64,000 nt of DNA from Anadara kagoshimensis (taxonomy: Eukaryota; Mollusca; Bivalvia; Arcoida; Arcidae): NCBI GenBank assembly GCA_021292105.1, contig CM037870.1, positions 9,459,558 to 9,523,557 of the forward strand, written 5' to 3'. Position 1 is the first letter of the stretch. Each line of letters starts with the position of its first letter. The notes beneath the pieces are model-generated. The model saw nothing but the letters and a program-made list of their open reading frames with translations. It ran no database searches and was not told where the DNA came from. Of the stretch, positions 1 through 64,000 are shown piece by piece. The position numbers were made by a program, and so were the translations under genes.

Positions 1-330
1 TAATAAATGAATACATCACTACTGGTACAAATTCAGGTAGTTAACAATCCCAGTAATAAATGAATACATCACTATTGGTACAAATTCAGGTAGTTAACAA
101 TCCCAGTAATAAATGAATACATCACTACTGGTACAAATTCAGGTAGTTAACAATCCCAGTAATAAATGAATACATCACTATTGGTACAAATTCAGGTAGT
201 TAACAATCCCAGTAATAAATGAATACATCACTACTGGTACAAATTTAGGTAGTTAACAATCCCAGTAATAAATGAATACATCACTATTGGTACAAATTTA
301 GGTAGTTAACAATCCCAGTTATAAATAAAA
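1..330. repeat. 53-bp minisatellite with 106-bp dimer structure
   Basis: Six tandem 53-bp units start at 1, 54, 107, 160, 213 and 266, followed by a degenerating copy to about 360. Units alternate between ACTACTGG and ACTATTGG, so the higher-order period is 106 bp. The array touches the left edge and probably continues outside the window. No coding potential is seen. Confidence 0.95.
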
Positions 331-360
331 ACATCACTACTCATATTAACTTTTGGTACA

Positions 361-980
361 AATGGCGTTGTTCTCGTTGTTGCCATTTATTTATAAATAA
401 ATATTAAAGATCCGTTTCCATTAAAATCTCGTTTACTATTAACAGTTTAAGACACGCGGTGTTGTTCTCCCTGTTGTAATTTATTTTATTCACATTTCCA
501 CTCCCGACAGTATTTATTGCCATGTTTTTTATTTGCCAATCTAGCACCATGTTGGTTTGGGAGGGTTACATGCAGCTATAGGTGATGTATTTAAAAAACA
601 AAACTGTTCTTTAAGTAAATAACACTTGCTTGAGAAGTACATGTATACCCTCTATCTGGATGCAAGACAAAACGTTAAGCTATTGTTTAAGAATAATAAT
701 TCATAACATGTTTAAATATGCTTCTTACATTTTGCAAGCTATTTAACTTCTATAAAGCAATAATACAATGATAATTTTTTTCTACATTGGCGAAAAATAA
801 ATAGGGAAAAAACTTCAAATTACAAATGGAGCTTTTGGAGTTGAATACAATGATGGAGTTTTACGCCACAGTCAGGATTCGTTCACTTATATCGAGGTGG
901 TTAGTTCATGGATGCTGGGGGAAATCAGTGTTTCTGGAAAAAAACCCACCGTCGATGAGTGGCGTGTGATCACTTAAAAT
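361..980. other. Non-coding, no recognised gene
   Basis: AT-rich sequence without a convincing exon. Positions about 870-905 share a segment of roughly 30 bp with 23778-23812 on the opposite strand, which is the only structure noticed here. Confidence 0.6.
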
Positions 981-982
981 AG

Positions 983-1093
983 TTTGGTCCTTTGGGTTTC
1001 TTTTCAACATCTTGGGAAAAATTTTGTTTTACAATTTTGATCCAAGCACTACTGATGAGGAATTGTATTCCGAAACGACCGTCTAGTGCTGTA
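983..1093 (+). repeat. Short dispersed repeat ending in a hammerhead ribozyme, copy 1
   Basis: About 110 bp starting near GGTCCTTTGGGTTTC and ending just after the ribozyme. It matches 30977-31082 and 53132-53238 on the + strand and about 14962-15077 on the - strand. Similarity to the other loci stops within a few bases after the ribozyme, so the ribozyme sits at the 3' end of the shared unit. Hammerhead-bearing short repeats of this kind are known in animal Penelope-like and non-autonomous retroelements. Assignment to either is inference. Confidence 0.8.
1045..1090 (+). ncRNA. Hammerhead self-cleaving ribozyme, type I, copy 1
   Basis: All core elements are present in order. Stem I 5' strand AGCACTA (1045-1051) is exactly complementary to TAGTGCT (1084-1090), seven pairs. 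The core CTGATGA is at 1052-1058. Stem II is at 1059-1071, GGAAT pairing with ATTCC around a TGT loop. GAA is at 1072-1074. A very short stem III, AC/GT closing a GACC loop, is at 1075-1082. The predicted cleavage follows C1083 (a GUC site). Short stem III is typical of type I hammerheads in metazoan retroelements, some of which act as dimers. Activity is inferred from structure only. Confidence 0.88.
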
Positions 1094-1939
1094 GAATTAA
1101 AACTGGTATAATATGCAATTAAAACCTCTCGATAGTCGATACCCCAAGACTACAAATGTGAATATTTGAATGCAAACAGATAAAAGAACAAAATATTTAA
1201 ACAATATCACGAAGCTAGACGGAAAATAGCATTCGGCCTTTTTGGACTTTGCATTTAATTGGTTTGGAAACTTGGAAAGGCCTAAGTCTCATTATAAAAG
1301 CTTATTTCCAAAATTCTTCATTATCGGTGTAAGGGAAAATGTTTGCATACGTATATACATACCGTCAAATTAGGGCCACACATAACAAAGATGATCTGAA
1401 TGTTACAATCAAACAGATCTATCTGGTCGAAATAATCGCCAAAATTCTTGTCACCTTCAGTCATAAGAGATAACATAACTTCTCACACTATAAAAGTAAG
1501 AAAACAATGAATGTCGAAGTCTTAGCTTTGATGGTCCAAAACACTTCATAAGATAACGGTCTGTATACATTTGTTAGCAGTTACACCAACACGATCCGGC
1601 ATATCTTAGTTTGTGTTAGATTCCGAGCATTTTCCTGCAGTCGTAAGATGTTAAGGTTTTATATAAATATTCAGACCACCAAATCCATAAATGACATAAA
1701 GAGGATTCCTGGACTGAAGAAAGTTGTTTCATTCAAAAATATATTATCAGACCTAACTAAAGCATACTTAGTTGTATTAGAGGAGTAATGTCTACCAAAT
1801 TGAACTTCACAACTTCACTGTAGAGAAGTTTGTTTCCAAATTGTATTTTTTTGGAATTTCTATTAGAAGTTAAGTCATCATAGAACATTTGCTCGGCATG
1901 CTCCTGACATTTCATTATGAACCTGCTTAAAATCCTTAT
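1094..1939. other. Non-coding, nothing recognised
   Basis: AT-rich sequence with no open frame of note, no exon with both splice sites and protein similarity, and no repeat shared with the rest of the window that I could see. Confidence 0.5.
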
Positions 1940-1940
1940 A

Positions 1941-2035
1941 AGGAGTCTCTGTGGCCGAGTGTTCTAAAGCACGTGCTTGCGGTACCTTTCATCGCTTAGG
2001 ATCGAATCCCGATCATGCAGCCCCAAGTGTGAAAA
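1941..2035 (+). repeat. tRNA-derived SINE head
   Basis: The segment has an A-box-like TGGCCGAGTG followed by a TCTAAAGC stretch, and a B-box-like GGATCGAATCCCGA about 45 bases later. This is the internal pol III promoter layout of a tRNA-Leu/Ser-type gene. No intact acceptor stem is visible, so it is read as a SINE head and not a functional tRNA. Confidence 0.65.
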
Positions 2036-2319
2036 CGCTTGTAAGTTATACAATATTGCTTATGTCACATTTTGCAAATTAAGTAAAATGCTATTATGAG
2101 GAACTTTTGTTCAGAACAAAGTCTACATTTTATTGTAGGTATTTCTGAACAGTTGTGATACAACCACCAGGTGTTGTAGATACAGTATATACCATACAAC
2201 ATACGGTGGTTGTACATCAACACAGTACTCCCCAGTATTTATACTGATGTATATATAACATTATGTAAGTCCACTGTGTGTGCAGCTGGACATTAAATGA
2301 AGGTTCTATTAGGTTCTAT

Positions 2320-2770
2320 TAGGCTTATACAAAATGGACATGGACTTTAATTAAAGATTCCTACGGCCAGTGCTAGATGGACCTGAACTTTTATTAAATG
2401 TTCCTAAGGTCATTGCTAGATGGATCTGGACTTTTATTAAATGTTCTTAAGGCTAATGCAAAATAGACCTGGACTTTTCTTAAATGTTTTTAGACCTGGA
2501 CTTTTAATAAATGCTCCTAAGGCCAATTTTAGATGGACCTGGACTTTTATTAAATGTTCTTAAGGCCAATGCTAGATGGACCTGGACTTTTATTAAATGT
2601 TCTTAAGGCCAATGCTAGATGGACCTGGACTTTTATTAAATGTTCCTACGGTCATTGCTAGATAGACCTGTACTTTTAATACATGCTCTCTAGACCTATG
2701 AAAGATGCATCTGGACTTTTATTAAATATTTCTAAGACCACTACTAGATGGACTTGAACGTTTATTAAAC
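2320..2770. repeat. 43-bp minisatellite
   Basis: About ten imperfect units built on TGCTAGATGG, ACCTGGACTT and TTATTAAATG are followed by a variable TTCTTAAGGCCAA segment. Central copies at 2520-2640 are nearly identical, while outer copies are more diverged and one is shortened near 2490. That gradient fits turnover from the centre of the array. Confidence 0.93.
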
Positions 2771-2902
2771 CATACATGATGGAATGGATATTTATTTAAG
2801 TTAATTCAGTTAAAATTCTTGTTGTTGCCTTAATATAAAACTTCATTTTTGTACACTAGTTTGACTTCAATTCCTTTTTAATTTCTGTTGATTTTTTTGT
2901 AC

Positions 2903-3066
2903 TTCACAAGTGTGGGGCGTAGTTAGCTAGACAGGAGGTGCTAACCATTCCGAGACACTTGGTCTCACTTCTAATGTGGTTCAAGTATTTTACTTAATGT
3001 GTCAGGTATCAAAGGTTTTGCTTTGCTTTTGGGATTATGATATGAACATGGATCGCTATGTTAGTG
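2903..3066 (-). mobile_element. Foldback element, partial end
   Basis: A diverged copy of the terminal portion of the window's commonest repeat. It carries the AGTTAGCTAGACAGGAGGTG segment, the CCGAGACACTTGGTCTCACTT block and the GGGATTATGATATGAACATG end. Only one inverted-repeat arm is recognisable. Confidence 0.7.
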
Positions 3067-4879
3067 CAAATGCTTATACAAAGCCCATTTATTACTAATT
3101 ATACAAATAGTTCAGAAATACATGTAGTTTACTTCTTTATGGCTTTCATTATTTCGGTTTATGTTTTTAGATTCAGTGTCAATCCTAGACGGTTTGTTGG
3201 ATATTTTAAGTTAAAGGTTTATCAATTGGCAGTTATATGTATACGTCACAAACTTGAGATTTTAACTACAGACGTCAAACATTAAAGCGTCATTGCTGTA
3301 ACAGATAGGTGAACCAAATTGCATTTTATTGCATTTAGAGCTAACCCGTTTCACACTAACACCGTCACTAATTGGGGAGATATCTCTTTAAATGCATTAT
3401 AAATGACAAAGTTGTTTTATTTTTTGTTTTACAAATAGGTATTTCTAGTTTATATGTGTATTGAGCTGGTTTATAACTCGCCCGCCTAATGCCTACGGAC
3501 GGTTGTAATTTTATACAGAATGTCACTCGTTCGTCGGTTAGAATAAGATGTATATTTCTGCACTCGAGTCTACATGAGTCTACACATTAAAAGAGAAATA
3601 AATATTTAACATGAAAAACGACATGTAGTTGGAAACAACCAACTCAACAAAGAACGATAAAATCAGTCAAAAATACAAGAATAAAATACACAAATAAAAT
3701 AAGTAAAGTAAAGTAAAATAAAAACAATAACAAGCAAATTTGATACAATGTTATTTAAATCTTATTTTTATATTTTCACACCTGCAATGTTTCTGTTCTA
3801 TAAAAACTATATGAGCTTTTATGAGCCATAATTACCATTAATCACGTGACGCGATTCATTTTAGCATAAGCGTGACGTCATTTATTGGCTGTTCCAGCGG
3901 CTGGACAACCATGTTGTAACAGCTTTAACTCGAGCAGCATTAAGCAGTTTTAGAATCGTTTCAAGATTAAAATATCAAAACGACATTTTCAAAACAAAAA
4001 TGAAAATATAATCATTAAACCGTCTAGAAATGGTGCTTATATTACTATAGCTTCCTTTGCAAACTAATCCTTATAAGCCTATTTGCATTGCATACCAATG
4101 GAGTCCATAGCACTATAACCGCCTTTTTCTAGACAGTCTAATGGTTTCTAATCGCCTGAAACCTATTTTCCTTGATAGTTAAGTATTTTCTACAAATCAT
4201 ATGTAAGATATCCCCCAAAATATAGCCAGCAGTGATTATTTAAATATTTGTAATTATTTACAACGTTTGAGAAGCACCACCTGTTTGTGTTTCTGTAACT
4301 GATGACCAAGTGAGATAGGGTTATGTGGGATTGATGTGACTGACACACTATGTCGGGTTACACGTGGAGGTGTCACGACATGAACTTGACAGGAAGTTCT
4401 TCCAAAAAAGCAGACGATTTCAAGTATGTAGATTTGACGCATAGATCGTCAAGTGTTAGATAAATCAGATGTTTTGTGATGTTATCAGAATTTCTGGATT
4501 TTAGAGATTGAACACACGTTATTGTATACGGCATCTGTTGATCTTTAACCCTTCACATATTTGTGCTTTCACATTGTTGCAGTTACCTTAGCATCTTGAA
4601 TATGCTGCCATTTTGCCATTCCATAATTAATTGAGCAGAATGAAATTATGTTTACTGGTTAACAACCTATGGAACATTCGTGCACAGTGTAGTTTCTTGT
4701 AAGACGTGCCAATAGACCACCTTATTATGTTTGTTTTTGATTGTTACTTTATTGGATGTGTATCCATCTAGCGTTGGAGATGTTAAAAATATGTTGCCAT
4801 TACGTGGCTTTATCGTATCTTAGTTTTTAAATTGTATTTGTTTGTTGTTTGGCTTGCATTGGTTATATCTCTGTGAGTA
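3067..4879. other. Non-coding, nothing recognised
   Basis: No exon or repeat could be supported. Open frames here (for example 3058-3285 + and 4254-4442 -) show no recognisable domain and no splice-site-bounded similarity. Confidence 0.5.
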
Positions 4880-5055
4880 TCCACAATTTTGGCGTTCCTA
4901 GGTAGAATAGACTGAAGGCGCTTACCTTCCAACGCACCTGTCTTCATTTCCCTAATAGAATTCCACTCATTCAACTTATTTTGCTAGTTATCAAAGTCTT
5001 TACTTTGCTTTTAGGATTGTGATTTTAACATGGACTGATATATTTTTGCTTGTAT
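4880..5055 (-). mobile_element. Foldback element, partial and diverged end
   Basis: Recognised by the succession of a CTTACCTTCC/GCACC block, a TTCATTTCCCTAATAG block and the terminal TTTACTTTGCTTTTAGG to ACATGGACTGAT segment, all in the order seen in better copies such as 32760-32970. It is considerably diverged. Confidence 0.6.
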
Positions 5056-5679
5056 TTTGGCATGTGCCGGTATGTTTGTGGTTGACTATATATTGCCAAG
5101 TACATGTTTTTCAACTTTAGATTGCTTTCTTTCAATGTTCAACATTTTGTGTTATGTTTCATTTTGCTTTATTGTAGCATATTACTCTGTTCTGGTTTAT
5201 GTCAAATGTATTTCATAGTCTTTAAAGTTTTAACTTGTGCCAAGTTTTGAAGTTTGCATTAAAGAATATGACATTTCACACAATCTGGACGCTAAACACA
5301 GGGTAAATGCATTTAATTTGTTGAAGTATTTTACATCACACTTGAATTTAATTTTTGCTATAACATTTTTACACGGACTTGTAGATTTATCTTAGAGACC
5401 GCTTATCATTAGGAATAGTTTTCATTTATTTCTTTGTAGATAATTACAATGTCCATCAATATCATGTCCAGTTAGCTATAACATTACTTAACAATCATCT
5501 CCATTAATTGTTACAAAGGGCGATAATCAATCAACTCAGGTGGTGATAAACCTAAAGTATTTAGTTAATGTTGAAAAAACCCTGATATCACAAGATATCA
5601 ACTGACATATCTATTAGAAGTTAATGTAATTCTATTAGAAAATAGCAGGTGTACTAGGTGGCTATTTCTCGAACTTTCT

Positions 5680-5695
5680 GGGGGGGGGGGGGGGG
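5680..5695. repeat. G16 homopolymer
   Basis: Sixteen consecutive G in an otherwise AT-rich stretch. It is a potential G-quadruplex site on the + strand, and a place where consensus length is uncertain. Confidence 0.95.
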
Positions 5696-5802
5696 CTATA
5701 ATATAGGATAATGATTTAAAGGAATTAACTTTGGTTGGCTAAAAACTTTTTTCAAAGAAACATATTTTATAAATAAAGTGAATGTAAATGATTTTACATT
5801 CT

Positions 5803-6005
5803 CACGGGAGCCTAGGTGGCTCATGGTTCAAAGCGCCTCTCATCACCTCAGTTTGAGTCATGCTCAGGCAGTTAACATAGTTAGAGGAACTTTGTCAGTT
5901 TTCTTGCAGTATAAAGTCTGGGTACTTCGGTTTCCTCCAGACGTTTGTGATGTATAAAAGAATCTTGACTTAAGGGTAAAACACCAAGATGTTACTTCAC
6001 TGAGC
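5803..6005 (+). repeat. SINE, family shared with 25765-25990
   Basis: A tRNA-like head (GCCTAGGTGGCTCATGG, then TTTGAGTCATGCTCAGG as a B-box-like element) is followed by a body with AGGAACTTTGTCAGTTTTC. It ends with AAGAATCTTGACTTAAGG and GTAAAACACCA. The body and tail align with 25765-25990, so two copies of one family are present. Confidence 0.7.
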
Positions 6006-6074
6006 TTTTGGCGATTGAAGTCAAGTATAAGATCTCCCGCTTTAAATTTTCTAAATGTAATATTCAAACATTTA

Positions 6075-6076
<2 letters not shown>

Positions 6077-6146
<70 letters not shown>
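6077..6146. repeat. Compound (AT)n(GT)n microsatellite
   Basis: An (AT) run at 6077-6105 passes directly into a (GT) run at 6106-6146. The histidine/threonine-rich open frame on the - strand here is a translation of this microsatellite. Confidence 0.97.
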
Positions 6147-6147
<1 letters not shown>

Positions 6148-9100
6148 CAGTAGTTACACTTGATTTTGGTTTTTGGTAAAACTGATACCAACACAAGTCT
6201 GGTTTGGCTTCTTTAAGAATCGTCCAAACAATCGAGAACCACTTTATTGTTGAGTCTCGGAATTATAAGAAGCAGTAATATCTAAATAATTATCAACTTT
6301 GATGACAGATAGATTACTCTTCAGTTGTTGGCCAAGGGTTTATATTACCGTGTTTTATATAAAACAAAATTCTTGAAGCCTACTTATCATAAATAGATCA
6401 AACATGATACAACCTCCTCACAATCTCCTCCATGATTTGTTTCTCCAGAGTAACTGTTTCATAAAGCTAAGACTCTTGTTTTCGTTATTTAGTCATGTTC
6501 TGTAGTGGGATATATACACCACCCACTTATAGAGGAGATAAACTCTTATCTGTGTATAATGTTTTATATCGTAATATATATAAATAACTCAATGATAAAA
6601 TAAACTCATATTGATATCAGAAATAATTCCATCACCGGTACCGCTGTCGCATTCTGATCTTCATTTTGCTATTATTAGTTTAATAAATGAACTCAATTAT
6701 TTAAAAAAAAATAGCCAAAATATTATTAACATATTTATATTTTTCCAATTGGATTTTACTAATCAATATTTAAAAAAAACCAAAAAAAAAAAAAAAAAAA
6801 AAAAACCTCTCAAATAAAAAAAGTAAAAATAGTTTTTGACCAAATTCTTTATGTAATGATACATAATAATTTTCTCCATCAGAAGTCTTCTTGGAAATAA
6901 TCATTCCATAGTTGTCCAATCGAATGATTATTATCATTAATATTATTATCTAAATTATTTGATTTAAATATTAACGACAACGTATAGATCCTTATAACGT
7001 TTACTGCAACAAGTTAAGTAAAATGGTTCATTTTTCGTATTTCCGCCAACCATTGATAGTAACACCAACAATTGACCCTTTTTCCCATAACCAAAAATTA
7101 TCTCCATTTAAACATTATAATTGACCTACAAGCACATTTTTGTTGGATATCCTAACTGTGTTTTTATATCTTTCTTTATGTATTTTTTCACGTGGCCCCG
7201 GTTATGGTCAAGTGCATGCTGCTTTACTTGTAGGAGGGTCCTGAGCACGGTTTTGAAAAATTTGAAATCTTTAATTAGTATCAGATTAACTTTAAATAAC
7301 AGTGTTAAACCTTAAATTCCTTTAAAGTTAAAAAAAACTTGAAAAAAATTAAACTAAAATTGGCGGGATTTAGCGTTTGAGGATAGAAAATCGAAATATA
7401 TGTACTGCAAACGAGTTCAATGAACTTGATATATAATCTGTGAAATGAGCTTAACTGACGACAAATCTTTTTAATATGTCATTATAAGCCTTGTACAACT
7501 TAATTTTGTATATTAAAATGTTTTCAAACTCAAAATCTCGCTTAAACTGTCAAACACAAGATACTGGAAGCATTTTACAAAAACATCCAGATCGAATTTA
7601 TCACCTGGATAAATAGGGATTATTTTTTATTCATGCGCGATTTGTATTTGACATATCTTGACTGTGAAACGTCTTCAAGTTTTTGTTATGATTTTTCATT
7701 AATATATGCTAATGACCATTTGATGAGGCTAAAATTTCGATATTGTCCCATAGACCACCAAAGTGAAGAAAGGGGAGGAATATATCTCATTCGTAAGTGA
7801 TTTGAGCATGTGGGAAAAACTTAAACATTAATAAAAACCAAAATTGCTATGATACTGTCGAATTAAATTTATTTGCACTAAACGGTCTCTTCTATTTGGG
7901 ATATGATTATGTTTCTATTAACTTATTGGCCGAGGTATTATAAATGTTTCTGATAAAAAGAAATCAGATCTGTCCCTCTCAAGTGACGTTATCAAGTTAT
8001 GGCAAAATGAAACACTTTAAATTCCTAAGCACGAATTTTGAACATTTTATTGTTCGGTAAGCGAAACTTTTTATGGTAAATTGACAAAACAATAAAATAG
8101 AATTTCAACAAATTGACAATATGCATTAAAAAAAAAAAAAAAAAAAAATGGACACTGAAAATTAAATTCTTAAAATGAACTTGAACAAGGACAAAATCGG
8201 TATTATAATTGAAATATGCGTTGAAGTGAATTGTCGAAATGTGGAAAGTTAAATAGAAATTTTTTACTGATTCAACAAATATTCTTGTATATAGCTTATA
8301 ACGCTTAGAGTAAGCTTAAAAACATTTTCTTCGTCCATTGTTTCATTATTTTAAAGTAACAGAGGATTGATTTTTAACATGAGTAACCCGGTCTATTTGT
8401 CAATTATCCGACGCGCACCTGTTTGGAACAGTGCAACAAAGGCTGTGCCAAAACATGCCAAGAACACATTTGTTAGACACATACTTCAGGTATACATGTT
8501 AGACGTGTTACTTCTATATAAATATTTTGTTGGACTTTCTTTTTGGTCCCTGTATGTTGTAGGAAAAGCGGTGTATTTCTGTCTGTATCGGTGACGTCAT
8601 CAAAAGTACATTGACACTTTATGTGCATTTGTTTGGCAGAGATTTGATCACGTCTGATTGTATAAGTTGAGTGAAAGTTTTAAACAGACAGTTCTATAAA
8701 TAAGTTCTTAAGTATCTGCCAAAACACTTAACCACAAATGTTCTAATCGTGATTAAAATCGACAAATAAGAAATAGAAGTACTCAACATATATACCAAAC
8801 CTTGTATGTCAGACAATTGACAAAAATGAAAAAAGAAAACGGTTATATCCAATACCTTTCTTATCTGAAACGTTAGAAACTGCTATGTACTTTAACTGTT
8901 AAATACCCTCCATAATTCATGCAAGAGGAATATTTGTTTTGACGAGAGGAATTGGTTATTCCAAAACGTAACTTGAAACATTCTAAAATTTAAGTATGAA
9001 AATCAAATCAATTTATCACAATCTCATTTTAATTCTAAAACCAGACAAACATAGATTTTCACAATTCAAACAAGTGGCGATATTAAATATCTTGCCTGAA

Positions 9101-9521
9101 CGCCTTCGTATAATCTACAATTTAGATTGCAATATCAGTGTGATGTTGAGACAATACAACACATGACACCATTACAACATAATGTCCTAATAGTGTCAGT
9201 TTTAAGCGTGTGTTGTTTTGCGTATTTTGTGGGTTTGCTGATTACAATGGTACATTGTATATCTTTATATAGCGTAACATGTATGTATAAAAATAGATAT
9301 GATAATTCAACAAAAATGCAGAACATGCCTAACATCTCGGAGCACCCGGTCTCACCTACGACGTGGAAAACGCGTGTTTTACTTTATCTGCCGATTTTCA
9401 GTGTTCTTCGGGTTTTGGTTTTGGGGTAGTCATTTGCAATTTAACATGACTTGGTTTGTTTGAGCAATAAATATAAATTTTCCCAACATTTTAATATGTT
9501 TTTATACTTGATGTATTTCAG
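6147..9521. other. Left flank or upstream intron of Wnt9; non-coding
   Basis: AT-rich sequence with A-runs at 6782-6805 and 8128-8148. The expected upstream Wnt9 exon (Wnt N-terminal domain with its conserved cysteines and an ERWNC-type motif) was looked for by eye on the + strand and not found. It probably lies beyond the left edge, making this the tail of a large intron. Confidence 0.5.
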
Positions 9522-9785
9522 GGTATAAAGAAACTTCATTCCTGTATGCGATGTCTTCAGCGGGTTTAATACACGCGTTTGCACGTGCTTGTAGTAGAGG
9601 ACATTTAGATAGATGCACGTGTGATGAATCAACAGATTTACAACACGAAAACATGGCGGTGGGGTGGTTGTGGTGACAATATCAAATTTGGATTAAAATT
9701 TACAAGGCGATTTTTACGCCGAGCAAAACGAGGAAAAGACGTTCGTTCTAAAGTTAATCAGCATAATAGTAACGTAGGAATAAAG
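9522..9785 (+). CDS. Wnt9: Wnt9, internal exon (with one-base frame disruption)
   Basis: This exon encodes part of a secreted Wnt ligand, which is lipid-modified in the ER and signals through Frizzled and LRP5/6. After a TGTATTTCAG acceptor it opens with [14 protein letters not shown] and continues through [16 protein letters not shown]. It resumes with WRWGGCGDN and ends in NSNVGIK at an AAG/GTAGGT donor. The cysteine spacing, CTCDE and WxWGGCGDN are Wnt hallmarks, and the overall wording fits Wnt9. The first half and second half lie in frames offset by one base. Removing one A from the run at 9648-9651 restores a continuous Wnt reading, whereas the uncorrected frame stops soon after. The exon starts in phase 1, matching a glycine split across the upstream junction, and ends in phase 0, matching the terminal exon. 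The shift could be a consensus error or a real null allele. Confidence 0.92.
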
Positions 9786-11804
9786 GTAGGTAAACCAGTT
9801 ATTATTACTGACAAGGGAGTTAATCAAGTAACTATCATTATCCCCCTCTCGCAAACGAAGTTTAGGCGTCTGTCTATTCGTATGTTCAAATATCATGTCC
9901 GCTCCCTATCTTTCATGTCGAAGAATGGTTTTTGATCAAACTGGGAAGAAATGTAAACTAACATGAGACGATGTGTCACATACCCCATTTAGGTGCATAG
10001 GCCAATAATACAGGTCACAAAGTCAATTCTTGGAAACAACAGCTTTAAAATGTTTGGGGACGTGGTGTATTTGTCTTTTAGGAGAGTGCTCTAGCAAATG
10101 TATGAATAAAGGTGGGTAATTTAGTTACTATAACTTATGTAGGAAATAATAATCGGATAATTATCATCATGTCCTTTTCAATCTTGCCATAGTATTGTCA
10201 TATAACACTTTTGAATGTATTTTATGATTGAATTTAAAAATTGATACATGACAGTATAACAGAAGACTTAAAATTCAAGTTCATAAGTGTTTGAATTTCT
10301 GATGTAAACATTCAAACTAGAAACCAACGGCTTACAATCCATAAGCAAATTTTGGAGATTTAGGACAGCATTCAAAATTGGAGTTCGCATGTATGATCCT
10401 ACATGCTGTTATATCTTAGGTTGCAACATAAAGAATTATGTATTTCATTACTCCATGAGTTGCTAACAGTGGAATGGGTATCTGAAATAATTATTCACAT
10501 TTTATATAAAAATACAGGCCCCGAATATCAGTAGCTGTTTAGAAAGTAGTCTTATAAAATTTTGCACCTCGACCAAATTGGCGTTTTCATTTTTACAGCG
10601 ATTGATAGATAGTATTATAAGCTACCATTAACTGGAGAATAAATGGATGTAGTGACCTCAACAATATATATATGATAAATAATAAAGACGAAGACGTCTA
10701 GATATTCTGGGCAATGTGCCTTTGGATAAAGTGTAGAGATAAGCCGAGCTATATCACAATAACAAGTGCTAAATCATAAGTCTCTCTCAGAACCACTTTA
10801 CTGAATCGAGAATCATCATGAGACGATGGAATTCAGAAAATAAAAAACAATGTTCTCTTTAATATTAGATTTATTTTTACACCATTGTTTCTTCAGATAA
10901 GATATAGATATTAATTGATTTTATAATGGTTTAATGAATAAACACGTGTAATCGTTCACTGTCACTATTACCTGTAAAAGTATTAATAACAAATCGAAAA
11001 CAAAATCACCAATCCATGTTCTAACTGATTTCTAAAAGTATGAATAAAAAGTTTAAAACGTGAGAGACATAACTGTCATGTGCTGATTTTGAGTTTTTAT
11101 TAAAATAATGCAATAACTAACAATGATTTTTTATTGCGTATTATGTTAACTAAAGCATTGTCTTAGAGATCTTAGTAAGGATGTTTTTCCCGTTTTGTTT
11201 GTGTGAAACGAAACCTTATCTTGGAGATTTGGCCATGAAATTATATTGCGCATCATGTTAACTGAAGCATTATTTTGTAAATACGTCTAAGGAATTGTAT
11301 TGCTCGTGATGTTTATGAAACAAACTCGTGTAAATCTTTCCAGAAAGTTGTGTTATGCTTGTTGTTTATTGAAACATCATTTTGGACATCCTTCCCAAAA
11401 TTGCAATGCAATTCATCATGATGATAACTTTTACGCATGATATTGATATCCATATATGGGGAATTTATAACGCATGGTGTTGTTTGAATCATCATCTTGG
11501 GTATTTCATGAGATTATATTGTAGATGTTGTTAATTGAAGCAACATCTTGGAGGTCCTTCTAAAAATGAAATTACACAGAATTGGGATGGGACAATATCT
11601 TGGATATATTTTCGTTTGATTGCATCGCGCCTGCTGGTGATTGAGCCATAGTCTTTGATATCCTTCTAAGCAATTGCATTGCTTTGTCCAAGGTATTCAA
11701 ACCTGAGATGACTCTGCAGATTCCAAATTTGGAAACCGTATGATACTGTTATGAATGATGGTTAGGTTTGACTTATTAGATGTTTAAAGAAATCCAAAAC
11801 ATAC

Positions 11805-11955
11805 CAAGCCATAACCACAACCACACAGCAAAGTAAAAACTTTGAATCTCCAAAAGGGGAGTATGGCCGGTTTCTCCGGAAGGGTAAACACCTCCTATTT
11901 AATTAGCTGCAACCGCTACATGTGAAATTAAAACTTAAATGGAAAGGAACAGAAA
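11805..11955 (+). mobile_element. Foldback element, partial arm
   Basis: Contains AGCAAAGTAAAAACTTTGAA, the GGCCGGTTTCTCCGGAAGGG segment, CACCTCC, and an AGCTGCAACCGCTACATGTG block. All are in the order found in complete arms. The CACGTG seen in good copies has decayed to CATGTG here. Confidence 0.75.
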
Positions 11956-12384
11956 TATGTCGAACTTCAAATATAACCAGGATAATAATGAATTAGAGTG
12001 TAGAGGGTTGACATATAAGGTGTTTAAAGAAACTTATTGCAATTCGAGTGTCGAGTTCACAACATCTATAAACACGCCTCTTACCTAATCCATTTGATTG
12101 TGTTATTTGCCACTTGTGACATAAACTTCGACAAATTTGGTAAAAAGTTAAGTGTGTGTATAATAAATATACTAAAATAGTCGGAGCAAAGACCCTTTGT
12201 ATATAATGAAGCAGATTAAATAATTGGGGACAAACATGTTAAATTACAACAATTGACCGAAATTAATTGATTCTTGCACAAGGTGTTATATATATTAAAA
12301 ACTATAAATGAGACGTCACTTATTTTATATAAAATTATGAATGAAGAAAAATGAAGAATTTTATATAAAACCCATAAATCAAAC

Positions 12385-12610
12385 ATATTTATCTATGTCC
12401 GAATTACTGTCCAGAAGTAAATGAATAATTTTAGAACTGACAAGTCAGGTTTGACACGTGAAATGCACCAGGGAAGTGAGGCCGGGTGCTCCGGAAGGGA
12501 AACAACCTCCTGTTCAGTTAAAATTTTGCTACACCCGTCACGTGTGTAATCAAAATTGTGAAAAAGGAACATGAAACTTTGGGACGTCAAATATATCCAA
12601 ATACAACTCC
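12385..12610 (+). mobile_element. Foldback element, partial arm
   Basis: Good match from ATGTCCGAATTACTGTCCAG through GACACGTGAAATGCACC, AAGTGAGGCCGGGTGCTCC, CCGTCACGTGTGTAATC and GGGACGTCAAATATATCC. Two - strand open frames here are shadows of this arm. Confidence 0.88.
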
Positions 12611-13051
12611 TGCTGATAGAAGTGAAACATCAAGAGAAAATTAAGAAATAGGGAGCTTCTTGCTTCTTTTATATTTTTCTTGGTTATGAAAATTTGAAAA
12701 TTTTGATTATTTGTAAGGTTTGCAATTGGTTTTGTTGAAGAAGTAAACAAGATGCATTTAATTCTTCTTTGAGAATTTTTGATATTTGATTTTAATGTTA
12801 GAATTAGAAGGAGAAGCAAAATAACCGAATTGTCTTCAGTGTATCTTCCACAAGCATTTAATTTATCTTTCCATTAAGTGGTCAGGAAGACAAACAGGGA
12901 CAAACATGATCCATAATGTGATAGATGTGTGTAAACTGTCCACAATAACACCAGATAACCTTTGACCTATATTATAAACACTGGACAATATATGTTTGTT
13001 GCAGGAAGCGACGAATTTAGTAGATGGACGGAAGTTTATATATTAGATTTT

Positions 13052-13124
13052 TTTATATTTCATAACCGGACTTTAAAACATAGGATGTTTATATTTCATA
13101 ACCGGACTTTAAAACATAAGATGA
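13052..13124. repeat. Tandem duplication of about 36 bp
   Basis: Two adjacent, nearly identical units centred on TTTCATAACCGGACTTTAAA. A + strand open frame here repeats the same peptide twice because of this duplication and is not a gene. Confidence 0.9.
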
Positions 13125-13164
13125 AATGTTACAAACAAAGTTTATTTAAAGTTTGTAATGATTC

Positions 13165-13250
13165 TTTCTTTATTATTATTATTTTTAATTGTTAAAAATA
13201 TTATTATTATATAATTATTATTATTTTAATATTTTTTTAATATTAAGCAA
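13165..13250. repeat. AT-only low-complexity run
   Basis: Interrupted (TTA)n/(ATT)n sequence with almost no G or C. Confidence 0.9.
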
Positions 13251-14961
13251 AAGCAAATGCTACGTTGATGAATTATTAGGTTAACTTGTAAAAAGATTTT
13301 AAACAAACATAACAATAAAGGTAAAGGGGTTTGCATTTAATTAAGCAAGAATATTTTATTGACAAAAATAAATTGTTAACATGCTCTTAATTTGTTCATG
13401 TATGATTTACAATAAATCGACTTATAAGTCTGTTTTACTTTCTATATAAAAACAACAGTAAACTTGTATAAAACAGAGCAAAGAATCCGGGGAATGATGA
13501 ATTGGTTATTTTAAGTCAATTTGTCCTAGTGTTAAATGTGGCACATACCATCAAGTCTCCGCGCTATAAATCTGTCAAATAGGGGCTAGTTTTACCTGCT
13601 GACAGGTAGCATGAGTGATTACAAGTTTTACCCTCTGACAGTAAAGTTTATTTCTTATCTTACTTGGGTGTGAAAAAATCAATATCTGCCTATTGAAATA
13701 TAGTGATATGTATTACTCTTAACCAGAAATACAGGTGAAATTGATTGCTCTCACCTGTGGATAGAATTATAGCTTCTTCTGTTTTTAATCTTTTTATGAA
13801 ACATCAAACAGATGGCTAATTTTAATTCACAGCTAGAGTTCATTGAATTTTACACAATATTATATCTCTTTAGTATCCTAGTTGTTAGGTTATCAGTACT
13901 GTTACGTATGGCTTAAATCGCCATATTTGACCCTAACTTTTGAAATAGGCTTTGAAAACAGTTGTACGAGATCTTGAGATTTGATTCAATCACAAAAGCA
14001 AATATCGGTATGTGTTTTAACGCTTATCTAGTCCTTGGAGCTTATTGCATATATTTATTATGTCATCGTACTTTCTAAACGTACTTTCTAAAATAATTAT
14101 AAGTTAAGCAAATATTATGATCACTTGACATATCCTTCCGTGGCCATTCAAATACAGGATTTTATAATTAATGGTCCCAGTATTTGTTTGTCCTTATTTT
14201 CTTGCTTTGTTTAATGTTCCTATCATTTTTTTAATATTGTTTCGTATTCTTGCTGATATTAATTATTACTTGATTAATATTTTTCAGATAATTTTTTGTT
14301 CTTGAATTATAAATGTACTTGGCGATCTAGAAAATCATTACACAAATTACAAAAATTAAATATCAGAATGATCTACAATGTTTTAGTAACCAATAGATAG
14401 TTTCAGCCAAATCTACTGCACATATTATATAGAAACAAATTAATGAGGAACCGTAAAAAGAAATAGATTTGCAAATATTATTCGTGAAAGTTTTAATAAT
14501 TATTCTTTAGTTATTTTCTGTTGAATCATTGGAAGACTGTCTTTGCGTAGGTCAATTTCTCATATCAGATGCTATATATAAGGTCGTAGAAAAGTTGAAG
14601 TTTTGGCTTATGATTGATCGTACCCCAAATCCGAGGCTAAGCCTTAATTCTTTATATGTCTCAGAGTTCCTAAATAACTACACACCTTTAAGGGTTATCA
14701 AGACAAATATCTGTTGACAATGGGAATTACCAAGATCACACGTATTCGAAAAAGCTGAAAATACCCAGTAAATCCCCTGGTATCGAATCTGAAGAATTAA
14801 GGAAGTTTGTCATTGTGCATTTGACAGCAGAAATGTTGATGTTAATGCAACGACAAATATCATTAACGATATGACCGTTAGGTTTAAAATTCATTTATGG
14901 TTTGTACTTTACTTTTTGGCCTGTTCTTGTTAACTTGAAGTAACATTGATCAATTGATTAC

Positions 14962-15007
14962 AGCACTATACGGTCGTTTCGTAATACAATTCCTCATCAG
15001 TAGCGCT
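14962..15007 (-). ncRNA. Hammerhead self-cleaving ribozyme, type I, copy on - strand
   Basis: Read on the - strand: stem I 5' strand AGCGCTA (15007-15001), core CTGATGA (15000-14994), stem II GGAATTGTATTAC (14993-14981), GAA (14980-14978), stem III AC/GT with a GACC loop (14977-14970), cleavage residue A14969 and stem I 3' strand TAGTGCT (14968-14962). Compared with copy 1, one stem I pair is G-U in place of A-U, so pairing is kept. Stem II has one G/A mismatch. The cleavage triplet is GUA, allowed by the NUH rule. The upstream segment to about 15077 matches the dispersed repeat. Confidence 0.85.
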
Positions 15008-15867
15008 TGCACCACAATTGTGAAACCAAAATTTTTTTCAAAGGTTTGGAAATTTATCCAAAGGATCAAAGGATATTTAACAAGATTTAGCAAAGGAAAT
15101 TCTTTGCATGGGAGATTATACTTAGTTTTTGAGGAAAAAGACACAATAATAATTTTTACTCCGCTTTAAATCCAACTTTATTTTTTCGCTTTCATACTTT
15201 CCTCACTTAACATAATAAAAACAAACGTGTTTTGTCCTTTTCTAATCGTTATGTTTTTCCAAGGCGCGTTGACAGTTATGGGTTTTGGCTAGGCGTTTTG
15301 TTTTTTCAATGTGCGTTGGCAGCTATGTGTTTTGCCAAAAGCGTTTCGTTTCAATGCCAAAAAATAAACTTTAAAAATGCAATTGGAAGAAGACTTGTTT
15401 AAATTTTGTGATCACATTAATTTTCTCCCACGCACCTATGTATTTACATGTTCTAGTAATGACTATTTATTGTTGAACTGATGTCAAAAATTAATGATGC
15501 ACATGAACGAAAGTACAATTAAATTGTCATTAAGTAATTCTTCATAATAAACTATAAATCCAAACCAATCCATTGACGTTGTATACAATGTTGGGTAAGG
15601 TCTGTGATTATATCTCACAAGCATGTTGCTATTCGTCCCATCACACCTTTAAAATTTTAGGGCTATGACAAGTTATTTAGCCAACTGATAAATTAATAAG
15701 CTTATCCAATGATGTAATTTTTAATCATTTTATATGGTGACTTTCATTCAGTAATTTATAATTTCTACAGTGTATTTATTTCGAGGTCTTGTGGAATATT
15801 CTTTTGGTCTTATAGTTATTATCATTTTGCTATTGTGAATTTCTGTTATGAAGTTGATACCATATTT

Positions 15868-16232
15868 ACACAAAAACACGTTAATGCATGTCCAAATCAC
15901 AATTGATGTTATCATTTAACGTTTTCCGTTTGAGAAAAGGGTCTCTTTTCTTTTTATGACCCTCATCACATTATTGTTGGTAAGTTTGATGTTGCTTTGT
16001 CCATGAATGCCTTGATATATTTGACTCCCAAAGTTCCATGTTCCTTTCACACAATTTTGATTACACACGTGGCGGATGTAGCTAGCTAAACAGGAGGTGG
16101 TTACCCTTCCGGAGCACCTGGCCTTACTTCCCTGTTGGAAGTTCACGTGTGCAACCTATTGTCAGTTTCAAAGTTTTTTATTTGCTTCTGGATTGTGATT
16201 CGGACATATATAAGTATGTTTGTTTTTATTAG
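15868..16232. mobile_element. Short foldback element with both ends
   Basis: The left end AAAAACACGTTAATGCATG with TCCAAATCACAATTG is followed, after an internal deletion, by a long right arm on the opposite strand. That arm contains TTACACACGTGGCGGATGTA, GCTAGCTAAACAGGAGGTGG, TTCCGGAGCACCTGGCC and the terminal GTATGTTTGTTTTTA. At about 365 bp it is an internally deleted copy that keeps both termini. The 76-residue - strand open frame is repeat-encoded noise. Confidence 0.85.
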
Positions 16233-17094
16233 TAATGTTAATTAAAATAGTAAGTTGGTATTTTCACACTTTCATGAAAAATATTCTTTTTTAAATCAGC
16301 AGAATGTGCGTATTTACTGCTATCCTTTAATTGTCCAACTTAGCGAAAAATAAACTATTCATCTTTCTAAAGTCTAGACAAAATCTGTTTATAAAATAAA
16401 CGTTCGTTATCAGAAACTCGATTAATAATAGTCCTTGATATTGGTCAAACTGTTATGTCTAAACGTCTAGACCAAGCTGTTCAGAAACAAACGTTTGCTA
16501 TCAACAATATTTGGCATGGAGAAACACTGGCCACCAAACGCTCTATTTTATGAAGGATATGTGTTTTGGTCGATGATAGACTATACTCACAGTTCCGTGA
16601 CCTCCAACGATGTTATAATTACAACAGTAAACTGACACGAGATATAATTACTAATGTTTCACGATGTACAATGAAGAATTGCCAAATATCTGCCGTCAGC
16701 CTAGACGAAAAGTTTATATAACAAAACACAATAAATAGTGTTTATTTGTAAATAAACTCAATGACAGGAAAAATGTGTTGCTCCGACAAGTAGTTAAAAT
16801 TCTCTTGTTGTAGGGATAGACTAAAAGAACGAATTGCGTTGTATCCTATTTTTTTCCAAAACTTAAAATTAGCTTTTTACCATACGAAATATTGGTGCAA
16901 TTTGTCAGCATTTGTAGGAAGTCATTTGTAGCCGAAAACAATGTATATACTTGGAACTAACAGTCAAAGGAAAAAAACCCAAAAAGTTTTATGTCCTCTA
17001 TAAAAATATTGTTGATCAGTATAGTGTCTTTATTTTAAAAATACCTTTGCTAAATTAAACGGAGCAAAGTTCCATTTTCTTTTACTTTCTGTTA

Positions 17095-17265
17095 TTTTTA
17101 AATTTCAAACGTTGCGTGTGTAGCTAGAAGGAGCTTATTTCCCTTCCAGAGCAACCGGTCTAATCCTGATGGAAGATCACGTGTTTTAATTAACATGCAT
17201 GTTTTCAAAGATTGTACATTGTTTTTTATTTTTATTGTGGTTTGAACACAAATGGGTATGTTTTT
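17095..17265 (-). mobile_element. Foldback element, partial arm
   Basis: Contains GTGTAGCTAGAAGGAG, TTCCAGAGCAACCGGTCTAA, a GGAAGATCACGTG block and an ACACAAATGGGTATGTTTTT end. It is diverged from the better copies. Confidence 0.7.
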
Positions 17266-17619
17266 GGTTGATTTAATTAAATTCCCTACTTTGGATTCGT
17301 TTCAAATTTAATGACTTTTATGACAATTGAAATGGGAGTTTAGTTTTCCAATTAAAGTTCCATTTCGAATATTGACTTGAAACGTTGTGTCGTTTCAAAG
17401 TGACGCCATGTAGTAACATATTGTGACTCATTTTAGATTTCTCAATCATGAAGCTGTGATTTGTTCACACCTAGTGCACGTAATTGGACTCGTATCAAAG
17501 GAAGAATAATTTAATGATTTCTCAAATTGCCTCCGAGAAGGAAAAAACCTCGGAGAATGAAACACTGTACTCGTAAAGCTGTATTACGTAAAACATTATT
17601 AAAAGCCCACGTATATATT

Positions 17620-17775
17620 GTATGTATATCAAAAACAAACATACTGATCCATGTCCGAATCACAACCCAGAAGCAAAGTAAAAAAAACTTTGAAACTGAC
17701 AAGTTAGGTTAATTACATGAACTTTGTCAGGGAAGTGAGGCCGGGTGCTTCTTAAGGGTAACCATTTTGCTTTAA
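17620..17775 (+). mobile_element. Foldback element, partial arm
   Basis: Begins at the family end ATCAAAAACAAACATACTG, continues with TCCATGTCCGAATCACAACC, AACTGACAAGTTAGG, AAGTGAGGCCGGGTGCTTC and stops within the arm. The small basic open frames on both strands here are part of or next to this repeat. Confidence 0.85.
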
Positions 17776-19691
17776 AAATCAAACTTATACCTGCAGTTAT
17801 TTAGTTTAAGACATTTTGAGTAAACGATTTTATTTGCTTCACTCTTCCATTGATTTTAAAAGGCATAGTAAAATTAAATGCCTTCTACACGTATCTCGTA
17901 AAAACCTCGTATGTAGTATATTTCAAAACATCACGTATGAAAGTATTGGGTTAGCTTTGCTTACCTTAATTGACTCCAAACAATTTATCTTTAAATTGTA
18001 GAATTAATATAATTATACAATGATCATATTATTAAAATAGATATAGATTTACAGCTTTATTTCATCACCGACGTATTTTAATTATTACTAAACCAGTTTT
18101 AATTTTGAAACACTAGACGACAAAATTATGGAAATCCGAATATTTTAAAGATGTTGAAATGAGAAATTTATTTAACCAAATCCAACATTAACAACACTTT
18201 GAACGATTAAGCATAGCTTTGTGTTTTTGAGAAATATTTAAATTAGTCATCACCTATTATTTTGATTAAATGTGTAATGTATCCTTATATCATCTGAATA
18301 GTAGAAATGTGGTGTGAAAACCTCGTGTACAAACGGATTGTTTCAAGGTGTTTTACCTTTTAAATTGTGTTTCCTCTCATTAGTAGAAAACAAAGTACTT
18401 CGAAAAATTTCTGGAATTTTAAAAACTTTTATTTGGTTAATAAGACATGTAATTATTATGATTATTTTTGTATTTATTCTCCCCAGTACACTGTATAACT
18501 ATACTAAACATTTCCTTATTTTCACACAAATACGTGTTTGAAATAAAATACAAGTGAAATGAAAATTAATGGTGAAAGTTAGAATTAAATGCATTGGTTA
18601 AACAAGTTGTTTGCCCATGTCATATTTTGTATGAATCGTCATATTTCACCTCCATTAAGTTTAAATTGTCCCATTTATAACTAGAGTGTGGCATTTTTGA
18701 CACTTTCTTCTACTAAAATCTATCCTTTTTGATTTTTAGCCTATAACTTACAAAATGATATTAATTTGTATCACCCTATGAGATAAGGATGTAAACAGTA
18801 TTTAATGGTTACTTATTAAAGGAAATCCAGCGTTATGGGGAACAACAGTCCACGATGACATATTTACACAGAACGCATCCGTCAAATGACTGACACAACA
18901 TAGATATATATGTATACATATATATGGTTTTTTCTTTAAAATGGCACTTAGTTGCCTTTATCAATCATCTGATACATAAGTAAGCCATCTCAGAAAAATT
19001 TACCAGTTACACATTCTTTAAAATAAAACTTTTCTTTTGGCAGATTTTACTTCAAAACGGAATATGAGGCCTAACTTGGAAATAGAAAGAAACTATAACA
19101 CACCAAACATAAAAAGACAAACATTAGTCATAATAAAGAATTAAATAAACAAATGTATTGTTTGTAACAGTATGTACTTAAGTCTTTTGTAGAAGGCATC
19201 TTGTATATCTTGTCACGTGGCCAGCATGAATTTCAAACTGATGTCACCAACTGAGCGATCGTTTGACGTAACCGGCGAATGTTGTCTCGGACTTCAAATT
19301 GCGGAGAGCATTTTTATTTCAGGTCACAAAATCGAGTTTCAATTCAAACCTATAACTATTAATTAGAACAAACTAATTAAATGTTTTTATATTACGAAAT
19401 TTGTATGCATTAACTGTTACGGCCATTTTTTAATTCCAAAATTTAATATATTATTTTTTCGATGGATTATTTTTAACTCAAGCAATACTATCAAATTAAA
19501 AAATTAATTAAAAGTAAAGCTCAATTATACTTATATTGATTTCAAGATATTCACTCAACTTCATAATGATTTTATATTTAAGCCTTCCTAATTTAGCACT
19601 TCTTCAACAAAACAGTTCTGAAATACGTAATATATTAAAAATACATAAATGTGTTCAGATTTTATAGGAATCTGTATCAATACCTAGTAAA

Positions 19692-19734
<43 letters not shown>
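19692..19734. repeat. (AC)n microsatellite
   Basis: Uninterrupted AC dinucleotides for about 42 bp. Confidence 0.97.
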
Positions 19735-19736
<2 letters not shown>

Positions 19737-21206
19737 GATCAGATAGTAGCCCTGGTGAAATCTGTCATCACGAGTTTACTCATTGTGTAAACAGTATCAT
19801 ACAGTTTATATAAACTTTCGTGTATTTGTTTGCATTTAACATATTTCTTCATTTAATACTCCAAAGAAGACTTTATGTATATACGATATAGACCAGCCAT
19901 TTCTTACTACTATCCACAGATTGGTATGGTAAAGTAATCTTTTGATTTTTATACACGTGAAATTGAAATTTTGTTAATTGCAGGGATGAGAACATGAATT
20001 GAACATTAACACGCCATTAAATCTCTCAGATCTCTATGTAAAGTTACAGTTTTCTGCTTTAATGGTGGAGTTATGGTGATCTGTTCAATACTATCTACAA
20101 AAAAAACAATAAACATTTCTAATTTACATGCAGTACAATTATGTATATTACGCATTTGTTTTTCAGAGGCGGTTTGAAAATGCAATGCAATGAAATACAC
20201 TAATCAAGAGTCGGGTTTGCTAAGTTTCATTAGGAAAGCTAAAATTAAAATTTTCATTTAATTTTAGTGTATGGTGACTATTTTATCTCAAGCAATAAAC
20301 TTTTACTCCGCAAGTGATAAAAACACAACAAATTGAGAAAATCTAAGAAGATAAGACTAAATTAAATAAATAATAAAAAATACAAGAAATTAAAGAAATA
20401 AATAAAGCAAGCTTAATTGTATTCTTCGAAAAAAGTTTAAAATAAATAAATAAATAATATTCATTCTTATATGTCAAGAAAAAAGTTCAAACAAAATGTC
20501 ATTTTGCACATTTGAGGTGAGAGACAAGGTGGTTTAGTGTTGCTTATACTGTTGTTTCTCTTACTGTTAATCTTGATATATTGATTTTAATCTGAGACCA
20601 GTTAACAGACTTATCGCGACTCTTGTTTTAAAATGTTTGTTATAAAAATAATTGAAGGTCATTAAAGGCTAACGCAATTGTTTAATGAGCCTCAACCCAC
20701 GAGCTCTTGTATACAGGAGTCAAAGAAACACCTTGAAATGCGGAAGTGAGGAAATAGTCCCGATGACTTCCGATGAATCACGGAACATGGTAAACATGAG
20801 ATTGATGTTGTTAGTTTACACACACATGAACCAAAGATTGATGTAAATACATAAAAAGTAATAAAAATACACCGCAATAAATTTAAAATGTCTTAATTTA
20901 TTAAAAGTTCGTTTGAAATTTAAATTTATCGCACACATATCCAGGTGATTAAAGCTGTGTGATTTAAGGTGGGGCGGCAAACTTCTACCATGTCCCTTTG
21001 TTTTACATGATATCATTATGTAGCAGTTACGAGGACCTTTAAATAGCTTCAAAACATTTAAAATTTCTTTGATGTTAAAAAAATCCAACACGTGTTTGGG
21101 TGCGCCAGTGTTAAATATGATGAAACCAATTGAGGACGTAATGTTTTATCACAATATGATGGAGGTTGAACTATGGAAACGAGTACAATGCGTTAACAAA
21201 ACGTTA

Positions 21207-21351
21207 ATAATCAAAAACAAACATACTAATCCATGTCCGAATCACAATCCAGTAGCAAAGTAAAAACTTTGGAACTGACAAGTTAGGTTAGACACGTGAA
21301 CTTCCACCAGGGAAGTGAGGCCGGGTGCACCTCCTGTTTAGCTAGCTACAT
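21207..21351 (+). mobile_element. Foldback arm, left part, interrupted by the hAT insertion
   Basis: Starts at ATCAAAAACAAACATAC and runs through ATGTCCGAATCACAATCC, GACACGTGAACTTCCACC, AAGTGAGGCCGGGTGC and GTTTAGCTAGCTACAT. The arm is cut at 21351 and continues at 22561 with ACATCCGCAACGTGTGTAAT. Confidence 0.9.
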
Positions 21352-21901
21352 CATGGCCGTAACTACCATTGAGGCAAGTGAGGCAGTTGCCTCACCTAGA
21401 ATTCTGCAGATTTTTTTAACCGATTTAAGATTTTATGGGAAACAGACAATAACAATAAAAAAACTTGCCCATATAAATTATCGTTTCCTAGAGGAAATAA
21501 AACCGTTGTTTTATGGGTCGTATTTGATCCCATGTAACATTGACAAGATTACCCCAGAGATAGTTGTTAGTATAAGAGACATCTATGGTGCAGATTTGCC
21601 ATATTCCGACAACTTTCCTCAAGAGATTGATAGGTGGTTAACTAGATGCAGAAACGGCAATTTAGATGCAAAATCTTTGCTAGATACCATGCCATTAGCA
21701 GACAAGACATTGTATCCGAATATTCACATTATAGTCAAACTTTTACTCACTATCCCTGCATGTTCATGCTCATGTGAGAGATCATTCTCTGCCATGAGAC
21801 GACTGAAAGTGTGGAATAGATCAACAATGACTGGAACTCGGTTCTGTAGCCTGTCACTGTTACATATTCACCGTGATGATGCTATTGGATGTAGTTATTA
21901 G
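21352..21901 (+). pseudogene. hAT-family transposase fragment (C-terminal dimerisation domain)
   Basis: The open frame ends in a segment reading LLTIPACSCSCERSFSAMRR, then LKVWNRSTMTGTR and LSLLHIHRD. This is the hAT C-terminal dimerisation region, with its ERSFSAMRRLK core and LALLH-like helix, seen in ZMYM1-like/P52rIPK-like animal transposases. The upstream BED-type zinc finger and the DDE catalytic core are absent. The preceding ATG belongs to the foldback arm, so the apparent 201-residue start is accidental. The fragment alone could not transpose anything. Its retention in frame is most simply chance or recent origin. Confidence 0.85.
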
Positions 21902-22458
21902 ATGAAAATCTTCAGTCGTCGACATTTTCATTTATTGTAGTAATAATATTAGTATGCATAATTATATCTGTCACCAACAAGTAACCCAGCTTGGTCTTTT
22001 TTTCTACATATTCTAAAACTTTAAAAAAAACCATTTTTTCTTTATGTATGTAAAAAAAGTCATAAGGGAAGATTTAAATGCAACACATGATGTTTAACTA
22101 CACTATTCACAGAATTTATTTTTATAGAGGACGTTAAGTCACTTTTGGTAGGCGGCACTTCGGTGCCTCATTGAAGAATTTCACCAAAACTGACTAGATG
22201 AACATATCCAATACATCCGGAGATGCTAGCTCAAACTTTGGCATTACACTTGAAGCTTTATCAACTTGATCTATTTTTTCAGATCATTCCCTTCTTTCTT
22301 TTTTATACCGGGCTTCTATGACTTTGGGACTATCAAATATTTTATTTTCAGTTACAACCCATTTTGATATCAAAATACATGAATTGAGTAAACATCTTTT
22401 AGCCTTTAAAATGCCAGAAAAATGCAGGAATTTGGCTTAAAGTTTTAAAAATTTTCCG

Positions 22459-22493
22459 AGGGGGGGGGGGGCATGCCCCCGCCCCCCCCCCCT
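22459..22493. repeat. Near-perfect G-run/C-run palindrome
   Basis: Twelve G at 22460-22471, a short GCATGC-type centre, then five C, one G and eleven C through 22492. The two halves can pair into a hairpin, and either strand could also form G-quadruplex structure. It lies inside the hAT-derived element. Confidence 0.9.
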
Positions 22494-22560
22494 GGATAAA
22501 CGCGCCTTTGGCGCATCAAATTTCTGCCTCACATACAATCAAGCCCTAGTTACGGCCATG

Positions 22561-22735
22561 TACATCCGCAACGTGTGTAATAAAAATTGTGCGAAAGGAA
22601 CATGGAACTAAAGGACGTCAAATATATCCAGGGCAATCCTGGACACAGAGACATCAAACTTATCAACAATACTGTAACGACGGCCATAAAACATTTTGAG
22701 GGCCTTGATCTTTTTTGCAACACAATTGCTCATAA
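22561..22735 (+). mobile_element. Foldback arm, right part after the hAT insertion
   Basis: Continues the arm cut at 21351: CCGCAACGTGTGTAATAAAA, AAAGGAACATGGAACT, GACGTCAAATATATCCAGG, ATCAAACTTATCAACAATAC and AAACATTTTGAGGGCCTTGA. It ends where the family's inner region would begin. Confidence 0.88.
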
Positions 22736-22969
22736 ATCCGCCAACTAAGCTCCTATAGTTGTGCGTTTATATTGAAAACATTTGTCTGCCCCATTGAAGA
22801 ATTGTATCCGAGATATTGAACTGAAACTAGTCGTTGACCGTTGTACCATCTCCTGTTTTATTGAAGATGTTCATTTAGCGGTCTGAAAACACCAATATCA
22901 ATTCAATGTTCCTTGTAAGTTGTTACTTATTTTAATGTTTTTCCTGATATGTTTTTTATTATGTTCCAG

Positions 22970-23437
22970 GTTGTGAAACATCACGTTAATACCACTTGTA
23001 AATGTCATGGTGTGTCTGGATCGTGTACAGTGCGGACATGTTGGCTACAGTTGTCGCCAATTCAAAAAATAGGACAAGTTTTAAAACGAAAGTATGAAAA
23101 GGCGTCTGTTTTCACAGAGACAAACGAAGCCAATACTAAATATAACATACCAAAACGACGACGGAAACATTCTCGGCATCTTCGTGCTATAAAATCGTCA
23201 ATGGATTTAAAATATATTGACCCATCTCCCAGTTACTGCCTAAAGAGCAGGTACTCCGCGGGAACAGTGGGGAGACAATGTGATAAAAATACGACTTGTC
23301 AATCACTTTGTTGTGGGCGTGGTTATAATGTTCAAACCAGAATTGTAAGACGTCATTGTCAGTGTCAAGTGATATGGTGTTGTGAGTTTAAATGCAAAGT
23401 GTGCCCTTCAGAACAAGAAATATACACTTGTAAATGA
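22970..23437 (+). CDS. Wnt9: Wnt9, terminal exon
   Basis: The last exon of a secreted Wnt ligand, 155 residues to a TGA stop. It begins right after a TTATTATGTTCCAG acceptor with VVKHHVNTTCKCHGVSGSC; the ATG at 22949 is intronic and not the start. Residues 10-19 form the Wnt hairpin CKCHGVSGSC whose first serine is the palmitoleoylation site in studied Wnts. Asn7 is an N-glycosylation sequon. A lysine/arginine-rich linker (about residues 50-75) is followed by the cysteine-rich C-terminal domain, with SPSYC, CCGRGYN, CQCQVIWCC and a final YTCK. Length, cysteine pattern and the TVRTCW segment fit Wnt9. Phase 0 joins cleanly to the exon ending at 9785. In many lophotrochozoans Wnt9 lies beside Wnt1, Wnt6 and Wnt10, but none of those is in this window. 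Confidence 0.95.
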   Translation, partial: VVKHHVNTTCKCHGVSGSCTVRTCWLQLSPIQKIGQVLKRKYEKASVFTETNEANTKYNIPKRRRKHSRHLRAIKSSMDLKYIDPSPSYCLKSRYSAGTVGRQCDKNTTCQSLCCGRGYNVQTRIVRRHCQCQVIWCCEFKCKVCPSEQEIYTCK

Positions 23438-25086
23438 GTGAGTTTCAGACATGGCGGTATAAGACACCATTTTATTCATCTCCCTAACAAAATCAGATTT
23501 TCGTTTTAATGCACATTTCAGACCTTTAACAAACGTCATTTTAGCAAAGATTGTATAATGTGTATATTTGTCACTATTTCCCTACAAACATAGTCTGATT
23601 CTTTGTGTCGTTTATGCTAAAGCATTGCGTTCAGATCAGAAAATTGTTTAAAGACATCCTAACTATAGCACGAGATTAAAATAGATAAACGGGATCAGTA
23701 CTAGTTGGTTCAAAGCTTCGTTAGCATATTAAGTTAGTTAACTAAAATTTGTATATCGTGCATTAGACCATCTTAGAACTAACCACCTCGATATAAGTGA
23801 ACGAATTGTGACTCCTCCACTCCAATCTGAAATGGTCCCGGTTTCACAATAATTCCTTACCTAAGATTTTCCTTAACTTAAATCTGGTAAATTTGATACT
23901 GTGATAATTTTGTTAATTTTTAAGATATTCAGGAACTTAATGTGTCTTTTTGAAAATCATTTAAATCTTATAACAGTTATAATTCATTTTTTCGAAACTT
24001 TTATTTGTAATACCATAAAATGTTGACAAATTTACCAGAAAATCTTAATTAAGGACCGATTGTGAAACCGAGACGTAGGCATGGCAATATAAGTGTAATT
24101 ATCAATAGAACAAGATAAGTTATCTTTATGATTTTGAGATGATGTTTTACCGACTTTATCCTTTAAAATTAGCAAATCACATTTTTGAAAAAAAATTGCC
24201 CAAATCATTAGGGTAGAAAGAAAATTGGGTAAGTATTACACTGTATTTTGATATACATATGTGTGTACTTTTCGATCCATCATTCTATTGCCTTTGGAAT
24301 TCGGTCTGGTTCATTATAATTTATCTTCCGTGCAGAAAGTGTAAAAGTTAATTTCAATGTGTTTTATATACTTTGATTTACCGGAAAACTTGGCAGAACC
24401 TTTTTATGTTCAATTATACAAACATGCTTTCAAAAAGAATCTTCAAATGAAACTATTTCTTTTAGATTTGTAATTAAAATTAATATATGACGTTATTTTC
24501 AAGTGTGCGAAATCGGTTTATACTGAACTCAAATCCTTACCAATTACTCTGTTAAAAAGTCTGTTTTACAGGGTTGTCTTTGGTATTTTTAACCTGTTTC
24601 AAGAGGTCTTTGACTTAGATTTTAAGCGATCTCAATTCCAGGAATGTGTTCTTTGAAATATGCATGAAAAGAAGAAGCTCTTCACGCTCCCAAAATTAAA
24701 TTAAAATATAATCTATAGATCTACACGCGATATCATTACAGATATCCCTTACTGAGAACAAGATTTGAGATCGTTTAATGCATTTGGGTTATTGACGTCA
24801 TAACCAAACGTTTATGTCATTTACGACTTTCTGACCTTGAACCCCTCTTTTTAGATGTAGGGACGATGTTGCCAACCAGCTGATTGAACCAGGGATAGCT
24901 CGGCTTTTACACCACCTTTTTGTTAAATTAACATGTTTTTTCTTGATTGGAATCAATATGACTATTGAAAGTTGTCGAAAATTACTGGTTATCAAACAGT
25001 TGTCTTATGCAATTTCTCAATTTAACCATGAATTAAACCTTAATATCCAGTTGTCCAATACAGTAATGACCTATATTCCCATAATA

Positions 25087-25271
25087 TTACTGTCCAACTT
25101 GCCTTAAAAGTCACCTCTATATAAGGACTACCTGTTTATAAAGACCAGTAAAATTATATTCCAATTGTTCTTTATTCACATTATTCGAACCTGTATATAA
25201 AGTCCACCTGCCCATAAAGGCCACTTTTACTGGTTCCCTTGGGTGACCTTTTTAGACAGGTTGAATGTAAC
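25087..25271. mobile_element. Tc1/mariner-like MITE, copy 1
   Basis: Starts TTACTGTCCAACTTGCCTT, contains CACCTCTATATAAGGACTAC and the TTTACTGGTTCCCTTGGG segment, and ends GACAGGTTGAATGTA. The ends are imperfect inverted repeats, and internal direct repeats of a CACCT-nTATAAAGG type fill the body. No protein is encoded. Confidence 0.75.
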
Positions 25272-25764
25272 TGTTATTTATTTAATGCTACATTTCAATA
25301 ATGCGAAATCATAGCACATGGTAAACTTTGTAATTTATTTTTGACGAAGCAGTATCACTTTTAGTACAGCAATCACTATTGCTATAACTTATTAAAGAGG
25401 GTAAACATGAAGTATTGACAGAAATCCAGTTTGAGTTTATATGTATTGTATATGTATATATTTTAGTATGTACGGTTTTTAGCGAGAATAATAATTTGGA
25501 TATGTTCACGCGGACTTGAATGAGCGTAACATAACGCCCGTGGATTACCGTGTGCACTATGATTGACTTTTCAGACCTGTCCATTACCATCAATTTTCAT
25601 GACTTACACACAGAAATGTGATGTATTATTTACATCTATAAGTAGGCCTTTCTGTGAAAACATTATCTTTCACCATTAATTGTGTTATTAATTAACTGTT
25701 ATGATTTTTCTTAGTACAATGTATATAATACTTTATTTTTGTGACCAGTGTCATTTTATTGAGA

Positions 25765-25990
25765 CCTCATTTGTATTAGTGAGGCCTATAGCCATAGGTT
25801 CGAATCCTTCTGGGGACTGATTCTAGAGTGAGGCAACTTGTCAGTTTTACTTGCCGAAAGTTGTTGGTTCCCCATGACCCCAGACGCTCCTGTTTACTCC
25901 ATAGTAACATATTTACCCCCCTTGTTATAAGTTAAAGAATCTTGTCTGAGGCGTAAAATACCATTATTACAATCCACTTCATCATATAAA
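25765..25990 (+). repeat. SINE, second copy of the 5803-6005 family
   Basis: A B-box-like GGTTCGAATCCTTCTGG is followed by AGGCAACTTGTCAGTTTTAC, then the tail AAAGAATCTTGTCTGAGG and GTAAAATACCATTATTAC. The tail aligns with the SINE at 5803-6005. The A box is poorly preserved. Confidence 0.7.
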
Positions 25991-26618
25991 GATCCTATTC
26001 GAATTGACTAAATTTACAATAAGATCTAGGCGATGTTCAGTGCCACGGTTATATAACTGTAAGACTGCTTTGCTTGCACATTGAACAAACCCATTAATTG
26101 TTTCCTAATTTGATGGCAATATCAGTGCTACAAATATCACTGGTGGAAATTGTCCCAAGTTTAATAATCATTCTTTATGAAAATGAATTAAGCTAATTTT
26201 TTTAAAAATCATTTTTGAAACTCAAAAGGCGAATTCCGACAAAACTAGAATGCATATGTTGTATGCTTGAACTGACCTACTTACAATATGACACCTTAAA
26301 TTCCTGAATATCTTGGAAAAAATTTCAACGATTTTAATTTTGTTAAGATTTAAGTTGAGGAATGATTGTGAAACAGTGTTTGGTGCTAAGACAGTTTTGT
26401 ATAATGTTGCTAACCTGTGTTTTTCATGTAAATCGCATGTTCATCATATAAGAACCGATTTACCTTGCTTCAGGTAAACAAGATGTATATTATTTGTACT
26501 AGTTATCATTGGCTGTGTCAAATCAGAACCACTATTTCTGTTAGACACAGTTTACAAGTAGTTAAGGATCGAACAAATCTATTTTGGCCGAGTGTTCCTG
26601 GACTAGTAACTCCTAAAT

Positions 26619-26791
26619 TACTGCCAAACCTGCCTTCAAGTCCACCTCTGTATAATGACTTTTTGCCAGTCCAATTATATCCACACTGCTCTTAATTGAT
26701 GTTATTTGAAGGTGTGTATAAAGGCCTATTTTCCGTAAATGAAACTTTCACTGGTTTCCTTAGATGACCTTTATAGACGGGTTTGACTGTA
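26619..26791. mobile_element. Tc1/mariner-like MITE, copy 2
   Basis: Starts TTACTGCCAAACCTGCCTTC and ends ATAGACGGGTTTGACTGTA, with the same internal motif order as copies 1 and 3. Terminal inverted repeats are better kept than in copy 1. Confidence 0.78.
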
Positions 26792-27396
26792 TGCTGATCA
26801 AGAACAAAAGTACAGTAGAAGTGTAAATCTCTATTTTGATCGTATGATCTTCTCAAATAATGGTAATTGGATTCGCCGCTGTTCCACGTGACCAACGCCA
26901 ATATTATCGTTTGTGCATGACGTTTCTGAAAACTTTTAACCCACAAATTCTTGGAATAACGTTGTTTTACGTGAAAACATGAACTGACATGATTCAATAT
27001 CCAATGGAAATAGTAGTTATGCACAAACAGGTTTTTTTTTTCTTGTGGTACAGCGGCGAACTCCTTTTTCAAAGTGAGCGTAAACGATGGAGAACCACGA
27101 TGTGAGACACAGACACACAAATACCAGATGAGTGATACAAAATATAACTTTACTGTTAAAATGATAATGATATATATGTCTTATATTTTATATCTCGTAT
27201 CGAGTATCTCTCCACCAGCTACCGGAGAACATTTTTGGTCAAACAGTCTCGGAACATAGACCCGAAGAATTTGTCGATCCTCGGTACGTATAGTAGTACA
27301 AACCTGTCGAATGTTAAACACTAACGATAACGAAAATATGTTGAAGGTCGACCGTCAGGTAGAAAAATGAAATAAATATGGATGGTTAATAATGGT

Positions 27397-27451
27397 CAAT
27401 AATAATAATAATAATAACAACAGTAATAATAATAATAATAACAATAATAAT
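27397..27451. repeat. (AAT)n microsatellite
   Basis: Interrupted AAT trinucleotide run directly abutting the MITE at 27451. Confidence 0.93.
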
Positions 27452-27633
27452 ACAATCTAACCTGCCTTAAAGGCCACCTCTATATAAGGACCACCTGCCT
27501 ATAAAGGCCGGTAGAATTGTATCCCAATTGTTCTTTATTCATATTATTTGAACATGTATATAAAGGTCACCTACCTATAAAGGTCACCTTTACTGGTTCC
27601 CTTGGGTGGCCTTTATAGACAGGTTTGACTGTA
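27451..27633. mobile_element. Tc1/mariner-like MITE, copy 3 (best preserved)
   Basis: Flanked by TA on both sides (27451-27452 and 27632-27633). The left end CAATCTAACCTGCC and the right end GGTTTGACTG are inverted repeats. Body motifs include AAGGCCACCTCTATATAAGG and GGGTGGCCTTTATAGACAGG. TA flanks and CAGT-type ends suggest mobilisation by a Tc1/mariner transposase; that is inference. Confidence 0.82.
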
Positions 27634-28229
27634 ATATAGAAATGTAAGCTGCCGAATATAAAGATCTAGATAACGAGATGACCTGTTTATTGGGACAAAT
27701 TCGTTAGCTTAGTGTTCAACTTTCGACGAGCTTGTACTTTAGTTAGTTATTTATTTGCCTTATAAAGGATATTTCATAATTAACTGTTTGTATATGATGT
27801 ATAAATATCGGTATGAATTGTGTATGTAACAGACTACCTCTGATGACGATACATGTAAAATAATGAACACCCCCTTTATCTTTGTTTTCTAAAATTTAAA
27901 ATTAAATATAAATGTTTATTTTAATTTATTGGATGAAACAATCTGTTGCCATGTTGACAGATTTGATATGAGTTATAATACGTATATAAACTATGTGATG
28001 ATAATCATTGTATTTGATGACTAGAATATTTGCCATGATCATGCATATGACGCGTATTTTTGTAAATAAAACATTTGATACCTCCACTTGTGTCGTTTTT
28101 ATGTGAAAGAAGAAATAATTGTCATTAGATAAAGGATGATTACATCTCTCATCTTTTGCAACAAAGGCATTTTGTCCCTATAGTAACTTCTAGAAAGATC
28201 GGAACAATAATTTTGTGACATTTTAAAGG

Positions 28230-28395
28230 ACTCTGAAAGTTTTTACTTTGTTTTGGAATTATAATTTGGACATGGATGGGAATGTTTGTTTTTATTTTGC
28301 TTTCGAATTGTAAGTTGGACTTGAATTGGTGTGTTTGTTTTTACTTTGTTTTGGGATTATAATTTAGACATGCATTGGTATGTTTGTTTTTTATG
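28230..28395 (-). repeat. Triplicated foldback terminus
   Basis: The terminal segment of the foldback family (TTTACTTTGTTTTGGAATT, then ATAATTTGGACATGGATGGG, then AATGTTTGTTTTTA) occurs three times in tandem with a spacing of roughly 50-60 bp. Confidence 0.75.
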
Positions 28396-29064
28396 TACAT
28401 TATATCAAGATGTGGCCATCCAAAAACTAGTTTGTTTTCGGATTGTATTTTTATACATTTATTATACATTTATTATACATTTTCTGTCCTGTTACATTTC
28501 ATCACACGAAATTTAAATCGCAGTTCCATGCATGTTCTTGACAACAATTAGAACAACCAGGAAAAAATGAAAACATAACGAGTTACCAGATTCAAACATT
28601 ATCAGACAAACGATTGCTTCTTTCTAGTGCGCGTTATTCAATTTGTTTTGCATGACAATGGAAGTTATACCTCTATAAACGCCATTTCTAGACAGTTCAG
28701 TGGTTAAATATCCACATGTGAAAAGTTCAAAATTTGTGTCAATGTGTACAGCAACGCGTCTGTAAATGTTCAAACGGATAGTGAAAAGTAATAGAAATCA
28801 TTTAAGATCACCAAAATTAAATTACACCTGTGTTTCTGTATCATGTATACAGGAAAAAGGTAAGTTTTAGTGCTGATTCTTTGCATACACATAAAACGAT
28901 GATTCAGTTAAAGCTATGATTTGTAGATCCGTTGATGAAATTATAAAAAATCCATGATGTAAACCACGTATTAATAATGCAACGTCAATTCCAAGTGTTT
29001 GTGTTTGCTGTAATCACGTGAATTCCTCTTCAGCAGGTTAAACAGGTTACCAACACCATTATAA

Positions 29065-29290
29065 TTTCACGCCTTTTTTATATTTGACGTCCCATAGTTC
29101 CATTTTCTTTTCACTCAATTTTGATTACACACGTGGCGGGTGTAACTAGCTAAACAGGAGGCGCTTACCCTTCCGGAGCACCTGGCGTAACTTCCCTGAT
29201 GGAAGTGCATTTGTGTAACCTAACTTGCAGGTTTAATACTTTGCTTCTGGATTATGAATCGCACATGGATTAGTATGTTTACAGTACATG
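29065..29290 (-). mobile_element. Foldback element, partial arm (copy A)
   Basis: Contains TTTGACGTCCCATAGTTCC, TTACACACGTGGCGGGTGTA, CTAGCTAAACAGGAGGCGC, TTCCGGAGCACCTGGCG and the ACATGGATTAGTATGTTTAC end. Its left limit coincides with the site of the 1.8-kb insertion in copy B. Confidence 0.9.
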
Positions 29291-29865
29291 TGTACTTACA
29301 TTGTAAGATTTTACATGGTTAATCCAAGCAGCATTACCTATGTCTTACAGATTTGACCATTTTTTATGGGGCAAATTTTGTTTTGTGGTTGAAAACGTAT
29401 CACATAGAAATGATTCATTTAAACCTTACAAGAATGCTTTAAAGTTATTATAGACAAATGCGTCTGTTTTGAAAATATATGTATATATGCAAGTAAACGG
29501 GTTAGCCTGAAAATAAACATTTTTTGAAATTTTGATCTACGTTCGAAATGCTAGAAAAAAAAAAAGACGGGATCCAGAGGAACCTGAACTACAACACTTG
29601 ATATCATTTTATCAATATGGCTGGTTACTGTATTGATTTGTATTTTTCTATCACGTCCACTGTGTGTTGTGATGGGTATTAGGGGATTCAAACGCTTGGT
29701 ATTGCCAAAGCATGATGGAATCTAGATGAAACCAAACTAGACCAATTGAAAGCCGGCATTTGTCTAAATGTTCGTCCTTTACTTGTTTAATTGTGATGTG
29801 CTGTGGGTATTCGTGATATTGATAATTGGTTGTTATAAACACATTATTAATCACATCACAAACAT

Positions 29866-30245
29866 TGAAGAATGAGATGCCACATTCGTTCCTGGATACA
29901 AATATTATAGAACCAACCTAACCGGCATATAGACTGAGAGGCCACATTTGTTCTTGGATACAAATATTTTAGAACCAACCTAACCGTTATATAGACTGAG
30001 AGGCCACATTTGTTCTTGGATACAAATATTTTAGAACCAACCTAACCGTCATATAGACTGAGAGGCCACATTTGTTCTTGGATACAAATATTTTAGAACC
30101 AACCTAACCGTCATATAGACTAGACTGAGAGGCCACATTCGTTCCTAGATACAAATATTTTAGAACCAACCTAACCGTCATATAGAATGAGAGGCCACAT
30201 TCGTTCCTGGATACAAATATTTTAGAACTAACCTATCCGTCATAA
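29866..30245. repeat. 62-bp minisatellite (copy A)
   Basis: About six units of GAGAGGCCACATTTGTTC, TTGGATACAAATATTTTAG and AACCAACCTAACCGTCATA. One junction carries an extra TAGACTAGACT slip near 30120. The same array is at 52045-52400 in copy B. Confidence 0.95.
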
Positions 30246-30554
30246 TGAATTTGTAGTAAGACATTATAACTGATATCCGATAAAGCGTTCCTTTCATCTA
30301 GATGATGGTCTTATCTGCCATCTTGTCTGTAGCTAAACACGGCTCGTACTCAAGCCGAGATGGAACCTGATATAACGCCTTCCCACACAATATGTTTACT
30401 TGAATCATATCGAATTAGCGAATCAATTTCTATCTATTTATTTACATAATTCTTACCAAATTTATAACAATGTGGTATTAAAATTAAAAATGACATTCGA
30501 GAGACGCTTCGTCTATATTTACTTCATCTTTACATATCATACATATATATACAC

Positions 30555-30790
30555 AATAACATACTGGTCCGCGTCCAAATCACAATCCTTTAAACGACTA
30601 AAAAACCTAGAAAACTTGCAATTTATTTAACACGCAACACCAGGAAAATGAGACCGGATGCTTCGGAAAGGTAAACACTTCCTGTATAGCTAGCTACACT
30701 TAACAAATTGAGAATGACAGAAACATATGCCTATGGGACGTCACAAACGTCCAAGATAATCTTGGATACAGAGACTTTATCTAAAAAGCA
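30555..30790 (+). mobile_element. Foldback element, partial arm (copy A)
   Basis: Contains CATACTGGTCCGCGTCCAAA, AAAATGAGACCGGATGCTTC, GTATAGCTAGCTACAC, GGGACGTCACAAACGTCC and CTTGGATACAGAGAC. It is diverged but in the family order. Confidence 0.8.
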
Positions 30791-30976
30791 TGGCGATAAA
30801 TTTTGACATAACTTAAACCTACTTGAAAGAAGTTGAATAATTATTTCAAAATTTTATATTATTCTAAGAAATATACTATTGTCTAAATTTGCTGCTAGTT
30901 ATTTGAAATTCCTCAAAAACTGAGGTATTCTCCCTCATGCAAAGTATTTCCTTAGCTTAATTTGGCAACATATATT

Positions 30977-31082
30977 GGTCCTTTGAGTTTCTTTTCAACA
31001 TCTTGAATAAAGTTTTGGTTTCATAATTTTGGTCCAAGCACTACTGATGAGGAATTGTATTCCGAAACGGCCGTCTAGTGAA
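30977..31082 (+). repeat. Hammerhead-bearing dispersed repeat (copy A)
   Basis: Starts GGTCCTTTGAGTTTC and includes TTTTGGTTTCATAATTTTGG before the ribozyme. It is aligned with 983-1093 and 53132-53238. Confidence 0.82.
31039..31080 (+). ncRNA. Hammerhead self-cleaving ribozyme, type I (copy A)
   Basis: Stem I CACTA (31039-31043) pairs with TAGTG (31076-31080). The core CTGATGA is at 31044-31050, stem II GGAAT/ATTCC with a TGT loop at 31051-31063, and GAA at 31064-31066. Stem III ACGGCCGT is at 31067-31074, and the cleavage residue is C31075. Stem III is fully self-complementary, so it could be two pairs with a GGCC loop or could pair between two RNAs. The outer two stem I pairs present at 1045-1090 are lost here. 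Confidence 0.87.
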
Positions 31083-31159
31083 AGCAAAGTCGTAAAATTT
31101 TGAGAGCACACATTTTTTGTAATATAAAAAAAATCTTTTCGTCTGGAGCCTCGATCTTT

Positions 31160-31202
31160 GGACTTCATTGGGCGTCGAAATTGTCAACGCCTAATGAAGT
31201 CC
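31160..31202. repeat. Perfect-loop hairpin: 16-bp inverted repeat
   Basis: GGACTTCATTGGGCGT (31160-31175) and ACGCCTAATGAAGTCC (31187-31202) are complementary except for one G-T position, around an 11-base loop. A third, direct partial copy (AGACTTCATTATGCGTTGG) follows. The same structure is at 53317-53359 in copy B. Confidence 0.88.
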
Positions 31203-31834
31203 AGACTTCATTATGCGTTGGATTACGAGTTGGCAAATCGATGGTCAAACTGTTGAAATTCTTATAACTGTCACCACGTCATCAAGTGGCTTCAATACAA
31301 GGTATGTGGTATACACTTGTATCATCGTCTTTTGTTTAGATAAGTCCAATCCGTTTCTTGTCGTAAAGAACTATAAATTGCTTAATGGAAGTAATATTCC
31401 ATGCCACAGAACATCACAACTATCCTCATTATTTATATAGTTGTGTTGTGCATTTGTAATATAGTTTTTAGCGTTAGGCGTTTAAGCTAAACAGTAAATG
31501 ACATATATGCTTATATTTAATACAAGTTTGTCAGAGTTATCGCTCTTCCTTTGCAAGAAGTATATAGTAATGGTTTATACAAATATATCGAAGCACTCGG
31601 CATCACTTCCCTGGTGGCAGTTCAAGTGTTTAACTTAATTTGTCAGTTTACTGTAATTTAGATTAATGTGTTTGATTTTTAATTTATAATACCGAAGATT
31701 ACGAGATTTCTTGCAAATTTCGTTTTTTTAATTAAATGTAACTATCAATGACTAGCAACCAGTAGATGTACAGTACCAAATATTAAAGATATCATTTTTG
31801 TATTTCGCTTTTTTTCGTATTTTAACCAAAAGTA

Positions 31835-32970
31835 TACCCGTCCGTGTTCAAATCAAAATCAAAATAAAAACTACCAAATAAAGCACGTGAACTTCCATAG
31901 CTACCTCCTACCTCCTATCTAGTAAGCTACATCGTCTTAGTGTGAGTGAAGAATCAAGGAACTAGGGCTCGTCAAATATATCCAGGTACTTCTGGATAAA
32001 GAGACATCATACTTATCAACAATATTGTGATGAAGATCATGAAACTTTGTGAGGACCTTTATAAGCCTAGGCTTGCAATATCCCTGAGTCAACAATTTAA
32101 GTCGCTTGTTTCGTTACACTTGGTACAAGTGCTACTAAAATTCATTGACTAAAAGGCTCTGCATATAAATACTGTTCCGTGTATATAAAGAAATGAAGGT
32201 ACAGTTTGTGCCAATTGGCGTAATGGTTGTTTGTGGGAAATGGAAAATTAGATTGTCAAACACAACCAATATATTGTTGATCAAGAACTCAAAATTCTGT
32301 TGGTGGTATCGTGGTATCTTTTCTTTCAGTACGTCAAACTTGGCTTTAAAGGCCACCCAAGGGAACCAGTAAAAGTGGCTTTTATTGGCAGGTGGCCGTT
32401 AAATAGAGGTTTAAATATTATGTATTTAGACTTATACCTGAATTATGACGCACACGAAAGGCTACATTTGAACCTTTATGACAAACACGATGACTTAATT
32501 TTTCTATTGTCAACTTTTTTATGCAGCAATATACCTGCTTCTCCTGCTTATGGTGTATTTCTTTCCCAGTTAATACGCTATGGTAGAGCTTGTTACCACT
32601 ACGGGGACTTTGTACAACGAAGCAGGCTGCTTGCAAATAAATTGTTGACTCGGGGATATTGCAAGCCTAGGCTTATCAAGGCCCTCAAAATGTTTTATGG
32701 CCGTCATCACAGTATTGTTGATAAGTTTGATGTCTCTGTGTCTAGGATTGCCTTGGATATATTTGACGTCTCATAGTTCCATGTTCCTTTCACACAATTT
32801 TGATTACAAACGTGGCGGGTGTAGCTAGCTAAACAGGAGGTACTTACCCTTCCGGAGCACCCGGCCTCACTTCCCTGGTGGAAGTTCACGTGTCTTATCT
32901 AACTTGTTAGTTCCAAAGTTTGTACTTTGCTTCTGGATTGTGATTCAGAAATGGATTAGTATGTTTGTTT
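31835..32970. mobile_element. Foldback element with both arms (copy A)
   Basis: The left arm (31835-32130) has GTCCGTGTTCAAATCAAAAT, CACGTGAACTTCCATAGC, TCGTCAAATATATCCAGG and AAGCCTAGGCTTGCAATATC. The right arm on the opposite strand (about 32420-32970) has TATTGCAAGCCTAGGCTTAT, GACGTCTCATAGTTCC, CTAGCTAAACAGGAGGTAC, TTCCGGAGCACCCGGCC and GTATGTTTGTTTTTGAT. A MITE fragment interrupts the centre near 32335-32415. The 158-residue + strand open frame is repeat-derived. Length is about 1.1 kb. Confidence 0.85.
32335..32415 (-). mobile_element. MITE fragment inside the foldback element (copy A)
   Basis: GTCAAACTTGGCTTTAAAGG, CCACCCAAGGGAACCAGT and a GGTGGCCGTTAAATAGAGG segment match one end of the MITE at 27451-27633 in reverse orientation. 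Confidence 0.75.
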
Positions 32971-33469
32971 TTGATGTATAAAGAGCAATTGGAATACAAT
33001 TTTACCGGCCTTTATAAACAGACAGCCCTTATGCAGAGGAGTTTGACTGTATATTTTTTGCATTTCTTATCGGGTTGGGCAGCTGTATCTTACCGTATTA
33101 TGTAGAAAGATTCTTATATATTGCATCTTCATGGGAGGATAATAGAAATGACTTTAATGAAAAAATAACTAAGATAGCATAATGATGTTATATAGCGCAA
33201 TATATTTCGGATACAGTATTCCTTACATTTCAATTAAACTGATAAAATACATGCACAATATACTAATTACATTGAATAAAGTTACACAGGAAAGAGATGT
33301 AACAGAAATAACTAGAGATAGATGTAGTCAAAATACATGGAAGTGACAATTTTTATTGTCGTATATGGTCATTCGTGTTTAAGAAAAAGCTCATAATATA
33401 TTCTTCTTAATATTGTGTTTTTATCTTAAATTAGAATTCGTTTCACTTGAAGACATAAGAAACGCAACT

Positions 33470-34300
33470 ATCTCCATAACAAATCAACTGTTTATACAAA
33501 AAACCTGCTACAGAAACCATTTCTATAAAATGAATCACCTGTCTATACAGGTAAACCTAAAATAACGACCACCTCTATGTAAATACCACCTTTCTAATGA
33601 TTAAGATCATGTCTTTATAAAATATAATCTACTATAGCAACCACCTCTTTATATAGGCCATTGTCTATATAGTAAAATCTACTATAGCAACCACCTCTTT
33701 ATAAAGGATATTGTCTATATAGTAAAATCTGCTATAGCAACCATCTCTTTTGAACGGTCATCTGTCTATATAGTAAATCCTGCTAAAGCAACCACCTCTA
33801 GTTATACGTGCCACCTTCTGTATATTGAAGCTTGCTACAGCAAGCACCCTTATCTCTAAAGTCCACCTGCTTATAAAGTAAAGCCTGATAAAGCAGCCGC
33901 CCTAATTTATAAAGACCATCTGTCTATAAAGTGAAATCTGCTATACCAGGTATATATAAACCACTTATTTATAGAGTAAAACCTGCTTTACCAACCACCC
34001 TATTTGAATAGTGTTTACAATATACTCTACGAAAGCAACCAACCCCAAATCAAGAATATGTGCTTATACATTGAAACCTGCGAAAGCGACCACCTGTATA
34101 TAAAGACCATGTGTCTAAAAAATAAACTTACAATAGTGGAAATCTTTATATAAAGACCATGCGTCTAGAAAGTACCTGTATATAAATACCGAGTGTATAT
34201 ACAGTAAAAGTGGTATAAGCAAACATCTTGATATAAAAACCACCATTTAGTACAGTACCATCTGCTATAGCGACCACCTATCAGACTGGTTGTTAGAGCC
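33470..34300. repeat. 50-bp minisatellite and degenerate flanks (copy A)
   Basis: The core has about three units (near 33610-33775) of AAGGATATTGTCTATATAG, TAAAATCTACTATA and GCAACCACCTCTTTATA. On both sides the same CTATAnAG/ACCACCT motif degenerates over several hundred bp. It lies just beyond the stop codon of the STELLO-like gene, within or next to its 3' UTR. The motif resembles the body of the MITEs near 27.5 kb. Confidence 0.9.
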
Positions 34301-34488
34301 TTTGTATATGCATATGTGAACTAAATATGTTCTTTATATTAAAACCACCAGACATCCAGTGCATTGAATTAATAGTTTTAAGATGCAATGGGTGGTCTTA
34401 ATAAATAGTAATTACCGCATAGTGCTTTGCTGAAACTAAAATATTCTGCACTGTTTTATGTATTGAAATAAACGTAAGTTTATACTAA

Positions 34489-36420
34489 TTATTCGAACAA
34501 ATTTGGTTTTACGATTTTTTCACATAAAAAGGTCCGATTCATTCTCGACATCTTTATCGGATGTACGAAATCTTTCTTTTCTGCAAGTCTTTTCAAAAAA
34601 AGAGCTCTTTCTCCGCCCCATAAGTACGTGGCATTGAAGAATACGATGTTTTCCTTTTTTGTTAAACCGAGAGATATAGTTGGGAATGCCATTTCTAAGA
34701 AAAACTTATGACGTGAAAATATATCCATATAAAATATAAATTCTTCTGAATATTGTGCTGGTAAGTACATGGCATCGCTAGGTCCAAAATAAATTCCCGT
34801 GTCGTACCCAGTATTTGTTCTCAAAGTCTCTTTGAATCGGGTGTACGCTTTAATACTTGTGTTACGTAATTCCTTTAACCCATTCTTATACGCAGTCAAT
34901 CCAAATGGCGATCCGTACCATCTCCATGTAGTTGTAAAGTTCTTGCCTCCCTTGAGTACATGTATCTCAAAAAGCTGAATTTTATCAAATTTGTAACGTA
35001 TAAGGCGTTTTGAATAGAGAAGTGAATCGTCCATTACGTAGAAGTAGCCATCAACACCGTAGTTCATCTGCATTGCCTGTAACATACACCTCTGAGGAAA
35101 ATAACTTACATTTGTTTCTATTTCAATAAATGACACCGGTTCTAACAAATCCTTCGTCTTGTTTTCAAACACAGTTTTGTTGTTACCACAATATACAATA
35201 TTAGGGAAATGTGGCCTATAAAGAGCCTCCAGGATTTTAACATTGGAGTAATGAGGAGAACTAAACGAAATAATCAACAGAATATTGTCATACTTCTTCA
35301 TATTCGAGAGATATGAGATATTTTTTTTGAGAATCTAAAATTTGGACATATGTGTAATATTCGATTTATAGATTTTTCTGGGATATAAGTTCTTTTTTGG
35401 CTTAATGATACAACGTTAAGTGCTTCTTCCTCTGGTATAAAGATCACGCTGGTGTTCCACTTTTTTGCTGTCTGACCTTTGATTTTTCTGCCAGCATTCC
35501 ATGTCATATTTTTCAGATGTATTCGTTTTGGTTCGGTATAGCTGATTGATTTCAAATCCTCTATCCACCGTGTAATTAACTTGCCATCGCTTCTTTTTAA
35601 ATAATATTTTGAATCATTTTAATGACAAATCCGATACACACTCAAAAAAGGAATATTTGTTTTCGCAGTCCACTCATTTAAAAACTTCGAAAGATTTTCT
35701 GTTTTGAAATATAAGTCCATTTCTTGTAAAGTAATCTTTGTAATAAGAGTGTGGGTTTCTTTTTGAGAACGCGTTTGGAGGATAAAATGCGATATTACCT
35801 CCTATTTCCCACAGCAATCTTTGTGACCAATATGATCGCCAAATATCAGCCACACAAAACTTACAGTAGTTGGTAAAATCAAGCCCCAGAATGCATCATA
35901 TAAATAAAGGGTATTTTGTGCATTGGATGGCGAATACGAATAACTTCTTCATCAAAACAGGAGGGACCTAACACTGAAGGTGACATTGAAGGAATTCGTC
36001 GTCGTTTTTCAGTAAGTCTAAATTTTGCATCTACATCCGGGTCACCATTAGACGACTTTGCTGAATAAGTGGTGTCCTCCATTTTCCCAAGTGTATATGA
36101 ATGTGAAAAGTTTTCTCCTATTTGACTGAGAGGATATCCCACGAGGCCACATACTTCCTTGCCCAAAATGTCTATACGGATTGAAGGTATTGCTCTCCCC
36201 CGTATACATCAATCCTGTAGTTTCTTCAGTGTAAGTAAACCGTTTAAGGTTATCTAGTGGCCTGTTGTCATCCGCATCGTATATTACTTTTGCGCCATTT
36301 GCAATTGCATACAAATATCCAACATTTTTTCGCGAATAACTTTTCACGGGTAAAAAGGTGTAATTTGAAAACCCTAGTCTTTCTTGCTGTTCTATGCTCA
36401 AAAACTCGCAGTTGGGAAAC
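34489..36420 (-). pseudogene. DUF288/STELLO-like putative glycosyltransferase, main exon, copy A (frame-disrupted)
   Basis: This is the counterpart of the open exon at 57410-59345. The C-terminal 270 codons (34489-35301) are intact. From about 35321 to 36375 the frame is broken by about a dozen one-base insertions or deletions relative to copy B, for example a T-run at 35321-35328, and changes near 35605, 35621, 35667, 35728, 35855, 35947, 35963, 36009, 36087 and 36137. Recognisable pieces survive in several frames, including YSRKNVGYLYAIANGAK, NPYRHFGQGSMWPRG and DPDVDAKFRLT. Substitutions are few, and indels are nearly absent in the adjoining 830 bp, so local consensus error is as likely as true pseudogenisation. 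The splice acceptor at its 5' end (CTACATTCAG on the - strand) and the intron to 37595 are kept, so it is not a retrocopy. Confidence 0.85.
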
Positions 36421-36489
36421 CTGAATGTAGAAAAGATACGATAACAATATCACTATATTTGTATTATCGTTTTAGATACCCTTTTTTCC

Positions 36490-36615
36490 CCTGATAAGCC
36501 TAGACTTGCAGTATCTCTGGGTCAACAATTTATTTGTAACCAGCTAACTTTGTTGTATAAAGCTCCTGTAGTTGGAACAAGCTCTAGCGTAGCGCATTAT
36601 TTTGGAAAAAACATA
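36490..36615 (+). mobile_element. Foldback inner segment (copy A), in the STELLO-like intron
   Basis: AAGCCTAGACTTGCAGTATC, CAACAATTTATTTG, TTGTTGTATAAAGCTCC and TGGAACAAGCTCTAGCGTAG match the inner half of the family's + arm. The rest of the element follows at 36955-37475 in reverse orientation. Confidence 0.8.
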
Positions 36616-36954
36616 AGTTGAGTTTTTTACAGTCAGATAAATCACGAGTTGGTATTGAATAGGACACAAAACACTCTTCGAGGGCAATAGCTACTCTTGA
36701 TATTTCCGAACTAAAAAATTCCGAATCCCAAGTAGTAATATTACATTTGAACATCGTTTATTTCAATCACCATTCTCTTGTTTAGGCTTATATCCGCCAA
36801 TTTAAGAATTCATCAATTTCTAATTATTGTCAGAGATTGTGATAAAATACCGCCTCAAGTTACAATATTCTGAAAGTGTTTCAATTGTTTATTTTTTATA
36901 CAACCAAGTATTGAAAAGGTAACTTTATTAATTTTCTTAGTGTTGTTTAATTCT

Positions 36955-37475
36955 CAAATTTGAAACTTTATGACAAATGTGATGACTTCATTTTTCTATT
37001 GTCAACTTTCCTTTTCTATACAGCAATATACCTGCTTCTCCTGCTTATGGTGTATTTTTTCCCAATTAATACGCTATGGTAGAGCTTGTTCCCACTACAG
37101 GTACTTTGTACAACGAAGCAGGCTGCTTGCAAATAAATTGTTAAAACTCAGGGATATTGCAAACCTTGGCTTATCGAGGCCTTCAAAATGTTTTATGGCC
37201 GTCATCACAGTTGATAAGTTTGATGTCTCTTTGTCCAGGATTGCCTTGGATATATTTGACGTCCCAAAGTTCCATGTTCCTTTCACAATTTTGATTACAC
37301 ACGTGACGGGTGTAGCTAGCTAAACAGGAGGTGCTTACCCTTCCGAAGCACCCGGCCTCACTTTCCTGGTGGAAGTTCACGTGTCTAACCTAACTTGTTA
37401 GTTTCAAAGTTTTTACTTTGCTTCTGGATTGTGATTCAGACTTGGATTAGTATGTTTGTTTTTGATACTTATTCT
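36955..37475 (-). mobile_element. Foldback element, long arm (copy A)
   Basis: Runs from TTTATGACAAATGTGATGAC and GCAATATACCTGCTTCTCC through GCTATGGTAGAGCTTG, GACGTCCCAAAGTTCC, TTACACACGTGACGGGTGTA and TTCCGAAGCACCCGGCC, to GTATGTTTGTTTTTGAT. Several open frames on both strands are shadows of it. It lies in the intron between the two STELLO-like exons. Confidence 0.88.
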
Positions 37476-37594
37476 GCAGAACATAATAATTATTCTGTAA
37501 ACTTTCAATGTCTCGTAAGTAGAACGAATCTCTGTTTTCTGTTCATCCTAGAGCTAGTAAGTGTGATGATAATCAGCCTATATCATTTACTTAC

Positions 37595-37744
37595 GCCCAG
37601 TTATTTGGTGTTTTTGCATCACCAACAATTACTACCCTCCATCCCGGTATCTGTGCCAAATATTTGATGTCCTCTGTGGGAGGGGCTATAGTGGTGACCA
37701 CAATCCACTTATCAGCTTTCTGTGTTGTGGGTATCTTCAGATAT
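37595..37744 (-). CDS. DUF288/STELLO-like gene, upstream exon, copy A
   Basis: An exon of 150 bp on the - strand, found by reading for domain content. It opens after a TTTTATTTTATACAG acceptor and encodes YLKIPTTQKADKWIVVTTIA, then PPTEDIKYLAQIPGWRVVIV and GDAKTPNNW. It ends with two bases of an alanine codon before GTAAGT. The WIVVTT, PTEDIK, GWRVVIVGD and TPNNW blocks are the N-terminal signature of the DUF288 family. Its phase fits the main exon starting at 36420, giving NNWAFPNCEF across the junction. It differs from copy B by one residue (GDA versus GDT). The exon with the start codon and any membrane anchor was not found. Confidence 0.85.
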
Positions 37745-37849
37745 CTGTATAAAATAAAACAGAACGTTTGAATTAAATTTTTATGTAATATTATTATATC
37801 CGGTTATCATATTTAGTATACACTACATTTAACAAGATATATGTCGGTT

Positions 37850-38890
37850 TATGTCCAAATAACAATACCAAACATAGAACTTCTACAAAGAAGTGAGACC
37901 GGGTGAACCGAAAGGTACACATGCCATTTCTAATCAGCTCCATTCACCATATAAACATGGAACAACAGATATATCCGGGTCAAGTACATAAGTAGATACA
38001 TAGACATCATAGTGATAAGCCTAGGCTTCTATATCACCTAGACAACAATTTATTTATAAGCAGCCTGATGAGTTGTACGTATGAACCCCCCTATAGTGGG
38101 AACAAGATTAACGATAGCGTATTTATTATGAACCGAATACACCATAAGTAATTATACATTATGTTGATGTCGTGCGTTTTAGCAAACTTGAAATAAAGAT
38201 ACCATTGATTCTTCTGCTTAATATTTGGATTTGTACCTCAATTATGACGACAGTCTACATTTTAAGCTATATGGCAAACGTGATGAATGTTTCTATAGTC
38301 AACTTTTCTTTTCTATGCATCAATACAACTGCTTCTCCTGCTTATGGTGTTTTACAATGAGTGGGCTATTTTTCACTACACTAGATCTTGTTCCCACAAT
38401 AGAAACTTTATGCAACGAAGGAAGTTTACAAGAAAGCAAGAAATGCAGAAATATAGTCTAGTAAGACAGGATCCCGAGGACTTGGAATTAAATGTTAAAA
38501 TCTTCTTTGTTTATGACTTTAATTATTTAATCAAAAATGGTGAAGTTGAATGTTGAATAAAAAAGAAATTAAACAAAAGAATTGTAGGGACATTGGAAGC
38601 CTTACTTATCAAGTTTTATGGCCGTCACCTCATTATTGTTGATAAGTATAATGGCTCTGCTTCCAAGCTAATACTTGATATATTTGACGCCCAATAGTTC
38701 CATGCTCTTTTTATTCCCAATTAGATTTTAAACATGACAATTGTAGCGAGTTAGACAGGATGTGCTTATTCTTCCGGAACACCCGGTCTCACATTCCAGT
38801 TTGATGTTTACGTGTTGAAATTGACATTCCAGTTACCATCATTGCTAATGTGCTTTTGAAGTTTTGATGTGATTTTAACATGGAATTGGC
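37850..38890. mobile_element. Foldback element with both arms (copy A)
   Basis: The left arm has GGTTTATGTCCAAATAACAA, AGTGAGACCGGGTGAACC and ATATCCGGGTCAAG. The centre has AAGCCTAGGCTTCTATATC. The right arm, in reverse, has TTTATGGCCGTCACCTCATT, GACGCCCAATAGTTCC, TTCCGGAACACCCGGTC and a GATTTTAACATGGAATTGG end. Diverged, about 1 kb. It includes a single copy (37991-38016) of the 26-bp unit that is amplified in copy B. Confidence 0.82.
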
Positions 38891-39329
38891 ATATTAAATT
38901 ATATGTGTGAATATGTACAAGTTATAGCATGACAATTGGGCCAATCTATGATTTACTGACCAAAAACACGAACTTTCTCTTCGGTCGATATTCTTGTTTT
39001 TGATTACAGGTCGAACTTATCAACATGTTTTAATTTTTTAATAAAACCGAAGAAAACGCGGCGCTTTTGAATACACTACAATATAGTTTGATAGAAACGA
39101 GAAAGAATTATAGGGTAATGTGTCTTTTAGTTTTTTTTAGGTGTTTGAAAAAGGTATTCTAATTAGATCGTCTATATTGCCCGCAAAGCAATTTTGAAGA
39201 GGGAGTCATGTATGTTGGAGTCTCAAAAAATTGTTGTAAAATTTCGTTTGATGACAGATAAAATCGAATTTGGATGATTCTTTGTCAAACATTCTGATCA
39301 CTTTTATGAAAACTGTAGAATAATTGACG

Positions 39330-39625
39330 CTTTTTGCTAACAAAAATACTAACCCATGTCCGAATCACAATCCAAAAGCAAAGCAAAATTTTTGGAATTA
39401 ACAAGTTATGTTAGACACGTGAACTTCCACCAGGGATCTTAAACTGGGTGCTCCGGAAGGGTAAGCACCTCCGGGTTAGCTAGCTTAACTCTTCACGTGT
39501 GTAAGTAAAAGTAAAAAGTAAAAGTTGACAACAGAAAAAAATCATCACGTTTGTCATCAAGTTTCAAATGTAGCCGTTCGTGGGCGTCATAATTAAGGTA
39601 TAAGCAGAACTTGAGGGAGGAATCG
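39330..39625 (+). mobile_element. Foldback element, arm (copy A)
   Basis: Contains CTAACCCATGTCCGAATCAC, GACACGTGAACTTCCACC, CTGGGTGCTCCGGAAGGG, GGTTAGCTAGCTTAAC and ATCATCACGTTTGTCATC. It ends in the AATTAAGGTATAAGCAG inner segment with a deletion in the middle. Confidence 0.87.
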
Positions 39626-39654
39626 GTCATATCTTTTATTTCATGCTCACTAGG

Positions 39655-39656
39655 AT

Positions 39657-39699
<43 letters not shown>
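39655..39699. repeat. (GA)n microsatellite at the LINE 3' end (copy A)
   Basis: Uninterrupted AG dinucleotides; on the LINE strand it is a (TC)n tail. The same run is at 63499-63540 in copy B. Confidence 0.95.
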
Positions 39700-39704
<5 letters not shown>

Positions 39705-39793
39705 CGTAAATATCACAATTGGTGGTTGAATAGTTTTAAAGTCATTCAGTACAATGTGACATCGATGTCCAGGCATAATAAATAGATATAAAT

Positions 39794-41167
39794 TTAAGTT
39801 ATTACAATATTGTGGAATTGTTGCCATTCTTTCATAAATTTTTCAAGATTATTTTTGCTTGTAGCGATATTTTTTTCAATTTTGTACATATCAGCCAAAA
39901 TATACTTAAATGAATCTATTGACAGGGATTTGCCAAGACATCTAGTTTTATAAATATAATATTTTATTTGGACTATAATCAAATTTTTTATTCTGTTATT
40001 TAAACTAAAGTCTCCTAATATAAAATGAAGTTTTGTAAAATCTATTAGTATGCTGTTTTGTAAAAACCAGGTATCTAGTTCTTCTAAAAAATTTTGCACA
40101 TATTCACATTCCCAGAAGAGATGAATAACAGTTTCATTACTTTGTTTACAAAAAGTACATTTTGGATCATTTCTTAAATTAATCTTAACAAAAAGGCGTT
40201 AGTAACGATAATATTATTAACAATTCTGTATTGAAACCATTGCAGTTTTGTACTTGATGTTGTTGAAAAAATTAATTTATAGATTTCTTTCCACGTTTCT
40301 GTATTTAAATCTTCAAAGATTTCTTGTCCTTTTAACCTAGCGGTTGGTATCATATTATTTTGCTTCAAGATTTTGTACATGTCTTTTGAACCTTTCTTAC
40401 TGATAAAAAATATTTTTAAACTCACCGGAATAAATGGGTTTTCAACTATAGAAACAGGCGCTTGATTATTCTTTTTCAACATGTATTTCACCGATGAAAT
40501 TATACCATTATAGTCTACAAAATTTATATTACAATTAAAACACTTGTTAAAACTTTTGAGGTCTAAAAAATTTCCATCTATATCGAGTAAGTCGTTAACA
40601 AATTTAATACCTTTCTCGTATAATTTTCTAAAAAAACGTGGATTTATTCCCCGTTTTTATGTAACTATTGTACCAAAGGAAGTTTTTAGAAGGTTGCTTG
40701 TAAGTTTTTAATGTGTGACATGTTTTGATTAACAATAACCATGCTTTAAAGACGTCAATCCAAAAATTGTTTTTTATCTTTTCAATATTTTCAGTTATAA
40801 AGTCCTCCCCAACACTAAGTAATTTGTGGATATCTATTTGAGAATTCAGAATTTCTTTCCAACTGCTTTCTTCATGTAGTAGCCTCCTTATCCAAGTAGT
40901 TTTAAGAGCATTTATATAAGAAATCAAATGAACCATTTTTAACCCTCCCTCTTTGTACTCTTTTATTAAAACATCTCTTTTGACTCTACCAGTAGAACTA
41001 TCCCATATGAAGTGATATAAAATTGTATTAAGTTCAGTAATAATTTTCAGTTTTGGATTTGGTAATGAAATAAATAAATGTTTTAATTGTGAGATGAGGA
41101 GTGTTTTTATCACTGTGATTTTTCCAATCGGAGTGAGATTTCGTTTTTTCCATGACTTTATTAACAT
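39794..41167 (-). pseudogene. LINE ORF2 C-terminal region with zf-RVT knuckle
   Basis: Three open pieces (40628-41167, 40174-40491, 39794-40099) separated by frameshifts. They read SWKKRNLTPIGKITVIKTLL, then SLPNPKLKI, then YKEGGLKMVHLISY, which is the thumb/post-RT region of LINEs. WFQYRIVNN follows, and around 40100-40175 there is a CTFC...HLFWEC pattern, the zinc-binding knuckle called zf-RVT. This region binds template RNA in studied elements. It is not translatable as it stands. Confidence 0.85.
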
Positions 41168-41178
41168 CCGTACTGTAT

Positions 41179-42584
41179 TTAATTTCTGTTCGAAGTTAAT
41201 TTTGGTATTTTATCTATATCTACATTAAATATAATACCAAGTAATGAAAAACAAGTATTGCCCCAGTGTAAGTCATAGTCTATACATAGTTTCTCTTCAC
41301 TGTATTTTTTATTTCCTATCCAAATAATTTGAGTTTTGTCAAAATTTATTTTAAGACTCGAAATGTTTGCAAAAACATCAAGTTCGCATAAAGCTTGTCG
41401 TAACGAAAGTTCAGATCCGTCCAATATAAGACAAGTATCATCTGCAAATAGAGATATTTTAGATTCAGTAAGATTTGTTCTAATTCCTTTTTTTTTCACA
41501 TTATTTCGAATTTTTATTGCTAAAATCTCAACACATAGTAAAAAGATATATGGTGACAAAGGGTCCCCTTGTCTACAGCCTCTTTTAATTTGAAAGAAGT
41601 TTGTTAAATTTCCTCCTTGCGTAACTGCAGCTTTAATATCTTTATAGAAACTAGAAATCCATTTTCTTATAGAAATTCCAAAATTAAAAAAGTTAATACT
41701 TTGTCTAAAAAGGACCAAGAGATGGAATCGAAAGCCTTTTCGAAGTCTACTAATAATAATAACCCAGGAATATCATTGTATTCAGTATATTGCATTATAT
41801 CGTATATTAGTCTAGTATTTTCTCCAATATATCTCCCTGGAATGAAACCAGTTTGTTCTTTACCCATTATATTATTTAAAGACGGTTTAATTCTGTTCGC
41901 TATAACCCCTGAGCCTATTTTATATACCGTATTAAGAAGAGTAATTGGGCGCCAATTTTTCAATAAGTGTTTAGGTTTTCCTTCTTTTGGTATACATGTT
42001 ATTATTCCCTCCCTTTGTGTTACTGAAAGTTGTCCATTTTTATACCCATAATTTAAAGATCGAATAATAAAGGGCCCAATGTCGTTCCAAAATACTTTAA
42101 AAAATTCAACAGTAAAATCATCAGAGCCAGGACTTTTATCATTTTTCATATTCTTTAATGTATATAAAGCTTCTTTTTCAGTAATAACACCTTCTAAACG
42201 ATCAGATTCGCTTTTGGTTAATTTTGAATACTCACAATTGTTGAGATAGTCGTTTAAATCTACCTCTAAAATATTACGGTTTTCAGAGTACAGATTACTA
42301 TAAAAACTTCCAATTTCTTTCAAAATTTCTTTTTGATCAGTTATGATATCTCCGTTATTTTTTTCTATTCTAGGTATAATTTTATTCAAATAATTTTTTT
42401 TTCCAAGTTGCAGAAAAATTTTGTTGGTTTTATTGCCCTCTGTTACCCATTTAACTCGCGATCTAACAATAGAACTTTTGATTTTTTCTTTTCTGACATT
42501 CTCTAATTGTACCCGTTTACCCTCTAATATACCAACATTTTGATCATTTAAATTTTCTTCCAAGTACTTTATGCCATCCAACAA
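41179..42584 (-). pseudogene. LINE reverse transcriptase domain
   Basis: Two overlapping frames, 41667-42584 and 41179-41718, offset by one base in a T-run near 41690. Motifs seen in order: NDKSPGSDDFTVEFFK, NWRPITLLNTVYKIGS, QTGFIPGRYIGENTRL, VDFEKAFDSISW (motif A), RGCRQGDPLSPYIF (motif B) and FADDTCLILDG (motif C, FADD where most elements have YADD). The catalytic aspartates are kept. The frame is shared with the endonuclease only after a one-base shift near 42575. Confidence 0.92.
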
Positions 42585-43282
42585 TTTTGTCTCTTGATTT
42601 TCTTTTTGTTTTTTTTTACATAACTCGCGTATGAAATAGTTTTACCCCTGATTTCCACCAATAAAGTTTCTAAAAATAATTGATCATTAATATTGAATTG
42701 AACGGAGTCAAGTGGTATTTTATCAATATTATCTAAATCATAGACTGGGATTGCATATTGTAATTTGGTTTTACTTATTAATTCTTTTATTGTTTTAATG
42801 TATTGTAAGTCATATAATAAAGAACTGTTAAATTTCCATAATCTTCTTCCCCTAATAAATTCGTTCAACGTCATTTGTAATTGGACTAATGAATGATCTG
42901 AACGATAACCTGGTTTTATAAAAGCTTGAAATGTATCTGTCGATAAAGTTTCACTTAATATGAAGAAATCTAATCTTGCTTGTTTTAGAGGATTCTTTCT
43001 TCTCCAAGTATATCTTTTCAAATTTGGATTAAGCTCTTTAAATGCATCTATGCAATCATTTTCCTGCATAAAATCTAATAATTTGTTTCTGGCATTTGGG
43101 TTATTTGTACGAATGTAATTGAATGAGTCTAAATCAGGGTCCAAGCAAAGATTAAAGTCACCACAGATAATAAAATTATTTCCAAATTCACCAATTATTT
43201 CAAAGATATTGTTATAGAAAATCGGGTCATCTTTATTAGGGCCATATAGGTTTACAAGAGTTATTTTTCCGTATGTAAACAT
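42569..43282 (-). pseudogene. LINE apurinic-type endonuclease, C-terminal half
   Basis: Reads KITLVNLYGPN, then FIICGDFNLCLDP, then RYTWRRKNPLKQARLDFF and GYRSDHSLVQL. GDFN and SDH are conserved catalytic motifs of the exonuclease-endonuclease-phosphatase fold used by LINEs to nick target DNA. The N-terminal catalytic residues are missing because the element is truncated just upstream. The ATG at the start is internal. The frame runs into the RT frame with a one-base offset. Confidence 0.88.
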
Positions 43283-43350
43283 CTTACCTGTGAATAATCT
43301 GGTATCATTAACATTTTTATAGTAAACATGTTTGTACTTAATCAGCTTTA

Positions 43351-44820
43351 GGTATTATTCAGGAATTTAAGGTGCCAAACCATCAGTAAAATATGAATAA
43401 TAACGATATGTATACTTCTGTAATAATTGACGCATCGCTGACCACGTCGACAATGTTCCGCCAAGGCCCGACATGCTTGGATTAGACGCAAAAACAATGA
43501 AAACTCTTGAGATTGTGATTTGAACATTGAGGTTCATCAAAAATATTGGCAAAATTTGTGAAACAAAAGGGATAACTAATCAGACAAAGAAAAATATGTA
43601 CAGAACAGAGCCAGATGGAGAGATTTCATCAACGTCTTAAACTCTAGACTGAGTGAGAGGCCAAAATAAAATAAATGAACGTCCAGGTATACTGATATAG
43701 ATTGGTGATTCTTTAACATCCGCAGTGGAACATAATAACAATTTAATAACATTAATTAAATTAAAAAGCGTGAATTTGTTTAGAAAAACAGAATAGCGAT
43801 ATGAAAACAGACTTAATACAAATTGTTTTTGGACATTCTGTGTTATTAATTTGTACAATTTAGGATTAGTAGAATAATTGAAGGTTTTTCAATTTGACTT
43901 AAACTTTACCATCTGTTATGGGCGTAAATTTTTTTTCAACAAAAACACCTTTCAAGATAAAAAAGATCTATCGATGACTATAGTAGATATTTAAAAATAA
44001 AACAAACAAATAATCCAGTCCATGAAACAATTGTGATATTTTCAGGAAGGTTTACTGTTTTACATTTGAGAGTGATTTTGTCAGTTTTGTTCTCCAATTT
44101 GCTTTCTGATCAATATAATCTAGATAACCAATAAAATCTGTTTAAATCTTTATTAACTAATATGTGATTTCGATTTGAAGATGGACATGTATGAACGTGT
44201 TTTATTATACGATGTATATACTTTCAAGTTGAGTTTGGGCATGACATATCCCTCTACATCAATATTGCTGATGAGGTACTCACCTTTCATTCCAGTTGAA
44301 CGATAAAATGTTTTTTATCTTGGATGTATATTTTATTGTTGATGGCATCATTCCCGATAATTCGAGCTGTGTTTCAAATATAAAAATGAAGAATGAAAAC
44401 GTTGCAGCTAACACAAAACATCTGAAAAACAATTTCTGTATATAACGTTTCATTTTTCGTAACTAGTTGCTTAAACAAGAAGTGGCGCCTAGCGAAAACA
44501 GTGTTTTCTGTCAACTATCCTGCAGCAGGTTTGACACTCCTGTACAGTTTATAACCAATACTTGACACGTTTCATTATGAACAGATTTTGTCGGGTGACT
44601 AAATTATAAACATATCATGTCAAAATTGGAAGACATTTTGTCGATCTAACATTTTCCCTAAGGGCCGTCTGAAAATCTGCGCTCGTATGATTTGCAAAAA
44701 AAAGAAATAATAAAAAAATAAAAATCAAAAACACAGATTAAAAATTACAAAAAGTTTATAATTTATTACATTCCATGAGGATTTAACAGAGCAGGTAAAT
44801 TTTGCAAACAAGGCTGATCA
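43351..44820. other. Non-coding, nothing recognised
   Basis: AT-rich sequence upstream (on the LINE strand) of the LINE. Short open frames at 43367-43552 and 43637-43858 on the - strand have no recognisable domain. CTGATGA at about 44269 was examined as a possible ribozyme and rejected. Confidence 0.5.
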
Positions 44821-44834
44821 ACCCCCTCCCCTAC

Positions 44835-45110
44835 ACAAAAATGTTGTATGACCGTCACTACATTATTGTTGATAAGTACTATTTTTCTAATTCCTAATAA
44901 TCTATGACATATTTAACATCCCATAATTCCTTTCATTCTCAATTTTGATTACACACGTGCCGGATGTAGATACCTAGACAGAAGATACTTGCTCTTCCGG
45001 AGCACCCGGTCTGGCTGACGTGGTGGAAGTTCACGTGTCTAACTAAATGTGCCATGTTTTTACTTTATTTTTGGGATTGAGGTGGATGCATATGTTTTTA
45101 ATGTTTCTGA
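44835..45110 (-). mobile_element. Foldback element, partial arm
   Basis: TGTATGACCGTCACTACATT, TTACACACGTGCCGGATGTA, TTCCGGAGCACCCGGTC and GGTGGAAGTTCACGTG are in family order. Confidence 0.82.
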
Positions 45111-45199
45111 CGTAAAAAACTCTGGTGTGGATTTGTTCCATATGAGAAAATGAAAGTGTTCATATAACATAACTATATATTATGTATCTGTATAAAACA

Positions 45200-45500
45200 T
45201 CTCAAGGGACACTTACCCTTCCGGGACACCAGGCTTCTTTTCCCTTGTAAAGGTTCACGTATTTAACCTAACTTTCTAGCTTCAAAGTTTTTACTGTACT
45301 TTTTGCTTGTGGTTTAGACATTGATTGGTATTTTTGTTTGATTTTTTTTTTGCTAGATGAAAGTTACTTCTCTTGCAGAGCACCCGACCTACCTTCCATA
45401 TTGTTTAAATCATTTTGGTTGTTTGTAAAGTATTAACTTTGCGTTTGCGATTGCGATTTAGGCTTGCATTTATATCCTTGTATTTCATTTACAAAAGCGA
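45200..45500 (-). mobile_element. Two diverged foldback termini in tandem
   Basis: A first terminus with ACTTACCCTTCCGGGACACC and AAGGTTCACG ends near 45345. A second with TTCTCTTGCAGAGCACCCGA and TTAACTTTGCGTTTGCGATT follows to about 45490. Confidence 0.65.
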
Positions 45501-45989
45501 CATTTTATACACAATGGAAGTGCATATGTCGGAAAACCTCATGCATTAGTGTTAACTTTTCATAAGGTCAATACAAAAATTGATTTCTTTTTAGATGTGT
45601 TGCAATATTTTATTCCTGCAGGCTTTATGTGTAAACATAGACTGCTTTGGAGGTAAATAATATCGAATATTTTTTTAAAGTTGGTATCGTAATGTATACG
45701 AGGTATATTTTATGATTCTAAATAGACTGGTGTGATAACAATGTTATAATTATGATGGTGTCGATCTAGTCATGAATAGATACAATAATGATGATGCAGC
45801 TTTAAACAGAAAAGCCACTCACCCCGTCTATAATGACGCTGAAATGAAGGGAGAAATCGAGGTACCCATAGAAAACAACCTACTTGTGGCAGGAAATCTG
45901 ACATACTTTGTCACAATACATCTTGCATAAATTATGTTAGAATTCTAATTTTACATTCCTTTCCGTTTATAAAGTGAATAATGATTAAA

Positions 45990-46790
45990 AAATATTTTGT
46001 TAAAAACATGCCAATACATGTCCAAATCACCTTAAAAAAGGAAATTATAAACTTCGAAAACTTAAGTTAAGCACGTGAACTTCCACTGGGAAATGAGGAA
46101 GGATGTTCTAAATTGGTAAGCACCCCTATTTAGCCAGCTACATTCGCAACGTTTGTAATGAAAACTGAAAATGAAAGAAACTAGTAATATGGGTCAAATA
46201 TCCAGAAGATACATCATACTTAGAGCCTTGGGATTGCAATATTCCTGGGTGTATGCAACCTGTCCCGTTATATAAAGCTCCTATAGTTGGATCTTCCAAG
46301 TTCTACCACAGCGTATATTAACCCAAAACGAATACACCATAAACACACAAGAATCATGTATAGGTATATAAACGAACTCTCCGCTTTAGGCAAACGCACG
46401 GATTTACCTCGTCTACATGACAAAACAAAACACTATTTACTTAGTATAAATTGTTGACTCAGGGACATTGCAAGCCTATGCTTATCAAGGCCATCAAAAA
46501 GTTTTATGGCCATCATCACAGTATCATTATTGATAATTTTGATGTCTCTGTGTCCAGAATTGCTCTGGATATATTTGACGTCCAATAGTTCCATATTTCT
46601 TTCACGCAATTTTGATTACACACGTGGCGGATTCAGTTAGCTAAACAGGGGGTGGTTACCTTTCCGGAGCATCCGGTCTCACTTCCCTGGTGGAAATCCA
46701 CGTGTCTAACCTGACTTGTCAGTTCCAAAGTTTTAACTTTGCCTCTGGATCCTGATTCGGACATGGATTAGTATGTTTGTTTTTAATTAT
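45990..46790. mobile_element. Foldback element, complete, about 0.8 kb
   Basis: The left arm (45995-46425) has CATGCCAATACATGTCCAAA, GCACGTGAACTTCCACTGG and ATTTAGCCAGCTACATTCG. The right arm (46440-46790) has GGCCATCATCACAGTATC, GACGTCCAATAGTTCC, TTACACACGTGGCGG, TTCCGGAGCATCCGGTC and GTATGTTTGTTTTTAAT. The arms are in opposite orientation and extend over most of the element, so the transcript or single strand could fold back on itself. No transposase is encoded. This copy shows the family's overall layout best. Confidence 0.88.
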
Positions 46791-47334
46791 ATATTACCAA
46801 ATCCTAACATTACCCATGTGCTGGATGGATTCTACTGTATGAATATTTCTAATGAAAGGTGAAACGGACAGGTCAATATTTTGCCTATATCTTGCTGCCT
46901 GCAAAGAAAAGAAAATTTACAATAGAATAATTGAAGTCATTACGTTTAACATACATGTTCAAATATAGTCATTCATGGGTGTCATAACTGAAGTATAATT
47001 ATTTATCATAAAGTTAAGATTATACTCCCTAATGGCGAAAACCTCAATATTTTGTAAGAAATAGTTTGTTTTTTATTCCGTGTTGATATTAATGTCAAAA
47101 TAAGATATTTATGATGCCTTGAAGCTAATGATTTATAACCATCAAGCATGCCAATCTTGAAATGTATGAAAGGCAAGACGGTGTAAACAGTGTTATTACT
47201 TAGATATCTTATATAAATTTTCCGACTTTGGACGACTACTGGGGGCTTATCTGTGAAAAGTAAAAAAATAAATAGGAACATCTAGCTACACTCGCCACTT
47301 GTGTAAACAATAAAATTAACAAAAAAAAAAACAA

Positions 47335-47875
47335 CAACATACCAATCATGCTAATCAATGTCCAAATAACATCCAAAGCAAGTTAAAACTTTGAAACTGA
47401 CAAATTAGGTTAGGCACGTGAACTTCCACCAGAGAGCAAAATAGTGAAAAGAAGGAACATAGAACTATGTAACGTCAACGTCATCCAGGACAATCTTGGA
47501 TATAGAGACAATATACTTGACAATTATCTATAAAAATTAGATTGTTGGCGCAGAAATATTGTCAGCCTAGGTTTATCAAAGTTTTATAGCTGCCATCACA
47601 ACACTGTTGATAAGTATGATGTCTCCGTATGTGAAAGAGCTAGGATATATTTGACGTCAAATAGTTCCATTTTTCTTTCATTCTCGTTTATGATTTCAGA
47701 TGTGGTAGTTGTAGCTAACTTAACAGGAGCGCTAACTCTTCCTGGGCATCTAGTCTCCAGTTCATAATTGGTGGAAGATCACTTTAAACTAGGTTTGACA
47801 GTTTCGATTGTTTTTGCTTTATCGTTGTGATTTGGACATGGATTGGTATGTTGGTTTTTATCGTGCATGTGAAAC
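47335..47875. mobile_element. Foldback element, both ends, internally reduced
   Basis: Left: CATGCTAATCAATGTCCAAA, GGCACGTGAACTTCCACC, TAACGTCAACGTCATCCAGG. Right (reverse): GTTTTATAGCTGCCATCACA, GACGTCAAATAGTTCC, CTTCCTGGGCATCTAGTC and the ACATGGATTGGTATG end. About 540 bp. Confidence 0.8.
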
Positions 47876-48034
47876 CTGTCACTAAAAAGGACTTCAGTGA
47901 CGATGTAAATAGTATGATTTTTTTTTTCATTTTATAGTTTTTGCTTATAAATTTCCTGACTTTTGAGCGGTATTAGACAAAAAATGTTCAAACCACAACA
48001 AGCATACCAATTTATGTACAAATCATAATAACAA

Positions 48035-48205
48035 AATCAAACAAACATACTAACTTTGCCCTTCCGGAGCACCCTATCTTGTTCTTATGATGGGGTTTCT
48101 GGAAAGGATGTGCTTGCCGTTGCCGAGCACCCTGTCTTGTTCCAATGATGGAGATTCTGGAAAGGATGAGATTGCCGTTTCGGAGCACCCTTTCTCGTAC
48201 CTCGG
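48035..48205. repeat. Three tandem foldback-derived units of about 61 bp
   Basis: CCTTCCGGAGCACCCTATCT, TTGCCGAGCACCCTGTCTTG and TTTCGGAGCACCCTTTCTCG head three successive units. Each of the first two is followed by a GATGG..TTCTGGAAAGGATG segment. Confidence 0.8.
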
Positions 48206-48359
48206 ACATCAAAAGTCATAGCTATTAAATTAATTCAAATGATATTTATTGAAAACTTAAAAAATGTTTCGGCTTCGTTATTTAAATTATTTAATTTACA
48301 TAAAAAAGTTTAAAGAGCAGTACTGATAATATTTTCACATAATATGTAACATACACACA

Positions 48360-49010
48360 TTAGTTTTATGTCATAAAATAATAACATCCTTTGTTGTATT
48401 TAATTTCAATTGCAGCGCGATGATTACAAGTCGGCCATCTTAAAATGGCGGCCATATTGAATTTTACAACCAATATTCATTCATGGAATATTAGTATAAA
48501 TATTTAATTGATCAAATACCAAATTTCAACTCAAAAGGTTAAGTGGTTGATTTGATATTGAATTTTTATACTTAAATTATCTTTTGGGTAGCCATCTTGG
48601 ATTTGGCAGCCATACTTTCATTAAACAGAAAAAAGTCAAGATGGAAACAAACCTAGCTTAACTTAGCACATATATATTAAATACAATACATTGGTTTTAT
48701 GTCATAAAATAATGACATCCTTTGTCGTATTTGATTTAAAATGCAGCGCGATGATTATAAGTCGGCCATCTGAAAAATGGCGGCCTTATTGAATTTTACA
48801 ACCAATATTTATTCATGGAAAATTAGTATAAATATTTAATTGATAAAATACCAAATTGCAACTAATAAGATTTAGTGGTTGATTTGATATTGAATTTTTA
48901 TACTTAAATTATCTTTTTGGCGGCCATCTTGGATTGGCAGCCATATTTTCATTAAACGGAAAAACTCAAGATGGAAACATACGTAGCGTGACTAAGTACA
49001 TATAGGGCAA
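48360..49010. repeat. Two direct repeats of about 0.3 kb, period about 330 bp
   Basis: TTTTATGTCATAAAATAAT, GCAGCGCGATGATTA, AAGTCGGCCATCT, ATGGCGGCC, AATTTTACAACCAATATT and AGTATAAATATTTAATTGAT occur in the same order at 48365-48650 and 48695-48975. Short GGCGGCCAT/ATGGCCGCC-like inverted motifs occur in each. The origin is not recognised. Confidence 0.85.
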
Positions 49011-49919
49011 TAAGATCCACCATGTTTCCTGCTTTTAACAAAAAAGTTTAGGGGGTGTCACATTTTTGGGATCTGCCCCCTGACTAACAGCACCGCGTCT
49101 TTAAATGTTTCAAACTGATGGTGAAAAGTAATAGAAATCATTTAAGATCACCAAAATTAAATTACACCTGTGTTTCTGTATCATGTATACAGGAAAAAGG
49201 TAAGTTTTGGTGCTGATTCTTTGCATACACATAAAACGATGATTCAGTTAAAGCTATGATTTGTAGATCCGTTGATGAAATTATAAAAAAATCCATGATG
49301 TAAACCACGTATTAATAATGTAACGTCAATTCCAAGTGTTTGTGTTTGCTGTAATCACGTAAATTCCTCTTCAGCATGAGATCGCTCTTTCGAAGTAAAA
49401 CAGGTTACCAACACCATTATAATTTGACGCCTTTTTAGCTCACCTGAGCCAAAGGCTCAGATGAGCTATTGCAATCTATCACCGTCCGTCGTCCGTCGTG
49501 CGTCGTACATCGTGTGTAAACTTTACATTTTAATCTTCTCCTCCAAAACTACTGGGCCAAATTTGATGAAACTTGGCGATTATCATACCTGGGTAACAGC
49601 CTTTCAAAATTGTGTTCAGGGTTTGGCCACACCCAACAAGATGGCCGCCGTTACTAAAAATAGCAAAAAGACAAAAAAAAATCTTCTCTGAAAGCAAAAT
49701 GTGCAGGCAAATTTTGATTAGATATTTAGATTCAGCAAACCTGGGAACATTAAAATTGTGTTTTTCATGAAAATTGAACAAAAAATAGGTTACGCGTATT
49801 TTGCGTAAAATTATGTAATTTTGAAAATGAGACATTTATTGTTATAACTCAATAACGGCTGAAAATAATTGCATGGAGTTTTCACTGTTGATATTGTCTT
49901 GCTATTTTCTTCCAAAAGA

Positions 49920-49950
49920 TGTCAAGGTCAAAGGTCAAGGTCATATCCCT
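49920..49950 (+). promoter_or_regulatory. Cluster of nuclear-receptor-type half-sites in the inserted element
   Basis: Two TCAAGGTCA sites lie in close succession (TCAAGGTCAAAGG, then TCAAGGTCAT). TCAAGGTCA is the extended half-site bound by NR5A and ERR receptors, and AGGTCAAGGTCA is a DR0 site. Binding is not shown by the sequence, and repeat-driven occurrence is the simplest explanation. Confidence 0.45.
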
Positions 49951-49968
49951 GTTTTTGACCTTTGATAA

Positions 49969-50094
49969 TCAAAAACAAACATACTAATCCATTTCCGAAT
50001 CACAATCCAGAAGCAAAGTAAAAACTTTGGAACCGACAAGTTAGGTTAGACACGTGAACTTCCACCAGGGAAGTGAGGCCGGGTGCTCCAACAT
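49969..50094 (+). mobile_element. Foldback terminus nested in the 1.8-kb element
   Basis: From ATCAAAAACAAACATAC through TTTCCGAATCACAATCC, GACACGTGAACTTCCACC to GTGAGGCCGGGTGCTCC, about 125 bp of one arm and nothing of the other. It is very close to the arm at 21207-21330, suggesting recent arrival or exchange. Confidence 0.9.
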
Positions 50095-50109
50095 TACAAT
50101 ATTGAAGGA

Positions 50110-50965
50110 ATTGATTTAACGATCATTTTGATATATAGATAATGGTCATGGGTTCAAAGGTCAAGGTCACAGATGCAAATGAATACTATATTGGCTAATT
50201 ATCTCGAAAACTATTAACTTTTTGTATAGACATGTATATTAGAATACGGTAGGTTTTGATTTAACGATCATTTTGATATATAGATTAATGTCATGGGTTC
50301 AAAGGTCAATGTCACAGATGCAAAAGAATACCGAAATGATTAATTATCTTAAAAACTGTAAACTTTTTGTATAGACATATATATTAGAATATTGTAGGTT
50401 TTGATTTAACGATCATTTTGATATATAGATTAATGTCATGGGTTCAAAGGTCAAGGTCACAGATGCGAAAGAATACTGAAATGGTTAATTATCTCGAAAA
50501 CTATTAACTTTTTGTATAGACATGTATATTAGAATATTGTAGGAAATGATTTAACGATCATTTTGATATGTAGATTAATGTCATGGGTTCAAAGGTCAAG
50601 GTCGCAGATGCAAAAGAATACCGCAATAGTTAATTATCTCAAAAATTATAAACTTTTTGTATAAACATGTTTATTAAAATATTGTAGGTTTTGATTTAAC
50701 GATAATTCTCATATATAGATTAATGTCATGGGTTCAAAGGTCAATGTCACAGATGCGAAAGAATACTGAAATGGTTAATTATGTAAAAAACTATAAGCGT
50801 TTTGTATAGACATGTATATTACAATATTGTAGAAATTAATTTAACGATAATTTTATATATAGATTAAGGTTATGGGTTCAAAGGTCAAGGAATATTAACT
50901 TTTTGTATAGGCATGTATATTCAAATATTGTAGGTAATGGCCTAACAATCATTTTGATATATAGA
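50110..50965. repeat. 145-bp tandem repeats inside the inserted element
   Basis: Units start with GATTTAACGATCATTTTG at 50113, 50258, 50403, 50548 and 50693, with a shorter diverged one after. Each has GTCATGGGTTCAAAGGTCAA and a CTTTTTGTATAGACATGTAT segment. Some carry AGGTCAAGGTCA intact, others AGGTCAATGTCA. Confidence 0.95.
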
Positions 50966-51247
50966 AGAAGGTCATAGTTTCATACTTTAGTTTTTAATTT
51001 TTTAGCTGTTTATAAATAATGTGTTGTAGCTAGACTATATATTATATATATTAATATATTATACATTTATTATATGTAGCAATCTCGGGACAAGGTCTGA
51101 TTAATTTGCAAAAATTCTTGCATTTATTTTTGCCTTACTGCTGAAAATTAGGAGTTCTCTTTAATAAATGTTATTGACCATTGAACCTCTGCATGAGATA
51201 TGTTCTTAGCCTCAGGTGAGCGTTAAGGCCCATGGGCCTCTTGTTTT

Positions 51248-51465
51248 ATATTTGACGTCCTATAGTTCCATTTTCTTTTCACTCAATTTTGATTACACAC
51301 GTGGCGGGTGTAACTAGCTAAACAGGAGGCGCTTACCCTTCCGGAGCACCTGGCGTAACTTCTCTGATGGAAGTGCATTTGTGTAACCTAACTTGCAGGT
51401 TTTATACTTTGCTTCTGGATTATGACTCGCACATGGATTAGTATGTTTACAGTACATGTGTACTT
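51248..51465 (-). mobile_element. Foldback element, partial arm (copy B)
   Basis: Counterpart of 29065-29290, immediately right of the inserted element. It has TTACACACGTGGCGGGTGTA and CTAGCTAAACAGGAGGCGC. Confidence 0.9.
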
Positions 51466-52044
51466 ACATTGTAAGATTTTACATGGTTAATCCAAGCAGC
51501 ATTACCTATGTCTTACAGATTTGACAATTTTTCATGGAACAAACTTTGTTTTGTGGTTGAAAACTTATCACATAGAAATGATTCATTTAAACCTTACAAG
51601 AATGCTTTAAAGTTATAATAGACAAATGCGTCTGTTTTGAAAATATATGCATATATGCAAGTAAACGGGTTAGCCTGAAAATAAACATTTTTTGAAATTT
51701 TGATCTACGTTCGAAATGCTAGAAAAAAAATAAAAATGACGGGATCCAGAGGAACCTGAACTACAACACTTGATATCATTTTATCAATATGGCTGGTTAC
51801 TGTATTGATTTGTATTTTTCTATCATGTCCACTTGTGTGTTGTGATGGGTATTAGGGGATTCAAACGCTTGGTATTGCCAAAGCATGATGGAATCTAGAT
51901 GAAACCAAACTAGACCAATGGAAAGCCGGCATTTGTCTAAATGTTCGTTCTTTACTTGTTTAATTGTGATGTGCTGTGGGTATTCGTGATATTGATAATT
52001 GGCTGTTATAAACACATTATTAATCACATCACAAACATTGAAGA

Positions 52045-52400
52045 ATGAGATGCCACATTCGTTCCTGGATACAAATATTTTAGAACCAACCTAACCGTCA
52101 TATAGATTGAGAGGCCACATTTGTTCTTGGATACAAATATTTTAGAACCAACCTAACCGTTATATAGACTGAGAGGCCACATTTGTTCTTGGATACAAAT
52201 ATTCTAAAACCAACCTAACCGTCATATAGACTGAGAGGCCACATTCGTTCCTGGATACAAATATTTTAGAACCAACCTAACCGTCATATAGACTGAGAGG
52301 CCACATTTGTTCTTGGATACAAATATTCTAAAACCAACCTAACCGTCATATAGACTGAGAGGCCACATTCGTTCCTGGATACTAACCTAACCGTCATAAT
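52045..52400. repeat. 62-bp minisatellite (copy B)
   Basis: About six units matching 29866-30245. Two units share an ATTCTAAAACC variant not seen in A, which points to local homogenisation. The last unit is shortened. Confidence 0.95.
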
Positions 52401-52699
52401 GAATTTGTAGTAAGACATTATAACTGATATCCGATAAAGCGTTCCTTTCATCTAGATGATGTTCTTATCTGCCATCTTGTCTGTAGCTAAACACGGCTCG
52501 TACTCAAGCCGCGATGGAACCTGATATAACGCCTTCCCACACAATATGTTTACTTGAATCATATCGAATTAGCGAATCAATTTCTATCTCTTTATTTACA
52601 TATTTCTTACCAAATTTATAACAATGTGGTATTAAAATTAAAAATGACATTCGAGAGACGCTTCGTCTATATTTACTTCATCTTTACATAGCTTACATA

Positions 52700-52940
52700 T
52701 ATATACACAATAACATACTGGTCCGCGTCCAAATGACAATCCTTTAAACAGACTAAAAAACCTAGAAAACTTGCAATTTATTTAACACGCAACACCAGGA
52801 AAATGAGACCGGATGCTATGGAAAGGTAAACACTTCCTGTATAGCTAGCTACACCAAACAAATTGAGAATGACAGAAACATATGCCTATGGGACGTCACA
52901 CACATCCAAGATAATCTTGGATACAGAGACTTTATCTAAA
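52700..52940 (+). mobile_element. Foldback element, partial arm (copy B)
   Basis: Counterpart of 30555-30790, with AAAATGAGACCGGATGCTAT and GTATAGCTAGCTACACC. Confidence 0.8.
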
Positions 52941-53131
52941 AAGCATGGCGATAAATTTTGACATAACTTAAACCTACTTGAAAGAAGTTGAATAATTATT
53001 TCAAAATTTTATATTATTGTGAGAAATATACTATTGTCTAAATTTGCTGCTAGTTATTTGAAATTCCTCAAAAAACTGAGGTATTCTCCCTCATGCAAAG
53101 TATTTCCTTAGCTTAATTTGGCAACATATAT

Positions 53132-53238
53132 TGGTCCTTTGAGTTTCTTTTCAACATCTTGAATAAAGTTTTGGTTTCATAATTTTGGTCCAAGCACTAC
53201 TGATGAGGAATTGTATTCCGAAACGGCCGTCTAGTGAA
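53132..53238 (+). repeat. Hammerhead-bearing dispersed repeat (copy B)
   Basis: Counterpart of 30977-31082 with the same boundaries. Confidence 0.82.
53195..53236 (+). ncRNA. Hammerhead self-cleaving ribozyme, type I (copy B)
   Basis: Identical in every element to copy A: CACTA 53195-53199, CTGATGA 53200-53206, stem II 53207-53219, GAA 53220-53222, ACGGCCGT 53223-53230, C53231, TAGTG 53232-53236. It is not an independent locus, since it came with the duplication. Confidence 0.87.
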
Positions 53239-53316
53239 AGCAAAGTCGTAAAATTTTGAGAACACACATTTTTTGTAATATAAAAAAGACTCTTTTCGTC
53301 TGGAGCCTCGATCTTT

Positions 53317-53359
53317 GGACTTCATTGGGCGTCGAAATTGTCAACGCCTAATGAAGTCC
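53317..53359. repeat. Inverted-repeat hairpin (copy B)
   Basis: Same 16-bp stem as 31160-31202. Downstream, B has an extra partial repeat (GCGTTGGACTTCATTACGAG) compared with A. A 103-residue + strand open frame running through it has no recognisable domain. Confidence 0.85.
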
Positions 53360-53999
53360 GGACTTCATTATGCGTTGGACTTCATTACGAGTTGGCAAAT
53401 CGATGGTCAAACTGTTGAAATTCTTATAACTGTCACCACGTCATCAAGTGGCTTCAATACAAGGTATGTGGTATACACTTGTATCATCGTCTTTTGTTTA
53501 GATAAGTCCAATCAGTTTCTTGTCGTAAAGAACTATAAATTGCTAAATGGAAGTAATATTCCATGCCACAGAACATCACAACTATCCTCATTATTTATAT
53601 CGTTGTGTTGTGCATTTGTAATATAGTTTTTAGCGTCAGGCGTTTAAGCTAAACAGTACATGACATATATGCTTATATTTAATACAAGTTTGTCAGAGTT
53701 ATCGCTCTTCCTTTGCAAGAAGTATATAGTAATGGTTTATACAAATATATCGAAGCACCCGGCCTCACTTCCCTGGTGGAAGTTCAAGTGTTTAACTTAA
53801 TTTGTCAGTTTACTGTAATTTAGATTAATGTGTTTGATTTTTAATTTATAATAACGAAGATTACGAGATTTCTTGCTAATTTCGTTTTATTTAATTAAAT
53901 GTAACTATCAATGACTAGCAACCAGTAGATGTACAGTACTAATTATTAAAGATATCATTTTTGTATTTCGCTTTTTTTCGTATTTTAACCAAAAATATA

Positions 54000-55135
54000 C
54001 CCGTCCGTGTTCAAATCATAATCAAAATAAAAACTACCAAATAAAGCACGTGAACTTCCATAGCTACCTCCTACCTCCTATCTAGTAAGCTACATCGTCT
54101 TAGTGTGAGTGAAGAATCAAGGAACAACTAGGGCTCGTCAAATATATCCAGGTACTTCTGGATAAAGAGACATCATACTTATCAACAATATTGTGATGAA
54201 GATCATGAAACTTTGTGAGGGCCTTTATAAGCCTAGGCTTGCAATATCCCTGAGTCAACAATTTAAGTCGCTTGTTTCGTTACATTTGGTACAAGTGCTA
54301 CTAAAACTCATTGACTAAAAGGCTCTGCATATAAATACTGTTCCGTGTATATAAAGAAATGAAGGTACAGTTTGTGCCAATTGGCGTAATGGTTGTTTGT
54401 GGGAAATGGAAGATTAGATTGTCAAACACAACCAATATATTGTTGATCAAGAACTCAAAATTCTGTTGGTGGTATCTTTTCTTTCAGTACGTCAAACTTG
54501 GCTTTAAAGGCCACCCAAGGGAACCAGTAAAAGTGGCTTTTATTGGCAGGTGGCCGTTAAATAGAGGTTAAAATATTATGTATTTAGACTTACACCTGAA
54601 TTATGACGCACACGAAAGGCTACATTTGAACCTTTATGACAAACGCGATGACTTAATTTTTCTATTGTCAACTTTTTTATGCAGCAATATACCTGCTTCT
54701 CCTGCTTATGGTGTATTTGTTTCCCAGTTAATACGCTATGGTAGAGCTTGTTACCACTACGGGGACTTTGTACAACGAAGTAGGCTGCTTGCAAATAAAT
54801 TGTTGACTCGGGGATATTGCAAGCCTAGGCTTATCAAGGCCCTCAAAATGTTTTATGGCCGTCATCACAGTATTGTTGATAAGTTTGATGTCTCTGTGTC
54901 CAGTATGGCCCTGGATATATTTGACGTCTCATAGTTCCATGTTCCTTTCAAAAATTCTGATTACACACGGTCGGGTGTAGCTAGCTAAACAAGAGGTGCT
55001 TACCCTTCCGGAGCACTCGGCCTCACTTCCACGGCGAAAGTTTACGTGTCTAACCTAATATGTCAGTTCCAAAGTTTTTACTTTGCTTCTGGATTCTGAT
55101 TCGGACATGGATTAGTATGTTTGTTTTTAATGTAT
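54000..55135. mobile_element. Foldback element with both arms (copy B)
   Basis: Counterpart of 31835-32970, with the same nested MITE fragment (about 54490-54570). The right arm ends GTATGTTTGTTTTTAATG. The 118-residue + strand open frame is repeat-encoded. Confidence 0.85.
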
Positions 55136-55639
55136 AAAGAGCAATTGGAATAAAATTTTGCCGGCCTTTATAAGCAGACAGCCCTTATGCAGAGGAGTTT
55201 GACTGTATATGTGTTGCATTTCTTATGGGGTTGGGTAGCTGTATCTTAACGTATTATGTAGAAAGATTCTTATATATTGCATCTTCATGGGAGGATAATA
55301 GAAATGACTTTAATGAAAATATAACTAAGATAGCATAATGATGTTATACAGCGCAATATATTTCGGATACAGTATTCCTTACATTTCAATTAAACTGATA
55401 AAATACATGCACAATATACTAATTACATTGAATAAAGTTACACAGGAAAGAGATGTAACAGAAATAACTAGAGATAGATGTAGTCAAAATACATGGAAGT
55501 GACAATTTTTATTGTCGTATATTGGTTACAAGTACTGGTCTCTCGTGTTTAAGAAAAAGCTCATAATATATTCTTCTTAATATTGTGTTTTTGTCTTAAG
55601 TTAGAATTCGTTTCACTTGAAGACATAAGAAACGCAACT

Positions 55640-57190
55640 TTCTCCATAACAAATCAACTGTTTATACATAAAACCTGCTACAGAAACCATTTCTATCAAA
55701 CGAATCACCTGTCTATACAGATAAAATAACGACCACCTCTATGTAAATACCACCTTTCTAATCATTAAGATCATGTCTTTATAAAATAAAATCTACTATA
55801 GCAACCACTTCTTTTTATAGGCCATTGTCTATATAGTAAAATCTACTATAACAACCACCTCTTTATAAAGGATATTGTCTATATAGTAAAATCTACTATA
55901 ACAACCACCTCTTTATAAAGGATATTGTCTATATAGTAAAATCTACTATAGCAACCATCTCTTTATAAAGGATATTGTCTATTTGGTAAAATCTACTATA
56001 GCAACCATCTCTTTATAAAGGATATTGTCTATATAGTAAAATCTACTATAACAACCACCTCTTTATAAAGGATATTGTCTATATAGTAAAATCTGCTATA
56101 GCAACCATCTCTTTATAAAGGATATTGTCTATATAGTAATAGTAAAATCTACTATAACAACAACCTCTTTATAAAGGATATTGTCTATATAGTAAAATCT
56201 ACTATAACAACCACCTCTTTATAAAGGATATTGTCTATATAGTAAAATCTGCTATAGCAACCATCTCTTTATAAAGGATATCGTCTATATAGTAAAATCT
56301 ACTATAGCAACCATCTCTTTATAAAGGATATTGTCTATATAGTAAAATCTACTATAACAACCACCTCTTTAGAAAGGATATTGTCTATATAGTAAAATCT
56401 ACTATAGCAACCATCTCTTTATAAAGGATATTGTCTATATAGTAAAATCTACTATAACAACCACCTCTTTATAAAGGATATTGTCTATATAGTAAAATCT
56501 ACTATAACAACCACCTCTTTATAAAGGATATTGTCTATACAGTAAAATTTACTATAGTAACCATCTCTTTATAAAGGATATTGTCTATATAGTAAAATCT
56601 ACTATAGCAACCACCTCTTTATAAAGGATATTGTCTATATTGTAAAATCTGCTATAGAAACCATCTCTTTTGAACAGTCATCTGTCTATATAGTAAATCC
56701 TGCTAAAGCAACCACCTCTAGTTATAAATGCCACCTTCTGTATATTGAAGCTTGCTACAGCAAGCACCCTTATCTCTAAAGTCCACCTGCTTATAAAGTA
56801 AAGCCTGATAAAGCAGCCGCCCTCATTTATAAAGACCATCTGTCTATAAAGTGAAATCTGCTATAGCAGGTATATATAAACCACTTATTTATAGAGTAAA
56901 ACCTGCTTTACCAACCACCCTATTTGAATAGTGTTTACAATATACTCTACGAAAGCAACCAACCCCAAATCAAGAACATGTGCTTATACATTGAAACCTG
57001 CGAAAGCGACCACCTGTATATAAAGACCATGTGTCTAAAAAATAAACTTACAATAGCGAAAATCTTTATATAAAGACCATGCGTCTAGAAAGTACCTGTA
57101 TATCAATACCGAGTGTATATACAGTAAAAGTGGTATAAGCGAACATCTTGATATAAAAACCACCATTTAGTACAGTACCATCTGCTATAG
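55640..57190. repeat. 50-bp minisatellite, expanded (copy B)
   Basis: About 18 units of 50 bp between 55790 and 56690, against about three in copy A. Flank offsets (22170 left, 22920 right) differ by exactly 750 bp, 15 units. Two subtypes alternate irregularly: ACTATAACAACCACC and ACTATAGCAACCATC. One unit near 56130 has a six-base slip. It lies just downstream of the stop codon of the STELLO-like gene. Confidence 0.96.
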
Positions 57191-57409
57191 CGACCACCTA
57201 TCAGACTGGTTGTTAGAGCCTTTGTATATGCATATGTGAACTAAATATGTTCTTTATATTAAAACCACCAGACATCCAGTGCATTGAATTAATAGTTTTA
57301 AGATGCAATTGGTGGTCTTAATAAATAGTAATTACCGCATAGTGCTTTGCTGAAACGAAAATATTCTGCACTGTTTTATGTATTGAAATAACCGTAGAAT
57401 TTATACTAA

Positions 57410-59345
57410 TTATTCGAACAAATTTGGTTTTACGATTTTTTCACATAAAAAGGTCCGATTCATTCCCGACATCTTTACCGGATGTACGAAATCTTTCTTT
57501 TCTGCAAGTCTTTTCAAAAAAAGAGCTCTTTCTCTGCCCCATAAGTACATGGCATTGAAGAATACGATGTTTTCCTTTTTTGTTAAACCGAGAGATATAG
57601 TTGGGAATGCCATTTCTAAGAAAAACCGATGACGTGAGAATATATCCATATAAAATATAAATTCTTCTGAATATTGTGCTGGTAAGTACATGGCATCGCT
57701 AGGTCCAAAATAAATTCCCGTGTCGTATCCAGTATTTATTCTCAAAGTCTCTTTGAATCGTTTGTACGCTTTAATACTTGTGTTACGTAATTCCTTTAAC
57801 CCATTTTTATACGCAGTCAATCCAAATGGCGATCTATACCAACCCCATGTAGTTGTAAAATTCTTGCCTCCCTTGAGTACATGTACCTCAAAAAGCTGAA
57901 TTTTATCAAATTTGTAACGTATAAGGCGTTTTGAATAGAGAAGTGAATCGTCCATTACGTAGAAGTAGCCATCAACACCGTAGTTCATCTGCATTGCCTG
58001 TAACATACACCTCTGAGGAAAATAACTTACATTTGTTTCTATTTCAATAAATGACACCGGTTTTAACAAATCCTTAGTCTTGTTTTCAAACACAGTTTTG
58101 TTGTTACCACAATATACAATATTAGGGAAATGTGGCCTATAAAGAGCCTCCAGGATTTTAACATTGGAGTAATGAGGAGAACTAAACGAAATAATCAACA
58201 GAATATTGTCATACTTCTTCATATTCGAGAGGTATGAGATATTTTCTTTTGAGAATCCAAAATTTGGACATATGTGTAATATTCTATTTATAGATTTTTC
58301 TGGGATATAAGTGCTATTTTGACTTAATGATATAACATTAACTGCTTCTTCCTCTGGTATAAAGATCACGCTGGTGTTCCACTTTTTTGCTGTCTGACCT
58401 TTGATTTTTCTGCCAGCATTCCATGTCATATTTTTCAGATGTATTCGTTTTGGTTCGGTATAGCTGATCGATTTCAAATCCTCTATCCACCGTGTAATTA
58501 ACTTGCCATCGCTTCTTTTTAAATAATCTTTTTGAATCATTTTAATTGACAAATCCAATACACACTCAAAAAAGGAATATTTGTTTTCGCAAGTCCACTC
58601 ATTTAAAAACTTCAGAAGATTTTCTGTTTTGAAATATAAGTCCATTTCTTGTAAGTAATCTTTGTAATAAGAGTGTGGGTTTCTTTTTGAGAACGCGTTT
58701 GGAGGATAAAATGCGATATTACCTCCTATTTCCCACAGCAATCTTTGTGACCAATATGATCGCCAAATATCAGCCACACGAAAACTTACAGTAGTTGGTA
58801 AAATCAAGCCCCAGAATGCATCATATAAATAAAGTGTATTTTGTGCATTGGATGGCGAATACGAATAACTTCTCATCAAAACAGGAGGGGACCTAACACT
58901 GAAGGTGACATTTAAGGGATTCGTCGTCGTTTTTCGAGTAAGTCTAAATATTGCATCTACATCCGGGTCACCATTAACAAGACCTTGCTGAATAAGTGGT
59001 GTCCTCCATTTTCCAAGTGTATATGAATGTGAAAAGTTTTCTCCTATTTGACTGAGAGGATATCCACGAGGCCACATACTTCCTTGCCCAAAATGTCTAT
59101 ATGGATTGAAGGTATTGCTCTCCCCCGTATACATCAATCCTGTAGTTTCTTCAGTGTAAGAAAACCGTTTAAGGTTATCTAGTGGTCTGTTGTCATCCGC
59201 ATCGTATATTACTTTTGCGCCATTTGCAATTGCATACAAATATCCAACATTTTTTCGCGAATAACTTTTCACGGGTAAAAAAGGTGTAATTTGAAACCCA
59301 AATCTTTCTTGCTGTTCTATGCTCAAAAACTCGCAGTTGGGAAAC
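57410..59345 (-). CDS. DUF288/STELLO-like putative glycosyltransferase, main exon, copy B (intact)
   Basis: A 644-codon terminal exon, opening after a TTTTTCTACATTCAG acceptor at 59345 with FPNCEFLSIEQQERFGF. There is no ATG here; coding comes in from the exon at 60520-60669. Residues 28-52 read YSRKNVGYLYAIANGAK then VIYDADDN, an acidic nucleotide-sugar/metal-type motif. Residues 80-94 carry NPYRHFGQ and WPRG, and 119-137 read QQGLVNGDPDVDAIFRLTR. All are hallmark blocks of DUF288, the family of plant STELLO Golgi proteins, which affect cellulose synthase assembly. From about residue 375 a second module begins (NILLIISFSSPHY) with VDGYFYVMDDS at 458-467, resembling another glycosyltransferase-type fold; that is inference. 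Many N-glycosylation sequons fit a lumenal location. The role in animals is unknown to me. Confidence 0.9.
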
Positions 59346-59414
59346 CTGAATGTAGAAAAAGATACGATAACAATATCACTATATTTGTATTATCGTTTAG
59401 ATACCCTTTTTTCC

Positions 59415-59545
59415 CCTGATAAGCCTAGACTTGCAGTATCTCTGGGTCAACAATTTATTTGTAACCAGCTAACTTTGTTGTATAAAGCTCCTGTAGTTGG
59501 AACAAGCTCTAGCGTAGCGCATTATTTTGGAAAAAACATAAGTTG
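59415..59545 (+). mobile_element. Foldback inner segment (copy B), in the STELLO-like intron
   Basis: Counterpart of 36490-36615, nearly identical. Confidence 0.8.
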
Positions 59546-59879
59546 AGTTTTTAACAGTCAGATAAATCACGAGTTGGTATTGAATAGGACACAAAAACAC
59601 TCTTCGAGGGCAATAGCTACTCTTGATATTTCCGAACTAAAAAATTCCGAATCCCAAGTAGTAATATTACATTTGAACATCGTTTATTTCAATCACCATT
59701 CTCTTGTTTAGGCTTATATCCGCCAATTTAAGAATTCATCACTTTCTAATTATGTCAGAGATTGTGATAAAATACCGCCTCAAGTTACATATTCTGAAAG
59801 TGTTTCAATTGTTTATTTTTTATACAACCAAGTATTGAAAAGGTTAACTTTATTAATTTTCTTAGTGTTGTTTAATTCT

Positions 59880-60400
59880 CAAATTTGAAACTTTATGACA
59901 ATGTGATGACTTCATTTTTCTATTGTCAACTTTCCTTTTCTATACAGCAATATACCTGCTTCTCCTGCTTATGGTGTATTTGTTTCCCAATTAATACGCT
60001 ATGGTAGAGCTTGTTCCCACTACAGGTACTTTGTACAACGAAGCAGGCTGCTTGCAAATAAATTGTTAAAACTCAGGGATATTGCATACCTTGGCTTATC
60101 GAGGCCTTCAAAATGTTTTATGGCCGTCATCACAGTTGATAAGTTTGATGTCTCTGTGTCCAGGATTGCCTTGGATATATTTGACGTCCCAAAGTTCCAT
60201 GTTCCTTTCACAATTTTGATTACACACGTGACGGGTGTAGCTAGCTAAACAGGAGGTGCTTACGCTTCCGAAGCACCCGGCCTCACTTTCCTGGTGGAAG
60301 TTCACGTGTCTAACCTAACTTGTTAGTTCCAAAGTTTTTACTTTGCTTCTGCATTGTGATTCAGACTTGGATTAGTATGTTTGTTTTTGATACTTATTCT
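59880..60400 (-). mobile_element. Foldback element, long arm (copy B), in the STELLO-like intron
   Basis: Counterpart of 36955-37475, ending GTATGTTTGTTTTTGAT. One base of the GACAAATGTGATG found in A is missing in B. Confidence 0.88.
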
Positions 60401-60519
60401 GCAGAACATAATAATTATTCTGTAAACTTTCAATGTCTCGTAAGTAGAACGAATCTCTGTTTTCTGTTCATCCTAGAGCTAGTAAGTGTGATGATAATCA
60501 GCCTATATCATTTACTTAC

Positions 60520-60669
60520 GCCCAGTTATTTGGTGTTTTTGTATCACCAACAATTACTACCCTCCATCCCGGTATCTGTGCCAAATATTTGATGTCCTCT
60601 GTGGGAGGGGCTATAGTGGTGACCACAATCCACTTATCAGCTTTCTGTGTTGTGGGTATCTTCAGATAT
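60520..60669 (-). CDS. DUF288/STELLO-like gene, upstream exon, copy B
   Basis: A 150-bp internal exon on the - strand with a TTTTATTTTATACAG acceptor and a GTAAGT donor (60519-60514). It encodes 49 full codons including ADKWIVVTTIAPPTEDIK, GWRVVIVGDTKTPNNW and two bases of an alanine codon completed by the main exon. WIVVTT with a following PT block and the GWxxVxVGDxxTP block form the N-terminal DUF288 signature. In plant STELLO proteins this follows a transmembrane anchor. The exon carrying the start and anchor was not found between here and the right edge; much of that stretch is foldback sequence. Together the two exons give about 694 residues. Confidence 0.87.
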
Positions 60670-60764
60670 CTGTATAAAATAAAACAGAACGTTTGAATTA
60701 AATTTTTATGTAATATTATTATATCCGGTTATCATATTTAGTATACACTACATTTAACAAGATA

Positions 60765-61100
60765 TATGTCGGTTTATGTCCAAATAACAATACCAAACAC
60801 ATAGAACTTCTACAAAGAAGTGAGACCGGGTGAACCGAAAGGTACACATGCCATTTCTAATCAGCTCCATTCACCATATTGAGAATAGAAAGAACATGAA
60901 ATTATAGGACGTCAATTATATATCTAGGTTAAGTTTGGGTGTAGAGACGTAATATTTATCAACACAAGTATAGTGAGACCAAGTGCTTTGGAAGGGTAAA
61001 CGCCTGTTTTCGAACTAGCTATGTCCTTAAAGTTAAAATTGAAAATAAATGAACACAGGACGGAAACATGGAACAACAGATATATCCGGGTCAAGTACAT
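60765..61100 (+). mobile_element. Foldback arm, with a second partial arm absent from copy A
   Basis: It starts like A's 37850 arm (GGTTTATGTCCAAATAACAA, AGTGAGACCGGGTGAACC). After CCATTCACCATA it has about 195 bp not in A, including ATATATCTAGGTTAAG, GAGACCAAGTGCTTTGG and CTAGCTATGTCC. It then rejoins A at AACATGGAACAACAG. The duplicated CACCAT/CATGGAACA context suggests A deleted it or B gained it by unequal exchange between arms. Confidence 0.75.
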
Positions 61101-61101
61101 A

Positions 61102-61830
61102 AGTAGATACATAGACATCATAGTGATAGTAGATACATAGACATCATAGTGATAGTAGATACATAGACATCATAGTGATAGTAGATACATAGACATCATA
61201 GTGATAGTAGATACATAGACATCATAGTGATAGTAGATACATAGACATCATAGTGATAGTAGATACATAGACATCATAGTGATAGTAGATACATAGACAT
61301 CATAGTCATAGTAGATACATAGACATCATAGTGATAGTAGATACATAGACATCATAGTGATATTAGATACATAAACATCATAGTGATAGTAGACACATAG
61401 ACATCATAGTGATAGTAGACACATAGACATCATAGTGATAGTAGACACATAGACATCATAGTGATAGTAGATACATAGACATCATAGTGATAGTAGATAC
61501 ATAGACATCATAGTGATAGTGGATACATAGACATCATAGTGATAGTAGACACATAGACATCATAGTGATAGTAGACACATAGACATCATAGTGATAGTAG
61601 ACACATAGACATCATAGTGATAGTAGATACATAGACATCATAGTGATAGTAGATACATAGACATCATAGTGATAGTGGATACATAGACATCATACTGATA
61701 GTAGATACATAGACATCATAGTGATAGTATATACATAGACATCATAGTGATAGTAGATACATAGACATCATAGTGATAGTAGATACATAGACATCATAGT
61801 GATAGTAGATACATAGACATCATAGTGATA
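61102..61830. repeat. 26-bp minisatellite, 28 units (copy B only)
   Basis: The unit AGTAGATACATAGACATC with ATAGTGAT repeats 28 times over 729 bp with only scattered substitutions (for example GTAGACACATAG, GTGGATACATAG). Copy A has exactly one unit at 37991-38016 in the same context. Groups of three or four adjacent units share a variant (GACACATAG at 61390-61445 and 61545-61615), indicating block duplication. Confidence 0.97.
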
Positions 61831-62700
61831 AGCCTAGGCTTCTATATCACCAATTTATTTATAAGCAGCCTAATGAGTTGTACATATGAACCCCCCTATA
61901 GTGGGAACAAGATTAACGATAGCGTATTTACTATGAACCGAATACACCATAAGTAATTATACATTATGTTGATGTCGTGCGTTTTAGCAAGCTTGAAATA
62001 AAGATACCATTGATTCTTCTGCTTAATATTTGGATTTGTACCTCAATTATGACGACAGGCTACATTTTAAGCTATATGGCAAACGTGATGAATGTTTCTA
62101 TAGTCAACCTTCCTTTTCTATGCATCAATACAACTGATTCTCCTGCTTATGGTGTTTCGCAATGAGTGGGCTATTTTTCACTACAGTAGATCTTGTTCCC
62201 ACAGTAGAAACTTTATGCAACGAAGGAAGTTTACAAGAAAGCAAGAAATGCAGAAATATAGTCTAGTAAGACAGGATCCCGAGGACTTGGAATCAAATGT
62301 TAAAATCTTCTTTGTTTATGAATTTAATTATTTAATAAAAATGGTAAAGTTGAATGTTGAATAAAAAGAAATAAAACAAAAAATTGTAGGGACATTGGAA
62401 GCCTTACTTATCAAGTTTTATGGCCGTCACCTCATTATTGTTGATAAGTATAATGCTCTGTTTCCAAGCTAATACTTGATATATTTGACGCCCAATAGTT
62501 CCATGCTCTTTTTATTTCCAATTAGATTTTAAACATGACAATTGTAGCGAGTTAGACAGGATGTGCTTATTCTTCCGGAACACCCGGTCTCACATTCCAG
62601 TTTGATGTTTACGTGTTGAAATTGACATTCCAGTTACCATCATTGCTAATGTGCTTTTGAAGTTTTGATGTGATTTTAACATGGAATTGGCATATTAAAT
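61831..62700 (-). mobile_element. Foldback element, central part and right arm (copy B)
   Basis: Counterpart of 38017-38890: AAGCCTAGGCTTCTATATC centre, TTTATGGCCGTCACCTCATT, GACGCCCAATAGTTCC and TTCCGGAACACCCGGTC. Confidence 0.82.
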
Positions 62701-63179
62701 TATATGTGTGAATATGTACAAGTTATAGCATGACAATTGGGCCAATCTATGATTTAATGACCTAAAACACGAACTTTTCTTCGGTCGATATTCTTGTTTT
62801 TGATTTCAGGTCGAACTTATCAACATGTTTTAATTGTATAATAGAACCGAAGAAAACGCGGCGCTTTTGAATACTTTACAATATAGTTTATAGTTTGATA
62901 GAAACGAGAAAGAATTATAGGGTAATGTGTATTTTAGTTTTTTTTAGGTGTTTGAAAAAGGTATTCTAATTAAATCGTCTATATTGCCCGCAAAGCAATT
63001 TTCAAGAGGGAGTCATGTATGTTGGAGTCTCAATCTTTCACCATTTACGTTTTTAAAATGTAAAATTTCGTTTGGTGACAGAAAAAAATCGAATTTGAAT
63101 GATTCTTAGTCAAACATTCTGATCACTTTTATGAAAACTGTAGAATTATTGACGCTTTTTGCGATTTAGTTCCTTATTA

Positions 63180-63475
63180 ATAAAACAAAAATACTAACCC
63201 ATGTCCGAATCACAATCCAAAAGCAAAGCAAAATCTTTGGAATTAACAAGTTAGGTTAGACACGTGAACTTCAACCAGGGATCTTAAACCGGGTGCTCCG
63301 GAAGGGTAAGCACCTCCGGGTTAGCTAGCTTAACTCTCCACGTGTGTAAGTAAAAGTAAAAAGTAAAAGTTGACAACAGAAAAAAATCATCACGTTTGTC
63401 ATCAAGTTTCAAATGTAGCCGTTCGTGGACGTCATAATTAAGGTATAAGCAGAACTTGAGGGAGGAATCGGTCAT
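63180..63475 (+). mobile_element. Foldback element, arm (copy B)
   Basis: Counterpart of 39330-39625, with CTAACCCATGTCCGAATCAC and CCGGGTGCTCCGGAAGGG. Confidence 0.87.
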
Positions 63476-63494
63476 ATTTTATTTCATGCTCACT

Positions 63495-63498
<4 letters not shown>

Positions 63499-63540
<42 letters not shown>
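63499..63540. repeat. (GA)n microsatellite (copy B)
   Basis: Same position relative to the LINE 3' end as 39655-39699. Length is slightly different. Confidence 0.95.
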
Positions 63541-63545
<5 letters not shown>

Positions 63546-64000
63546 CGTAAATATCACAATTGGTGGTTGAATACTTTTAAAGTCATTCAGTACAATGTGA
63601 CATCGAAGTCCAGACATAATAAATAGATATAAATTTAAGTTATTACAATATTGTGGAATTGTTGTCATTCTTTCATAAATTTTTCAAGATTATTTCTGCT
63701 TGTAGCGATATTTTTTTCAATTTTGTACACATCAGCCAAAATATACTTAAATGAATCTATTGACAGGGATTTGGCAAGACATCTAGTTTTATAAATATAA
63801 TATTTTATTTGGACTATAATCAAATTTTTATTCTGTTATTTAAACTAAAGTCTCCTAATATAAAATGAAGTTTTGTAAAATCTAATAGTATGCTGTTTTG
63901 TAAAAACCAGGTATCTAGTTCTTCTAAAAAATTTGCACATATTCACATTCCCAGAAGAGATGGATAACAGTTTCATTACTTTGTTTACAAAAAGTACATT
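63541..64000 (-). mobile_element. LINE 3' end (copy B), runs off the window
   Basis: Counterpart of 39700-40160. The coding part is broken by further one-base deletions relative to A (for example shorter T/A runs near 63826 and 63931). The cysteine/histidine knuckle region lies at the right edge. Confidence 0.88.

Follow-up and report, generated by a model that had tools for sequence, protein, structure and literature searches.

A hammerhead-bearing, retrozyme-like repeat of Anadara kagoshimensis with a common 3′ end beyond the predicted cleavage site

Known retrozymes and related elements

Metazoan non-LTR retrozymes, as described in the available part of PMC7229834, carry a type I hammerhead ribozyme in tandem repeats of 150-450 bp, arranged as dimers to multimers. 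They are non-coding and low in GC, have target-site duplications of more than 4 bp when such duplications are present, and are expressed as both linear and circular RNA. For the retrozymes of Mytilus galloprovincialis, the same part of that paper gives units of ~350-390 nt and ~5,000 copies. Penelope-like elements (PLEs) encode a reverse transcriptase (RT), and canonical members also a GIY-YIG endonuclease, according to the accessible parts of PMC11167929 and PMC7761336. For a lizard PLE, PMC11167929 describes two neighbouring start sites of reverse transcription, both downstream of its hammerhead, and a preference for AT-rich targets. Repeats from Nematostella are described in the available part of PMC4918200 as having LINE-like target-site duplications of 15 bp.

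The DNA analysed here, a 64,000-nt stretch of the Anadara kagoshimensis genome (the window), carries at 976-1120 on the forward strand an element, copy 1, that fits the metazoan non-LTR retrozymes as far as the available part of PMC7229834 describes them; the assignment is made by features of the unit and not by sequence kinship. Like the M. galloprovincialis retrozymes of that account, it belongs to a repeat with a type I hammerhead with a short stem III, a unit of a few hundred nucleotides (339 nt), thousands of ribozyme cores (5,916), a low GC content and no long frame. Elements of this kind are already known, and the pattern of inserted ends of the present one is the addition made here. 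No description of a common 3′ end about 38 nt beyond the cut, together with 5′ truncation, was found in the accessible text of PMC7229834, PMC7761336, PMC11167929 and PMC4918200. The pattern bears on how animal retrozymes move.

The ribozyme and the retrozyme copies of the window

The sequence at 1045-1090 on the forward strand reads AGCACTA-CTGATGA-GGAAT(TGT)ATTCC-GAA-ACGACCGT-C/TAGTGCT, where the slash marks the cleavage predicted at a GUC site, after position 1083. Inspection revealed the conserved core, the type I order of stems and the GUH site of the type I hammerhead class. Stem I forms 7 of 7 pairs, stem II has 5 pairs closed by TGT, and stem III is short. A complete type I hammerhead, as the earlier note had proposed for this position, is thus borne out by the 7 stem I and 5 stem II pairs around a cut after 1083. 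A scan of both strands for the motif gave three matches in the 64-kb window, and 60 windows simulated with a first-order Markov model gave none.

Scoring with the Rfam model Hammerhead_1 (RF00163) gave 26.1 bits for the copy 1 site and 22.3 bits each for the sites at 31,038 (copy 2) and 53,194 (copy 3), against a gathering cut-off of 34. At E ≤ 1, no hammerhead was found at the fourth site of the window (copy 4), and none was reported in a scan of the entire 64 kb. An Rfam family search of the A. kagoshimensis genome returned no match, but as control genomes gave none either, this result carries no information. A 161-base slice with one array unit scored 28.1 bits, again below 34, and nine sampled loci searched at E ≤ 1 yielded no hammerhead, even though one of them is the locus of this slice; the hammerhead is therefore lost in the larger scan. 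Because 26.1 bits lie under the cut-off, threshold-based Rfam scans miss the copy 1 hammerhead, and such thresholds can miss families with thousands of copies. A weak stem III is a likely reason for the low score. The earlier note had named a sub-threshold covariance score at all four sites as a refutation, and taken literally this criterion would make its claim fail; in our judgement the structure of the repeat and its counts in the genome, described below, outweigh this.

Positions within the element are given on one real unit as a ruler, with phase 1 at TAAACCCC, the cut after phase 301 and the final base at 339. Copy 1 (976-1120, forward strand) is 5′-truncated and runs from about phase 194 to 339. 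Its 3′ end is taken as about 1120, with TATAATATGCAATT at 1107-1120, and the blastn match extends to 1129. The tail that leads from the ribozyme cut to the common 3′ end of the element occupies 1084-1120 on the forward strand and is 37 nt long here, against 38 nt in the reference unit. Copy 2 (30,850-31,080, forward strand) covers phase 69-306 and ends 5 nt beyond the cut, with an intact core. Copy 3 (53,005-53,236, forward strand) is its duplicate in a segmental duplication, at an offset of ~22.15 kb; in both, stem I has 5 consecutive pairs, compared with 7 in copy 1. Copy 4 (14,958-15,136, reverse strand; phase 134-312) is degenerate, with a mismatched stem II and GTA at the cut.

The arms of the segmental duplication lie at about 29,745-38,953 and 51,918-62,754 of the window, with an offset near 22.15 kb that becomes 22.9-23.8 kb further right. 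Copies 2 and 3, near 31 kb and 53 kb, are halves of this one duplication and hence represent a single insertion event, so that the three independent loci counted in the earlier note become two independent loci with an intact core, to which a degenerate copy on the minus strand is added. Its placement of the hammerhead at the 3′ end of the repeat is right for copies 2, 3 and 4, which stop early, and wrong for the full unit, which extends 38 nt beyond the cut, an end that copy 1 attains at about 1120. The duplication arms also carry a STELLO-like glycosyltransferase region (one copy was tested against Pfam). Elsewhere in the window, a Wnt exon lies at 22,919-23,437 and the end of a hAT transposase at 21,287-21,901, and tandem arrays are present at 60,946-61,973 (26-bp units), 55,630-56,785 (50 bp), 50,093-50,972 (145 bp) and 1-371 (53 bp).

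Genome-wide units and the ends of inserted copies

Exact hammerhead cores with a short stem III occur 5,916 times in the A. kagoshimensis genome (1.115 Gb, 36 contigs), and the reversed core pattern, used as a control, has no match in the same 1.115 Gb. Cut segments that follow one another at a distance of 323-353 nt form 883 tandem pairs genome-wide, again with none for the reversed pattern. An array of five 339-nt units with 98% matches was read at 310.3-312.0 kb of contig C1, and a run of near-constant period with 12 consecutive pairs lies at 9.335-9.339 Mb of contig C3. The unit is 339 nt long and 66% AT, carries one type I hammerhead and occurs singly or in tandem, and its longest open stretches are 54 aa in sense and 83 aa in antisense. 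Of the features that mark metazoan non-LTR retrozymes, tandem hammerhead units (here of 339 nt), lack of coding capacity and low GC were found. The cut segment followed by the tail TATAATATG is present at 6,023 places in the genome, the same continuing through NAATT at 3,773, and the same running on into AACCCC of a following unit at 895; matching was exact, so every longer pattern drops some copies through point changes alone. With 5,916 cores, 883 tandem pairs and 5′-truncated copies, the element appears to be a mobile, RNA-based and non-autonomous retroelement, as had been suggested from the window.

Outside animals, the family-specific pattern gave no match in bacterial and archaeal genomes. 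The general core pattern matched 66 stretches of the bacterial and archaeal collection and one site in viral contigs, where a version closer to the present family gave none. None of these 67 bacterial, archaeal and viral cores has at least 4 pairs in both stems.

Copy ends were surveyed in 62 segments of contig C1 and in the window. This census reached up to 12.43 Mb of C1 and took in 72 of the 100 listed core places, with 5,948 of its 338,688 bases being N. It comprised 92 insertions, of which 2 lay at the edge of a segment and 7 were duplicates by their flanks; their exclusion left 83 unique insertions. The 3′ ends of 59 of these 83 fall in one 12-nt bin from phase 333, about 38 nt beyond the cut. 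The 5′ ends are scattered, the best 12-nt bin holding 8 of 83; the best bin under a uniform null (300 draws) held a mean of 8.0 and a maximum of 12. Most census insertions were picked by their ribozyme core, a choice that forces 3′ ends beyond phase 301 but not to 339; an exact core is lacking in 20 unique insertions, and 9 of these have the same common 3′ end. The combination of a common 3′ end and scattered 5′ ends is characteristic of target-primed or similar retroposition. Judged from the sequences of the copies, copying of this retrozyme probably begins at a fixed point, as it does in the retroposition of LINEs or Penelope-like elements.

The earlier note had inferred that the ends of the element are set by self-cleavage. 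Linear hammerhead-cut monomers would then be the integrated form, and copies would begin and end at the cut. Some support for this idea comes from a minor class of copies whose 3′ ends lie at phase 303-314, 2-13 nt beyond the cut; it comprises 9 of the 90 non-edge insertions, including window copies 2-4. The main cluster of 59 of 83 3′ ends lies about 38 nt beyond the cut, and around the cut itself the 83 unique insertions include one 3′ end at phase 298-304 and one 5′ start at phase 299-305, so 5′ ends have no excess there. With cleaved RNA as the template, the 5′ ends would also be expected to form a pile-up at the cut. Exact genome counts were 3,797 for starts 2 nt inside the cut, 3,492 at the cut and 3,215 for 2 nt beyond, corresponding to a loss of 8.0% in the 2-nt step inside and of 7.9% in the step across (SE about 0.45% each), where the comparison is with one control step, just inside the cut. 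Since these genome-wide losses are equal, no such pile-up is present. We therefore consider definition of the inserted ends by self-cleavage very improbable.

By length and phase, 67 of the 83 unique insertions span one cut site and 13 span two or more. Near-constant-period arrays such as the 12 consecutive pairs on C3 would suit a satellite-like tandem repeat that spreads by DNA recombination alone and contains an incidental ribozyme-like motif. This is scarcely credible, given the predominance of insertions across a single cut site, the dispersal of the sampled 5′-truncated copies with a common 3′ end, and the absence of two stems with at least 4 pairs from all 67 bacterial, archaeal and viral cores.

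Template, enzyme and a proposed route of copying

The equal losses inside and across the cut, together with the 13 of 83 insertions that span several cut sites, suggest that reverse transcription probably used an RNA whose cut site was intact and which was, at least sometimes, longer than one unit or endless. The template was probably circular and closed, or else an uncut multimer, and the end data fit both equally.

The explanation that we favour, and regard as likely from the genomic copies, is that copy 1 is a 5′-truncated animal non-LTR retrozyme whose ribozyme makes circles, the inserted ends being set by a borrowed RT. Array transcripts would self-cleave into monomers, and a host ligase would join these into circles. 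An RT borrowed from an autonomous element would always start at the same internal position, immediately 5′ of the TAAACCCC seam, and copy through the re-sealed or never-cut ribozyme site, for a partial turn or for several turns. Integration of the cDNA would follow, with nicked target DNA as the probable primer. The ribozyme would thus serve for circle production and not for definition of the inserted DNA ends. Several features count against this explanation, among them the minor class of 3′ ends soon after the cut, the weak target-site duplications, the near absence of covariation and a circular fold no better than that of shuffles. A gap in copy length also stays unexplained by it: among the 62 copies with the common 3′ end, 49 are shorter than 315-371 nt and 13 longer, with none within this range.

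An uncleaved linear array transcript with a defined 3′ end, copied by a LINE in the manner of a SINE, would produce the same genomic signature of a common 3′ end and 5′ truncation, with a ribozyme irrelevant to mobility. Ribozyme mutants of one lizard Penelope-like element still insert in vitro (PMC11167929), in line with such a route. We consider it unlikely, as the 64 copies listed have no poly(A) or simple tail in common after their 3′ end, and retrozymes from three animal phyla make circles according to the available part of PMC7229834. The ribozyme stems also appear better conserved than the adjoining sequence. In 75 sampled cores, majority agreement was 0.945-0.965 for those letters of stems I and II that the search pattern had left free and 0.889-0.895 for the adjoining stretches, a difference that is suggestive only, because the core was the criterion by which the copies had been picked. 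Of these 75 cores, 52 form all 7 stem I pairs, with no compensatory pair in stem I, and stem II covariation consists of one two-sided pair in one core. Other retrozymes are reported to be highly self-paired, whereas the circular fold of one present unit was no better than those of 100 dinucleotide shuffles (z 0.07).

SINEs, which are moved by LINEs, have no long open frame and form dispersed, 5′-truncated copies with a common 3′ end. The present retrozyme resembles them in all of these features and differs in its seamless tandem units, its ribozyme, the lack of a common tail and its weak target-site duplications. Duplications of at least 7 nt were found at 8 of 61 insertions against 2.9 expected, which is a weak signal, and the single long repeat (32 nt) sits in repetitive sequence. 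In this respect the element is also unlike the Nematostella repeats, with their 15-bp duplications (PMC4918200, available part).

With PLEs that have minimal hammerheads, as covered by the accessible parts of PMC11167929 and PMC7761336, the element shares a type I hammerhead, tandem copies, a fixed RT start downstream of the cut (putative here) and the possible use of uncleaved RNA as template. The flanks of the insertions are slightly AT-rich (0.71 vs 0.67 overall), a further likeness. Unlike PLEs, the 339-nt unit encodes neither RT nor GIY-YIG, the longest open stretch being 83 aa, and its putative RT start lies about 38 nt beyond the cut, compared with about 85-92 nt in the lizard PLE (calculated from PMC11167929). 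The two are compared by their features and not by sequence. A tentative extension of the favoured explanation would treat animal retrozymes as SINEs of PLEs, in which the PLE enzyme starts at a fixed internal site, a short way past the hammerhead of a re-ligated RNA circle, and rolls round it. If true, the ribozyme would make the template and the borrowed enzyme would set the ends.

A PLE as the source of the copying enzyme seems possible rather than probable. Among 150 scored candidates out of 248 in the genome, at least 50 matched GIY-YIG, some of them within open frames several hundred aa long, which is compatible with the presence of PLEs but not proof thereof. Frames of a LINE-type endonuclease and RT lie at 41,667-43,354 of the window. 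A sharp 3′ end whose distance to the cut is known, and a template that appears intact across the cut, make it testable which enzyme starts there.

A very abundant RT-like element (families D4, D5, D10 and D12) is also present at 29,035-63,355 of the window, with a common 3′ end of its own near GGATTAGTATGTTTGTTTTTGAT. In the 62 segments and the window, 185 copies of the 3′ part of D4/D5/D12 were counted, of which 96 end in the last 20 nt. The searched protein pieces of this element gave no Pfam match, and it is therefore not named a PLE. Template switching between it (D4/D5/D12) and the retrozyme was considered and rejected, as its distances to retrozyme 5′ ends are scattered and few are adjacent, for which chance seems enough. 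Among the sampled loci, one (L065, 861-970, reverse strand) contains a hairpin that is weakly mir-9-like, scoring 39.1 bits against a cut-off of 58.6.
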